Position numbers and translations under genes: made by a program. Positions 1 through 64,000 of a stretch of DNA of 64,000 bases are shown here, piece after piece (position 1 is the stretch's first letter; the number at the start of each line of letters is the position of its first letter). Location: positions 30,909,666-30,973,665 of the forward strand of contig OX485807.1 of the NCBI GenBank assembly GCA_950295325.1, written 5' to 3'. Under the pieces are notes generated by a model. That model ran no database searches and was not told the DNA's origin. It worked only from the letters and a program-made list of their open reading frames with translations. This stretch comes from Polytrichum commune (taxonomy: Eukaryota; Streptophyta; Polytrichopsida; Polytrichales; Polytrichaceae).

Positions 1-469
1 GTTTCTTTGGCCGTGCCATCGCCCTAACTTCACATTGCTATGATTGTCATTGAGAAAGAGAATTTACAAGTAAACCAGAGTAACTAGATTTTCCTTGAAG
101 TGTGGTTTGATCAATTTTAGAGCAGTGTATACAGTCTAACCTCGTTAGTATGACACTCGTTTTATACGACACCCTCGATATTACAACACATTTTTGCGCG
201 ACCAAACTTTTTAGTTCAAAACTCCCTCTTTTATACGACTACGACACTCGATAATACGCCATTTAGAATCTCCATTTTGTCATATTAAAGAGGCAATTAA
301 TGCTAAAATTATTTCATCTATGTTGTGTACATCTAAAATACATCCATTTTCACTTGGGAACTACTTGAGAACTTCGCTTATCATTGGGAACTTAGTGATA
401 ATTAGGGTTACTAGTGTAGAATGGACATGGTTAGGGTTAGAGCAGCTTCCTTCTTATTCTTTTGTTAGA

Positions 470-1543
470 TTATGAGCATGAAGATGTTTACAACATGGAT
501 GATACTAGACTATATTTTAGAACACATCCTAATAAAACATTAGCACAAGGGTAGGTGAAGGGTCAAAACTTAAAGAAGGAGAGTGTAACAATTGCTCTTG
601 CTATTAATTTAACTAGGACTGATAAGTTAAAGTTGCTTGTAATTTATACGTTTAAGCAACCACGATATTTTGGAATGTGGTAGCCTCATGAGTATGTTTG
701 GTGGCACCCAAATAAAACAACTTGGATGAAGGCGGAATTTTTTGAAGCTTGGATTTTGTAGCTCAACAATCAGTTCAAAGGCCAAAATTGAAAGGTGATT
801 ATGATTTTAGATCGTGCATCTTCACATATTATTAGCTTTGCCAAAGTTGGTAAGTCTCGTGGTTTTGCAACCTTGGAATTGAGCAACACGACTTTGGTAT
901 TCCTTCCTCCCAATGTTACAAACGTAGTTCCACCTTTGGATCAAGGTATAATAGCATCTCTCAAAGTTCAGTACAAGAAGAAACTATTGCAGTGGGTTTT
1001 ATCACGGTACGATGATGCTACATTGAAGGACTTAAGGAAGGTGGTGCCCAACATCAAGCATACTATTATGTGGAGTTATGAAGTATGGAGTGAGTTGGAT
1101 GTATAAATAGTCAAGAATTGTTGGAGGATGGCGTGTATATTACCTGCAACATGGAATGTCGATTTTGCCCTAGTTGATGAAAGGGAGAAGAATAAAATGC
1201 AAGAATAATCAGATGAACTTGGCGCTTTGATTTCAAAGTTGCGATTGGGTGTTGATGAAATGTCAATCAAGACTTACATTCAATCGAAGGGGAAGAGATT
1301 ATTAAGCTAGAATTGAATACTGATGAGTTGGTGGATACTGCTTTCGGAATCAATTATGCACAAGGCTTTGATCTTAATGTTGGTCTACATTCAGTAGATG
1401 TGGATGATGTTGCTCCACCTACAGTAAAGCTTAGTCATGCTAAATGTCATGCATCATTGTTGTCTAATTTCTTAATAAATAACTCTTTATATTTTGGTGT
1501 TAACAAAATTATCAGTGTTCAAAAGCTAGTAGGGACTCGGGAG
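470..1543 (+). pseudogene. pogo/Tigger-like DDE_1 transposase, decayed
   Basis: The translation shows a degenerate pogo-type DDE endonuclease. A first-aspartate region reads NMDD (about 492-503). The second-aspartate region is LDRASSH (about 804-824), where the family usually has LDNAPSH. It is followed by the family signature FLPPNVTNVVPPLDQG (899-946). The reading frame is broken by several stops upstream of 795 and around 1107-1310, but recognisable C-terminal sequence continues to the hAT target site at 1536-1543. The frame resumes after the insertion and stops at 20269-20271 (TAA). No DNA-binding CENP-B-like N-terminus was recognised. The gene cannot make an active protein. Family assignment rests on the PPLDQG motif and the TA-flanked inverted repeats. 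Confidence 0.75.
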
Positions 1544-1737
1544 CAGTGTTCAAGATTGAAGCCCTCATATGAGTTTCATTTTTGAAGGGCTCTAAAATTT
1601 GAGCCCTTCGGTTGAAGGGCTAGTTCAAATTCAAGACGTCAATTCAGTAATATAGAAATAAAATATAAAAAACTCATATTAAACTTATGCATGATTTATA
1701 TGGTGCATGCTTCCAATACAATGTGAAGAATTAAGAA

Positions 1738-1774
1738 TCAACCATCTAACTCCACCTCTTCTAGTGATAATGCC
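1738..1774 (-). pseudogene. C-terminal codons and stop of the Z hAT transposase, separated by Y
   Basis: If Y and one copy of its duplication are ignored, the minus-strand frame of the Z transposase (18886-19892) continues from the target site into this segment, adds about ten codons (LEEVELDG after RALS) and stops at TGA 1738-1740. This shows that Y landed a few codons before the stop codon of the Z transposase. Confidence 0.75.
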
Positions 1775-1862
1775 CAGGGTTGTCTATCGCGACGTCATGA
1801 CGGTGTCGTGCCGTCATGTCGTGTCGTGTCGTGACGGACCCCTCCGTCACGACACAATAGGG
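1775..1862. repeat. Y left-end subterminal palindromes (GTCGTGACGG cluster)
   Basis: The first 90 bp of Y are packed with direct and inverted GTCGTG/CGTGACGG motifs. One inverted repeat has 11-nt arms GTCGTGACGGA and TCCGTCACGAC around CCCC. Clustered subterminal motifs are the usual transposase binding sites of hAT elements; that role is inferred here. The right end of Y (about 18790-18870) and both ends of X carry the same motif. Confidence 0.7.
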
Positions 1863-2044
1863 TCCACGTAGGGTCAACATAGGGTGAATGGACTAGGGTG
1901 GGTAAAATACTTACCTTCTTGCCAAGGTGGCGTCCTATGTGGCAGAAAACGCCGACGTGGATGTGCATATTTCCCTTGCCAAGTAAACCATTTTGCCATT
2001 GTGTTTATCATTTTGTTAAAATCAAAGTAGAAAAATATGACTAA

Positions 2045-2640
2045 GGAAGGTGTGGGGCGGACGGGGGTGGACGGGTGGGGCGGACGGCGGAGGGGGGTGG
2101 TACGGACGGCGGAGGGGGGTGGAGCGGACGGACGGGGGGGGGGTGGAGCGGACGGACGGGGGGGGGGGGGTGGAGCGGACGGACGGGGGGGGTGGAGCGG
2201 ACGGAGGGGGAGGGGGTGGAGCGGACGGGGGAGGGGGTGTGGAGCGGACGGGGGAGGGGGTGGAGCGGACGGGGGCGGGGGGGTGGAGCGGACGGTGGTG
2301 GGGCGTGGGGCGGACGGACGGGGGGGTGGAGCGGACGGAGGGGGAGGGGGTGGAGCGGACGGGGGCGGGGGGGTGGAGCGGACGGGGGTGGGGGGTGGAG
2401 CGGACGGGGGAGGGGGTGGAGCGGACGGGGGCGGGGGGGTGGAGCGGACGGGGGTGGAGGGGGGTGGGGCGTGGGGCGGACGGAGGGGGGTGGAGCCGAC
2501 GGGGGAGGGGGGTGGGGCGGACGGGGGGGTGGAGCGGACAGAGGGGGAGGGGGGTCGAGCGGATGGGGGTTGGGAACGGGGGGGAACGCTGGAGTGGACG
2601 GGGGAACGCGGAGGGGAGCGGGGGGGAGGGGAACAACGTG
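2045..2640 (+). repeat. G-rich minisatellite, left block of Y
   Basis: Irregular tandem copies of a 14-20 bp unit with consensus GGGGTGGAGCGGACGGGGG, almost without T on the plus strand. Long open frames of Gly/Arg or Pro/Ser on the two strands are artefacts of this composition. Related blocks lie at 5700-6105, 9415-9990 and 18358-18640, and on the opposite strand in X (11215-12160). Confidence 0.9.
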
Positions 2641-2795
2641 CAATTGCGGCCATATATTTTCTGGCAGTAGAAATAATATTGCATATTCATGTAGAGGACT
2701 TCATTACCTATCCATGGATACCAAGAACTCATTTTTTGAACTTCATATGAATTTTTGAGAGCCAAAAAACCGAGACTATGTCCAAACTTCCAAAA
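2641..2795 (+). repeat. 150-bp dispersed block, copy 1
   Basis: Starts near the AATTGCGGCCATATATTTTC segment and runs through CATGTAGAGGACTTCATTAC to an A-rich end. Near-identical copies are at 6112-6262 and 9275-9400. Copies 1 and 2 directly follow a G-rich minisatellite; copy 3 directly precedes one. No coding potential seen. Confidence 0.85.
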
Positions 2796-2829
2796 AAAAA
2801 TGTTTCTGAATTATATAAATATAAATATA

Positions 2830-3110
2830 AGCAATTGTGAAGAGTCCTTGTGAGAGAATACCATTCATAAAATTGCACACCCAATCAAAACTTTATTCAA
2901 TATCAAGTTTACAAATCACAAGTAAATATGAATCAATGTAACTGGATGTGTAGTTTTTATCATCCATATTATGGTTGTATTTCATCCGTTAACGTTTATA
3001 GAGTCAGATTTACAAAGAAGGGAGTACCATTTTGTTAACATTTAACACGTTTAACATTTATAGTGTGCAATATGTGGGGAGTAAAAGAAAGTTAACATTT
3101 AGAGATGTTG
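2830..3110 (-). repeat. Partial copy of the repeat at 32419-32850, inverted
   Basis: This AT-rich segment is the diverged reverse complement of about 32500-32690. Shared landmarks are the ATTGTGAAGAG start, the CAATCAAAACTTTATTCAATAT core and the GTTAACATTTATAGTGTGCA part. The terminal repeat present at 32419 is missing here, so it is a truncated copy. Confidence 0.65.
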
Positions 3111-3516
3111 AGGATCACGTGTACAACTGATATAACTATTGCAATATTGTGCTCAACTTTAGTTAACTAGATATAACTATAGTTGATTAAATTTTGTGGC
3201 ATACCAAAATTAGAATAAATATAGGTAACTGCATTTTGGCAAGACATATCACAAACAACTATAGGTAACTTGAACTTAGCACATGGATGTGATAACAACG
3301 ATGTGGCCTCACGAGAGGCGAGAACCTTGGTTAGCCTCCCATAGACTTCTTCTCGATTATGGAGCAAAAGCCTCATGGAGTATGAACATTGCACTAAGAT
3401 CCATAAACCTCATACAATATACAAGTTTTGTATGAAAAAATGATGGCTTTATTTACATCTCCAACGGTTACAAAATTGGTATGATTCAAAATTGTTGCAA
3501 AAAAAACAAAAAAAAT
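3111..3516. other. No gene recognised
   Basis: AT-rich sequence downstream of the kinase-like gene. I see only short open frames without recognisable motifs. Confidence 0.5.
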
Positions 3517-5432
3517 CTATTTTGCAGTGTCACGGAAGCACATTGTCGGGTTAACCATGTTGTATGGAGGGGACTTCAAAATGTTCACTACGTGTGTGAT
3601 GGTTGACCTTTCCGCTGGATTGGTCTTCGTCAATGAATCCAATGCTAACTCAAACCGCATATTCAAGCCATTTGGATCACTGTTTAGCTGAAACAAGGGG
3701 GAAGTCGCATCCCTGGCATAAATCTTCTTTGGCAAAGCACCCACTAAGAAGGACTCCGAGAGAAACGTGTGCCTATGTTTCCGAGCCATCATCACCGGAG
3801 AGGTGGATGTTCCACGCTGCCCTCGTACATGGAATAATTCTGGACCAGCACAGTTGTATTTTGCTTTGTGCTTGTTCATCTCATCCATTGAATCTCTTCC
3901 ATAGTTGGAGGGTGCGTCTTCACCTCCCCAGGATGCCATGCCCCAATCACACACACCAATGTAAACCGTGTTATCACGGTCTTGTGGGAAATGCAGCATG
4001 ACATTGTTGGAATTAAGGTCATTGTGCAACACGTCATGCTTGTGCACTACATCCACAATGCACATTAGAGCCCATGCCAAATAAGCTCGATGCCTTCAAT
4101 ATACAACCAACCGTTTCCGTGCTTCAAAGTCTGTCCCAGGCATTTGAAGGATTGTGCGCTCGTGGGTTTCCGGAACGCTGAAGTCATAGACCCTCATGTT
4201 CTTCAAGGAGCCTCCATTCCACCACATCGAATAGGATTCGTATGTTTTCATATTGAGGTATTGTAGCTTGGTTACCCCAGGATGATCTACTGGACACGCC
4301 AATGCTTCAATTGAACGCTCCTTTCGGTTCTCCAGATTATTCATGGCCTTCATGGTCTTCCCAGCCCACTCTATCCAGCTAGGGATGAATGATGCTCCAT
4401 GAATTGTGACTCTCCGCACCACTCCGAAGGTCCCTTGGAAGATTTCCTTATCCAAGGCTTTGATCTCCGCATTCCTAGGCAACCATATGACACCCTGTCG
4501 GCCCTGAGTGGCAATGTTGTCTACCATCTGCCTGTCAATAAAAATGGGAAGGTTGCGGGCGGATGTTCCTTTTGCTGCTATTACGCCTCTTTTCCAATTC
4601 TCTAGCTTCATGTACAGCTCGGACTTCCTGCCACTACTATTTCCCTCGCCAGGATGCACAACATCATATGCCATTGTTGGATTGTAGATTGCTTCCCTGG
4701 CTTGTTGTTCAATCCAGGTGTCCCAATCGTTCATGCCCCTAGCTTCTTCAAACTCCGATCCAGCCGTGGCTTCCGTGAGAATAAGCATCAATTCGTTCCT
4801 CACCAACTCTAAACCCTTTGTACCATCATTGAGGTATTTTTTTTCCAAATAAACCATGCTGTTATTTCTAAACCACTCCAACAGCACGACCCTACAATGG
4901 TTTCGAGCCTCATCGATCCGCGGGTCGCATTTGCCTCTATTTTTTTTTTCCTCGATTGCAAACCTGATACCGCGGACCCCTCCTCCGTCCCTTCCGAAAC
5001 TGCTGGGCGTTTCTGTCCCCGTCTTTCACCATGCTCCGAACCTTGAGGTACATCACGTGCAGGGCTCTCCGGTCTTGATGTTTGCCGTGTTGGAGATCGT
5101 GGTGGCACGGACTCACCACGAGTGGCTGCATTTATATCTGTGGAACTGCCTAAGCTTGGTCCCCTTCCTGTTCTCCCTCTAAGGCCACTGTTTCCCCGAC
5201 TCCCACGTGTTCCACGGCTTCCACGTGTTTGGTTGCCTCCTGAATGACCAACAACAAAGAACTCTTCGCCAAACCAAAAAGGATCTGGACGTGGGGGACG
5301 GGCTGCAGTACTTCCACTTCCGGCATCGCTTCCCGTACCCTCTCCAGTATACGCAGATGGAGTGCGTTGGAGCCAAGCACGGTGCACCCTCGTATCCTCG
5401 TCTTGGTAAGGAGCAATGTCCTCCCCCTCCAT
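3517..5432 (-). pseudogene. Protein kinase-like gene carried in Y, two lesions
   Basis: Reading from 5432, the frame has three parts: a Gly/Arg/Ser-rich N-terminal part (5432 to about 4960), a mid part (about 4955-4096) and a C-terminal part (4095-3517). Kinase features are a glycine-loop-like QGTFGVVRRV (about 4450-4420), AGKTMKAM (about 4350) in the ATP-lysine region, HNDLNSNNVML (about 4030-4000) matching the HxDLxxxN catalytic loop, and CDWGMA in place of DFG. The frame shifts at a run of ten A residues (minus strand, about 4940-4949); one additional A would join the frames, so slippage or a sequencing error is possible. The second lesion is an in-frame TGA (4096-4098) between helices D and E. 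It could be a captured host kinase or element cargo. Probable pseudogene unless these are assembly errors. Confidence 0.7.
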
Positions 5433-5699
5433 CGTGAAAAAAACCGCGTGAGTGAATGAATGTAGAAATCAGCAAGTGAATCTGGAAAAAAAATTGCGAG
5501 GGTTCCCCCACAATTTGCCCTGCCCTCCCAAACCCCCTGAGACCCGCGCGGTGCCGCAGTCCTTGGGACGGCAACAAGGTCTCGGGTCCCTTTGTGGTGG
5601 GAGGAGAGGAAAGTGAGGGGAACTAAAGCCCCACGGCTTTATATAGGCAAAGCGGTGCACAATCATTATGGGATCCTGGTCGGATTTGACATGGGGCAC
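5433..5699. other. Upstream region of the kinase-like gene
   Basis: No further gene seen. It contains the presumed promoter side of the kinase-like gene and runs into a G-rich minisatellite. Confidence 0.4.
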
Positions 5700-6105
5700 G
5701 AAAAGGACGTATGGGGAACGTGGGAACGCGGGGGCGGACAGAGGGAACGAGTGGGCGGACATAGGGGAACTCGGGCGGACGGGAGGGAACGTGGGGCGGA
5801 CGGGAGGGAACGTGGGGCGGACGGGAGGGAACGTGGGGCGGACGGTAGGGGAACGTGGGGCGGACGGGTGGGGAACGTGGGGCGGACGGGTGGGGAACGT
5901 GGGGTGGACGGGTGGGGAACGTGGGGTGGACGGTAGGGGAACGTGGGGCGGATGGGTGGGGAACGCGGGGCGGACGGGTGGGGAACGCGAGGCGGACGAG
6001 AGGGAACGGGAGGGAACGTGAACGCACGGAGGGGAACGTGGAGCGGACGGGTGGGGAACATGAGGCGGACGGGAGGGAACGGGTTGAAGGGGGGCAGGGG
6101 AACAA
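5700..6105 (+). repeat. G-rich minisatellite, second block of Y
   Basis: About 20 tandem units of 18-21 bp with consensus GGGAACGTGGGGCGGACGGG. It is more regular than the left block and carries an AACGT insert in most units. Translations on either strand (VERTGG or HVPHPSAPRSP repeats) are compositional artefacts. Confidence 0.9.
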
Positions 6106-6111
6106 CGTGGA

Positions 6112-6262
6112 ATTGCGGCCATGTATTTTCTGGCAGTAGAAATATTATTGCATATTCATGTAGAGGACTTCATTACCTATCCATGGATACCAAGAACTCA
6201 TTTTTTGGACTTCATATGAATTTTTGAGAGCCAAAAAACGGACACTATGTCTAAACTTTTTA
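6112..6262 (+). repeat. 150-bp dispersed block, copy 2
   Basis: Same block as 2641-2795, with only a few substitutions visible, again directly after a G-rich minisatellite. The minisatellite and the block therefore appear to have been duplicated together. Confidence 0.85.
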
Positions 6263-6280
6263 AAAAAAAGTGTAAATGAC

Positions 6281-6866
6281 CGAGTTCACACTATGGCCGT
6301 CCAAGTCGAGAGGCCGTGCGATTGAGTGGCCCAACTTTGTTGAGAGTCCAAAGAAATGAACTGAAAATAGCCAATAAAATATAGTAAGGGTAGCCTTAGT
6401 TGGGCATAGTGTGAAGCCTCCAAAGGCCAAGTGCAAAGTCCAAACCTTTGGCCATGAACTCCCACGGCCTCTCGGCTTGGATGGCCAAAGTGTGAAGCCT
6501 CCAAAGGCCAAGCCCAAAGTCCAAACTCAAAGGAGCATGCCACTTTATTCCTTGCTCAAAATAACCCCTCCAATCTAACGGCCAAGATCTTGTCAATGAT
6601 TGATTATTTTAATGAAAACAAAGTTCGGCCTCTCGACGGAAGTTTGGGTTGAGCATTTTGCTATACCCAAACTTTGCTCAAGAGGCCGAACTCTTGGCGC
6701 CATAACTTCCTAAAAGTGTTGCCACCTAGGCTCTTTTGGAGGCGACGTCCTTTGGACTTCGGCCTCTAGTGTGAAGGCCGAGAGGACGGACTTTGGGCAT
6801 TTCAGCATTTTCATTGGTCCAAATGTTGAACCTCTCAAAGTTTGGCCATATTGTGAACCGGCCCTT
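6281..6866. mobile_element. MITE-like inverted-repeat element
   Basis: The left side reads GAGTTCACACTATGGCC (6282-6298). The right side, on the minus strand, reads CGGTTCACAATATGGCC. The interior has many copies of AAAGGCCAA and GGCCTCTCG and one strong hairpin with arms GTTCGGCCTCT / AGAGGCCGAAC (about 6623-6693). There is no coding capacity. No clear target duplication was found, so the exact ends and superfamily are uncertain. Confidence 0.45.
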
Positions 6867-8350
6867 AGATTTGCAATACATGTCTTATTCTTTTTTTGGC
6901 ACAAATTCAAAATTCAAATTCAAAATACAACCAACCCAGTCGAAACATCGCAGCCTAAGTGGAAATCTATAAATAATGCTCATTTGAGGCCTATCCTTCC
7001 AAGTAGGGACTAAGTTGCTACGGGTCACAATAAGACCTTTGACCCCCCAAATCAAATCAAATTTGTTAAGAATGTCATGGTAGGCCACGTCCGACCCTTT
7101 TTCCAAGTCCCCTAAGCATATGTTTCCATTCAATCCTCCCATAATCTGATTTGTAATACATGTCATAAAAGCTAATGCAATTATTGTTTTGAAGTCTACC
7201 ATCAAATGATATGTAAGATCGTATGTTCACATGTGGTTGGTTCTTTTTATGTACCAGTTTAAGCCAATACTAAAATAAAATAAACCTTATTCTATAAAAT
7301 CTAGTGACACTACCATACAAGTTAGTAGAGATGTTGTATATTTTTTAAAATTATTCTATATATTTACATAACTACAACTTATAATTTTGTGAAGAATATG
7401 TATACATAATACAACAAAGTTCAAATCAATACCTCTTTTGTGCACTCACATATACTCATACGGATTTAGTATAGTGCAACCCCCCCCAAATGATCACTAA
7501 TGTGGGCCACATTAAATTTAAGCCCACACCAATTCCCTAGTTTAATATCAATGTGGACCAGATTAATTTGTTTTTCTAGAATGTTCTAATTTGTGTAAGG
7601 TGTTGGTAAGATATCTTTATGAAGCCTATGGGAACTCGGGGGATGCACTCTACATTATGTTTGAAAATCACGTGCGTTCATGACCCCTTCTAAAAACCCC
7701 AATGTATACCATAAATTATATGTCTAAGTAGAGATTGTGCCAACTTGAAGTAGTCCTCGCGATTTGCGAACGTTTATCTTTCGCTGTAGGCATCGTTAAA
7801 AAAAGCGGGTGGGTTCGTTGGAAAGCTGGGAACCTAAACCCTCAAACCATGTATGGAAACACTTCTACATGAGTGTGAGAATAAAATAATGGCACATATG
7901 TGGTAGCAATTTGGAATGACGTAGACGTAGGGTTTAGGGTTTAGGATTTAGGATTTATGAACCACAAATGTTGAAGCACAAATATGTGAATTGTTGAATG
8001 AAAGGGCAAGGGGATGCGTGTGGGTTGTAAAACCATACGAACCACTAAGGTTGAAGCACAAATATGTGGTTTGTTGAATGAAAGGACAACCCATCAAATA
8101 TAGAAGCTTTAAAGAGGTATCAAAGAGGTTTCCAATGCGGGTGTCGGGGGGACTTTTTCAAAAAGTGCAACTAACTTTTTGACTTCGCCAACTTTCTTTT
8201 TATTCTTATTGTGTTGTTTTTATCTTACCAACGAAAATTGGATCCTCTACATCTTGGATTACATCAAATATTGTAAATTTCATAAAGTCCTTTGAGCTCA
8301 GTATATAAGTAGAGCATTTAGACTCATACATATAACGAGGGTAGAGTATC
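6867..8350. other. No gene recognised; AT-rich interior of Y
   Basis: Only short open frames without motifs. The one notable item is a short run of degenerate telomere-type heptamers at about 7928-7957. Confidence 0.6.
7928..7957 (+). repeat. Short interstitial TTTAGGG-like run
   Basis: Two perfect TTTAGGG heptamers followed by two degenerate ones (TTTAGGA). This is the plant telomere unit. It is too short to mean a chromosome end and is common as an interstitial remnant. Confidence 0.6.
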
Positions 8351-8905
8351 ATGGATAGGATGGGAGAGAAGAGAGACATGTTTGAGGGTCTAGGATGTAA
8401 TGAAGAGATAGCAAATTTAGGTGAACTCGATATTCCATTCAATCCATCACCCGAGCGTGAAAGAGATGAAAGAAGTGCTAGAGATCGATTTCGTGATGAC
8501 TATGTCATGACCCCCTTCTCACAGTCTACACAAGCATGGAAGTTGAGGGCGGAGGAGGACCAACGACGATATGCGGCGAAATTCGAGATCAATGCAGTGG
8601 AGAAGGACCTAACAAAAAGCGTGGGTGGAGATCCAAAAGATATGGTTGATTTGAGCGTGGATATTTGGGTGAAGCCCGGGGATGTGGATGACAATTCAAT
8701 CGACATTGAAGATGTCAAGGTAGCGGGAGAATCTTCAAGGACTTTGCCTTTTCGTAAGAAGAGGAGAGGATTATCGCCTCATCGGCTACCATTGAAGGAA
8801 CGGATGAAAGACCAAACGATTAGCTATGTTGATTTACTTCGACCGAATCCTCTCCCAAAAATGGACCCTCGACGGAAGCCACAAGCATCTACTAGGTTGC
8901 CATGA
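8351..8905 (+). CDS. Unknown basic/acidic protein in Y (184 aa)
   Basis: Uninterrupted ATG-to-TGA frame of 184 codons in an AT-rich region where long frames are rare. The product is charged, with an Arg/Glu-rich N-terminal third (PERERDERSARDRF), a central acidic stretch (about residues 95-120) and a basic cluster RKKRRG near residue 136 that could act as a nuclear localisation signal. No known domain is recognised. It may be an exon of a larger gene or another cargo gene of Y. An in-frame ATG at the first codon fits a genuine start. Confidence 0.45.
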   Translation: MDRMGEKRDMFEGLGCNEEIANLGELDIPFNPSPERERDERSARDRFRDDYVMTPFSQSTQAWKLRAEEDQRRYAAKFEINAVEKDLTKSVGGDPKDMVDLSVDIWVKPGDVDDNSIDIEDVKVAGESSRTLPFRKKRRGLSPHRLPLKERMKDQTISYVDLLRPNPLPKMDPRRKPQASTRLP

Positions 8906-9274
8906 CGGAAGTCAAGTTGACGGAATGAAGTGGAATATTAAATCGTGCATGGTTTGTTCATGTATGTGATTTATAAAGGACATTTGTACCGTCGTCGCAA
9001 TAATAAAGTTATTACTTGTACAATATGTTGTACCACTTCTATGATATATATTTTTTATAAAATTTCAACCAACCGCTTATTATTGCATACTTCTATGGGG
9101 TGATAATTTGTTGGTCATCATACTACATTGGTTACTTTGTTGCTTGAGGAATCCTTCATTAGTTTTATGTGAATAAGTACACCGGTTATGATATTTAGTG
9201 TCACATATATTATTTGCGAAGGGCCTAAGTTAGATGGGGTGCAGATGGGGGGACGCCGGAATGTGGAGTAGAAT
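8906..9274. other. No gene recognised
   Basis: AT-rich spacer downstream of the 184-aa frame, ending at the third copy of the 150-bp block. Confidence 0.5.
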
Positions 9275-9400
9275 TTTATTGCATATTCATGTAGAGGACT
9301 TCATTACCTATCCATGGATACCAAGAACTCATTTTTTGAACTTCATATGAATTTTTGAGAGCCAAAAAACCGAGACTATGTCCAAACTTCCAAAAAAAGT
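9275..9400 (+). repeat. 150-bp dispersed block, copy 3
   Basis: Matches copies 1 and 2 from TTGCATATTCATGTAGAGGA onward and lacks their first 25 bp or so. It precedes the minisatellite at 9415 instead of following one. Confidence 0.8.
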
Positions 9401-9414
9401 TAAAAAGTGCAGAT

Positions 9415-9990
9415 TCAAGGGGAACGCGGGAGCGGACGGATGGGAACTCTAAAGCGGACGTAGGGGAACATGGAGCGGACGAGAGGGAACGTTGAAGCGG
9501 ACGTAAGGGAACATAGGGCGGACGGAGGGGAACATTGGAGCGTACGGAGGGGAGCGGACGGGGGGAACGCGGGAGCGGACTGAGAGGAACGGACGGAGGG
9601 GAACGGGTGCAGACTGGGAGGGAACGGGTGCGGAATGGGAGGGGAACGCGGGCGGACGGGGAGGGGAACGGGTGCGGACTGGGAGGGGAACGGCCGCGGA
9701 CGGGCGGGAACGGGTGCAGACTGGGGGGGGAACGCAGGGGGCGGACGGGGGCGGGAACGGGTGCGGACTGGGAGGGGAACGGGAGCGGACGAGAGGGAAC
9801 GGGTGCGGACTGGAGGGGAACGGGCGCGGACGGGGGCGGGAACGGGTGCAAACTGGGAGGGGAACGGGCGCGGACGGGAGGAAATGGGTGCGGACTGGGA
9901 GGGGAACGGGTGCAAACTGGGAGGGGAACGGGCGCGGACGGGAGGGAACGGGTGCGGACTGGGAGGGGAACGGGTGGGAACGGGGAGCGG
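9415..9990 (+). repeat. G-rich minisatellite, third block of Y
   Basis: Tandem units of about 18 bp mixing GGGGAACGGGTGCGGACTGGG and GGGAACGGGAGCGGACG types. It shares the GGAACG and GCGGACG cores with the other blocks of Y. Confidence 0.9.
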
Positions 9991-10470
9991 ATGGAGGGGT
10001 ATATAAGTGGAGGGGACCACTTACATATCCCACTCCACTCCTTGTGGGCGCCCGGACGACCCTCCTCTACTACAGAGTGCGGGGTAGCGGGGTGCTCGGA
10101 GGAGTTAAGGATCCATTTTTTGGGATCCTTTTATACTCTTTTTACTGACCTGTTTGTGGGTGTGATCCACGTGGACCCGTTCCCTTGTGACGTGGCATTT
10201 TTTTTTTGGCATATTCCTTGTGACGCGCCCAGTCAACTGGCCTCTGCGTGAGCGCTGGTAGCGGGGTGCTCGAAGGGTGTGCTGAATTTTTAAACTTTAA
10301 ATTTTAATGACATTTTTGAACTAATTCCATAACAACACTATTTTGAAGTGTATGCTTGGATGTTTTGTAGCACTATTATGAAGTGCAATTAGTAATTTAA
10401 AAATTAGAGTTCTAGATTAGAATTAGAAACTACAATTTGGGTGGATACGGCAAGTGAAGGATTTCTAGAC
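9991..10470. other. Upstream region of the coiled-coil/RING gene
   Basis: Contains a TATATAAG motif (about 10000-10007) at the end of the minisatellite and GC-rich sequence up to 10260, then AT-rich sequence. A promoter for the downstream gene is possible but unproven. No other gene seen. Confidence 0.35.
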
Positions 10471-10976
10471 ATGGCAAGTGGAGGATCTGGAGACATGGCA
10501 AGTGGAGGATTAGGTTGTCACAGATCACTTGTACGCAAGGCCGCTGGGTTGGAGTGGGATGTTTATGATGACAACACCCAAAAAGCCAGGGTAGGTTGGG
10601 AGAATGTACCACAACCGTGGTCAGCGAAGACTGCAATGCAGTACGTGGGCTTCTCTCACTTTGATCGGTTGTGGCCAAGACCTTGTTACGAGCGACATTG
10701 CAAGGCCATCAGTGCGAGTTATATGCAGCTTGATGGTGTGGAGGCAAAATGGAGATTCCTAACGATACTTAGAAGTATCTCAAATTTGGATAGATGGCCT
10801 AGAGTGCAATTCCAAAGTCGGTGGCGTGTATGATGTATGCGGAGCACGTGTTGCAAATTAGGGTGGATTGGTCAAGTTTGGCTGCTTTACATAATCAGAA
10901 ATTAGGGGGTATTGGAATTGCATTCACTAAATGCACAGTTCCAGATATTCCATACACTCCCATTCCGGAGTGGTTC

Positions 10977-12433
10977 CAGGGTTGTCTATTGTGTCGTGAC
11001 GGAGGGTAATCCCGGCATAATGTCGTGCCGTCACGACACGTATCCGTCACGACATTATGCCGGATGTTGTCTTTATCCTGACGGACTTGAATTTTACCGA
11101 TTTTTTTGTGTAATTACATTAACCCAATTCAGACACGTAGGATTTACAATGTCCACGTGTGATGACATGTCAGCAAAGTAAAGGTAAAGTGGGGAAAAAT
11201 TTACTAGAGCCCGTCCGCCCCCCCATCCGCCCCTGTTCCCGACCCCGTCCGCTCCGTTCCCAACCCCGTACGCCCCGTTCCCCCCCCGTCCGCGCCCCGT
11301 TCCCCCCCCCGTCCGCGCCCCGTTCCCCCCCCGTCCGCGCCCCGTTCCCCCCCCCTTCCCCGTCCGCCCCATTTAAAAAAAAAAATTTCCCCCCCCCCGT
11401 CCGCGCCCCGTTCCCCCCCGTCCGCCCCAGTTTTTTTTTTTTTTTTTTTTTTTCCCCTTCCCCGTCCGCCCCATTTTTTTAAAAAAAAATTTCCCCCCCC
11501 TCCGTCCGCTCCCGTTCCCCCCCGTCCGCGCCCCGTTCCCCCCCCGTCCGCCCCAGTTTTTTTTTTTTTTTTTGTTTTCCCCTTCCCCGTCCGCCCCAAT
11601 TTTTTTTTTAAAAATTCCCCCCCCCTCCGTCCGCTCCCGTTCCCCCCCTGTCCGCCCCGTTCCCCCCCTGTCCGCCCCGTTCCCAACCCCGTCCGCCCCG
11701 TTCCCAACCCCGTCCGCCCCGTTCCCAACCCCGTCCGCCTCGTTCCCCCCCGTCCGCCCCTCCGTCCGCTCCCCCGTCCGCCCCATTTTTTTTTAAAAAA
11801 ATTCCCCCCCCCTCCGTCCGCTCCCGTTCCCCTCCGTCCGCTCCCCCGTCCGCCCCATTTTTTTAAAAAAAAATTCCCCCCCCCTCCGTCCGCTCCCGTT
11901 CCCCTCCGTCCGCTCCCCCGTCTGCCCCATTTTTTTTTAAAAAAATTTCCCCCCCCTCCGTCCGCTCCCGTTCCCCCCCGTCCGCCCCGTTCCCAACCCC
12001 GTCCGCCCCGTTCCCAACCCCGTCCGCCCCGTTCCCAACCCCGTCCGCTCCCGTTCCCCCCGTCCGCCCCGTTCCCGCCCCCGTTCCCGACCCCGTCCGC
12101 TCCGTTCCCCCCCCCCCACCCCCGTCCGCCCCACCCTCGTCCCCCGTCCGCCCCACACCCTCCTTAGTCGTTTTTTACTACTTTGATTTTAACAAAATGG
12201 TAAACAAAATGGCAAAATGATTTACCTGGCGCTAGGCATATCCACGACCACGTCGGCGTTTTCTGCCACATAGGACGCCACCTTGGCAAGAAGGTAAGTA
12301 TTTTACCCACCCTAGTCCGTTCCCCCTATGTTGACCCTACGTGGACCCTATTGTGTCGTGACGGAGGGGTCCGTCACGACACGACACGACATGACGGCAC
12401 GACACCGTCATGACGTCGCGATAGACAACCCTG
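10977..12433 (-). mobile_element. X: 1,457-bp non-autonomous hAT, Y family, inverted
   Basis: Flanked by AGTGGTTC (10969-10976 and 12434-12441). Its left 240 bp match the reverse complement of the right end of Y, and its right 280 bp match the reverse complement of the left end of Y. X is therefore an internally deleted Y-family element in the opposite orientation. Its interior is only the C-rich (plus strand) version of the minisatellite broken by A/T runs. It has no coding capacity and must have moved using a transposase supplied in trans. It interrupts the RING gene. Confidence 0.92.
11215..12160 (-). repeat. Minisatellite core of X (C-rich on the plus strand)
   Basis: Tandem CCCCGTCCGCCCCGTTCCC units, the complement of the G-rich blocks of Y. 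At least five units are separated by runs of the form T(7-11)A(5-9) between CGCCCCA and TTCCCCCC. The strand switch agrees with X being inverted relative to Y. Confidence 0.9.
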
Positions 12434-14208
12434 AGTGGTTCAGGAGGAATCCTCGACTAGTGGATGAGCATGGGGCCCCAATTCCAGAGGGTCGGGAACC
12501 AAAAAAACCACGTAATCGTAAACGACCAGCCAATGACGTGGAGATGGCCATCGAGGAGGCGTTTGAGCATATGGATGAGGGCATGGAGGCAAATGTCGAG
12601 GTCAACAACCTGATCAACGACGTGGTTAACAAGGTCCTAGACGAGGTAAACCTTGGTGAACTTGGAGCGGACCCGATGGAGAGCAGAATGGAGGAATTGC
12701 GTAAACAACATGCGTTGGAAATTCGTGAGTATAAAACGATGATTTTCGAGTTCGAAAATCGAATTGCAACACTTACGATGGGGGAGGTTGGCAGTTCAAG
12801 TAGTACACCACTTAACCTTCAGTCTTTGGAAGCAGAGAGGGACGCAGCTTTACAGGAGGCCAAGATTGCAAAGTCACAAGCTCTGGAAGTATGTATGAGG
12901 AATGAAGTAATGCGAGGAAAGATGGAGGCTTTGCAAAAGGAGGTGGTGGACATCCAACAACAACTTCAAGTGGTCAATGAAGTGGTTGTTGATCACGAAA
13001 CCAAAATTGGCGGACTAGAGGAGCAGAATGCAAGGTTGAAGAAATTCCTGTTGGATGCGATTGTAGAGCGCAAGAATATGAGGACAAGCACATTGTTTGC
13101 TATGGCCAAGGCTCGTCAATTTGAAGCTAAGTTTGAGAGCATCCAGAAAGAATGGAACCGCAATCAGAGAATGCGGAACATGATGCTCACGTCATGGCCA
13201 GAAGATGAGCATATGTACCCTAGTAGGTGGGATATAACTAATGAGTGGACATTGCCAAACGGGAGCATCGATTGGCGTCAAGTGACCGACCCAGATCACC
13301 ATTGGGATATGACCCAAGTGCATGAATATTCATTCCGCATGAGGGGTGAGTTGTTATGGCCAAATCCACATACACTGGTCTTCGACGGAACCACGTGTGC
13401 GATTTGCCAATCTCCATTTGGCCCGGAAGGATGCTATGAAGTTGGATCATGTGGGGCCCAATTCCATCCACAATGTCTAATAGGGAATATGATCAAGAAA
13501 CGCCAATGTCCTTATTGCAGATCATTTTTCCACCCTCGTTTGTACCTCCAATTTGGCCTTCGGGATTACATGCCTAACGACTGGGTATTAAAGCCATGGG
13601 ACTTTCCCTTCGATTTTCAAGAGTTTGATGGAGAGAATGTTGAGTGGAGTTGGTTATACAATTGTGCCAAGGTTGAGCTATAGCACGAGAACAGAGATGG
13701 CGACTGGACACGGAATGCACGTCAAATTTTGTATGTTGCAGACGGGTTGTATCCCAACAAACCCCCCGATTATGGCTTAAAAAGATTTTTGTACCAAACT
13801 CTTGAATGGCATTGGGATACAACCAGCAGACAATTAAAGAGAGGCATTCATCTTCCTTGGTACAATGCAGCAGGTCTTGAATCAGTATCGGAGCATGATT
13901 TGGAAGAAGATACAGATGACATGCCTACGGAACGGGATCCGAGATTTGAATTGCAGTTAGAGGTGGGGTACCATAAGAACAAACTGCAGTTGGCTGCAAT
14001 TGATGCACTCTTGCATAGAGTTGCGGATGATGCGGTATTGAGATGGCTAAATGGTGGGCCTAGACCACGTAATGCCGTTCTATTGTCTCTTGGTAGTCGT
14101 CCATACCTCACCCGTGGAACAACGCGAAGCATGGAAGCCGGGGAATCATCTCGAGCACGACGAGGATCTACTTCAGCTAGAATAGACCTCGATTCAGATT
14201 CAGATTAG

Positions 14209-14919
14209 ACATTTTTGTACCATGTTTAGAAAGTTGTATAGGAACGGAGGAAGACTTTGGACACAATAAACATATTTCATGTTCAAAGAATATGTAATAT
14301 AAAGAGGATTTACCGACAAGTTGTCATTTCTAAGATCGTGTAAAAAATAGCATATGCATGCCACATGTTTTAATGTTATTCGAAACTTTTAAAAAACTTA
14401 CTTGAATATTAGTAATTCATATGATAGTCTAACCAAAAGTACTATTGACTACATAGTCAATATTGAATACCACATAAAGATATAATTATATAAAACGGAT
14501 AGAAAGGTCCTCAAAAAGAAGATGTCACCAACAAAGCATGTACAATCGAGCAATAGGGGATTGCAATATTTATAAAAGTATTTTCTTTAAGAAGCTCAAT
14601 AAATAAACATAAAACTCCATTCACAGTAAGAATTATACAAAATAGTAATTAATAAAGGCATAACATGTTATTGGAGATTAATTGCAATGCTAAGTTGACA
14701 ATCATATTGTATTTTAAAAATTAAAAAAAACATGCAATAAATAATTTTATTACTATAATAAAATGATACAACTTCGAAGGTAACATTCGCTTTGTGGTCT
14801 AAATGTCTTACCGAAGGCCCTAAGGTTGTAACTTGTATCAATTTTGACGTAAGTAATAAATTATGGGAGTACGTGGGAGCACCAAAATACCGCATTTGTG
14901 CAAAACCATTACGTTCGAA
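14209..14919. other. No gene recognised
   Basis: AT-rich spacer between the converging RING gene and Y transposase region. Confidence 0.5.
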
Positions 14920-15763
14920 TCCATACTGTGGGATCATTTGCTTCGACACATCTTGGGTCCTCTTCAGACTCGTCTGTGCTGCAATCATCATCCGTTTGGG
15001 GAGTCGCGCTCCGAAGATTCAACTCTCGGTCACGTTGTGAGAAAATTATCTTCTTGGTCGGCCGGGAGCCCTCTGCATCCTGTATGCCATTTTCATCTAG
15101 ATGTGGTCTACCCTCATCTTCATTGTAGTCTTCAGCAGTAAACGGAAGCGATCTTCCCTAATACCTCTTCCTAGTACGTTTGACACCTCTCGTAGTTCTC
15201 TAACGCCCTCCACCCGTACCACGACTTGAGTGCACTTCATCTCTACTTCCATCTATAAAAACATCCCCCGTTGTACTTCCGCCTCCAACTCCAAGGCCAC
15301 CTGTTCCATTGGATTGACTGTGTGGAAGTGAAACTGATGCGGACATAATTGCAATTGGTATGTTCTCAACAACATGTCGACGAACAGATTGACGACGTGG
15401 CGCCTCAGTAGTAACATTTCTTGAAACATTGTGTATAGCAACCAAAGTAACACCCACCGTAGTTGCACGTAAAACACCCAATCTAGAAGTATTGGCAATA
15501 CTTCGAGTGAGAGGACGACGTTGACCTTGTGCATGCACTTGCACCATAGAGGTGGATGCAGTTCTTTGAAGAGCACGGAATCGAGTTGTAGGTATTTCAG
15601 GAACATTGGGCGTTTGATCTTCTTCACGATGGTTGGATATGAGGGAGGCGTCTATGGATTCAGAATATACTCGGGCTGGAAATGGATCATGTTGAACGTG
15701 CATTGGCTCATTTGCGGGTAGTACATTGTCACCTTCACCAAAAGAAAGAGAATCGCTCCGAGG
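14920..15763 (-). pseudogene. Downstream extension of the Y transposase reading frame
   Basis: After the TAA at 15764-15766 the same minus-strand frame stays open for about 190 codons (for example DASLISNHREED, down to about 15200). It continues past two TAG codons to a stretch rich in Asp/Glu (TDDDCSTDESEED, about 14960). Such a long in-frame extension suggests the transposase or a fused tail was once longer. I recognise no domain in it. Confidence 0.4.
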
Positions 15764-18111
15764 TTACAAGGAATCTACTTCAATTCCTACATTCTCACTT
15801 GCCCCCATAGCAACATTATGGTCAGGGCGAAACCCTTGTCCAGTGTGGAGAGTTTCAAAAGGCGGTCCTCCAATAGACCCCTCATGATCATCATGCATTC
15901 CGTCGTTATGTTGGGGGACATCCGGTTCATCAAAATCAAACACCCCAAGGTTTCCATCACCACCATTGCCATCCTCATCTTCTGAATCATGATTCTCGGA
16001 ATCGAGGTCATCCAAATCAAAGTCGATGTCATCAACATTGTTGTCATCATCATTTCCGGCCCTATCATTTGGATCCACGTCATCTTCATTGTCATCTTCT
16101 TCCTCAAGGTCATCGTCAGAATGAACCTCATTCAATTCGTACCATTGCGCAGGTCTTGGGCCCCTCCGATGTCGAATAAGCCTACTATTGGTATATATGT
16201 AGACGAGGTCCTCTGCACGACTATGCTTCAAGCGATTGCGACTCTTGTTGTGAACATATGAGTACATGCTCCAATTGCGTTCACATGCGGATGCGGAACA
16301 TACTTGTGCAAGGATACGTCTTGCTATTGTTTGGAGGGCTTTAGCTCCACCTCCCATTGCATCCCACCATTCATGGAGAGGTGCGGTATGCACGCTCGGG
16401 TCAGTAGAGTCAGCAAAAGGCCCTCGATTTTCAAGGAAATCTTGGTATTGGTGGAGGATTTGGACATAAGTGTCCTCATCTTGAGCAAGCCTGCGAAGAA
16501 CTCGATTTAGGATTGTCCTCGAATTGTCATCCTCATGGAGTGGGGCCCAACCACGTAGAAGCGGATTTAACATCGCTCCAGCCCAATGTAGATCATTCAA
16601 CATCAACCTCCATCTATTTTGAAATGTTAGCATAGCATTTGCAGCAAGCTCAGGGCTTAAGCGAAATGGAGGTTTACTGAATCCACGAATATGGGTTTGT
16701 AAATCATGCATGACCCTCCAAGCCATTCCCATTGCAGGCGCCTTGCCATCAAATACACGAAGAGCTTTAACAACCGGGATCACCATATACAAAAAAATTT
16801 CGCACGTGTTCCAGAATCCATCAGAACGTATAAAGCTTCGCACAGCAGAGCCCTTCATGTAAGAGGTGCGAGATCTCCTCCTCATATCACGCATTAGAGT
16901 AGGCCAATCCTCATCAACCACCATTCTTTCCAAAGCATTGCGTACTTGGAGAAGACGTTCTATCATGATGAAGTTCGTTGCAAAACGGGTCTCTACAGGT
17001 AGGCGGAGTGAGAGATTTGGTGACAACCTCCGGAATATAGCTTGAGAAGCATGATGGTTTTTAACAAATACACAAATATGGCGCGCTTTTTTTACCAACT
17101 TTTTCACCCATTCCTCCTTCCCCCAATCTTCTAAGAGGAGATCTAGGCAATGTGCAGCACATCCTTGAAAATATAGATCGGGATTTGCTTGAATCAAGTC
17201 GCGAGCAGCAGAGGCCATAACTGGGGCATTGTCGGTGCAAACTTGGACCACATTATGTCGACCAACCTTTTCCACAAATGGTTGAATTTGAGCAGCAACG
17301 TAGACATGATCCTTGTGATTTCCCGTGGTGTCAATGGTACCCAAGAAAACGTCTCCCTTTGTGCCACATTGAAGAACGTTTAGGAGAGGTCGGTTTTGCA
17401 CGTTGTCCCATCCATCGCAACATAGTGTAACGCCATATTTGTCAACGGAATTCCCCAGCTTCTCCTTCACTTGCCTATCTAGGTCAACCTTTTTATCAGT
17501 TAACAACTTCGTACGGATGGCATTGTACGATGGTGGTGTGTAGGCTGGCATTCGATGACGGGCAGTTTCACGCACAGCATGAACAAATGCAGGATGTCTC
17601 ACAATGTTGAAAGGAATGTTAGCTTCATAAAAAGCCGTTGCCCATGCTTTATCAAGGAGTTGTTTTGTTGACACATTGAACCCCTCCGTTATGTTGAGTT
17701 GACGTAGTTCACGAGGAGGTGTGCCATATATCACAACATCAGAATGTTGAGTGGATTGGGACATAAGCAAAGGCTCTGTTTCACTAATTACGGAGTCCGC
17801 TATAATAGGCTCCAGAGGTACAATATCTGGCACCGGAGAGTCGGCTCCTCATTTACAATGCCTACATGTAAGGGCACAATGCCTCCGCAATGTTCAAACA
17901 AGACCCTAATATGCGGGGGAACCATCCTACATGTGGAAACATCACAAGCACCCCCTACAGGAGGCCTATAACCAAGGTGGGCCAACATTTTATTTCCTCG
18001 GTAAGATATGACGAACGGGCAAAACCTACATTTAACCTGCCTTTGTGATTTACCGGGAACCATCCCCTTATCCTCGTACCAATGATCCCATGCATCATTT
18101 CGGCGTGGCAT
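15764..18111 (-). CDS. hAT transposase of Y (BED zinc finger, DUF659, dimerisation domain)
   Basis: Starts at ATG 18111-18109 (MPRRNDAWDHW). The BED-type zinc finger follows, with CRFC and a HLG histidine (about 18020-17970). The frame then shifts by one near 17835 and runs open to 15764. The main part has the DUF659 RNase-H-like core, with CCDGWDN and CTDNAPVMAS as the probable aspartate motifs and CAAHCLDLLLEDWGK downstream. The hAT C-terminal dimerisation motif is CSASACERNWSMYS. A long acidic tail (Asp/Glu-rich, about 16110-15830) closes the frame. The protein would cut and join the Y and X ends in the nucleus. The shift at 17835 may be a mutation or a sequence error; apart from it the 689-codon main frame is intact. 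Family assignment is secure, activity uncertain. Confidence 0.85.
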
Positions 18112-18357
18112 GACTTCAACAAAACCTGCAAATACAAACAAGTTAGAGCAAGTAACTTTGATCGCATACTAGGTCCTGTTGAAGAGTGCCACAAGGGCAA
18201 CCCTAATTCACAGTCACTAGATTGGACAAAGTATCCTCTGCATTCGGGTCTCACGCATACAATCCTCACTCCTCAAAGGAGAATCAAAAGACTTGAGACA
18301 CACTATGTCAGTGGAGGCAAAAATGGCACCTTGAACCCTCAATTTATAGTATTCGAA
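18112..18357. other. Upstream region of the Y transposase
   Basis: Just before the start codon, the minus strand reads TTTGTATTTGCAG then GTTTTG (about 18135-18120), a good 3' splice site. A non-coding first exon further upstream is therefore likely. Confidence 0.4.
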
Positions 18358-18640
18358 TCGGACGGGGGAGCGGACGGGGAGCGGATGGAGGGGGGGAGCG
18401 GATGGGGGAGCGGACGGACGGGGGGGGAGCGGACGGAGGGGGCGGACGAGAGAGGGTGGGGAGCGGACGGGGGGGCGGACGGGGAAGCGGACGGAGGGGG
18501 GGGGGGGAGCGGACGGGGGGGCGGACGGGGAAGCGGACGGAGGGGGGGGGAGCGGACGGAGGGGGGGGGGAGCGGACGGGGCGGGGACGGGGCGGGGAGC
18601 GGGAGCGGACAGGGGGGAACGTGGGCGAACGGGGGCGGAC
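18358..18640 (+). repeat. G-rich minisatellite, right block of Y
   Basis: Tandem GGGGGAGCGGACGG units of 12-16 bp directly inside the right terminal region of Y. Confidence 0.9.
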
Positions 18641-18877
18641 GAGCTCTAGTAAATTTTCCCCCACTTTACCTTTACTTTGCTGACATGTCATCACACGTGG
18701 ACATTGTAAATCCTACGTGTCCGAATTGGGTTAATGTAATTACACAAAAAAAATCGGTAAAATTCAAGTCCGTCAGGATAAAGACAGCATCCGGCATAAT
18801 GTCGTGACGGATACGTGTCGTGACGGCACGACATTATGCCGGGATTACCCTCCGTCACGACACAATAGACAACCCTG
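18641..18877. repeat. Right terminal region of Y, with long inverted repeats
   Basis: This 237-bp segment is shared (reverse complement) with the left end of X. It has an inverted repeat with arms CCGGCATAATGTCGTG / CACGACATTATGCCGG around CGTGACGG motifs and ends in the terminal CAATAGACAACCCTG. Confidence 0.8.
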
Positions 18878-18885
18878 ATAATGCC

Positions 18886-19892
18886 CTACGCTTGTTGGTT
18901 CTTGTGCCAATTTTCCAAGATTCAAAAATACTATCCCAATCCATGAATTCAACTCCTAACCCATTTAGACTAACCCTCATTAAAGCATGTAGTGTGTCAA
19001 GGTTGAGTCTAGTTCTCCTTTCATTCTTAACCCAATTTTGCTTTGAAAAACCACGCTCACAAACAGCAGTGCTAGTTGGGATCACAAGTATGGCTTGCCA
19101 TAGCGACATCATAGTTGGCCAATTAATCATGAACTCCCGGTCATTGCCACAAAAAACCCAAGCTTCTTGCATACTTTGGCGTTCACAAACGGAACATAAC
19201 ATCTCCACGAATTCTAGCAATTCCGCATTGCATTGATTAACAAGGTCATCGCTCCAACGGAAATGTGTCACCAACTGGTTCAACCATTGTTCCGTTAATG
19301 TCCCTCTGTCCAATTCATCTACGGGATAGTGCTTCGGGCTAAAAAGCCGGGCCGCATTGAAAATGGACAAGTCAGGAAATCGATCATTGAGTGAATCGAT
19401 GATCTTCTGCACATACTGCCTCCCCAACATGATGCATGCCTCCAATGAGCCTCCTACGTCACACTCGGGCATGGAATCATAATGCAAGATATGCATTTTT
19501 TCACACCCAAAACTATCAACATACAATATCTGTCCATTGGGTACCACCTCGCGGAGAAACTTTCCTAGGTGTTTGGTTGTCAGGCCAAAACTTACACCCA
19601 GATAGTGTCTACGAAACAAGCTGATTGTTACATCAATTGTAGAAGCTATGCTAGTGATATCTACAAGATCAAACTGAAACTTGCGATTGACCTTATTCAA
19701 CTCTGATAATATATCAGCTAGCATGTGAATGAAAAATTGGAACTGAAGAGAAGTTAGATCCTTGTACCATGTGGGTTCTTCAACCTCCCAAATTTCTAAA
19801 ATTGCAGGCATACAAAATACCAATCTCTCCATGACCAAGCCACGGGATAACCATCTCACCAAATGGATATGTAAAGTTGCACGGGATTTCAA
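18886..19892 (-). pseudogene. hAT transposase, C-terminal half, of Z
   Basis: An open frame enters from 19892 and runs to the Y insertion site, with the last codons and stop at 1738-1774. It has the hAT dimerisation region: a WPTMMSLWQAILVIPTSTAVC stretch preceding ERGFSKQNWVKNERRTRL (about 19110-19000). The N-terminal zinc finger and first catalytic aspartate region are missing, so Z could not mobilise itself. It resembles the hAT group in which the transposase ends shortly after this dimerisation region. Confidence 0.8.
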
Positions 19893-20254
19893 ATCAGCAC
19901 TGATTTCAAATCAGCACTGATTTCACATTGATTGAATCACATCACACTACAACACTGACTCAATGCTTACCAAAGAAAGGGTTGGATTCCAATCTTTTGC
20001 AAGACCTAAAAAGTTGAATTCCAAGTCAGATCGATGTTGAATGAATCATTTGCTAGGTGTTGAGGTTGTCACTGTAGCGACCTCCTCGTCACTGTAGCGC
20101 TACAGTGTTGACGGGTGTAAAAATTTTGAGGACGTCAAGTGAAGTTTTCATTTTGAGTTTGGGGTTGCATTTTGAAGGGCTGTTCTAAGAGAGGTATATT
20201 TTGAAGGGCCAAATCGCGTTTGAAGGGCATTGAAGACTTCAATCTTGAACACTG
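19893..20254. other. Right subterminal region of Z
   Basis: Contains a tandem duplicate of 17 bp (AAATCAGCACTGATTTC, about 19890-19924), an 18-bp perfect palindrome CACTGTAGCGCTACAGTG at 20090-20107, and three TTGAAGGGC motifs before the terminal repeat. Confidence 0.7.
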
Positions 20255-20454
20255 CTCGGGAGTTTAGATAAGATGATAATTGCTAACTTGGGTGGGCAAC
20301 ACCATAGATCTTTGAACTCCTATCTCAAGAGTTCTTGAGAATGTTTATATTTGTTTGAAGTTGTAAGTTATTATTTCAACGAGAAGACGGCACCTCGATA
20401 ATACGACAATTTCTGTGTTTCCCGAACATGTCATACTAAAGAGGGAGAACAGTA

Positions 20455-23400
20455 TAGGGATCTGGGATCTGGGATCCAGTTCGCTGCGATTCCAACCTTT
20501 TAATACACGAGTTCTATATATGTGAAATTCCATCTGTAATATATAGTCCGCAAAAGCACCAAAGAATAGTCTGTCTCGTTATACCAAACAACTTTTTGCC
20601 TCCTTTTCAGGGTGGGCTTGACCAGGAGCAGGCTAGGTTCGAATGTATGTACATAACAAACTCACGGTATCATTGATACATCAACAGCAAAACTTGCGGT
20701 TGTTTGCAGCCACATGAGCAACTTGATTAATTAATGTACCCTTTGGTCACCGATGTGGCTCGTCCTGAACTCAATAATCGATCCAAGAGCCGGAGATTTG
20801 CCTTGGAATTGCCATGTGCAGGTAACCTCCTAGATGCTGGGTAAGCAACCTTTTGTGTTAACAGTGGGTTCCTTATAAGATGGGAGAGAAAGGTAGACAT
20901 GCCTTATCCGAGTATTACACGTCTATTGTATTAATTGCCACATGTGTAATAGTGATCACATGCCAAATTTTGAGACGTATGCTTAATTAGGTTAAACTAA
21001 TGATTCAACAACTTCACCATTAATGTCACCGGAGTGTTGAAGTGCACTTACTAATATCTTGGCATGAGTACATTCAAGAGCGTTGTGAGGTTTATGTCTA
21101 TGTTACACGATGCTCTGCAAGATTACTGAAAGTGTACTCAAATGGCACTTGACGTTAGGGTGTTCAACAATATTTACACCTTGCATATCAAAACACACGG
21201 ATTGTCATCCCAAGGATCTCAATGTGCTAGGCTACATGTCATAATGTGAATAATATCTCACCTAATAAAGAAAGTTATGTTTGACAAACATTATCATATT
21301 GGCAATTAGTGGACGTGACACTTTGAGACCTCTAGGCATCCAGTTTAGACCCTTTGCAAATAGTGTATGTGACATTAAATACCGTAATTGGTATAGTCTT
21401 GGAACGGTTTATGATGAATGTTGTACATTTTACATCTTGAAATGTACATAACTAGCACAAAACCTTGTAGGAAATCTACGAGCAAGACTTTAAGAATTTC
21501 AAAGATGTCGTCTTGACCCCATAACTTGTAAGCTCAAAGTTTGTATTCCTCAAATGAGTATGTCAATGTGCTCAAATAATATTTGTTTTATATCCTAGTA
21601 GGATCCCTCTCTCATCCCTTATATATCCTAGAATGTCATATTAAGCTTGTCTACCTTGTGGGATAAGGCTCCCAATACATGACGATTTGGTTGTTGGAAT
21701 ACAACTCGTGCAAGATCAACCACTTGCTATGCCCAATCTAAAGTGTCTAAACCTCCCTTAGCCTAACATGTCTAAGAGGTTAAAAGTGATTGATGGATGA
21801 TTAAACATTGAAGTCTCAACTTTCTTTAACCTCAAGGGAAATTTTGGTGTCATTGGACACCAATAGTATCTCTTAGGACGTGAAGGTGGTCAAGAGGTGG
21901 TCCCAAGACTCATCTTGCTATAGTCAAATGTGATTACAAGAAAAACAAAACTATGAATGTCACATTTATTGTCAGAATTTACATGTAAGATGTAAGTATG
22001 AATTATCTAATTCACAATATTTAGGTTATTCTAAATATGTTGAGAGGTTCTTGAAAGGTCAAACCCTCAAAGTATGGACTTTTGTCGTCGACAAGAAAAT
22101 AAAGTTGGAATGTCTTGCATGCTCAACTCTTTAACCCTTGACATTTTATTTTACACAAGATTTTTTAAATTGGGAGTGCAACTTTGGAATGGGTAGGTGA
22201 TGCTTGGAGTTTGGCACCTTGATGGGTCCCATGTGGTGCATCTATGCCATATACTTTTGACAAGGTCTAAGTCAACATCTCAAGCTCTTGTGTCTCAGAG
22301 AAGTTGCTAAGAAATGGCAAATTTCCAAGCTTCCATTTTGTGGGCCCCAAACCAACAAACTATTCCGCAATCTTTGCTTTACTATAAGATTGATGTCAAA
22401 TTTTCTTGACATCATGTCCCTTTACATTAACTTAGGTCTCTCTATATATGGCTAGAGTTGACTAAGGGCCAGTTTACACCATGGACCATGAAGTCATCCC
22501 ATGGTGCTATAAGAACGTTGATTGGTTGTTGAACTCGTCCTCGAACCACTTTGGTTTACACAAAAGAAAAAAGGTAGAGTGATCATGAAGGTCGAGGTCC
22601 TCAAAAGACATAATTTAAGGCCTAAGTAATCCACTGACATGGTCCAATGGGTTTTGCGGTGAGAGAGGCAAGAGAGGCGATTTGGTAAGAAAAGGCAAGG
22701 GCCCATGGTAGAGAAATGCCGTGATAATATTTTTCTTATGAATTTTTTATGGGGGGGGGGCTATAGATGAAATGGTGACCGTTTTTATTACAAACTAATG
22801 TTATATTATAGTAAAATATTATATTACTCTAAACCAACATATAAGGAATTTGTTTTTAACAATCTCTCATTTATCTCCTCAACATGTTGTGACATATTTT
22901 GTGTAGAATTGTGTGAATTATTTTTTGCAATCATAAACAAATTTAGTGGTGATGAGGAGTTACGTATAGAGCCACAAAGAAAATGGTCTCGTAATCAATA
23001 ATAGATGTAAGAAACGGTAGCTCTATTTTTCAAGAGCAACCAAACCTTGATTTCTCAAATGTTGCATGGTCCTAATATGCTCTCTTCTCGTTCTAGTACA
23101 TTTTGCCTCCACCAATTATACTCATGTTTAAATTTTTGCAAGAAAGACAGCTAAAAAAGCCTCCTGGAGTTGGCATATTCCAAGATTTGGAAGCAATGGT
23201 AGTGACAACAACAACAATAAAACAAAATGTACCCGAAAATATGAGAAGGTGAGCAACAAAAATTTAAAAATCATAGAGGTTAGTGAATCTGAATAAGAAG
23301 ACGAAGAAGAGACGTCAATAATGAAGAGGAGAGATTTCAAAATGCATCACCTAATTTTTATATGAGGCAAAATATATGAGAAATTTGCAAAAATGGCAAA

Positions 23401-23520
23401 CAAACAAGATAAGTTTTGTTGACATATGTGAATTTTTAAAAACATGAATAATTTTTTTTACTGTCAATAATTTGTTTTTACAAAATGTAAGGTTGCATGA
23501 GGTTGATTGCGGAGTTATAA
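20455..23520. other. Gene-poor stretch, nothing recognised
   Basis: AT-rich with stop codons in all frames; longest frames are about 70 codons and carry no motif. A fragment near 22464 (GGGCCAGTTTACACCATGG) resembles one end of a MITE, but I found no partner end. Confidence 0.6.
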
Positions 23521-23865
23521 TGTTGTGTACCTCTCCATAAGGAATGCCCGAGACACCATGGGCACAAGGGGACCCCGGAGTGATACCCGGGACTTGTGCC
23601 GCCATTGGTGAGAGGCCCAAGTGATCCTAGTGTGGGTGAGGGCCCTAGGCATTGGGAACCCTTCCCACCAACGGAGACTAGGAATCACGAGGGTAAAACC
23701 ATAAGCTATGTGTAACTTATGGCGTACAAATTCTAGAATGCTCAAGAACACCTCAATCGGAGGTGTGAGCTAGGAGATATGGCAATTTGAATGAGGCGAT
23801 GCCTAGGGACATCGCCTTAGAACAGTAGTGACATGGGAGTGGCACCCGGGACTGCTGTAATACTC
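23521..23865 (-). repeat. Diverged LTR relic (family of 53117-60396)
   Basis: Aligns over about 340 bp with the start of the solo LTR at 41367. Shared landmarks are CACCATGGGCACAAGGGGAC, GAGCTAGGAG and ACACCTCAATCGGAGGTGTG. It has many substitutions and lacks the far end. It is the oldest-looking member of the LTR family in the window. Confidence 0.8.
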
Positions 23866-24737
23866 AATTTTTGATTTTTCAAAGTAATAACGATGTTTAA
23901 GTGAGAAACAGACTATTTTTAGACTTACTAAGTGGAAGCCAGTAAGTATGAATAGGGCAATAGTCTGGTAGAGCAGAAAAGTAACCGCCAATAGCTCCTG
24001 ACATGCTTCGAAGGGGCTTCAGAAGGATACAGAGTCTATTGCCTGGCAGGAGAGGACATGTTTTTTAGGTGAACATAGTTTTGGATAAAAAAAGCAGTAA
24101 AATAGAGGCTGAGAGAGCCGAGAGGGAGAGATCTGCTATGGGTTGGATCTATCTGACAATTCCCCTGGTAGATTATACCTTTGTATGCTTATGTTGAACG
24201 TTTAATATTATCTGTAGTAATTCCAGGGGGTTTGGACTGGATTACTGGAATATCTGATTTAACTTTGTGCTTGATTTTGTATGAGTATATTTACACAAGG
24301 CAATATAATCAGGAGGATGATTGTCTGTAATTGCAAGTCAATTTCTGAGTTGTATGTTTAGTCTATGGTCTGGTGAATGTGTAGGTGTATGTGATTTATA
24401 CTATAGTGTCGATGTGCGACAGACTTACTGTAGTGGAAAATAATAATTCAGGAAGTCTAAGAGCCTGGCCGCACTAGGTGGTGTTGTCCCGGGACTGTGT
24501 TTGGAACGGGCCTACCCGGGAGCTGAGAATCGGGTAGGGAGCCTCCCCGTTTTCGCAGTCCGGCACATGCTGGGGGGCCGCACCGGTTGGGCACGAAACG
24601 GAAATACAGTGCACATCCATCCACAGTTTTCTGTCTACTCCTGCACCCCTAACTCCCGCTCTCCCATCGCCGCAAACGCTTCTGTCCTCGCACGCTCCCC
24701 CTCCGACCCGCACGCTTCCATATCCGCTCCTGCTGGG
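23866..24737. other. Nothing recognised; probable left flank or edge of PIF element 1
   Basis: AT-rich to about 24460, then an abrupt change to GC-rich sequence that continues through the transposase gene. The left boundary of element 1 probably lies near this change, but I could not define terminal repeats. Confidence 0.4.
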
Positions 24738-27700
24738 ATGGAGAATGCCACCGCAACCGCGATCGACACCGAGCTGCGCGAGCTCCAGTTTGGGTGAGCG
24801 CAACATGTTCCTCCCCGACTCGCTCTTTTGAGAGTCCTGGTTTTTGCCGTTCACTTTGTGGGCTTTGTTCCCCGCTCGGAGCTGCCCCCCCTGCAGTTCG
24901 AGGGAGCGCAGGTCTGCGCTACTGCCGGAGGTTGTGCGCACTGTTCTTGTCGTGCACACGCGTGTGTTGCTTTTGCGAAGCACCTGTGGGTGGGCCCCGG
25001 CGTCGTGCATGCTTTCGAGTCGGGGCTGTGTGCACTGCACCTGTGCGCAGTGGGGGTCGGAAATGCAGGTTCGACCAGCGCGTGGAGTGGGTGTGGGCCT
25101 GCGTTTAGCATCGTTGCCCACAGACACATTGTGTGCTGCCTCTTTGTTTTGGTCTTCCTCGGTTTCCCTTCCTGGCCTAATGCCGAACTGCGTCAGAAGC
25201 GGGATGGTTTAGGTCACCTCCCTTCTGTTGCAGCTCCCGCACAAGCATTTCGGTTGGATCCAATTCGCTCAAGCGGCATGGCGGCAGCTGCAATAGTCCA
25301 ATCTGCGCATGGATAGCAGTGCGACCCAGGGGGAACGTGGAGGACGCCGCCTCGTTTAGGTGCTCCGCTGTGTTTGGGTTAGCTTGCTCTTGTAGGCCCA
25401 GAATACCTGGTGCCATTTCGGACCCAGGCATCCCGATGTATGGCACTACTTTTTTAATCAAACACGCTTCAGAGCGATTTCACAATCTTCTCTCCCTCGT
25501 TTTGTTTCCGAGCTCTGTTGTTTCTCATCCGTGTCTGTCTACATGTTGCGCCTGTTGTTGGCATGCCCCAGGGCCTTGCGCACAATGGTTTGATGACTGC
25601 TGCTGTCTCCCACCTGCTGCAAATTGTTCTGCCTGTGAGTCCATGTGATGTTCCGTTTGTGCATTGAGTGCCCTGCCTCCCTTCCCTCTGGCTGGACGTC
25701 TTCCACAATGTGTTGTGCAAGCATGTGTTGAGTTGATCGGTCTCCCTTCTGTGGACGGTGTATTTTTGCGCCTGCATGCCCAGCTCATTTCCTTTCAATG
25801 TCGTTGTTCTTTGCCCTCTGTCGCGCATCCACACAAACATAAAACCCTCCATCGTGGCATGAATTCGCCGCTCCCCCCCCCCGAACCCCCTGGGCAAATT
25901 TCCAAAATTGTGTCATGTGCAGCTGCGCGCATCATGGCACAAATGTGTCAAACACCACTGGCTTGCAACCCCAGGCAGGCGTAATGCACACCGTGACACA
26001 ACCGGTGCAGGCACTTGGAGCTTGTTCAGGGCCTGCAGTGCAGGCCGCTTCTGGCCCCTGGCAGTGCCGACCATGGCAGTGCACACAAATTCAATTTCCA
26101 GCTATGCATTCGTTGTGTATTTTTAATTTCGCTCGAAACAAACTTGCGGTTGTCATGACATGGGCTAGTCTGCCGAATTCTATGTAGTATACCCCCAATT
26201 CAGCGATGCACTGCATGACTTCTGTATCCTCTGTGAGATGGACATGCGCATTTTCATTTCTAGTGACGTTCTGGACACATTTTGTAGGGTTGAAGATTTC
26301 TGGGTAGGGTACAAGTTATTCTGCTACGCATACTATTCGAACTCGGTGCAACATGAGGGCGAATTCCAACAATCCAAATTGGGTTTGTGGTTTTACCCTT
26401 CCTCTATGTTTCAATGCACACTCTCGTTCATCCCCCCCTTCCCAATCTGGCATGCCATTTGGTTTCTGTGTGTGTTCGCAATGCATCAGCAATCTGCATG
26501 TGTGGGCAGGACAACTTGTTTGGAGACGCCATCCTCATCCGCCTCCACCCTCGCGCCAAGTGCTCCGCACAACATGCACACAGATACTTCCTCTAGTCGA
26601 GATGTATTGCAGGTGGGAGCTACAGGAGGATTGTAGCAACCTGCGGGAACTCATGCTCAGATTCGACTCCGAGGTTGAGCTGGAGACCCATGCATTGGGG
26701 CGGTCGTTGCTGGCCATGCTTCGGGATGACGACAACAACTTGGAGGGGCTACCACGCCTCTCTATGCTTGACACAGCGACCAACCCATTCAATGCCGTCA
26801 GAGACAGGCTCGCAGCCGTGGACTCAACAATTCGCGATTTGCATGCACAGGTGCAGAGGCTTGATTTATTTCCCTTTAAAACTGGACTGCCCCACTCATG
26901 GGTGATATGACTGACCCAGACATGTACATACTTTGCGAATTTAAATTTGAATGCGTCTGCAAGTGCTCTGCGTATGCAACAAGTAATTTTGAATGTCCCT
27001 GGAACCTTTATTGCACAGTTTAGGGTGTAGATGGTACATCATGCAAGTGCACGCCAGATTACAAAACAACTGCATTGATTTTACGGCTTTGAGTTGACCG
27101 CTGCTTTAAATTAAAATGCAAACAATATGCCTACATAGTGGTTTTCCTCTACGATGCTGCACAATGCTATGCTGTGTACACTTCTGTGTTGCCTAAATCC
27201 CATTCACCCTGCAATAAGGCTGGCACATCGCGTGAAGGCACTGAAATTCAGTCCGACTCCGAGGTCGACCCTGCCTCTCGGTGTCTGCGACCTCTTGAGC
27301 CACCTGCTTGTGTGCGGGACACTCCAGAAGCACCTGCAGCTGGGACGGGTGCAGTCCTATCCGAGGAGTCGCCCGTCGGTATGTGCTCTCCTCCTCTCCT
27401 CCCATCGGCAGCTCCGAACGTTCCACTTCTGGTCCCCTCCAGAGGGGCCACCAGCATTCCCCTACACCATACACAAAGACCATTTTCAATGGCCTCGCCG
27501 ACTGTCAACTCCCCCATTTGCACATTGCTGTCATGCATTGACATGTGTGTGCTCATAATCACAATGTACATCACATCCATGGAGACAAGTGAGGCACATG
27601 CTGCCCAAAGAAAGAAATTAAAAAAAAGGAGTTCGGACGACGTGTCAATGTCAGCTACCAACACATGCGAGAGATACGAATCCGAAGACGATGAAACAGA

Positions 27701-28944
27701 ACTCACACATGGAAAGCACATTGTTGACCTTTTGGCATGGCACATTGGCGTCCTAAATGCTAGATGGTATGTGAAACCACGATCAACATGTTGGTTCGAA
27801 GAGTATCTCTTCAACATCTACACCCCCGACATGTTTTACGACATACTGCGAATGCGAAGGAGGACCTTTGACAGGCTTGTGCATGACCTGAGGCCTTTCA
27901 TTCAGGGCCAACCTACGCACTGGAGGTTGCCCATTGGTGTGGAGAAGAAGGTGGTGGTGACCCTTTTCAAGCTCATGCATGGTGTGCCTATACCCTTGGT
28001 CGCGGACAGGGCTGCATTGGGCAAGTCCACCGCGCATGAAATACTACGACAGGTGTGCTCCGCCATAAGCTCCCAGTTCGGACATCTAATTGCATGGCCT
28101 GTGGGTCGGAGGTTGGTCCGGATCGCCGATGACTTCCAGGCCAAGCAGTGGTTCCCGAATTGTATTGGCGCAATTGATGGGTCGCACATATATGTCGCGG
28201 CGCCAACAAACACTATTGTGGCCGCGGATCACTGCAACCGGAACAAATCCTTCTCCATCTTGCTCCAAGGTGTTGTGGATAGCAAGTGTTATTTCACTTC
28301 CATCAACACCGGCCCACCGGGTTCGCTACATGACAGTGCGCATTTCAAAAGCACTGAGTTGTACCGCAAGGTGGAGGAAGGGATTATGGGGGGTTTCCAC
28401 GACGACCCGCTAACCTGGACATCGGCATTGTCTTTCCCTCCATATATTGTGGCGGATCGTGGGTACCCCCTCTTGAGCTGGTGCATCACACCGTTCAAGA
28501 AGGGGCCCCTTGGCTTGCCGTTGACAAGGGAGGAGGCATGGTTCAACAGGAAGCACTCTTCTACACGAATGAGCGTTGAGCGAGGTTAATTTTGGCATAC
28601 TGAAGGCAAGGTTTAAAGAGATCGGAACCAAATCGTCTTTGAAACTAGATTTTCTCCCCACGGTTGTGCATTGTTGTTGTGTTCTACACAACATCCTCCT
28701 AGCTAGCAAGGACAGGACGCTAGACCAAATTTTGATAGACTGTCACCTACCGGCAATGGACGAGAACGACCCCACACGAAGAGAAGATGACGACACGTTC
28801 CAACCGCCAAGGCCAATTGGCCTTGTGAGCGAGGAGAGAGCTCTACTTGAAGGCCAAATGGCAAGGGAAGACATTTTGGATTATTTGGTTTGCATTCAAA
28901 ATGCGGGACACGTTGGAAGACATCCGAGAAGTCAAAGAAATTGA
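24738..28944 (+). pseudogene. PIF/Harbinger-like transposase, element 1 (spliced, frameshifted)
   Basis: Comparison with element 2 supports exons 26288-26382, 26510-26850 and 27219-28944, all with GT-AG borders and matching phases. A tentative first exon is ATG 24738 to 24793 (donor GTGAGC), which ends in the right phase to join 26288. The N-terminal exons encode a helical domain (VEDFWVGYKLFCYAYY; WELQEDC; FDSEVELETH). The last exon has a hydrophobic segment (LLSCIDMCVLIITMYITSM) and the DDE core: GAIDGSH (about 28171), VADRGYP (about 28450), and SVERG (about 28572). Directly after SVERG an extra four bases (TTAA or TAAT, about 28587-28592) shift the frame; ignoring them restores the frame to the stop at 28942-28944. 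The copy is probably inactive because of this single lesion. Confidence 0.85.
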
Positions 28945-30064
28945 AGAACATGCACAATTGAATAGAGTAGGGTAGAAAACTTAACCTTGTGAGAGCATCC
29001 ATGGATGATGCCAACATGAGCAATGCGGAAGTCATGTTACCAAGGTTCTTGGTCCTCTCCACTTCCAATTCGTAAAGCTTTTGATCCATGTTAACCACTT
29101 CGGAGTCCTTTCTTGCAATTCTCGCCTCCCTCGCTGTGTCGAGTGCCATCATTTCACTTCTCCATGCACGCTTCTCTTTGTCTTGCGACTCCACACGAGC
29201 AAGGTACTCAAAATTAAAGTCTTTCACGAAGTCCACAAGGTTCTCAGTGCCCACAGCTTTCCGCTTCCGCCCAGTCGATCCGGGCGTGTCATCTTCGGGT
29301 GTTCCTCCGGTGGGAGACTCGGATGCGGCTGTGCCACTAGCAATGGGGCTTCCCATTCCGCCAGCACTACGAGATTGTGTAGCGGGGGGAGAGCGACCGA
29401 AATTCCTTGCCACCGGAGGCGCAACTCGGTCGGAATCCACGACATCTGTTGCCCTGCCAAAAATCTGCCTCTTTCCAACAAAGCCCTCCATTTCGACATA
29501 CATAGACTCGCTAAATTCCAAGGACATCTTCCTGGTTCTAGACAACTGTTTTTTCTCCTCCCTACTGAGGCCCCACCAATTGGCAGAGCCCGTGCCATCT
29601 ATGTACTCCTTCAGCCTCTTGAAATCCTTAATCAGGCCATCCCACTTGTTGGTGATTTGATCGGTATCCCTTGCACGAAAACCAATAACACTCATGCATC
29701 CCGCCAAGACTAATTTCCATGCCGTGCTTCCGTAAACAAATTTGGCAAGGGAGGGTTGGTTGCAGTTGTGACGGCCGTCCCACTCGATGCGTTTCTGCGC
29801 TATGAGGACAAGCATTTCGGCTTCAGTCCAATTCGGCCCTCGAACCTTGTGTGCAAGTGCACCCTGGGACTCCACTGGAGTACACGACGACCGTGGAGTG
29901 CTTGCCGCACCAACGCCATGCGGTCCATTTCTTCTGCCCGACGATGCATGAGGCAAGGTGGCCTGTTCCTCCACGCAGTCCGCCTCAAACTCACCGTCCA
30001 GGTCAATGGGAAACCGAGCGGAAGGGTGCTGGGAGGTCTCCCCCAAGTGGACAATTTCTTCCAT
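28703..30064 (-). CDS. Myb/SANT-like DNA-binding protein of PIF element 1
   Basis: Start chosen at ATG 30064-30062 (MEEIVHLGE) because element 2 starts at the equivalent codon (MDDIVHLGD). Residues about 73-155 form a trihelix/Myb-SANT-like domain (KVRGPNWTEAEMLVL, then a conserved Trp in SANWWG). A basic segment GRKRKAVG precedes a coiled-coil C-terminus (MDQKLYELEVERTKNLGNM). Homology with element 2 ends at SSMDALTR (about 28985). Beyond it the frame stays open to 28703 across the 3' end of the converging transposase gene; this extension is probably incidental, or AG/GTTAAG there is a splice donor. In PIF/Harbinger elements such a protein binds the element ends and helps bring the transposase to them. 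Confidence 0.85.
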   Translation of the reverse strand: MEEIVHLGETSQHPSARFPIDLDGEFEADCVEEQATLPHASSGRRNGPHGVGAASTPRSSCTPVESQGALAHKVRGPNWTEAEMLVLIAQKRIEWDGRHNCNQPSLAKFVYGSTAWKLVLAGCMSVIGFRARDTDQITNKWDGLIKDFKRLKEYIDGTGSANWWGLSREEKKQLSRTRKMSLEFSESMYVEMEGFVGKRQIFGRATDVVDSDRVAPPVARNFGRSPPATQSRSAGGMGSPIASGTAASESPTGGTPEDDTPGSTGRKRKAVGTENLVDFVKDFNFEYLARVESQDKEKRAWRSEMMALDTAREARIARKDSEVVNMDQKLYELEVERTKNLGNMTSALLMLASSMDALTRLSFLPYSIQLCMFFNFFDFSDVFQRVPHFECKPNNPKCLPLPFGLQVELSPRSQGQLALAVGTCRHLLFVWGRSRPLPVGDSLSKFGLASCPC

Positions 30065-32044
30065 AATGCGACAAACTATCAATACAGAGCCCAACAACCG
30101 AACAATCACACTCTCTGCAGCATCACAGGCAAAAAATCGCCCACTTCAAATGTTTGCACATTGGCCAGGGAATGGCTTCCCCCGCAACACGCAATCTCCC
30201 CAAATATTTGCTGTGAACAATATAAACCAGACCCGCAAAAGGACCCACACTGCCGAGAACATGGTATCTTCGAGCAAACATGAGCGTACCACAACAAACA
30301 GAATGGCATTGTGCGGGGAAATTCAATTCCAATAAAACAGATAGGAGAATGCGAACATGCCCTGCACATCGGGCCACTGCCACCACATTCATAGATGAAG
30401 GAATTCCATATAGCAGACATGAAAGGGGCATTGGAGAATGGGGACACAACCTGGGGAAGGGGAGATAGAACTGGCAGCACCGGAAGAACTGGCAGAGACA
30501 CGCAATTTGGTGGCATAGGGGGAGAGGTGCAGGAGATTTATCAACTAGGAGAATGTGAACCAACGAGCACAGCGCTGCTACGCAGCAAGAACACCGAGGC
30601 AGGGGATCATATCACGGGCACAATCTGCAACGACAGAAACCACAGGGACGTCAATGTCCATGGAGGGCAGGAACAATGCAGAGGTCATGCGCAGTCCATG
30701 TGGTGCAGCTTGACAAGCAGCACACCATGCTTCACACACATCACTGCCTGGGCGGAGTAGTGGCCGGATTTTGACCAGTGCGTGTGCTGGGAGCCAATGC
30801 GGCCAGAGCAGGAGCTAGACGGGCGTCACGACCAACGGAGCCAAATTTGACCAGGCCCGGGCTGCATTGCGTGCAAAAATCAGAATTGAGCTGGAATGCC
30901 AGGTCCCCTGCATTGAGTTCCTAGCTGGAACACGAGGCAGCAATGCGACAGAAAAGAAAACAATTGGCACAAATCAACGACATCCTGGTTTCCGGAGTGG
31001 GCATGCCGGATGGGCCAATCTCAATGTCAGTGCAGGGCCTGCGGCGCAGAGTGAGAGAGGGCCCATGTGCGGCACCCTAAACTCACCGCGGTGGTCGACC
31101 ATGGCTGCTGCGCGCACCTGCATCGCGCATGGCAGGGCGCGCTCTTCCAGAACACCTCCCGACACCGTCGCATGGGCGAGAAGTCGGGGGCTGCGAACGC
31201 TGCGCCTACGAGGTGGAGTTATTCGCGCTGCCAACACGGATGCGGCAATCCATCGCTAGGCCCTTTGGCGGGATTCTAGCGGCCATGTTGACCCGACTGG
31301 GGTTCCGCGACAATAAACGGAGGCGCAGAAATTCGGGCACAGACCCTGCGGGCGGCCACGGAAGAGCAATGCGCGGACAATTCACGGCCCCAACAAATAG
31401 CGCCATGGATTGCCGCACAACGGGAAGGCTTTACGGAGGACAGCATTGCGATCGCGGTGCCCTTCCAAACACCAGCGATAGCGTCGGAACCACCCACATC
31501 ACACGACGACCTTGCGACAACGCCTACGTCCACACAACAATGCCATTCCGGCGGCATCAACCCCAGGAGAGTTGTTAATTATTGCGATTAGGACACGGGG
31601 CGCTGCAACATCCACACCTGACCCTACCCTCTGTTGTTGTGTTTATGTCTTTACCTCTGCACGAACCCCCCACACGTCTGCACTAGGAAGGTTTATCAAA
31701 TTTGCAAAATGCTAACCTGGACGAAATGCACGCTCGACCGACTGATCGCAGCATCTCGCACCTACCAAGGACTCCAAGCTCCCGCAGACACCTTCCCGCG
31801 CGGTGCGGCAAACCCCAGACCTGCTGCTCGGAATGGCCAACTCGCACTTGCGGGCCATCCACCGGAGCGGATGAATGTCATTGCTAGTCGCAGAGTATCA
31901 TCGAGATCATCCAAGGACTCAGTCATAACGTTGGTATCTGCCACCGGTGGGAGAGCAGTGCCCAGAGCAGTTTTGCGAGCATTTCCGGCAGGAAATGCAA
32001 GCCGACAACCTCTGACAGCCTCCCCCCCTCTCGGGGAAAGTTAG
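30065..32044. other. SANT-side arm of PIF element 1, no gene assigned
   Basis: GC-rich sequence upstream of the Myb/SANT-like gene with several overlapping open frames on both strands, none with a recognisable motif or a counterpart in element 2 that I could see. It probably holds the promoter and 5' untranslated exons. Confidence 0.4.
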
Positions 32045-32095
32045 TATGCGAGCGGAGAGCGGAGAGCGGAAAGCGGAGAGCGAAGAGCGGAGAAC
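32045..32095 (+). repeat. Heptamer-type repeats (GCGGAGA) at the right edge of element 1
   Basis: About seven tandem GAGCGGA/GCGGAGA copies. The reverse complement (GCTCTCC) recurs at 49141-49200 beside the corresponding arm of element 2, with the flanking GCTCACATAC/GTATGCGAGC also matching. Confidence 0.8.
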
Positions 32096-32100
32096 TCAAT

Positions 32101-32416
32101 TTGAGACATGAAATGAGAGAGAAATTGCACCTATAACCGCGGGATTGAGGGAAAAATGTTGAACTATTTTTAGAAACTTTGGAGAGTTATGGACTCTATT
32201 ACCGTGGAAATAAAGTAACATTTCCCTATTCATAAAGTTAATAGATTTTTGAAACATAGAAATATTAAAATAAAATACAAAATTAGGGCTTACATCACTA
32301 TGACGTCACAATTATAATTACCGAAATGGTGTACTATATTTTATATTACGGTAAATTAAATAATATTTACTATTTGAACGTGACACGAAGGAGGTTGGCG
32401 AAAAAAATTCTCCACA
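32101..32416. other. No gene recognised
   Basis: AT-rich spacer between PIF element 1 and the pogo-like repeat. Confidence 0.5.
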
Positions 32417-32418
32417 TA

Positions 32419-32850
32419 CAGTCCACCCTCTATTACTGTTACACCTATAAGTGTTAACCATTTCCAAACGTTCACTTTATTCTACTCCCTACATATTGCA
32501 CACTATAAATGTTAAACCTGTTAATTGTTAACAAAACGGTGTTCCCTTCTTTGTAAATTTGACTCTATAAATGTTAACGACTGAAATACATTCATAATTC
32601 ACCCATGATTTGTAAACTTGATATTGAATAAAGTTTTGATTGGGTTTGCAATTTTGTGTATGATATTCTCTCACAATTACTCTTCACAATTGCTTATAGT
32701 TAGGACATGTTAAGATTTGCATATTGTTCAAAGAAGTAATTTTATAATTGTTAACTGTTAACACCTTTATACATGTAAAGTTCGATCCACTCCCGAGGGT
32801 TAACATTTATAGAGGGTGAACATTTGAGGGTGAACATTATAGATGGTGAA
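32419..32850. mobile_element. Short pogo/Tigger-like non-autonomous element
   Basis: Starts CAGTCCACCCTCTATTACTG after a TA (32417-32418). The right side (about 32800-32850) contains degenerate inverted copies (ATTTATAGAGGGTGAAC). The interior is AT-rich with repeated GTTAAC and has no coding capacity. A truncated inverted relative is at 2830-3110. The right end and its TA are not clear. Confidence 0.5.
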
Positions 32851-33195
32851 CAAAAATGAAGAATGCAATGCGGGTAGTATGAATTGGAGTGTGTTGGGTG
32901 GTGTGCAACAAGTATTATTGAATACTTATGATTCAAGGAAACAAGGAGGAGGTGTGTGAGGCAACAACTTTTTATTGGAGTGGGTGGATGCTACATTGTT
33001 TTGTGACTAGCGGTTAAGATTGTGAGAAGATGGTGGACTAAATTCTCTTTGGAGTATGACGACCACCAAGTGAAGCGTGATTTGAGAACAACGAAAAGAT
33101 GCATTCAATGAGATAATTGGAATATTGAAATCCACACAACACTTTATAAATCCAAATACCGATAAATCAAACCAACAAATCAATCAAACCCAAAA
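32851..33195. other. Downstream region of the ParB-methylase gene
   Basis: No gene seen. AT-rich, presumably containing the 3' untranslated region and polyadenylation signals of the minus-strand gene. Confidence 0.4.
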
Positions 33196-36100
33196 TCAAT
33201 CAACCATGAGGTCGTCACTACTAGATTCCCTACTTCCAAAGATACTACCCTCATGGCCGCCCTCATCTGAAGTGGAATCTAAGCTATGGCACTCATTATC
33301 CACCTCCGCAGAATGCTCGAAGAAGTCTAAGGCACGGGGGTCATAGCGTGGAGACGGGGAACTAGCTTCGGTAGGAGAAGGTTGTGCCGCTAGTACCATC
33401 GCCATATCATGGGCATAGATAGGCAATGTGAATCCCATGGTGGGAGTACCCAACACATCCGCTCCAACGCCAAGTCTGAAAAAAAACACGATAAATGTAA
33501 GAAAGAGGATGGAAAGTGTAAAAGCTGAATGGACAAAGAAAATAAGCGAAGAAGGTCATCATACTCACTTACTGCGAGGGCTCTGGCCTCGATCGCTTCA
33601 AGGCCGGCGGCCTCTTCTGCGTGCCTTGTGAAGCCTGCGTGGAAGCAACAACAATGGATGGAGCCTTCACCGTAGGCTGAACACTCTTAAGTGGCTTAAG
33701 GACACGGTTGAAGGTGTCCTCGTCCTCCTCAAGAGCAACGATATGGCGCCCAAGCTGCCTGCATGCATGGATAGAAGTCCCTGTTGCGGAGGAAAGGTTA
33801 GCAAAGGAAAAAAAAACAAACTTAGAAATTGAAAACTAGGATATGTTGGCAAGTGAATTAGGACATACCAACGCCTGCATTAATGTCCACCACAACCTGT
33901 CCAATGTCCGTAGTGGCCATGATCAAGGAGGACATGAAAGAAATATCTTTCTCCCGGGGACCACGCCAAGCTTTGGAGCCGTCCATGAGAGGAGTTGCGG
34001 TATAATTCATAATCGCATCATCCATGTCGAGCTCAATGCCAAGAGCCTTGAGCTCATTGGCATCGCGAAGGCGAAATGACGAGTGCCGGGGCCGCTTATC
34101 AAGGTCAGATCCAATTGTTTTGGTGGCACGAACAAGTAGTACAACTTGGAAGAGGTTGGTGGTCTTGTCCTTATGCTTAGCTGAATGTAGGCGAAGACGG
34201 TTGACTTCCAGCCACTCCTTGAAGATCGTGAACCCAAAAGCAGCGAAGTGGTCTTCAATGCTCTCCCTGAAATCACCATTGTCATCTGGATGAAAGAGGA
34301 GGAGAGCTCCATCGTCATGCAGGATCTCGTCCGCGAAATCGAAGAGTTCACCAATAAAATCGGAATCCAATGCATTCCAGGAAGGCACACTATAGGAAGG
34401 ACCGGAGACATTGGGTACCGGCAGGTTCTCCGGGAGGTCGGCAATGACAAGATCAGCCATGCCCACATCTGACCTCGCAACGCCTAGAGCTCTCCGCGGA
34501 TAGGAGGGTGGAAGAGAAAGAATGAAGTTGGAAACATCCTGAAAATGACGACGTTGATGAAGAATAGAGGCATTCAAGATGCATTCTGAAACAACTGGAG
34601 GACGCCTAGCAGATGAAAGAACGGGCGGAGGAGGCGGCCTGGAAAGAGTAGGAACTTGACTAAGAGTTGCAGTGGATGCAACTGCCGCCTCAGGTGAAGC
34701 AGGGGGATCATCCTCCACAGTCTTCAGCTTCCTCGCGCGCTTCTTTAGTGAAGACTCGTCTTGAGTCGCACGCTTCCTCCTCTTGGACTTCTGAGTGTTG
34801 GGCTCATCGAGAGTCGCAACAACCTCATCCGCCTCCGGAAGCTGACTCTCTAGAAGAACAACCTCATCGCTTTGAGAAGGTGGCTCTCCACCGGAGAGCC
34901 GAATCTTCAAGGCCGCCTCCTCATCCGGCTGCCACGTCCTCTTACACTCCAAGTACCAGCAACACTCGCGGAGATGCGGGAGGGAGAAGTTGCGCTTTTG
35001 AGCCGGGGAAAAAATGAAGGTGGGCGAAGAGGAATCCGACCATGCATCCAGAAATGGAGGAAGCTTCTTCAAAGCCTTCTTCTTGAAAAGCTCGTGCTTG
35101 ATGTACCTTCACAACCAAGGAGTGAGGCCAATAAGCAACTTAGAAAACAACTAGTTTGATATAAATGAGAACAAAAGATGGCCCAACTAACTTACCGGAA
35201 AATTAAGCGCTTGACAATGTTGTCAGCGCCTTTGACATCCTTCCACCACGTCCCCTTTCCATAGATATCTGACCCTGAGAAGTGACCAATGAACGCCTTA
35301 TCCCAAAGGCAAATTCGCCACTTCTCCAAGTAATCCGGCAACGAATCAACTTCCACGTCTCCGTCAAGCCCACCCAATGCACTTAGTATATCCGGTAACT
35401 CCTTGACCGCAGCATCCTCTAGCTGTGAAGGAATTCAAGGCGAACATGAGAATTGGCACAAAATGAAGAATTGAAAGGTAAGCAAAGAAAATAGGATAGA
35501 CGTACCCCTGCCCAGAACGCTGCTTTATTGAGCCAAGATTTCAAGTTGTCCTCGCTTGCAGGACTTTTGGGAAACCGGATAGCTTCACGATTGAAACTTC
35601 CACTGTTCCACCACTTAAGCCAACGGGCTTTATACTCTGGCTCGACAGCGGCAGTGGCAATGAGTTGCAATTTCTCCAATGTCATCTCAATCTTTTGAGA
35701 ATGGTGGGCGCTATAATGCCTAGTAATCTGAAACAAATGCAATCAAAATAGAAGGCCAAGTAAATTTTAGAATGTTTACTGAAAAAATGCTGCAAAGAAT
35801 GCAAGCAATACGAAAAGCATAATTCCAAATTGGATGACAAGGAAATTACCTCATCTAGGAACTGTTTTCCAAGGGCAGGGTTTGCGATCGACTGTTGTTT
35901 GTTGAACTTGTGCCCAAGTTCCTCAGACGTCTTCTTAATTACAGCGTCCAATACATCACTCAACCCCTTCCCTGACTGCTCATCTAGAGGCACTTCCTCC
36001 TTGAAGATTTGGGCCGCCTCATCTACCGCATCGGCTATCTCTTGCTGGACATGTATTCTAAATTGTTAGACCATGACTAAAAGTAATGAATGCGAAGTAG

Positions 36101-37127
36101 GAGCTTGATGAATTTGGAGTGACTTACATTGAAAATGAAGGACACCATAAGATCCTGGGTCAGCGGGTACCAAGGGCTCTTGGGGCCTCTGCTCTTGCAC
36201 GCTTGGAATTGCTCCTCGGTCAACAATGGCTGGTAGTAGCTAAGATCATACGAACCGTATTTTTGGATGCGGTGTAGAGTGTGAACAAGGCTAGTCTTAA
36301 CGTGCGCAGTCTGGTTAGCCCTGTTGCGGTTGAGATAAATGGCATTAGATGAAAATAAAAAAATGAAGGAAAAAATGTTCAAAAAAATAACAAACTTACT
36401 TGTTTATGTCGTGCATTGCATTAAGGACGTCTCCACGCCCACCCGTTGTGTCGAGGATGACACATTCTGGGCAACCATGTTTCTCATACCAAAGTGCATC
36501 GTCCTTGTGATCTGTTTCAATACACTCCTTCCACGCTAGCAAGCGGTGGTTACCATCATACACAAAGAACATGCATCCACTAAGGCTCATCAAGTCCTTA
36601 TCCGAGCGCAAAAAAAACTCAAACTTATCATTTTCTGCATTCCATAGCTCTCCCCATTCACGCTTGTCTTTGGCAGAAATGAATTGATTCTCTCCACTCT
36701 CATTTGCAGTAGACACATAAAAAGTGGCAGACCCAGCTCGGTATCCAAATTGAAATGCTGCCATGAGCTTTGTAACGTCGCTGCGGAGAGTTGGCCGAAC
36801 CAATGGCATGTGAATCAACCTGCAGAGAGGGATTCTCATAGAGGACTTTTCGACCGGTTGTATCCTCATGCCCTCAACAACTGAAAAACTATCTTTTTTA
36901 AAATTGTGGCGAATCCGATACTCCATTACACGAACACCCACATCCGATTCTGGTGGTGAGCCGGTGAGTGTCATCCCGGGTGTCTGCGGTTCGCCACTAC
37001 CAGGTGTAAGCCCAGTAGGTTCAGCACATGACAACGGAGACCCTTGCTCCATATGCTCCTCTACACTAAGGGATGACCCAGCACCAATGCGAACCCCAAC
37101 ATCCAATGACTCTCCATCCGCAACCAT
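33196..37127 (-). CDS. ParB/sulfiredoxin-like plus DNA N4/N6-methylase-like protein, 8 exons, 1,096 aa
   Basis: Eight exons on the minus strand: 37127-36400, 36320-36128, 36044-35850, 35727-35506, 35422-35196, 35106-33869, 33780-33573 and 33475-33196. All introns are GT-AG and every phase agrees, giving 3,291 nt without a stop. Residues about 95-235 resemble the ParB/sulfiredoxin fold, with FVYDGNHRLLAW matching its D-G-x-x-R motif (DGNHR at 191-195). A nuclear-signal-like KSKRRKR lies near 628. Residues about 735-960 resemble a DNA methylase N-4/N-6 domain in beta-class order. An ADLPENLPVP segment (about 744) sits where DPPY is expected, and later VVVDINAGVGTS (about 924) with CRQLGR matches the SAM-binding motif I. 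The altered DPPY makes methylation doubtful. ParB-methylase pairs are typical of bacteria and phages. The start codon is provisional; a further 5' exon is possible. Confidence 0.75.
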
Positions 37128-38389
37128 CTCAACAATCTCCTGAGAATCAATTACTTACCAACATAAGAACCAATAGAATGAACAATGCCACCCAATATTT
37201 ACACGATAATACAACCAAACTCACCTCAGCCTCATTGGGAGCTTTCGGCCATCCACAAAATCCACCTACCTCTAACCTTAGCCTTCTTGTGAGCTTTCAG
37301 CTACCCCCAAAATCCACCCGAAATCAGATTATATGCTAGCAAATATGCCATGTTTCTTTCAAATATAATCTGACCTCTAAATCCCCCCCTAGCTATCAAT
37401 TCGAACCACACTAAGAGCATCTAAACATGACTAAACCCTCACTAACGTGCACAATCCCCCAACTAATACCTGCCCGAATGAGCATCTGGCCTACCAAAAA
37501 GTCCAACAAAAATCAAATTTTGGGTGCACATTTCTGCCCCTAGGGGACTGTCGGATCCGACAGTGCCCCTGGGCTTCCATATCATACCTCACAAGCTAAA
37601 GCCAGCCACAAATATTCAGGTGCTAACAAACACATTTCAGACCCCTACCTCTAACCTTAGCCTCATTGGGAGCTTTCGGCCACCCACATAATCTACCATA
37701 ATTCACATAATATGCTAGCAAATCTGCCCTGTTTCTCTCCACTATAATCTGACCTCTAGTTTGTGCCCCTCCTAGCTATCAAATCGAACCACATTAAGAG
37801 CATCCCAAACCCTTAAAGGCCAAACAGATTATAGAGCACCTCTAAATCCCCCCCTAGCTATCAATTCGAACCACACTAAGAGCATCTAAACATGACTAAA
37901 CCCTCACTAACGTGCATTAACCCCCAACTAATACCTGTCCAAATGAGCATCTGGCCTACCAAAAAGTCCAATAAAAAAAAAAAATTCGGGTGCACATTTC
38001 TGCCCCAAGGGGACTGTCGGATCCGACAATGCCCCTAGCTCTCACCTCTAACCTCACAAGGACCATCCAGCCACCCTAAACCTCCACCCCCAGCTCTCAC
38101 CCTAAACCTCCCGAAAATCAAAAGCGAGGTGCCCATATCTGTCAGTAGGGGTCTGTCGGATCCGACAGTGCCCCTAGCTCTCACCTCTTACCTCACAAGG
38201 ACCATCCAGCCACCCTAAACCTCCACCCCCCAGCTCTCACCCTAAACATCCCGAAAATAAAAAGCGAGGTGCCCATATCTGCCAATAGGAGTAGGGGTCT
38301 GTCGGATCCGACAGTGCCCCTAACGCTCACCTCTAACCTTACTAAGGACGATGAAAAAGAAAGCAGAAGAAACGCACCTTCACCTTCAC
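37128..38389. repeat. Diverged, irregular satellite copies upstream of the ParB-methylase gene
   Basis: Contains four copies of the 16-bp motif CTGTCGGATCCGACAG (one mutated) at about 37556, 38024, 38154 and 38298. The repeated segments CCTCTAACCTTAGCCTCATT and CTCACAAGGACCATCCAGCC also occur. The spacing is irregular, unlike the 170-bp array further right, so this is probably the older edge of the array. No gene seen. Confidence 0.75.
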
Positions 38390-38460
38390 CTCCTCCTCCT
38401 CCTCCTCCTCCTCCTCCTCCTGCTCCTTCTCCTTCTCCTTCTCCTTCTCCTTCGTCTTTT
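38390..38460 (+). repeat. (CTC)n/(CTTCTC)n microsatellite
   Basis: About ten CTC triplets, then CTTCTC hexamers. It gives poly-Leu, poly-Pro or poly-Ser frames that are not genes. Confidence 0.95.
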
Positions 38461-38572
38461 TCTTTCTTTAAGGATGCCTAGTGGGTTTGAAGCAAGGGTT
38501 ATGGGTTCGCCGCTCACATACTTCGCCACTCCGCTCACACAGACTTCGCAGCCTAAAGACGCCGCTCACCCT

Positions 38573-39391
38573 CGGAGACTAGGAGGCACAAGACTAAGGC
38601 CATGAGCTATGCGTAGCTCATGGCGTGGTGATTCTAGAAAGCTGAAGAACACCTCAATCCGAGGTGTGAGCTAGGAGTTATGGCCATTTGAGTGGGGCGC
38701 TGTCGCGGGACAGCGCCCTGGTCGAGCATTGCCTGGGAGTCATTCCCGGGACTGCCAAGGTTCAAACAGGCATAACGTCGTCAATACTTGCATGAATGGG
38801 TCAAGTGAGGGGTCCATCGGCATCTACGTGAAGCGTAGATGAAGATGGAGTGGTTGGTTGTTGGAATCAAAAATCATACAAGAAAGTTATGGTGGTCTGA
38901 AGCTGTTGGGGGCTTCTAGGCCCAGCAGCTAAAGGAAAATGTCTACTTGGCCCCAACTCTTGGTAGAGAGACAAGAGGTTGGTTGACGGTGGGGTAGGGG
39001 CCCCTCGTAGAGTCCTAGAGGCTTATATGGCTGAGGTGGTGTGGCCTCACCCACCCGAGGCCGAACGGCACGGCCTCATTGGGCTTTGGCCCATTGTGAG
39101 GCCATAGTTGCATAGTATGGTTCGGGTTGTTGTAGTGTTGCTCCGGCAACGCGATGATCAACATGGGATTGGACTTCCATCGATGGAAGTCCACATTTGG
39201 GAATGGGTTACCGATTAAGGGGTGAGTCCCGAAAGCAAAGTAGGAGGGTTGGTTCCCCTCCTATGAACTAACCGGTCCGGGTAGGAGGAGCTAACCATTA
39301 GCTTGGCGGTATGCGAAGGGTTAGTACTCGTAACCTATGCTAGAAATGCGAATTGGCAAGATTTTTAAGGGGACTAGCAAGGGTTGCGACA
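38573..39391 (-). repeat. Truncated solo LTR of the chromovirus family
   Basis: Matches the inner and 3' portion of the solo LTR at 41367-42339, from GACTAGGAGGCACAAG to the terminal GGGTTGCGACA at 39391. The first 150 bp or so of the LTR are missing, replaced by sequence with repeated GCCGCTCAC and CTTCGC. No target duplication can be recognised because one end is lost. Confidence 0.85.
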
Positions 39392-39399
39392 ATCTAGCC

Positions 39400-42300
39400 A
39401 CCCTAGAAAGCCACCAAAAATCAGAGAATAACCTCACATTTCTGCCCCCAGCTTTCACCTTGAACCTCCCGAAAATCAAAAGCGAGGTGTCCTTATCTGC
39501 CCCTAGGGGTCTGTCGGATCCGACAGTGCCCCTAGTTCTAACTTCTAACCTCACTAAGGACCATCCAGCCACACTAGGCTGCACCAAAAATCAGATAATA
39601 ACCTTACATTTCTGCCCCAACTCTCACCTTGAACCTCCCGAAAATCAAAAGCGATATGCCCTTATCTGCCCCTAGGGGTCTGTCGGATCCGACAGTGCCC
39701 CTAGCTCTAACTTCTAACCTCACTAAGGACCATCCAACCACACTAGGTTGCCACCAAAAATCAGAGAATAACCTCACATTTCTGCCCCCAGCTTTCACCT
39801 TGAACCTCCCGAAAATCAAAAGCGAGGTGTCCATATCTGCCCCTAGGGGTCTGTCGGATCCGACAGTGCCCCTAGCTCAAACTTCTAACCTCACTAAGGA
39901 CCATCCAACCACACTAGGTTGCCACCAAAAATCAGAGAATAACCTCACATTTCTGCCCCCAGCTTTCACCTTGAACCTCCCGAAAATCAAAAGCGAGGTG
40001 TCCATATCTGCCCCTAGGGGTCTGTCGGATCCGACAGTGCCCCTAGCTCTAACTTCTAACCTCACTAAGGACCATCCAGCCACACTAGGCTGCACCAAAA
40101 ATCAGATAATAACCTTACATTTTTGCCCCAACTCTCACCTTGAACCTCCCGAAAATCAAAAGCGATGTGTCCTTATCTGCCCCCAGGGGTCTGTCGGATC
40201 CGACAGTGCCCCTAGCTCTAACTTCTAACCTCACTAAGGACCATCCAACCACATTAGGTTGCCACCAAAAATCAGAGAATAACCTCACATTTCTGCCCCC
40301 AGCTTTCACCTTGAACCTCCCGAAAATCAAAAGCGAGGTGTCCATATCTGCCCCTAGGGGTCTGTCGGATCCGACAGTGCCCCTAGCTCAAACTTCTAAC
40401 TTCACTAAGGACCATCCAACCACACTAGGTTGCCACCAAAAATCAGAGAATAACCTCACATTTCTGCCCCAGCTCTCACCTTGAACCTCCCGAAAATCAA
40501 AAGCGAGGTGTCCATATCTGCCCCTAGGGGTCTGTCGGATCCGACAGTGCCCCTAGTTCTAACTTCTAACCTCACTAAGGACCATCCAGCCACACTAGGC
40601 TGCACCAAAAATCAGATAATAACCTTACATTTCTGCCCCAACTCTCACCTTGAACCTCCCGAAAATCAAAAGCGATATGCCCTTATCTGCCCCTAGGGGT
40701 CTGTCGGATCCGACAGTGCCCCTAGCTCTAACTTCTAACCTCACTAAGGACCATCCAACCACACTAGGTTGCCACCAAAAATCAGAGAATAACCTCACAT
40801 TTCTGCCCCCAGCTTTCACCTTGAACCTCCCGAAAATCAAAAGCGATGTATCCTTATCTGCCCCTAGGGGTCTGTCGGATCCGACAGTGCCCCTAGCTCT
40901 AACTTCTAACTTCACTAAGGACCATCCAGCCACACAAGGCTGCACCAAAAATTAGATAATAACCTCGCATTTCTGCCCCAGCTCTCACCTCTAACGTCCT
41001 GAAAATCAAAAGCGAGGTGCCCATATCTGCCCCTAGGGGTCTGTCGGATCCGACAGTGCCCCTAGTTCTAACTTCTAACTTCACTAAGGACTATCCAACC
41101 ACCCTAGGAAGCCATCAAAAATCAGATAATAACCTCGCATTTCTGCCCCTAGCTCTCACCTCTAACCTCCTGAAAATCAAAAGCGAGGTGCCCATATCTG
41201 CCCCTAGGGGTCTGTCAGATCCAACAATGCCCTAGCTCTAACTTCTAACCTCACTAAAGACTATCCAGCCACACTAGGAAACCACCAAAAATCAGATAAT
41301 AACCTTACATTTCTGCCCCCAGCTCTCACCTTGAACCTCCCGAAAATCAAAAGCGAGGTGTCCATATGTCGCGCACCTCTCCATGAGGAGTGGCCGAAAC
41401 ACCATGGGCACAAGGGGGACCCCGGAGTGACACCCGGGACTTGTGGCGCCGTTGGTGAGAGGGCCCAAGTGATCCTAGTGTGGGTGAGGGCCCCGGGCGT
41501 TGGGAACGCCTCCCACCCACGAAGACTAGGAGGCACAAGGGTAAGGCCATGAGCTATGCGTAGCTCATGGCGTGGTGATTCTAGAAAGCTCAAGAACACC
41601 TCAATCGGAGGTGTGAGCTAGGAGTTATGGCCATTTGAGTGGGGCGCTGTCCCGGGACAGCGCCCTGGTACAGCAGTGCCTGGGAGTGATTCCCGGGACT
41701 GCCAAGGTTCAAACAGGCATAACGTCCTCAATACTTGTCCGAATGGGGCAAGTGAGGAGTCCATCGGCATCTACGTGAAGCGTAGATGAAGATGAAGTGG
41801 TTGGTTGCTGGAATCAGACATCATACAAGGAAGTTATGATGGTCTGAAGCTGCTAGTGGGTTCTAGGCCCAGCAGCTAAAGGAAAATGTCCACTTGGCCC
41901 CAACTCTTGGTAGAGAGACAAGAGGTTGGTTGACGGTGGGGTAGGGGCCCCGCGTGAAGTCCTAGAGGCTTATATGGGTGAGGTGGTGTGGCCTCACCCA
42001 CCCGAGGCCGAACGGCAAGGCCTCCATGGGCTTTGGCCTATTGTGAGGCCATAGTTGCCTAGTATGGTTCGGGTTGTTGTAGTGTTGCTCCGGCAACGCG
42101 ATGATCAACATAGGATTGGACTTCCATGGATGGAAGTCCACATTGGGGAAATGGGTTACCGATTAAGGGGTGAGTCCCGAAAGCAAAGTAGGAGGGTTGG
42201 TTCCCTCCTATGAACTATTGGTCCAGGGTAAGAGGAGCTAACCATTAGCATGGCGGAATGCGAAGGGTTAGCGACTCGTAACCTTTGCTAGAATTGAAAA

Positions 42301-42650
42301 TTGGCAAGATTATTAAGGGACCTAGCAAGGGTTGCGACACCATATCTGCCCCTAGGGGTCTGTTGGATCCGACAGTGCCCCTAGCTCAAACTTCTAACCT
42401 CACTAAGGACCATCCAACCACCCTAGAAAGCCATCAAAAATCAGATAATAACCTCGCATTTCTGCCCCTAGCTCTCACCTCTAACCTCCCGAAAATAAAA
42501 AGCGAGGTGCGCATATCTGCCCCTAGGGGTCTGTCGGATCCGACAGTGCCCTTAGCTCTAACTTCTAACCTCACTAAGGACCATCCACCACCCTAGGAAG
42601 CCACCAAAAATCAGATAATAACCTTACATTTCTGCCCCAGCTCTCACCTC
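39400..42650 (+). repeat. 170-bp tandem satellite with a palindrome in each monomer
   Basis: About thirteen monomers. The 16-bp palindrome CTGTCGGATCCGACAG starts at 39511, 39680, 39851, 40022, 40191, 40362, 40532, 40701, 40872 and 41041. A mutated copy follows at about 41212; then, after the inserted solo LTR, copies come near 42360 (mutated) and 42531. Spacing is 169-171 bp. CTAGGGG and CCCCTAG flank it, making a near-perfect 33-bp dyad. Other conserved parts are CCTCACTAAGGACCATCCA and AACCTCCCGAAAATCAAAAG. Open frames through it shift each monomer and are not genes. Confidence 0.95.
41367..42339 (-). mobile_element. Solo LTR inserted in the satellite
   Basis: A 973-bp sequence starting TGTCGCGCACC and ending GGGTTGCGACA, the reverse complement of the LTRs at 53117 and 59425 with scattered differences. 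It is flanked by a 5-bp duplication CCATA (41362-41366 and 42340-42344). Without it and one CCATA, the satellite phase is restored (170 bp). It is the product of recombination between the two LTRs of a former full element. Confidence 0.95.
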
Positions 42651-43195
42651 TAACCTCACTAAGGATGCTGAAAAAGAAAGCTGAAGAATGAAAGAAACGA
42701 AACGAAACGAACGAACGAAGGAACCGAACCGAACCGCACCGCACCGCCCGCTTCAACTTCCACTTCGAACCTCACTATGACCATCCAGCCACCGAAATTC
42801 ATATGATCACCTCTCATCTCTGGCCCCTAAGCTATCACATCGAACCACACTAAGAGCATCCAGCCACCCTACAAAGCCACCAAAATTTCTGCCGCCCCAG
42901 CTCTCACCTTGAACCTTACTAAGGATCATCCAGCTCTCACCTCATACCTCACTAAGGAGCCCTTTGCCAACCCTAAACCAGCCATCTAAAGTCATTTGCG
43001 AGGTTCAAATTTCATCCCCCAGGGCTCTCACCTCAAACCTCTCCACGGGGCGACCACTGCCCTTCCCTCGAGTCACTCCCCCGCTCCAAATCGTGGCTGC
43101 AACCCTGCAAGCCTAGTTCAGAGGTCCGTTGTAATGCGGGGAACGATGGTAGGCTACTGCCGCGGCAGTCTTGTTCCCTTCCACTTTTGACGGTC
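42651..43195. other. Satellite edge and simple repeats; no gene
   Basis: Diverged satellite-like phrases (CACTAAGGATCATCCAGC) and a simple repeat GAAACGAAACGAACGAAC grading into CCGAACCGCACC (about 42690-42750). Confidence 0.6.
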
Positions 43196-43607
43196 TCATT
43201 GTGATGTCGAGTGCTTCAACGGGCCCACACTTGTTGCCTTCTCTAGCTCACGAATACAACCCCTAATTTCTAGTGCATATATGTTAACATCGACTTGAGG
43301 TTCATACCTGGGTCTCGCAAATTCTCGATAGATCATGTGATATCTCCACTTGTCTGGTCGTACCCACTCCAGCTTCCTTGCTAGCAATGTCTTCACCACT
43401 GTGAGTCTGGCTTCTCCGTATACGAGACCTTGACCGTGTGCGGTCTGGGGAGAATTCCAATGCCTTGACTGTGCTGTTTAAGCTATCATATCGTTGTTTC
43501 GGTTGTCTCATCCTAGATGCCCTTAATTGCTTCCTGCTTGAGAAAAATGCCTTCCTCCTCCTCTTCGCCTTTGGTTTCACTAACTCTATCGGCGAGGACC
43601 CTGTCAT
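43196..43607 (-). pseudogene. Unrecognised basic-protein fragment, copy A
   Basis: Two overlapping minus-strand frames: a first with KRRRKAFFSSRKQLRASRM (about 43570-43510), and a second continuing with VRPDKWRYHMIYREF. A frameshift lies near 43380. The basic segment resembles KRRKKRGKLYFSSTKALKTS at about 44400-44340, so the two may be duplicated exons or remnants of one gene family. Function unknown. Confidence 0.3.
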
Positions 43608-44961
43608 GTAACTGAACCGGCTTCACAAATTCTACACTTCCCTCCTATGTGAACATCACTCTATCAATGTATGTGTCTCGCCTGTATTACATCCACACTA
43701 ATATTCCATCCCATAATCTTTTTCACATAATGTCGATATGTTTTGATTACAGTCAAGTTGCTATAAACATATAAGGAATCATAAAAATGAACATTAAAAG
43801 AATGGACACGGATGTCTAATAACATTTATAGAAATAATTCAGAAGTAATCTAAAAATGAAGAATATCATGTTTTATAAAAATAAAAATGATAGTACAAAT
43901 GATAATACATAATTCAAACTAAACTAATTAGAAGAAATATTCTGTATAGCCATACCTTGACGATACTCTTCCAACTAAACTAACTTATTCTAGCTTCTCC
44001 TTAAAGGTTAATGCTCTTCCCTTGCCCATTTCAATCTTCCACTCCAAAAGAAACACTTTACTTTAGGGTGTCCCTTATATCCACTAAATGGTTCACGTGG
44101 TCTCTGGTGTATTTATAAGTACGTCACTCGGCATCCAGCCTCATGTTTGTTATTAATATATCTAATTTGGATTGGCATATGATCATGACTAACTTAAGTA
44201 ATTGCTCCACTGCATTTTCAATTTTAATTCAAATTGACCCTTACCTTACACACCTTTCTGGCAAGATGTTCTACGTTTGGGAGGGAAACTTTGTTAATTC
44301 CATTTGTCTCGTATCTTTCGTGTTGTGCCTTCTTCCTTCCCATTCTACTTGTCTTCAATGCCTTAGTGCTACTGAAATACAACTTCCCTCTCTTTTTCCT
44401 TCTCTTGATATGATTTTGCATGTCAGGTATCACCCTTCCAGAGCATGTCTACTCCAACATTCCCAAAATCCTCCCTTGAACCGAACACATCTTACGGCAC
44501 TCGAGAGTCCATAACTTATGATTCTAAAACAAAGGAGTTGAGTATCACGAGATCTTATACAAGTGTTCGCACGAGGGACAGTCCTATATTTAATGCCCAA
44601 TTGGGTCTTTGTCATTCGTTCTATTCCTGTCTTGAAACGTCAAGTCTATCTCTAGACCTAGTTATGATACATGCTTTAAGTCGGCGCCAAATAATCAAAT
44701 TTAATTGCTTGTCGAGTAGAATGTCTACCATGACTTGCACGCTGTACTTATATATATCGTGACAGCGTTACCCATCACTTTTAGACCCAAGGGCGGCTGT
44801 TTCCATATTGAAAATATTAGTGAAGCTTTCGTTCAGAGTTCATCCATCATGTGGATCATGTCGTTGTCGTTGGCAGCCCATTTGTAATATATAGATGGCC
44901 CACAATGTTTAGAATCCTCTTTCATATTTCCATCTTGCCGCAAGGGCTCATTCCCCTTATC
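43608..44961. other. Mostly non-coding; contains basic-protein fragment copy B
   Basis: AT-rich. The minus-strand frame at 44224-44433 holds KRRKKRGKLYFSSTKALKTS, similar to copy A. The right side is upstream of the Mutator-like gene and presumably includes its promoter and 5' untranslated region. Confidence 0.3.
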
Positions 44962-47900
44962 ATGGCTCATATTCCTGCTATTGGAGACTTGGGGTTGGCT
45001 GTCCTCTATGCAGATGGTGTGAGAGTCCCAGTTACCTTTCGGATGCAAGAGGACGGTCTAGCTTACGTGACGTCCCAACGTCTGAGTATTCGGTTCGGCT
45101 TCAGAGAGGATACTATTATTGTTGACGAGGATATTTTTGATGTTGTCACGTCAGAACTTACATACACCCTTGGTCGGGTATCGCAGCGAGATGAGAACAA
45201 TAACTTGTTTTGGAGTCTTCCTCCAGGTAGTTACCGAGTGTATGGCCTCACTGATTCTCAGATGGCTGCGTCTACTGAGATCCTCACTCCTCGTAATTCC
45301 TCTACGTGCACCATTCAAACTCCTCTGCCACGTGATGTGAAGGTCAAGCTCGAGCCCGGTCTCGACACGCCAATTGTAGAAAACGTTAGAGTTCAGTCTG
45401 TAATTACACTTTCTTCAGATGAAGAGGGCAGTCCCACCAAGCCCCCGCCTCAGGTTATAGTTAGTGGGAATGCTCCTAAAGTATATCCTTTGTCCCAAGA
45501 GACTGTTAGCATATTTCCATTGCTAAAACAACTTGCAGGAAGGCCGGGAAAAAAAAATATTCTAAAAAAATTAGATTACTCAGTGATTAGACACGAGAGA
45601 GTAGAGTACCTTCCTGCTGAGTTCGATGGTGTCGTCATATTTGAGTTGCCACCCGCTAGTGACACGGCCGCACGGTCACAGGCCAAGTCAATGCAGGGAA
45701 TGGACAAGCGTTACGACGGCCATGTGTGGACGAAGACCATCACCACCAACATCACAAACGACTTTGGTTTGTCCTTCCGTTCTTCCGCTTGCGTTGGACA
45801 CCTGCGTTGCAACAACAAGGAGTGCGAATATTTGATCCGCCGACCTCGTATTTTCGAAGTCAACGAGACAGAGTTTGAAGGTTGTACCCTCCAAGCCTTT
45901 GTAGTGGATCAAGCGCCCCCACCTGACTCTACGTTTGTTTGCAAGGTATGTAAAGAACCCCCAACATGTATTGCTACATGTGGAGCGAAAATTTATTATG
46001 TTGCTGGCAAAAACAACCACACAAGAGCGTGCATCCACATTGGAACTCACGATCACCCTGTCAAGGTGGGCGACTACAGAGACACTAAGGCTGAGATCAG
46101 TGGCCTAATTGAAGAACAGATCGAGAAGACTCCTCAGGCTACCAAGAGTGCACTTGTGTTGGAGGCTAGCAAAGTTCTAATTGGCAACTATCTTCTTCAA
46201 TCCGATGACGCGCCACCAAAGAAGCTCACTCTGGAGGAACTTGTTCCTGTATTCGACCGGTGCAAGGACATGGCTTCCCCGAACATCCGCAACAAGGTTA
46301 TGAGCTTCCGATACCTCAAAAGGTATGGTGTCATGGACTCTATCACCAAACTCCGTGGAATCAGTTTATGGGCCTTTGTTCAGGAGAACAAATTCCCTGG
46401 TCAAGGGGCTGATCTTGACAAGGTTTTTGTCTTCAAGATGTCGGAAGTCGGGCCTGGTAGTGGGGTAGACTTGGTGAAGCGTATGCAGCCCGGCGAAGAT
46501 CTGGAGAATGCTTGGATGATGTTCGACCATGTGAAACGGGTTAGACAATGGACCACAATGGCATGCCACGTGTATGACTCCACGTATTGTCGTGTCATGA
46601 CCATTGCAAGTTGTGACATGCAATCGGAGGACTGTGATGCCCAGATCGTTTTTTGGAAGAATCTCAATGCTGTGATGGAGAGGAATGGTGTTGTCGATAC
46701 CAACTTCAAGGGTTTCATGGCCGACAGCGCCCAGGCCAATTGGAATGCAGTTCGGGTCATATATGGCAACGGGAAGAAGGAGGACCGCATGGATGACCGG
46801 GAGAGAACCTGTCAGTTTCATTGGACCCAATCTATGGTTAAGTATACCGAGAAATACATTCCCGAAGAACTCTGGGAGCAGTACAAGAAGATGTGCCACC
46901 AATATAGGACCGCGAGGACCATGGACGAAGCGGAAAACCTGTACCACGGGCTACGTGCATGGTGGGTATCCGCCGGGGCAGTGACAGAGAAGGCACTTGA
47001 CAAACTGGAGCTCTGGCTTGCATTCTGGCATTTCCGTTATCGCCAATGGGGAGGCTTCATGACCGGGGTATGTTGTCCCAAAACTTGTTGTTTTTTTTTT
47101 CTTTCACTGTAATTTTCACAACTCTTCTCCAATTTATAATTGCTTCCACTATGTGCACGCAGAAATTTACAGAAGGAGAACTAGCAGAAATGCCTTCATG
47201 TAATCTCGCCGAATCAATACACAACAAGTGGCTTCAAGCGTCTGGAAATAGCGGCGGCGACCTCTATGTTGCTACCGTGGACGACTTCGTTCGAGGCTTC
47301 CTACAGGTTGTCAATTACTACCAGTTCCTGAAAGGTGATGTCGGCGGTACAGGCCCTACAAAGAAAGAGCTCAAGCTAAGGTTGGCAGAGCGCAGGGCGA
47401 AGCAAACGGGTAATCCTTTAGTCCTCGAAGACCCCATGATGGACATGCCTGGAGCAGAAGAGTTATGTACCCGGGTGCCTTGCATGGCTGGGGAAGAGGT
47501 ATTCGGGTCCACGAAACGGAAAGCAGATCTACCTCTTGGAGCAGAAGAGGAGTCGCACAGACCTGATAAGGTCAACTTCTCACATCCCCGTGGCTCTGGT
47601 AGGGCTGTCCGGACTCGTTCCACTAACATGCCCATAATTATTGAAGAGGATGATTCCAATGTCCCGGAAGTTGCACCCATGGCGCCATATGCCGACAATG
47701 TCGTCCCGTCCCACATCCCCGAGGGACGGATCAGCCACGTCACTGCCGTCGAGGAGACTAGGGTGAACGTGAAGGAGTGGCACATCGCTCGGTTGCCAAA
47801 GACTTCTGCCAAATGTTGTTGGGCACAGAGAGCTGTCACCAAAAAGAAGTGTACTGAGAGAATCGTAAGGGGTGCAAAATCAACCCCTACCCCTACGTAC

Positions 47901-48647
47901 ACCGGTCTATGGCACAGCACTAGGAGGAATGTGAAAGAGACCACAGAGTTTTTCTTCTGCTCAGATGATATCCATAGGTGCGTTAAGGGTAGCAGGCGCA
48001 AATGGGTTGTTCAATACTCTGCGGAACAGGAGAGACCAAGCATTCCGGATGTTTGGCCAGTGAAACTTGGCACTAACCTCAAGCAATGTGAGATCCTGGC
48101 CCTCGAGGCGGCCGGATTCCAACTGCCGCAGAAAGTGCCAGTCTCACCCAGAAGGCTCTTTTCCACTGCACCGTCTCCGGCAAATCTAGACTCCGTGCCG
48201 GTGCCAGCAGATGCGGACAGGTATCCTGGGAAGAGAGAAGGGAAGCTCGTTAAGCGCACCGCAACCCGTCCAAACCCTCAGCAGCGGCTATCCATGGGCT
48301 CTTCGGACTCCCTCAAAGCTCAACTCCGCTCGGTCACAATGATTCCTCACCCTGGCCATGGCTGCATCATTGCGCTAGACTCGATGATGCCACCCGATGT
48401 GACACAATACCATATCACCATCAGTTCCCTCCCGGGTTGCACATGCCCTGCGTTCAAGAAGACAATGACCAACTTTCGAGGGCGGAATCAATTCTCGTAT
48501 TGCAAGCATGTTTACTATATTCTTTTAAAGGTCTGCCATCGCAATCCTGATGTAGACCTTTTCATCCACGCGCCAACCTTCAGCTTCAACGAGGTCAAAG
48601 TAATTCTCGATAGTGGAATTTTAACTCACCCTTTAGATCGGACCTAG
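44962..48647 (+). CDS. Mutator-like transposase with SWIM zinc finger, two exons
   Basis: Exon 1 ends at 47067 (donor GTATGT) and exon 2 runs 47163-48647 (acceptor CACGCAG); the phase is 0 and the joined frame is open, 1,195 aa from ATG 44962. The frame is also open up to an ATG at 44851. A Cys/His-rich module at about 45790-46060 (CVGHLRCNNKEC; CKVCKEPPTC; RACIHIGTHDHP) resembles the zinc-binding DNA-binding domains of some Mutator-like proteins. Probable catalytic aspartates are in HVYDSTYC (46576-46578) and GFMADSAQANW (46723-46725), followed by the CxxH motif ERTCQFHW. Exon 2 ends with a SWIM finger: CTC (about 48438), then a CKH group (about 48500). VITLSSDEEG and PIIIEEDD look like SUMO-interacting motifs. 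No disabling lesion is seen, and terminal repeats were not identified. Confidence 0.75.
47068..47162 (+). other. Intron of the Mutator-like gene
   Basis: Begins GTATGTTG, has a T-rich tract and ends CACGCAG. At 95 bp it is typical in length for introns of this window, and it keeps the frame across the join. Confidence 0.85.
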
Positions 48648-49140
48648 GATTTACTCTAGGAGTGTCCCTTTCTCCCATCAACATGATAGATCGATGAAGT
48701 AGTGCCTATTCATCCATGTTTCTAATCGAGTACGACATAGACTAAGTGATATAAGATTTTCATTGAATAATTTAAGATTGTCAGCTCAATAATATAATAA
48801 ATACAATCGCATGGATTATTTTTATTCAACTCAAAATGTTGGATTACAATACTCAACTGTATCATGTGTCTCTATACATCTTGGGATCATCCTTGGTTTT
48901 CATCATCTACTTATTTATTATATCACAATTTTACTATCATTTTTGCACTTCACGGTTCCCAAACTAAATCAGACCATTTCAAATTCAAGGCATTTATTTT
49001 ATTTAGTGCCTACACATTCCACGGAAATAGGTCCCAAATTTTTTCTATTTCTGGCATAATCTGGAATATTCTAAGTATATTCTTGTACTATTTTTAGGAA
49101 ATTCTAAATTTAATATAGAATATTTCCTATTTTTACACCA
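48648..49140. other. No gene recognised
   Basis: AT-rich 3' flank of the Mutator-like gene. An imperfect palindrome around AGGAAATTCTAAATTTAAT lies at about 49096-49128, immediately before the edge of PIF element 2. Confidence 0.5.
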
Positions 49141-49200
49141 TTTCTGCTCTCCGCTCTCCAAATCGCCACTCTCTGCTCTCCGCTCTCTGCTCACCGCTCA
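49141..49200 (-). repeat. GCTCTCC repeats at the left edge of PIF element 2
   Basis: About six GCTCTCC-type copies, the reverse complement of the repeats at 32045-32095, followed by GCTCACATAC as at the other element. Marks the SANT-side end of the element. Confidence 0.8.
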
Positions 49201-52200
49201 CATACAAGTCTCGTCCCCCCCCTCTCCGTTCTCTCACCCCCCTGTGCGGGGCCGGATAGCCTCCAAGCACCGGTCACGGGACCATTTCCGGCTTGGAGAC
49301 CACTGGTGCGGCCCCCCCCTAAGGCAGAGTGATAACTCAAGTCTATTGTTTTAGAGATGTGATCGATGTCAGTAACAGTTGCTGTAATTGAATTATATAC
49401 TGGATTATATCCTGAGTGAGTCGTGGTTACCGCATGCAATTAAATATGAGGTTGAATGTTGAGAGTGTACGGATTTCGGAAAGCTCTAAGTCTATAGTCT
49501 GTTTAGTATAGTGAAGGTCAATAATGAATCATACTTCTTCATTGAGAGAGTTCTGGCAGGGAACCATGGCTGTTTTCGATCATCATTGTTGGCAGACTTG
49601 AAATAAAGTTATAGTGAGATATGGCTTCAATACAAATATTACCTAAATTTGTGAAAGGACCTTCTGAGTCAATACAAGGCAATTGGAAGAGAGAAGTTGA
49701 ATTAGGGAGCATCTGTTATATCCTCGCCGAACTTGCAATGATTTTTATTTGCTACAACTAAAGAGGGGGCCACACCCGGGGGTTCCATGCCGGAAATGGT
49801 GCTGAGACCGGTGGGGATCAGCTAACTGGCACCGCACATGGGGTGCCCAAAACTGAGCGGTGAGCAGAGTGTTAGAGGTTGTCGCTTCGTCCTTCCTGCC
49901 GGAAGGGGTTTCAAACCTGCTCAAAGTGCTGACTTCTTGCCGCAGCCAGGTAGCAGCGTTTTGAATCGGGCCTCGGATGACACGGATGAATCTTGGTTGG
50001 ATGTGATGAAGCTCATCCACGGGTAGAGCTGCCCCGCAATGCAAGCGCCCGTTGCGGAGATTGGGGTTTGGCGTGTCGAAGGTCGCTATCGGAGTCTGGG
50101 GTTTGGCGACGTCGTGGAGCCGGTTTGCTGGCGGGAATCAGAAGTGTGCCCGGGAGGGGAGGGCAGGGAGTGGCATTCGAGGCTGCGGAGTGGACGAGCC
50201 GCGGCGGAGGGGTTTGGTTGGCGGGAATCGCAGGTACTTTCGGGTGCAACCCTGTGGGATGCAGATGTGGTTCGCTGTATTTGTTACCTCTGGTTTTGGA
50301 TGGTTGGGGTGCCGGAAAAGTGAACGACCTCTGTGTCCGTGCGCGAGGCACCCCGATCTCTGCTGCATCGTGGAAAGAGGTGCACTTCTTGCGCTACATT
50401 GGTGTTCTGCAAGCGGTCGGCCGTAGGGCACTGCAGGTTATGCTGCCAACAGGCCGCGGTGGAGAGGAGCGTGGCACATGCTTCCGAGGTACCTCCGCAC
50501 CCTGCCCTTCTCGATTGTGGTGTCTGTTCTTCGTCGTGGGTTGTGTGGATTTTTGGTGGTCGTTGTTGTGTTGTGCGGTTCGAGCTCCGGGGGCGCTCCT
50601 CCCTGGCCTCATATTTTCGTGGGGTGGGTTCAAAGCAGTTGTTCCCACTGTTAGTTTTGGCTGTGCGTTTCTGACAGCAGTGGAGGTGGGGGCTTGGGCA
50701 ATGTGGATGGGCATTTGGTGGTGTCCATGCTGCGAATGCCACACCGTGGGGATTGGCGGATGTGTGTTCGGGGTCTGTGCCGCGATCGCCACAGTATGGG
50801 GATGGTGAAATGGGAGGGCGTGGTCGTCCCCGTCTGCGATTTGGGTTGGGTTGGTCCTGCACAGTGTGTGCGTGGGGGGGGGGGAGTGGCAACAATCTGT
50901 TATAGTTTTTGGTTGCCGAGCATGCAACAAAATTGGCTATGGATCTAGGCAGTGTTCATAGGTGCAGTATACGATCGATGCGCGTTCCGGTTGGTTGCAG
51001 TTGCTTCCGTGTTGTGCTGTGTGCTGGGGGAGCTTTATCGTCTGCAATGCTCGAGGCAGTTCCCTCCCGATTCAGGCTGGTAGCATAGGTGGTGGACACA
51101 CTCAATTATCGCTTGGGATTATTGTGGATGGTCGTGTGTTTGTGTTGGTGATTTGTCGGTTTCGGGGTCACTCTATGTGTTGGAGGTTGTCGCCACGCAA
51201 TTTCCCCGCAGTCTGCGACTTGAACCCTGGACTCTTCAAACCCCATTGCCCCATCCTTGACTGGATGTCTGCTCTCCTCCTCCGCAGTTTCGCTGTCCTG
51301 CTTCCAATGCCACATGGGCGGCTATCGTTTCCCCGTTGCTTTACATGGGTTTTGCATAGTGCTAGAGTCGCAATGATGCTAACAACTTTTGGGGGTGTGG
51401 TGTGCAGGTTCGCCCACAAGTGCTCCCGCACTGTGCGGGGCCATTTCGCGGTCCTCACTCTCTGCGTCAGCGACACACCCAGAGTTCTGCAATTACGCGC
51501 ATTCGGGACGTGCATGTGTATGTCTGTTACGCATAGATGTCGTCGGTATCTGCACACAACCTAGCCTATTTTAGTGTGCGGGCACATAGTGCGCTCGGTT
51601 CTGGGCCCCTGGTTTTGCCGAGGATTGGTGCAGGTCAGGGGGGCCTCGCAGAATTCCAGTTGCATCCCTTCCCCATAGTGTGTAGTTGTCCTCCCATTGT
51701 CACCCTCATTCTCTGCATGGCACTCCGCAATGCAGACGGTGTTATTAAATATATGTTTTTTTGGTCAGCCCTTAGGTTGCATGAAACACTCTTCCGCGCT
51801 GTTGTTGGTGTTCATCATATGCTGCGTCCCTTGTGACAATATGCGTCTTTTGTGTTGGCCCATGGGGTTGTGGCGCACTTGTGGATGCCGTGCACGTGAA
51901 CCACTGTCCACCTGCTTCCATGTTCACATCGGTGCCTTTCGGCACCATTCTCAGCTGGTGTTTTTGTGGTGTGAAAATTAACGCTGCCAGATATGCCAGC
52001 AATCTTTAATTGCAAGCCTCCATTCCTCTAACTTAATCGTTCCATCCTTTACTATCACTCTGCCTGAATCGCCCCCAGGTCCCGAGCACCTCACACTGGC
52101 CCACAAGTGATTGCAAGTCTGCAGGGCCCTTCCACATCGGTTCGCCACATTGACAAGCCTGCAATTTGCCGAACACATTGCCGAATTACGTTGTTCCGAT

Positions 52201-52470
52201 TTTCCGCAGCATGGTTCCGGACACCGAGAGGATTTTTGGTTTTTGTGCTATTTGTTGCTGGAAAACCCCCTGCCATTCAACAATAACTGTGTGTATGGTA
52301 GTTCATGTCCGATTGTGTCGTGTGCGCCGTTTGTGTGTCTCTATTTCTGTGCTGTAATCCAGGCGCATTTAAACTTGCATTCAGTTGTTGTCTCCATGCC
52401 TGTTTGTACACTCTTGCAGAAATTGCGGTTGTTTGTTTTCGTTCTGCTGTGCTGGTTCCGCTGTCGAGCA
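49201..52470. other. SANT-side arm of PIF element 2, no gene assigned
   Basis: GC-rich with many overlapping frames on both strands and no recognisable domain. It is about 1.2 kb longer than the matching arm of element 1. A TTGCAG-type splice acceptor (about 52415-52420) and CGAGCA just before the start codon fit a short upstream untranslated exon. Confidence 0.4.
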
Positions 52471-53111
52471 ATGGACGATATTGTGCACTTGGGAGACAAC
52501 TCGCAATGTCCGTCCACTCAGGTGCCCTTCGATGCAGATTGTGAAATTCCATCCGATTTCGTCGACACCCATGTGCAAGCACCTTTCATGTCAGCAGGCA
52601 CAAGGGGGGTTGTGCGTGGTGGGGGCAGATCACATACTGGACGGTCACCGTCGGCCACCTCGCATTTACAGGCTGCACTTCCACACAAGGTTCGGGGGCC
52701 CAACTGGACAGAGGCGGAAATGCTTGTGCTAATTGGGCAGAAAAGAATTGAGTGGGATGGGAGGCATAATTGCAGTCAGCCTTCCCTCGCCAAGTTTGTG
52801 TATGGGACCACCGCATGGAAATTGGTCCTCGCAGGTTGCATGAGTGTGGTGGGTTTCCGAGCAAGGGACGCCGACCAAATCACCAACAAGTGGGATGGAT
52901 TGATCAAGGATTACAAGAAACTGAAGGACTACATTGAGGGCACGGGTTCGGCCAATTGGTGGGGAATGAATAGGGAGGAGAAGAAACAACTGTCCAAAAC
53001 AAGGAAGATGTCATTGGAGTTTAGTGAGGCCATGTATACAGAAATGGAGGGATTTGTAGGGAGAAGACAAATATTTGGCCGTGCCGCCGATGTTGTGGAC
53101 TCCGATAGGGT

Positions 53112-53116
53112 GGCTC
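53112..53116. repeat. Target-site duplication GGCTC (left)
   Basis: Matches GGCTC at 60397-60401; 5 bp is the usual duplication for Ty3/gypsy elements. Confidence 0.95.
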
Positions 53117-54088
53117 TGTCGCAACCCTTGCTAGGTCCCTTAATAATCTTGCCAATTTTCAATTCTAGCAAAGGTTACGAGTCGCTAACCCTTCGCATTC
53201 CGCCATGCTAATGGTTAGCTCCTCTTACCCCGGACCAATAGTTCATAGGAGGGAACCAACCCTCCTACTTTGCTTTCGGGACTCACCCCTTAATCGGTAA
53301 CCCATTTCCCCAATGTGGACTTCCATCCATGGAAGTCCAATCCTATGTTGATCATCGCGTTGCCGGAGCAACACTACAACAACCCGAACCATACTAGGCA
53401 ACTATGGCCTCACAATAGGCCAAAGCCCATGGAGGCCTTGCCGTTCGGCCTCGGGTGGGTGAGGCCACACCACCTCACCCATATAAGCCTCTAGGACTTC
53501 ACGCGGGGCCCCTACCCCACCGTCAACCAACCTCTTGTCTCTCTACCAAGAGTTGGGGCCAAGTGGACATTTTCCTTTAGCTGCTGGGCCTAGAAGCCCC
53601 CACAGCTTCAGACCATCATAACTTCCTTGTATGATGTCCGATCATAACAACCAACCACTCCATCCTCATCTACGCTTCACGTAGATGCCGATGAACTCCT
53701 CACTTGCCCCATTCGGGCAAGTGGTGAGGAAGTTATGCCTGTTTGAACCTTGGCAGTCCCGGGAATCACTCCCAGGCACTGCTGTACCAGGGCGCTGTCC
53801 CGGGACAGCGCCCCACTCAAATGGCCATAACTCCTAGCTCACACCTCCGATTCAGGTGTTCTTGAGCATTCTAGAATCACCACGCCATGAGCTACGCATA
53901 GCTCATGGCCTTACCCTCGTGCCTCCTAGTTACCGTGGGTGGGAGGCGTTCCCAACGCCCGGGGCCCTCACCCACACTAGGATCACTTGGGCCCTCTCAC
54001 CAACGGCGCCACAAGTCCCGGGTGTCACTCCGGGGTCCCCCTTGTGCCCATGGTGTTTCGGGCACTCCTCATGGAGAGGTGCGCGACA
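53117..54088 (-). repeat. LTR (3' LTR in element orientation)
   Basis: 972 bp. Reading by eye I found no difference from 59425-60396. It contains a 24-bp perfect palindrome (53790-53813, centre CCCGGG), a GCCATGAGCTA/TAGCTCATGGC hairpin (about 53885-53910) and, on the minus strand, a TATA-like CTTATATGG (about 53490-53480). Open frames in it are not genes. Confidence 0.95.
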
Positions 54089-54100
54089 CTCACCCCCACC
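54089..54100 (-). other. Polypurine tract
   Basis: On the minus strand reads GGTGGGGGTGAG, purine-rich and directly next to the 3' LTR, the place where second-strand synthesis is primed. Confidence 0.8.
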
Positions 54101-54929
54101 AAACGGAGTCGATGCCCTCATCGAATATACTCGTAGTCGGCACACCAATTCTCAAGTTGCCATCCTCTATGGTGCGGCATTGTGTTTACCTTAGGGCGCG
54201 ACCCCCACAATGCATCTTCAAATTTGGCATAGTCCCAAAGGTGTCGTTCCTAGGTGGTCCGTTAGCGACCTTGGATCTCTCATCCAAGGACCTAACCTAT
54301 ACTGGACCCACCTACTTTGGGACTCATTTGGGTTGCCCCTCCTTTGGGGCCTCCCCCGTTAGGCTCCACTAGCCTAACATGACACATCTAGGCGAGACCT
54401 CAACGCTTCCACTAAGTTGTCTCGGTTGCAACTCCGAGATGGCTTTCCATTGTTAAGCCACGCCTTGATCGCACGGGGGTGATGCCAAGTCCCGCCCGAC
54501 TCGGTTCCCACTTTGCTCTTTCGAGACATGGGTTCATGACTCCCATGCGCCAACTCACGTTAGCTCGCGGGTAGCACTTTTATGAGCACGCGCCATCACC
54601 TTGCCCCCGCCCGGACAAGCCCACAACTAAGAAGTTTTTTGGTTTTATCCAAGGCCCCTCCAAGCCATGGCCCCCAATTACTCGGCTTACCCAACCTAGT
54701 TTGGCATGTCTATTCCCCCTCTTCCATTAACCAAGCACAAGTACAAGACTAGGACCTCATCTCATACTTTTCTCTTTGCACCACTAAAGCTTGGACTTTA
54801 TTCCCTCAAGCCAAAGAACAAGTACATGTTGTGGAGCGATTAGCCTCAAAGCTAAATGTACTACTAGCGTCTCTCCCCCACTAAAGGAGATTGATGTCCT
54901 CATCAATGCCTACGCTTCATTTTATTGGA

Positions 54930-55090
54930 ATGTCTAGCCTTAGTTTCTTCAAAGTGCTTCACCAATTCCTTGGTGTTTATCATGTCCATTGCCGCCACCC
55001 AAGCGGTTTCTTTCTCATGGTATCCTCACCATTTCACCAAGTACTCCTTTGTACATTTTCTTTCATTTTCACTTGGGCTTCCTACACTTG
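54930..55090 (-). pseudogene. Chromodomain remnant
   Basis: Minus-strand translation shows KEYLVKW, a stop, then GYHEKETAWVAAMDMINTKE. This fits a chromodomain with its aromatic positions and a stop where the family usually has Lys. A chromodomain at the integrase C-terminus defines chromoviruses, where it guides insertion to marked chromatin. Confidence 0.75.
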
Positions 55091-55189
55091 AGGATGCCCT
55101 CTTACCTCATGTTCCAAATGACCTCCACAAGGTCGGGACATGGCCTAATCACTTGCTTGTGATCGGGCCACAAGGTGTCGTTCTAAAAT

Positions 55190-56330
55190 GACTTTCGTAA
55201 TGAGACATGAAATGTCGGATGCACTTTGATCTCCGGCGGTAATTCCAACTTATATATGTCCTTGACCACTTGTTCCACAATGGGAAACAGAGCTCCAATT
55301 TTGGACATGAACTTTGGAGTGAGGCCTTCCGGCTAAGTGAAGTTGTTCACATTCAACAACACCTTTTGGCCCACCTCATTCTCCACTTCACGTCTTTTGG
55401 CATTGACTTGCACTCCGTAGCACCTTCGGGCTTTCTCCACCAACAACTTGGTCATCTCCAAGACTTGTTCACGCTTCTTGGCCAAGTCCTCACCATCTTG
55501 GTTGAACTCTAGTGTTGAATGTGCCCCCTCGAGAGCTAGGTTAATAGGTTGGAGCGCATCCACTCCATAAGCCACCACAAAAGACCACCCCTTGGTGGCC
55601 AAGTGCGTGGCTACATTGCAATTACACTCCGCTCGACCCACATAGTCCGCCCAATCTCCTTGGTCCGCCCCCACCAAGTTCCTCAAGTATTGCTTCAAGA
55701 CTCCATTCACACGCTCCGATTTCCCATTCATTTGGGAATGCAAGGTTGTGCTAAACCTTAGTTTCAATACAACCTCCTTAGAGAAATGCATTGAAAATGC
55801 ACTTGTGAACTTTGGATCTTGATCCCACACAATCACTTTTGGCAACCCGTGGTGCCTCAACCATCCTTTGAGAAAAGGCTATGCGGTCTCCAACGCGGTG
55901 GCGGTTCCCACAATCGGCACCATGTGTGCCCACTTGGCAAACCGCTCTACCATCAACAAGATGGCATCATACCCATGTGACTCCGGCAAACTTGTGATCA
56001 AGTCCATGCACATACCATGCCATGGCGCCAACGGGATAGGCAACGGTTGCAAGAAGCCGCCTTGCTTTTGGTAAGAGGCTCGGTTCACTTTGCACTTTGA
56101 TTCAAGCCTTCACAAAGTGGGCTATATCTTCCTTTATGCACCGCCAATGGTACCTCTTTGACACATTCTATGGCGGTTTTTTCTTTCTCCTCTATGGCCG
56201 GCAATAGGACTATCATATTCCTCCTTCAAAACCGATAGCCTCAACTTGCCTTGTGGCACATATACCCGACTTTGTTTGCACTTGAACAATCCGTCCACCA
56301 ACTTAACCTCTTTGAGCACCTTGTTCTTGC
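55190..56330 (-). pseudogene. Integrase remnant
   Basis: Pieces in order on the minus strand: an N-terminal zinc-binding region (GHRGERKN, about 56200-56180); the core's first Asp in MCMDLITSLP (about 56005) followed by GYDAILLMVERFAKWAH; the second Asp in VWDQDPKFTS (about 55820); and the Glu in NGKSERVNGVLKQYLRNL (about 55730-55670). A GPY/F-like C-terminal part follows (LTPKFMSKIGALFP; HPTFHVS, about 55310-55205). The three catalytic residues survive, but frameshifts lie at about 55870 and 56110 and stops occur in the C-terminal part. Confidence 0.8.
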
Positions 56331-56581
56331 GAAGCTCACCTAAAAGCTTTTGTGCTTTGGGGTAGTTAATTTACCCCTCCCGTATCTTGCATCACAAGTT
56401 TCGTTTGCCCGCACACATTAGCCACAAGGTTTGGATGGTTCTCATTGCTTGGAACTCTTCCGGTCTACTTCGCGCATCCGGCACCACATTTCCATGGTCC
56501 GGTTTGTGGATCAAATCCACCTTCATAAGCGCCAAACTATCATGCCTCCGCAATGACTTGGCGTTCACTTATGCTTGTATG

Positions 56582-57600
56582 TCAAAATACTTTTAGGACA
56601 CATTGTCCATGTAGACCTTTGCTTTGTGCGACCCCATATAATGTCGCCACATCTTCAAGCAATGCACTACGGCAAAGAAGTTCTTTGTCATGAGTTGGTT
56701 GTCTTCTTTGACAACCATCGAGCTTCATGCTCCCATATGCAATGGCCATCCATCTTACACAAAATCCACCATTGGCAAAGTCATTCACCCCCGTATGCAC
56801 CTCAAAAGGTTTGTCAAGCTCCGCGAACTTGAGCACGGGCGGCGAAGAGAACTTGCTCTTAAGCTCCCCAAAGACTTGGTGACAAGGCTCATCCCATTCT
56901 TGGGATAGCCATTTCTTTCACGAGTCATACAAGGTCGGACAACCATCGAGCTTCATGCTCCCATATACAATGGTCATCCATCGTGCATCAACATCCACCA
57001 ATGGTAAAGTCACTCGCCCCCGTATGCACCTCAAAAGGTTTGTCAAACTCCAAAAACTTGAGCACGGGTGGCGAATAGAACTTCGTCTTAAGCTCCTCAA
57101 AGACTTGGTGGCAAGGCTCATCCCACTCTTGGGATAGCCATTTCTTGCACAAGTTGGACAAGGTTGAACAACCATCAAGCTTCATGCTCTTATATGCAAT
57201 GGCCATGCATTTTGCCTTAACATCCGCCAATGGTAAAGTCACCCGCCCCCGTATGCACCTCAAAGGTTTGCCAACTCCACGAACTTGAGCACGGGCGGCG
57301 ACGAGAACTTGGTCTTAAGCTTCCCGAAGGCTTTGTGGCAAGGCTCATCCCACTCTTGGGATAACCATTTCTTGCACACGCCGGACAAGGTTCAACAACC
57401 ATGGAGGTTAATGCTCCCATAAGCAATGGTCATCCATCTTGGATCAACATCCGCCAATGGTAAAGTCCTTCGCCTCCATGTGCACCTCAAAATGCTTACG
57501 AAAATCCGGAAACTTAACCACATCTTGTGAAGAGAACTTACTCTTGAGCTCCCCAAAGGCTTGGTGACAAGGCTCATCCCACTCTTGGGATAGCCATTTT
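56582..57600 (-). pseudogene. RNase H region with four tandem 229-bp repeats
   Basis: The motif FEVHTGASDFTIGG (family: FEVxTDAS) recurs. The marker ATCCCA(T/C)TCTTGGG starts at 56891, 57120, 57346 and 57576, giving units of 226-230 bp. Copies differ by substitutions and small indels, so the duplication is older than the insertion into this site. The catalytic Asp of the TDAS motif is Gly (TGAS or TGVN) in the copies. Confidence 0.8.
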
Positions 57601-58060
57601 CCTCAATAAGTTGATTAAGGTCCTAGCAACCTTCAAAAACTCTTGAATGAAGTGGTGGTAGTAGTTGGCTAGGCCAACAAATGACCTAAGCATTTTTTTG
57701 AATGAAGGGCCAATTCTCCTTTTGGATTGCTTTGACATTCTTCATGTTCATCCACCAACGTCCTTTGTCACCACATACCTCAAGAACTCAATCTCTCGTT
57801 GAGCAAAGTTATTTTTCACTCCTTGGCGGTAATTTTTTTGGGCAACACATTGGTGAATACATCCTTGTATCTCACCAACATCCCACCAATGTGATTTGGG
57901 GGAGGCCCATCTTTCCTCGCCTCCCCATACGTTCTTTGGAGTTGCTCCAATTGAACCACGACAATTATGTTTATATTTTGCATTTGGTCCATTAAGACCA
58001 AATTCAACTTGGGTCCTCCTACCATAGGAGTCCTTGTCAATTTGAACTTCAATTCTTTGC
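57600..58060 (-). pseudogene. Reverse transcriptase edges, catalytic core missing
   Basis: The N-side link MLVRYKDVFTNVLPKKI (about 57890-57840), typical of the segment before RT, is followed within about 100 bp by C-terminal RT signatures IEFLRYVVTKD (about 57790) and FVGLANYYHHFIQEF (about 57670-57630). The roughly 500 bp that should hold the YxDD active site are absent, so this copy cannot reverse-transcribe itself. Confidence 0.75.
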
Positions 58061-58072
58061 TATTATGACACA

Positions 58073-58400
58073 TCATAATGCATTGCAAACACCCGGCTTG
58101 CACCTCACATCTATCATGTGAGTTTCAAAGAAGGCGGCCTTCACAATGACATGTATTTCATCTATTTCACTTGGTGTGAAATTTTGACAAAAATCTAATG
58201 TCCCACATTGAAAGGTTACATGCATCGCGGCCTCCTTTGTCTCATGCGGTTCGCCCTTTCCAAACCGCACCTTGGTGGGCTTGCCCACTCTATCAATTGG
58301 CAAGCCCCAACTCCCTTGTGAGCTTTGGGCTCATGAAAGAGTCCATTGCCTCTTTGTCAACTCATGAGACATATCTCCCATTCATTTGAGCCTCAAGGTA
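58073..58400 (-). pseudogene. Aspartic protease-like remnant
   Basis: Translation shows a DSFMSPKLTRELGL segment (about 58345-58300) and VRFGKGEP, resembling the retropepsin region. The expected D(S/T)GA active site just before it reads DKEA, so three of its four residues are altered. Frame is interrupted near 58300. Confidence 0.55.
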
Positions 58401-58428
58401 CAAAAGACTTGGCCTCGGCTTAAGGGTA

Positions 58429-58779
58429 CTAGCCTTGGCCACAATGCCATCGTCTTACATTTGGTCCTCCGCAACTTGGCTTGGCTTGGTCCGCAAAGCC
58501 AACTTCAAACATTTCGTGCGCGGGACAAATTGGTTTGGTGCCACAAAACCAATTTCTAATAGTTTGTCCGCAAAACAAACATGTTTTGACTTGGTAGCAC
58601 AAAGCCACCTTCCCACACTCCGTCCGCGGCACGAACATGAATTGCCTTGGTAGGACAAACCCACCTCCCAACATTCCGTCCGCGGCACAAGTATGATTTG
58701 CTTTGGAAGCATAAAGCCACCTTTCAACATTCCGTCCGCGGCACCAACATGTTTTGCCTAAGTAAAATGGACCAAACAA
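58429..58779 (-). other. Cys-rich tandem repeat region in the retroelement
   Basis: An open frame of 116 codons made of about five repeats of 50-58 bp (landmarks TCCGCGG and AAACATG or GAACATG). Each translates to a Cys/Trp/Lys-rich unit (for example ERWLYASKANHTC). It lies where gag zinc knuckles would be expected but lacks the CCHC spacing. Probably non-coding repeat expansion. Confidence 0.4.
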
Positions 58780-58919
58780 TTTGCACTCATTTCTTTGGGA
58801 CCTACTTTGGCTAAAGTCACTTGTGGTGATGCGCCGCCAAACTTCTCTTTGGGACCATCGGCTTCAATGCTCTTGCGAACTTGATGGTCCCCACCATGTC
58901 CTAAAAAAGCCTTGGGGAC

Positions 58920-59384
58920 TTAAACAAAGCATCCACCACCCGCTTTTAAAACCCCACCTAAAACGATGCATTTCTTAGAAAGCTCGTCCGTTTTAGGTGT
59001 ATCCTTCATTTGTGCGTTTGAATAGCGCACATAGGCCTTAAGAGGCCATGGGTGCCTCATTAGCACCAAGTTCATTTCAACATCCGAACCTTCGAAGCAT
59101 CTCGAATTGAATTTCAATCCAACATTAATACCCTCCAAGGTTTTGGGTGCTTTCGGTATTCTAGGCCCCAAATGTTTTTTTTGAGGTTTGCGGGAGCCCT
59201 TTTCAAAGCACTCCTCCATTTTCCTTACCAAATCCACCCTCATGCCCACCATTGTCATTAGAACCAATGGTATGGTCAAATTCCACTTGCACATGATCCT
59301 TGTTCCAATTTGAGCCTCACAACCTTTTGGAAACCCCGGGCTCACCATCATAACCCGCATTTTTGATAGCCATGTTTCCCTCAA
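58920..59384 (-). pseudogene. Possible gag remnant (154 codons), unrecognised
   Basis: First open frame after the primer binding site, the usual place for gag. The product is Met/Lys/Pro-rich, with KGSRKPQKKHLGPRIPKAPK near the middle. I see no capsid or CCHC signature and it is much shorter than a normal gag. Assignment rests on position only. Confidence 0.3.
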
Positions 59385-59410
59385 AGTGCGAGCTCAAAAC
59401 TTGGAACCCT

Positions 59411-59422
59411 GCTCTGATACCA
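59411..59422 (-). other. Primer binding site, initiator-Met tRNA type
   Basis: On the minus strand TGGTATCAGAGC starts two bases inside the 5' LTR. This is the usual plant Met-tRNA primer site of LTR retrotransposons and fixes the element's orientation. Confidence 0.92.
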
Positions 59423-59424
59423 AG

Positions 59425-60396
59425 TGTCGCAACCCTTGCTAGGTCCCTTAATAATCTTGCCAATTTTCAATTCTAGCAAAGGTTACGAGTCGCTAACCCT
59501 TCGCATTCCGCCATGCTAATGGTTAGCTCCTCTTACCCCGGACCAATAGTTCATAGGAGGGAACCAACCCTCCTACTTTGCTTTCGGGACTCACCCCTTA
59601 ATCGGTAACCCATTTCCCCAATGTGGACTTCCATCCATGGAAGTCCAATCCTATGTTGATCATCGCGTTGCCGGAGCAACACTACAACAACCCGAACCAT
59701 ACTAGGCAACTATGGCCTCACAATAGGCCAAAGCCCATGGAGGCCTTGCCGTTCGGCCTCGGGTGGGTGAGGCCACACCACCTCACCCATATAAGCCTCT
59801 AGGACTTCACGCGGGGCCCCTACCCCACCGTCAACCAACCTCTTGTCTCTCTACCAAGAGTTGGGGCCAAGTGGACATTTTCCTTTAGCTGCTGGGCCTA
59901 GAAGCCCCCACAGCTTCAGACCATCATAACTTCCTTGTATGATGTCCGATCATAACAACCAACCACTCCATCCTCATCTACGCTTCACGTAGATGCCGAT
60001 GAACTCCTCACTTGCCCCATTCGGGCAAGTGGTGAGGAAGTTATGCCTGTTTGAACCTTGGCAGTCCCGGGAATCACTCCCAGGCACTGCTGTACCAGGG
60101 CGCTGTCCCGGGACAGCGCCCCACTCAAATGGCCATAACTCCTAGCTCACACCTCCGATTCAGGTGTTCTTGAGCATTCTAGAATCACCACGCCATGAGC
60201 TACGCATAGCTCATGGCCTTACCCTCGTGCCTCCTAGTTACCGTGGGTGGGAGGCGTTCCCAACGCCCGGGGCCCTCACCCACACTAGGATCACTTGGGC
60301 CCTCTCACCAACGGCGCCACAAGTCCCGGGTGTCACTCCGGGGTCCCCCTTGTGCCCATGGTGTTTCGGGCACTCCTCATGGAGAGGTGCGCGACA
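59425..60396 (-). repeat. LTR (5' LTR in element orientation)
   Basis: 972 bp, TG…CA ends on both strands (TGTCGCAACC…GCGCGACA), same length and, by eye, same sequence as 53117-54088. The 24-bp palindrome recurs at about 60098-60121. Confidence 0.95.
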
Positions 60397-60401
60397 GGCT
60401 C
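60397..60401. repeat. Target-site duplication GGCTC (right)
   Basis: Partner of 53112-53116. Confidence 0.95.
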
Positions 60402-60875
60402 CCCCGTTGTCCAGACACTATGGCCGCTCCAGTCCTTCGACACGTGAGCCTTCTATTGTTGGGGTGGGGAGTCCCGTGGCTAGCACAACGGCTGCATCAG
60501 AGTCCCCAATGGCGGCAACGCCTGGAGATGACACGCCTGGCTCGACTGGACGGAAAAGGAAAGCAGTGGGGACCGACAACCTTGTAGACTTTGTGAAGGA
60601 TTTTAACCACGAATATCTTGCGCGTGTGGAGGCCCAGGACATTGAGAAACGGGCATGGAGGTCTGATGTGCTCGCATTCGACACGGCAAGGGAGGCAAGA
60701 CTCACCAAGAAAGAATCCCAGGCGGCAAACATGGACCAAAAATTGTATGAATTGGAGGTGGAGAGGACTAGAAATCTGGGCAACATGACAAGTGCTTTAC
60801 TTATGTTGGCGTCTTCCATGGACACTTTGACAAGGTATTGAATTACTACTCCTTCTCATGGTTTTCATTTTCAAC

Positions 60876-63601
60876 TCAATACACTCTCCTACTCCCGTGG
60901 TTTCCTATGTGGTTGGCATTTTGGACGCGGACAAGGTAATCTAGAAGATCCTCCCTAGCCATTTGTCCTTCTAGCAAAGCTCTTTCCTCGCTAATAAGTC
61001 CCATTGGCCTAGGAGGTTGGAACACATCGTCTTCATCTCTGTGCGCGAACTCCATGTTGTCCATTGGTGGGAGGTGGCAATCTATTAGGATTTGGTCCAA
61101 AGTACGGTCCTTGCTAGCTAGCAAAATGTTGTGAAGCACACAACAAGAGTGCACAACTGTAGGGAGAAAGTCGAGTTTTAATGAGGACTTTGTTCCAATC
61201 TCCTTGAATCTGGCTTTGAGTATGCCGAAGCCTCTTTCGACGCTCATTCTCGTCGATGAGTGCTTACGGTTGAACCACACCTCTTCTCTGGAAAGAGGCA
61301 ACCCCATAGGACCCATCTTGAAAGGTGTAATGCACCAACTCAAGAGCGGGTACCCACGGTCCGCGACAATGTAGGGAGGAAACGGTAGACCACTTGGCCA
61401 AGTGAGCAGGTCGTCGTGGAAACCCCCCATGATTCCCTCCTCCACTTTCCGGTAAAGCTCAGAGCTTTTGAAGTGCGCACTATCGTGTAAGGATCCCGGT
61501 GGCCCGGTGTTTACGGAGGTGAAGTAACACTTGCTGTCCACGACACCTTGTAGTAGGATGGAGAAGGACTTGTTACGGTTCCGATGGTCGGCAGCCACTA
61601 TGGTGTTTGAGGGCGATGCAATGTAGATGTGCGAGCCGTCTATGGCGCCAATGCAGTTCGGGAACCATTGCTTGGACTGGAAGGCCGCCGTGATTCGCGC
61701 CAACCTACGGCCAACTGGCCACGCTATAAGATGACCAAAATTGGTGCTTATGGCTGCACACACTTGCCGCAATATCTCGCTCACCGTTGACTTGCCTAGG
61801 GCGGCCTTATCTGCAACCAGAGGTATGGAGACTCCGTGCATGAGTTTGAAGAGTGTAACCACCACTTTCTTCTCAACTCCAATGGGTTGCCTCCAATGTG
61901 TATGCTGGCCTTCTATGAATGGCCTGAGGTCGTGCACCAACCTGTCAAAAGTCCTCCTCCTCATGCGCAATATATCGTAGAACATGTCGGGTGTGTAAAT
62001 GTTGAATAGGTACTCCTCAAACCAGCATGTAGATCTGGGTTTAACATACCATCTTGCATCCAAAACACTAGCATGCCAAGCGAGGAGGTCAACAATTTGC
62101 TTGGCATGCGGGTCACCGGGTGCATCCTCTTCGTGTACATGCCGTCCCAATGCACATGCCGTAGAAAAATGCACATCAGCCTCACCCTCCCTTCTCAATT
62201 TTTTTCTTTGCGCATAATGTGAAGCACTTGCCTCTATCGATGTTATGTACATCGACACCATCACCACACATATGTCAATGCATGTTAACAGTATGGGAAT
62301 AGTAGATGCAACATCCAATGTGGCCACTGAGTTTTGAGTCGGTGCATGTTGTAGGGGCATGTTGGCACGTCCAGGGAGCGGAGGTGCAGGCGGGATGAAC
62401 GCATGTGCAGAGGGGCATCGAGACGGAGAACGGACCCCGCCAAGAGGGATGTCAGGAAGGGCAGAACATGTTGGCATGGCAGATGAGCCGGGTACGTCAC
62501 GCTTTGGAAGACGGAGAGGCGGGAGACATGTGGAAGGGGGCTCAAGTTCGGATGCAGATTGAGGCACCGCGGCATGTTCTGATGTACGAGCCTTGTAGCA
62601 TGCAGGGTGTGGACAACATTAGGAAACAATGCATGGATTTCGATTTTACGTGATGCCATGCAGAACAGACATGTTGTTCCCCAACTATGGGCATCATTGC
62701 ACAACCTATCACTAAACCTAGACATAGAAATGGCATTGACTGTATAGGCACATGGAAGAATGAAATGCAACACACCTTCGTGTACAGTGGAGGCCATGCG
62801 CCAACATGTGTGTTATTTTCAATTGTGAAGCGAAATTATATGTGAACCTCAATGTATCCCAAATTTTGTTTCTGAACTTGTTTCACAAATTTCAACGCAT
62901 GCCAAAATGTATGACAAGCATGGGATTGCCAAAGAAAATGCCATTGCGAAATGTCAAATTGCGGTCAATGACATATTGAATGCCACCACACACTAACGCG
63001 GATTGGCACATTAAGAAGAAAAATATGGACCTAGGTGCACCTTGTGATGGAGGCCCCGAATTGCGTTGCCAGCGGCCGCAAGCCTCTCCCTAACGAGCTC
63101 AAAAGGGTTGGCAGGTGCCGCGAGGGGCACGTGCCTAGGCACATTTTCGAATCCAGCGCCATCATCCCGCACCATAAACAAAAGCGACCGACCGAGCTCG
63201 TGCGACTCCAGCTCCACCTCGGAGTCAAAACGGAGCATGAGAGCGCGTAGGTTGGTGCAATCCTCCTCCAACTCCCACTTGCAGTACATCTCCACAAGAG
63301 GGAGCAAATGCATGCATGTGGTGCGGATAACCTGTCGGGTGGGAGGAGGCAAATGTATGTGGCGATGCCACACCAGTTGACCTGTGCAATAAAACCATGT
63401 CGGAGTCCTTCATGAACAACACAGAACATGTGCACACAAAGCGAAGGTGATGCCAAAAACCAACGCCAAACAACACAAGAATAAAGATTGGAGTAAAATC
63501 ACAAACCCAATTTTGAATGTTGGAATTCGGACTCATGCCGGATGGAGTGCGAATAGTAAGCATAACAAAAAAGCTTGTAGCCCACCCAGTAATCCTCCAA
63601 C
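60876..63601 (-). CDS. PIF/Harbinger-like DDE transposase of element 2, 5' end outside the window
   Basis: Exons 63601-63507, 63381-63041 and 62591-60876 with GT-AG borders; phases match those of element 1. The part in view encodes 716 aa without a stop. Upstream exons encode a helical domain (LEDYWVGYKLFCYAYY; VEMYCKWELEEDC; FDSEVELESHELGRS). The last exon holds a Pro-rich stretch, a hydrophobic segment (ILLTCIDICVVMVSMYITSI), an HTH-like part (VEKKVVVTLFKLMHG…LGKSTVSEILRQV) and the DDE core: GAIDGSH, IVADRGYP and MSVERGFGILKARF. The Asp, Asp and Glu are about 93 and 41 residues apart. Nuclear DNA-cleaving enzyme, probably working with the Myb/SANT-like partner. No lesion is seen, so this may be the functional source copy. 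Its first exon would lie about 1.5 kb beyond 64000. Confidence 0.88.
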
Positions 63602-64000
63602 CTACAAACATAATTTTAGAAATCAGCAAAGCAGCACACCGCTAATGGTTGAACCACAAACATGTCCCACCGCATGCATAGCGGTGAGCAATCGAAACAT
63701 TGTTGTGCAAACACTGTAGGGAGGAAGGTGTGCTAGGCAGAGTACCAAGGTGTGTGAAACAGAAAGTGTTGAACCCTGTTGCCCCCCCCTCCACCCCATC
63801 ACGGGCGAAGGCGAATTCAGAAATCCTTGCAGGCCAAACAGGTCCATGCAAGTCTGTGGGATTCAAGTGCACAGCTTCTCAACATAGAGTGCACAGACTG
63901 GAGTAGTAGTTTGCGAACAAACTAGCATCACATGTGGTACGTGCATTTGTGCAAAGGCAGATATCGACTATAAGGAAGGGGGGCAGCCCAAAGTCGCAGA
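63602..64000 (-). other. Intron of the element 2 transposase gene, no other feature
   Basis: By analogy with the gap between 24793 and 26288 in element 1, this is most likely intronic. It has short frames on both strands without motifs. Confidence 0.5.

Follow-up and report, generated by a model that had tools for sequence, protein, structure and literature searches.

Our analysis of a 64,000-nucleotide stretch of Polytrichum commune DNA (hereafter the window) revealed an intact, intron-bearing gene for a methylase-like protein inside a 17.2-kb DNA transposon. We tentatively read this gene as an accessory gene of a Mutator-like element whose product may recognise its own element, and consider it likelier that the gene serves this mobile element as a tool than that the plant has domesticated it. 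The assignment as transposon cargo or accessory follows from its position between the termini of an element whose second gene, likewise intact, is transposase-like. An earlier note on this DNA had proposed a domesticated gene of prokaryotic or phage origin that was given introns; the intact, intron-bearing gene stands, whereas domestication is at odds with a location inside transposon termini. The note's further suggestion, an action of the protein on neighbouring transposons or satellite DNA, is in better agreement with our results, with the amendment that the satellite belongs to the same element.

The methylase-like gene and its product

The gene (33196..37127, minus strand, 1,096 codons) was rebuilt from the sequence alone by combining seven strong-looking donors with sets of nearby acceptors, the longest open product being 1,096 residues long. 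It runs from 37127 to a stop codon at 33198-33196 through eight exons (37127-36400, 36320-36128, 36044-35850, 35727-35506, 35422-35196, 35106-33869, 33780-33573 and 33475-33196). All seven introns (79-122 bp) have GT...AG borders and are AT-rich, with 34-51% T and a GC content of 27-37% versus 47-57% in the exons. The spliced reading frame contains the terminal stop alone, and each of the other five frames holds 31 to 82 stops. At the exon 6/7 junction, intron 6 cuts methylase motif I, which splicing restores as DINAGVG/TSIHACRQLGR (the stroke marking the junction); in the PDB comparison the spliced motif aligns with solved bacterial methylases. The eight exons, 1,096 codons and GT-AG borders of the earlier note were reproduced to the exact coordinate, with an open frame and the GC contrast, and the gene model is confirmed at the sequence level, its splice sites being predicted. 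Structure models of single exons reached a mean pLDDT of 34.8 (exon 1, single-sequence) and 33.2, too poor for a fold search.

The C-terminal part of the protein (residues 738-966, encoded in exons 6 and 7 at 33686..34460, minus strand) resembles N4/N6-methylases and carries the motifs DLPE (residues 745-748), GPREKD (904) and DINAGVG (929-935). Trimmed to these residues, it matched the Pfam profile PF01555 (N6_N4_Mtase) with 29.5 bits (E 8.9e-07; cut-off 26.7), the alignment spanning 32-215 of the 221 profile positions; the whole protein scored 25.0 bits, under the cut-off, and exon 6 alone gave no PF01555 match in the Pfam profile search. The same region was matched by DNA methyltransferases of PHROGs (best E 9.4e-08), by the NCBIfam CcrM model (E 1.5e-06, yet far under that model's own cut-off) and by the PDB entries 5hfj (E 9.6e-05) and 6pbd (E 3.7e-04). 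The profile comparison proposed in the earlier note, which had described a permuted N4/N6-methylase-like region with DINAGVG as motif I, gave a PF01555 match above cut-off on the trimmed domain, and the PDB alignment agrees with it; the presence of a methylase-like domain is confirmed.

Relatives of this domain were also sought in viral sequences. A tblastn search of phage genomes with the methylase-like domain returned 113 records with an E of 1 or less, the best E among the matches listed being 2e-05; seven of the 113 covered at least 80% of the query. In hhalign, the whole protein aligned at residues 738-963 to a viral methylase profile with 88.8% probability, placing DLPE on DPPY, and the cut methylase-like piece aligned to the same profile with 65.4%. 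This profile was narrow (Neff 1.8) and comprised 84 sequences, namely four phage proteins and 80 viral contigs, the latter being the best 80 kept from 600 candidate stretches of a viral collection, at least 591 of which held relatives of one of the four phage proteins. Six peptide patterns from exon 6 found no relative in the viral contigs.

The order of the motifs is permuted, the catalytic motif (DLPE, 745) standing ahead of the AdoMet motif (DINAGVG, 929). A search for the catalytic pattern (D/S/N)PP(Y/F/W) found DLPE at 745-748 in its place, as the earlier note had already read it, and the catalytic motif is non-consensus. The methylase activity of the protein is doubtful because of this motif. 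The exchange of proline for leucine in motif IV also occurs in the phage "adenine-specific methyltransferase" L002 (DLPF); the glutamate was absent from the five phage sequences aligned at this position, and therefore weak or no catalysis is to be expected. The glycines of motif I and the lysine of motif X are kept, and the usual phenylalanine of motif I and the HPT of motif X are missing.

The N-terminal half may contain a ParB/sulfiredoxin-like domain, a lead provided by one motif, DGNHR (residues 191-195; 36543..36557, minus strand). We take motifs of the DGxHR kind to be the phosphate-binding motif of the ParB/sulfiredoxin fold, which DGNHR fits; it lies between a hydrophobic strand on its N-terminal side and a helix-like segment on its C-terminal side, presumably as in the ParB/sulfiredoxin group. 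When the protein was shuffled 20,000 times, DGxHR arose by chance in 140 cases, and together with its hydrophobic-strand context in 2, the context pattern having been written after the sequence was viewed. Searches of Pfam, NCBIfam and the PDB gave no ParB match, including no Pfam match in the comparison with ParB_N (PF02195) that the earlier note had proposed. The best ParB sign was the PHROGs family phrog_1033, "ParB-like partition protein", which is not significant (E 0.36 over 20 residues). With the ParB-like part as query, tblastn found five phage records, none of them annotated as ParB, and one plasmid record that carries no annotation under the match, and hhalign left this part unaligned against the 84 viral sequences of the narrow profile. 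For residues 185-577, Pfam gave no match even at an E threshold of 10, leaving no recognised DNA-binding domain there, and six peptide patterns from exon 1 had no relative in the viral contigs. Of the ParB/sulfiredoxin-like context claimed earlier, the motif DGNHR is what remains after the profile, PDB, phage and plasmid searches. The box motifs of the ParB group are named in part of PMC12704722. A candidate for a ParB-like paralogue at about 44.1 kb (tblastn E 0.12) was dropped, as its motif differs from DGxHR and no gene model was seen around it.

The enclosing transposon and its surroundings

The element that encloses the gene occupies 32033-49215 and is delimited by inverted termini, an 11-bp target-site duplication and an empty site in a paralogue. 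The duplication is a direct repeat of CCCCCCCTCTC at 32022..32032 and 49216..49226, its left copy agreeing in breakpoint with the empty-site alignment. Local alignment of the two ends defined imperfect, GAGCGGA-rich terminal inverted repeats of about 60 bp, the left at 32033..32093 (plus strand, with GAGCGGA repeats) and the right at 49148..49215 (minus strand). The alignment of the left with the right terminus scored 83, and the best of 830 control comparisons, which came from the flank of a related copy (copy B, below), scored 63. The best inverted pair around the methylase-like gene is formed by the element termini themselves (37 bp at 86%), and within the element just three pairs of 12-13 bp, none longer, flank the gene as inner inverted arms. 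The left subterminal part (32459-32702) has a 76% match in inverted orientation at 2822-3107, possibly the relic of a relative.

A Harbinger-like element is present twice in the window, in opposite orientations (copy A, 27532-32032; copy B, 62284-49700); the two copies have diverged, being 63-74% alike over long pieces, and the insertion lies in one of them. Copy A stops at 32032 and resumes near 49227-49238, and at the corresponding point copy B (50073 to about 49700, minus strand) continues without a break and represents the empty site. When the flanks of copy A were joined, they gave a gapless junction against copy B with a single copy of CCCCCCCTCTC. The score for the joined flanks was 316, against a maximum of 302 among 300 random right flanks; this control was weak, because the left flank by itself accounts for most of the score and sequence close to the true flank had not been excluded. 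It was replaced by a test of the right flank alone, which scored 88 against copy B, with 1,000 random stretches at 37 or less. The empty site fixes the outer borders of the element and not the time at which the gene entered it.

Mutator-like elements have target-site duplications of about 9-11 bp and in many, not all, cases terminal inverted repeats. The element is called Mutator-like because of its 11-bp duplication and because of the SWIM-type and DxA motifs in its second gene. This second gene (44962..48647, plus strand) is likewise intact, with 1,196 stop-free codons in two exons (44962-47067 and 47163-48647) separated by one intron. It encodes a DSAQ...CQFH stretch (DxA...CxxH) and a C-terminal CTC...CKH finger of SWIM type, and is a candidate Mutator-like transposase. 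The SWIM profile PF04434 matched a 110-residue piece of it below cut-off (E 0.013), and no Pfam MULE match was found even at E 10. Six peptide patterns from its first exon had no relative in the viral contigs. The codon usage of the methylase-like and the second gene is similar (r 0.90), versus 0.77-0.82 for shifted or antisense frames.

The Pfam search also revealed transposases of the hAT (DUF659) and Harbinger (DDE_Tnp_4, Plant_tran) groups in the window. Copy B of the Harbinger-like element contains a DDE_Tnp_4 transposase reading frame at 60879-62618 and also, at 53117-60396, a probably complete and young LTR retrotransposon. The two 972-bp LTRs of the latter (TGTCGC...GCGACA) fall in a 981-bp aligned block of 99.7% identity, and GGCTC stands on both outer sides. 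A further region (11210-18616) holds a hAT-type transposase reading frame (DUF659, 15767-17848, minus strand) and a RING-finger reading frame (12316-13680, plus strand) between inverted CCCCGTCCG / CGGACGGGG minisatellite arrays, perhaps forming one element with cargo. A kinase-like reading frame at 3520-5025 has the motif HNDLNSNNVML (Pkinase E 3.5e-05, below cut-off).

The palindrome array between the two genes

The two genes of the element are divergent, and the DNA between them carries an array of the 16-bp palindrome CTGTCGGATCCGACAG. Seventeen copies at up to three mismatches, 14 of them exact, occur at 37548..42546 against a shuffle expectation of 0.23; all lie between the two genes and none elsewhere in the window. 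Eleven copies form a tandem array with a 171-bp period (39410-41367), and the copy closest to the methylase-like gene precedes its start codon by 421 bp. The consensus widens to a near-symmetric 33-bp dyad, CTAGGGG...CCCCTAG. Among 170 windows ranked by conservation, the palindrome was invariant and came first in the ten core array units, and third both in the seven diverged units and in all 17; this conservation is partly built in, because the units were selected by having the palindrome. The bare palindrome is also present in three viral contigs.

A repeat alignment placed a solo-LTR-like insertion (TGTCGC...GCGACA) at 41367..42339, with CCATA on both sides, where it splits the array, and a truncated copy of the same sequence at 38559-39391. 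The solo LTRs entered the element later than its own insertion. The observed/expected CpG ratio of the array (0.48) is the lowest of six segments of the element, the other five ranging from 0.71 to 0.80, and gives no sign of a methylation-free history of the array.

Alternative readings and related systems

Several other explanations for the gene have to be weighed. That the methylase resemblance is a coincidence in an unrelated plant or transposon protein appears very improbable: the whole-protein PF01555 score, the distance of the CcrM match from its cut-off and the off-consensus catalytic motif would allow it, but the same residues are matched in Pfam, PHROGs, CcrM and the PDB, and the phage tblastn search adds its best listed match. 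The main enzymatic alternative, an active methylase that marks its own DNA at N6-adenine or N4-cytosine (possibly at the GGATCC in the middle of the palindrome) and so alters silencing or transposition, is an unlikely reading as well. The retained motif I glycines and motif X lysine, the D-L-P motif IV of the phage protein L002, and retrotransposons with active C5 methylases of their own in dinoflagellates and charophytes (PMC5890265, in part) speak for such a function; the loss of the motif I phenylalanine and the motif X HPT speaks against it, as does a glutamate at a position normally taken by an aromatic residue (SPPY, DPPY, NPPY and DPPW are the forms given in PMC8885841).

The gene might instead be a passenger, a host or horizontally acquired gene caught by transduplication and useless to the element. 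This is possible at a lower level of confidence than the accessory-gene reading, since the capture of host genes is described as widespread in Mutator-like elements in part of PMC13317346; the captured pieces are, however, said there to be usually non-functional fragments, and here a complete eight-exon frame bears no visible lesion, nor does the transposase candidate. A host gene that was domesticated from a prokaryote or phage and came to be enclosed by the termini through nested insertions or by accident would agree with the intact, intron-bearing structure, with the use of a bacterial-origin 4mC methylase by a liverwort (PMC8885841, in part) and with the silence of the empty site on when the gene joined the element. 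We nevertheless hold it to be improbable, given that the gene lies wholly within matched termini, that the target site is duplicated and its empty form is seen in a paralogue, and that the longest inner inverted pairs around it are the three of 12-13 bp.

Under the preferred reading of an accessory gene of the element, the C-terminal half of the protein would fold as a permuted N4/N6-methylase of the type known from phages and bacteria, and the N-terminal half may be a ParB-like module that has diverged strongly. A nuclear protein is suggested by basic clusters around residues 630-648. As the DPPY position reads DLPE, it would be expected to bind DNA, perhaps with S-adenosylmethionine, instead of methylating it efficiently, and its likeliest target would be the palindrome array between the two genes of its own element. 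Occupancy of the array might keep the divergent promoters of the element open, by analogy with VANC in VANDAL elements. Weighing against this reading are the missing Pfam MULE match of the transposase candidate, the missing significant ParB match, the missing Pfam family in residues 185-577 and the low CpG ratio of the array. The more specific scenario that the transposon took up a phage-like ParB-methylase fusion, which together with a parS-like palindrome array recognises, protects or marks its own copies, is rather unlikely.

ParB-methylase fusions (PF02195 with PF01555) are known from phages and prophages, as stated in part of PMC12704722. The four phage ParB-N6_N4 proteins share with the moss protein a permuted methylase domain C-terminal to the ParB-like part. 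They measure 413, 414, 419 and 697 residues and keep DPPY, whereas the protein in the window has 1,096 residues, introns in its gene and DLPE; it belongs to a eukaryotic transposon, and its ParB domain could not be proved by searches. In VANDAL elements, VANC binds motifs arrayed in the non-coding parts of the element and removes methylation (parts of PMC5735166, PMC10398659 and PMC13317346). The VANC gene of Arabidopsis VANDAL likewise resides on a Mutator-like element with tandem short motifs in non-coding parts (PMC5735166, in part), a likeness in the arrangement of gene and array. VANDALs are described as non-TIR elements in part of PMC13317346, in contrast to the terminal inverted repeats found here, and the word methyltransferase is absent from the main text of PMC5735166.

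DNA-methylase genes on transposable elements have a precedent in the C5 methylases carried by retrotransposons of charophytes and dinoflagellates (PMC5890265, in part), which differ from the present case in both respects, as here the amino-methylase family and a DNA transposon are involved. Bacterial-type 4mC methylases, in turn, occur in eukaryotes as host genes of bdelloid rotifers and Marchantia; the bdelloid N4CMT is a permuted PF01555 enzyme like the domain described here, but keeps SPPY and has a chromodomain (PMC8885841, in part). Among the papers listed in our searches of the open-licence literature, none was found to describe a plant DNA transposon with a gene of the amino-methylase fold.

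Transposons that carry epigenetic tools of their own are few, the plant cases in the sources cited above being the VANC proteins and the C5 methylases of charophyte retrotransposons. The accessory-gene reading makes a simple prediction, namely that the protein binds one 16-bp palindrome. If it is true, phage-type DNA modification modules would be tied to the contest between transposons and silencing.
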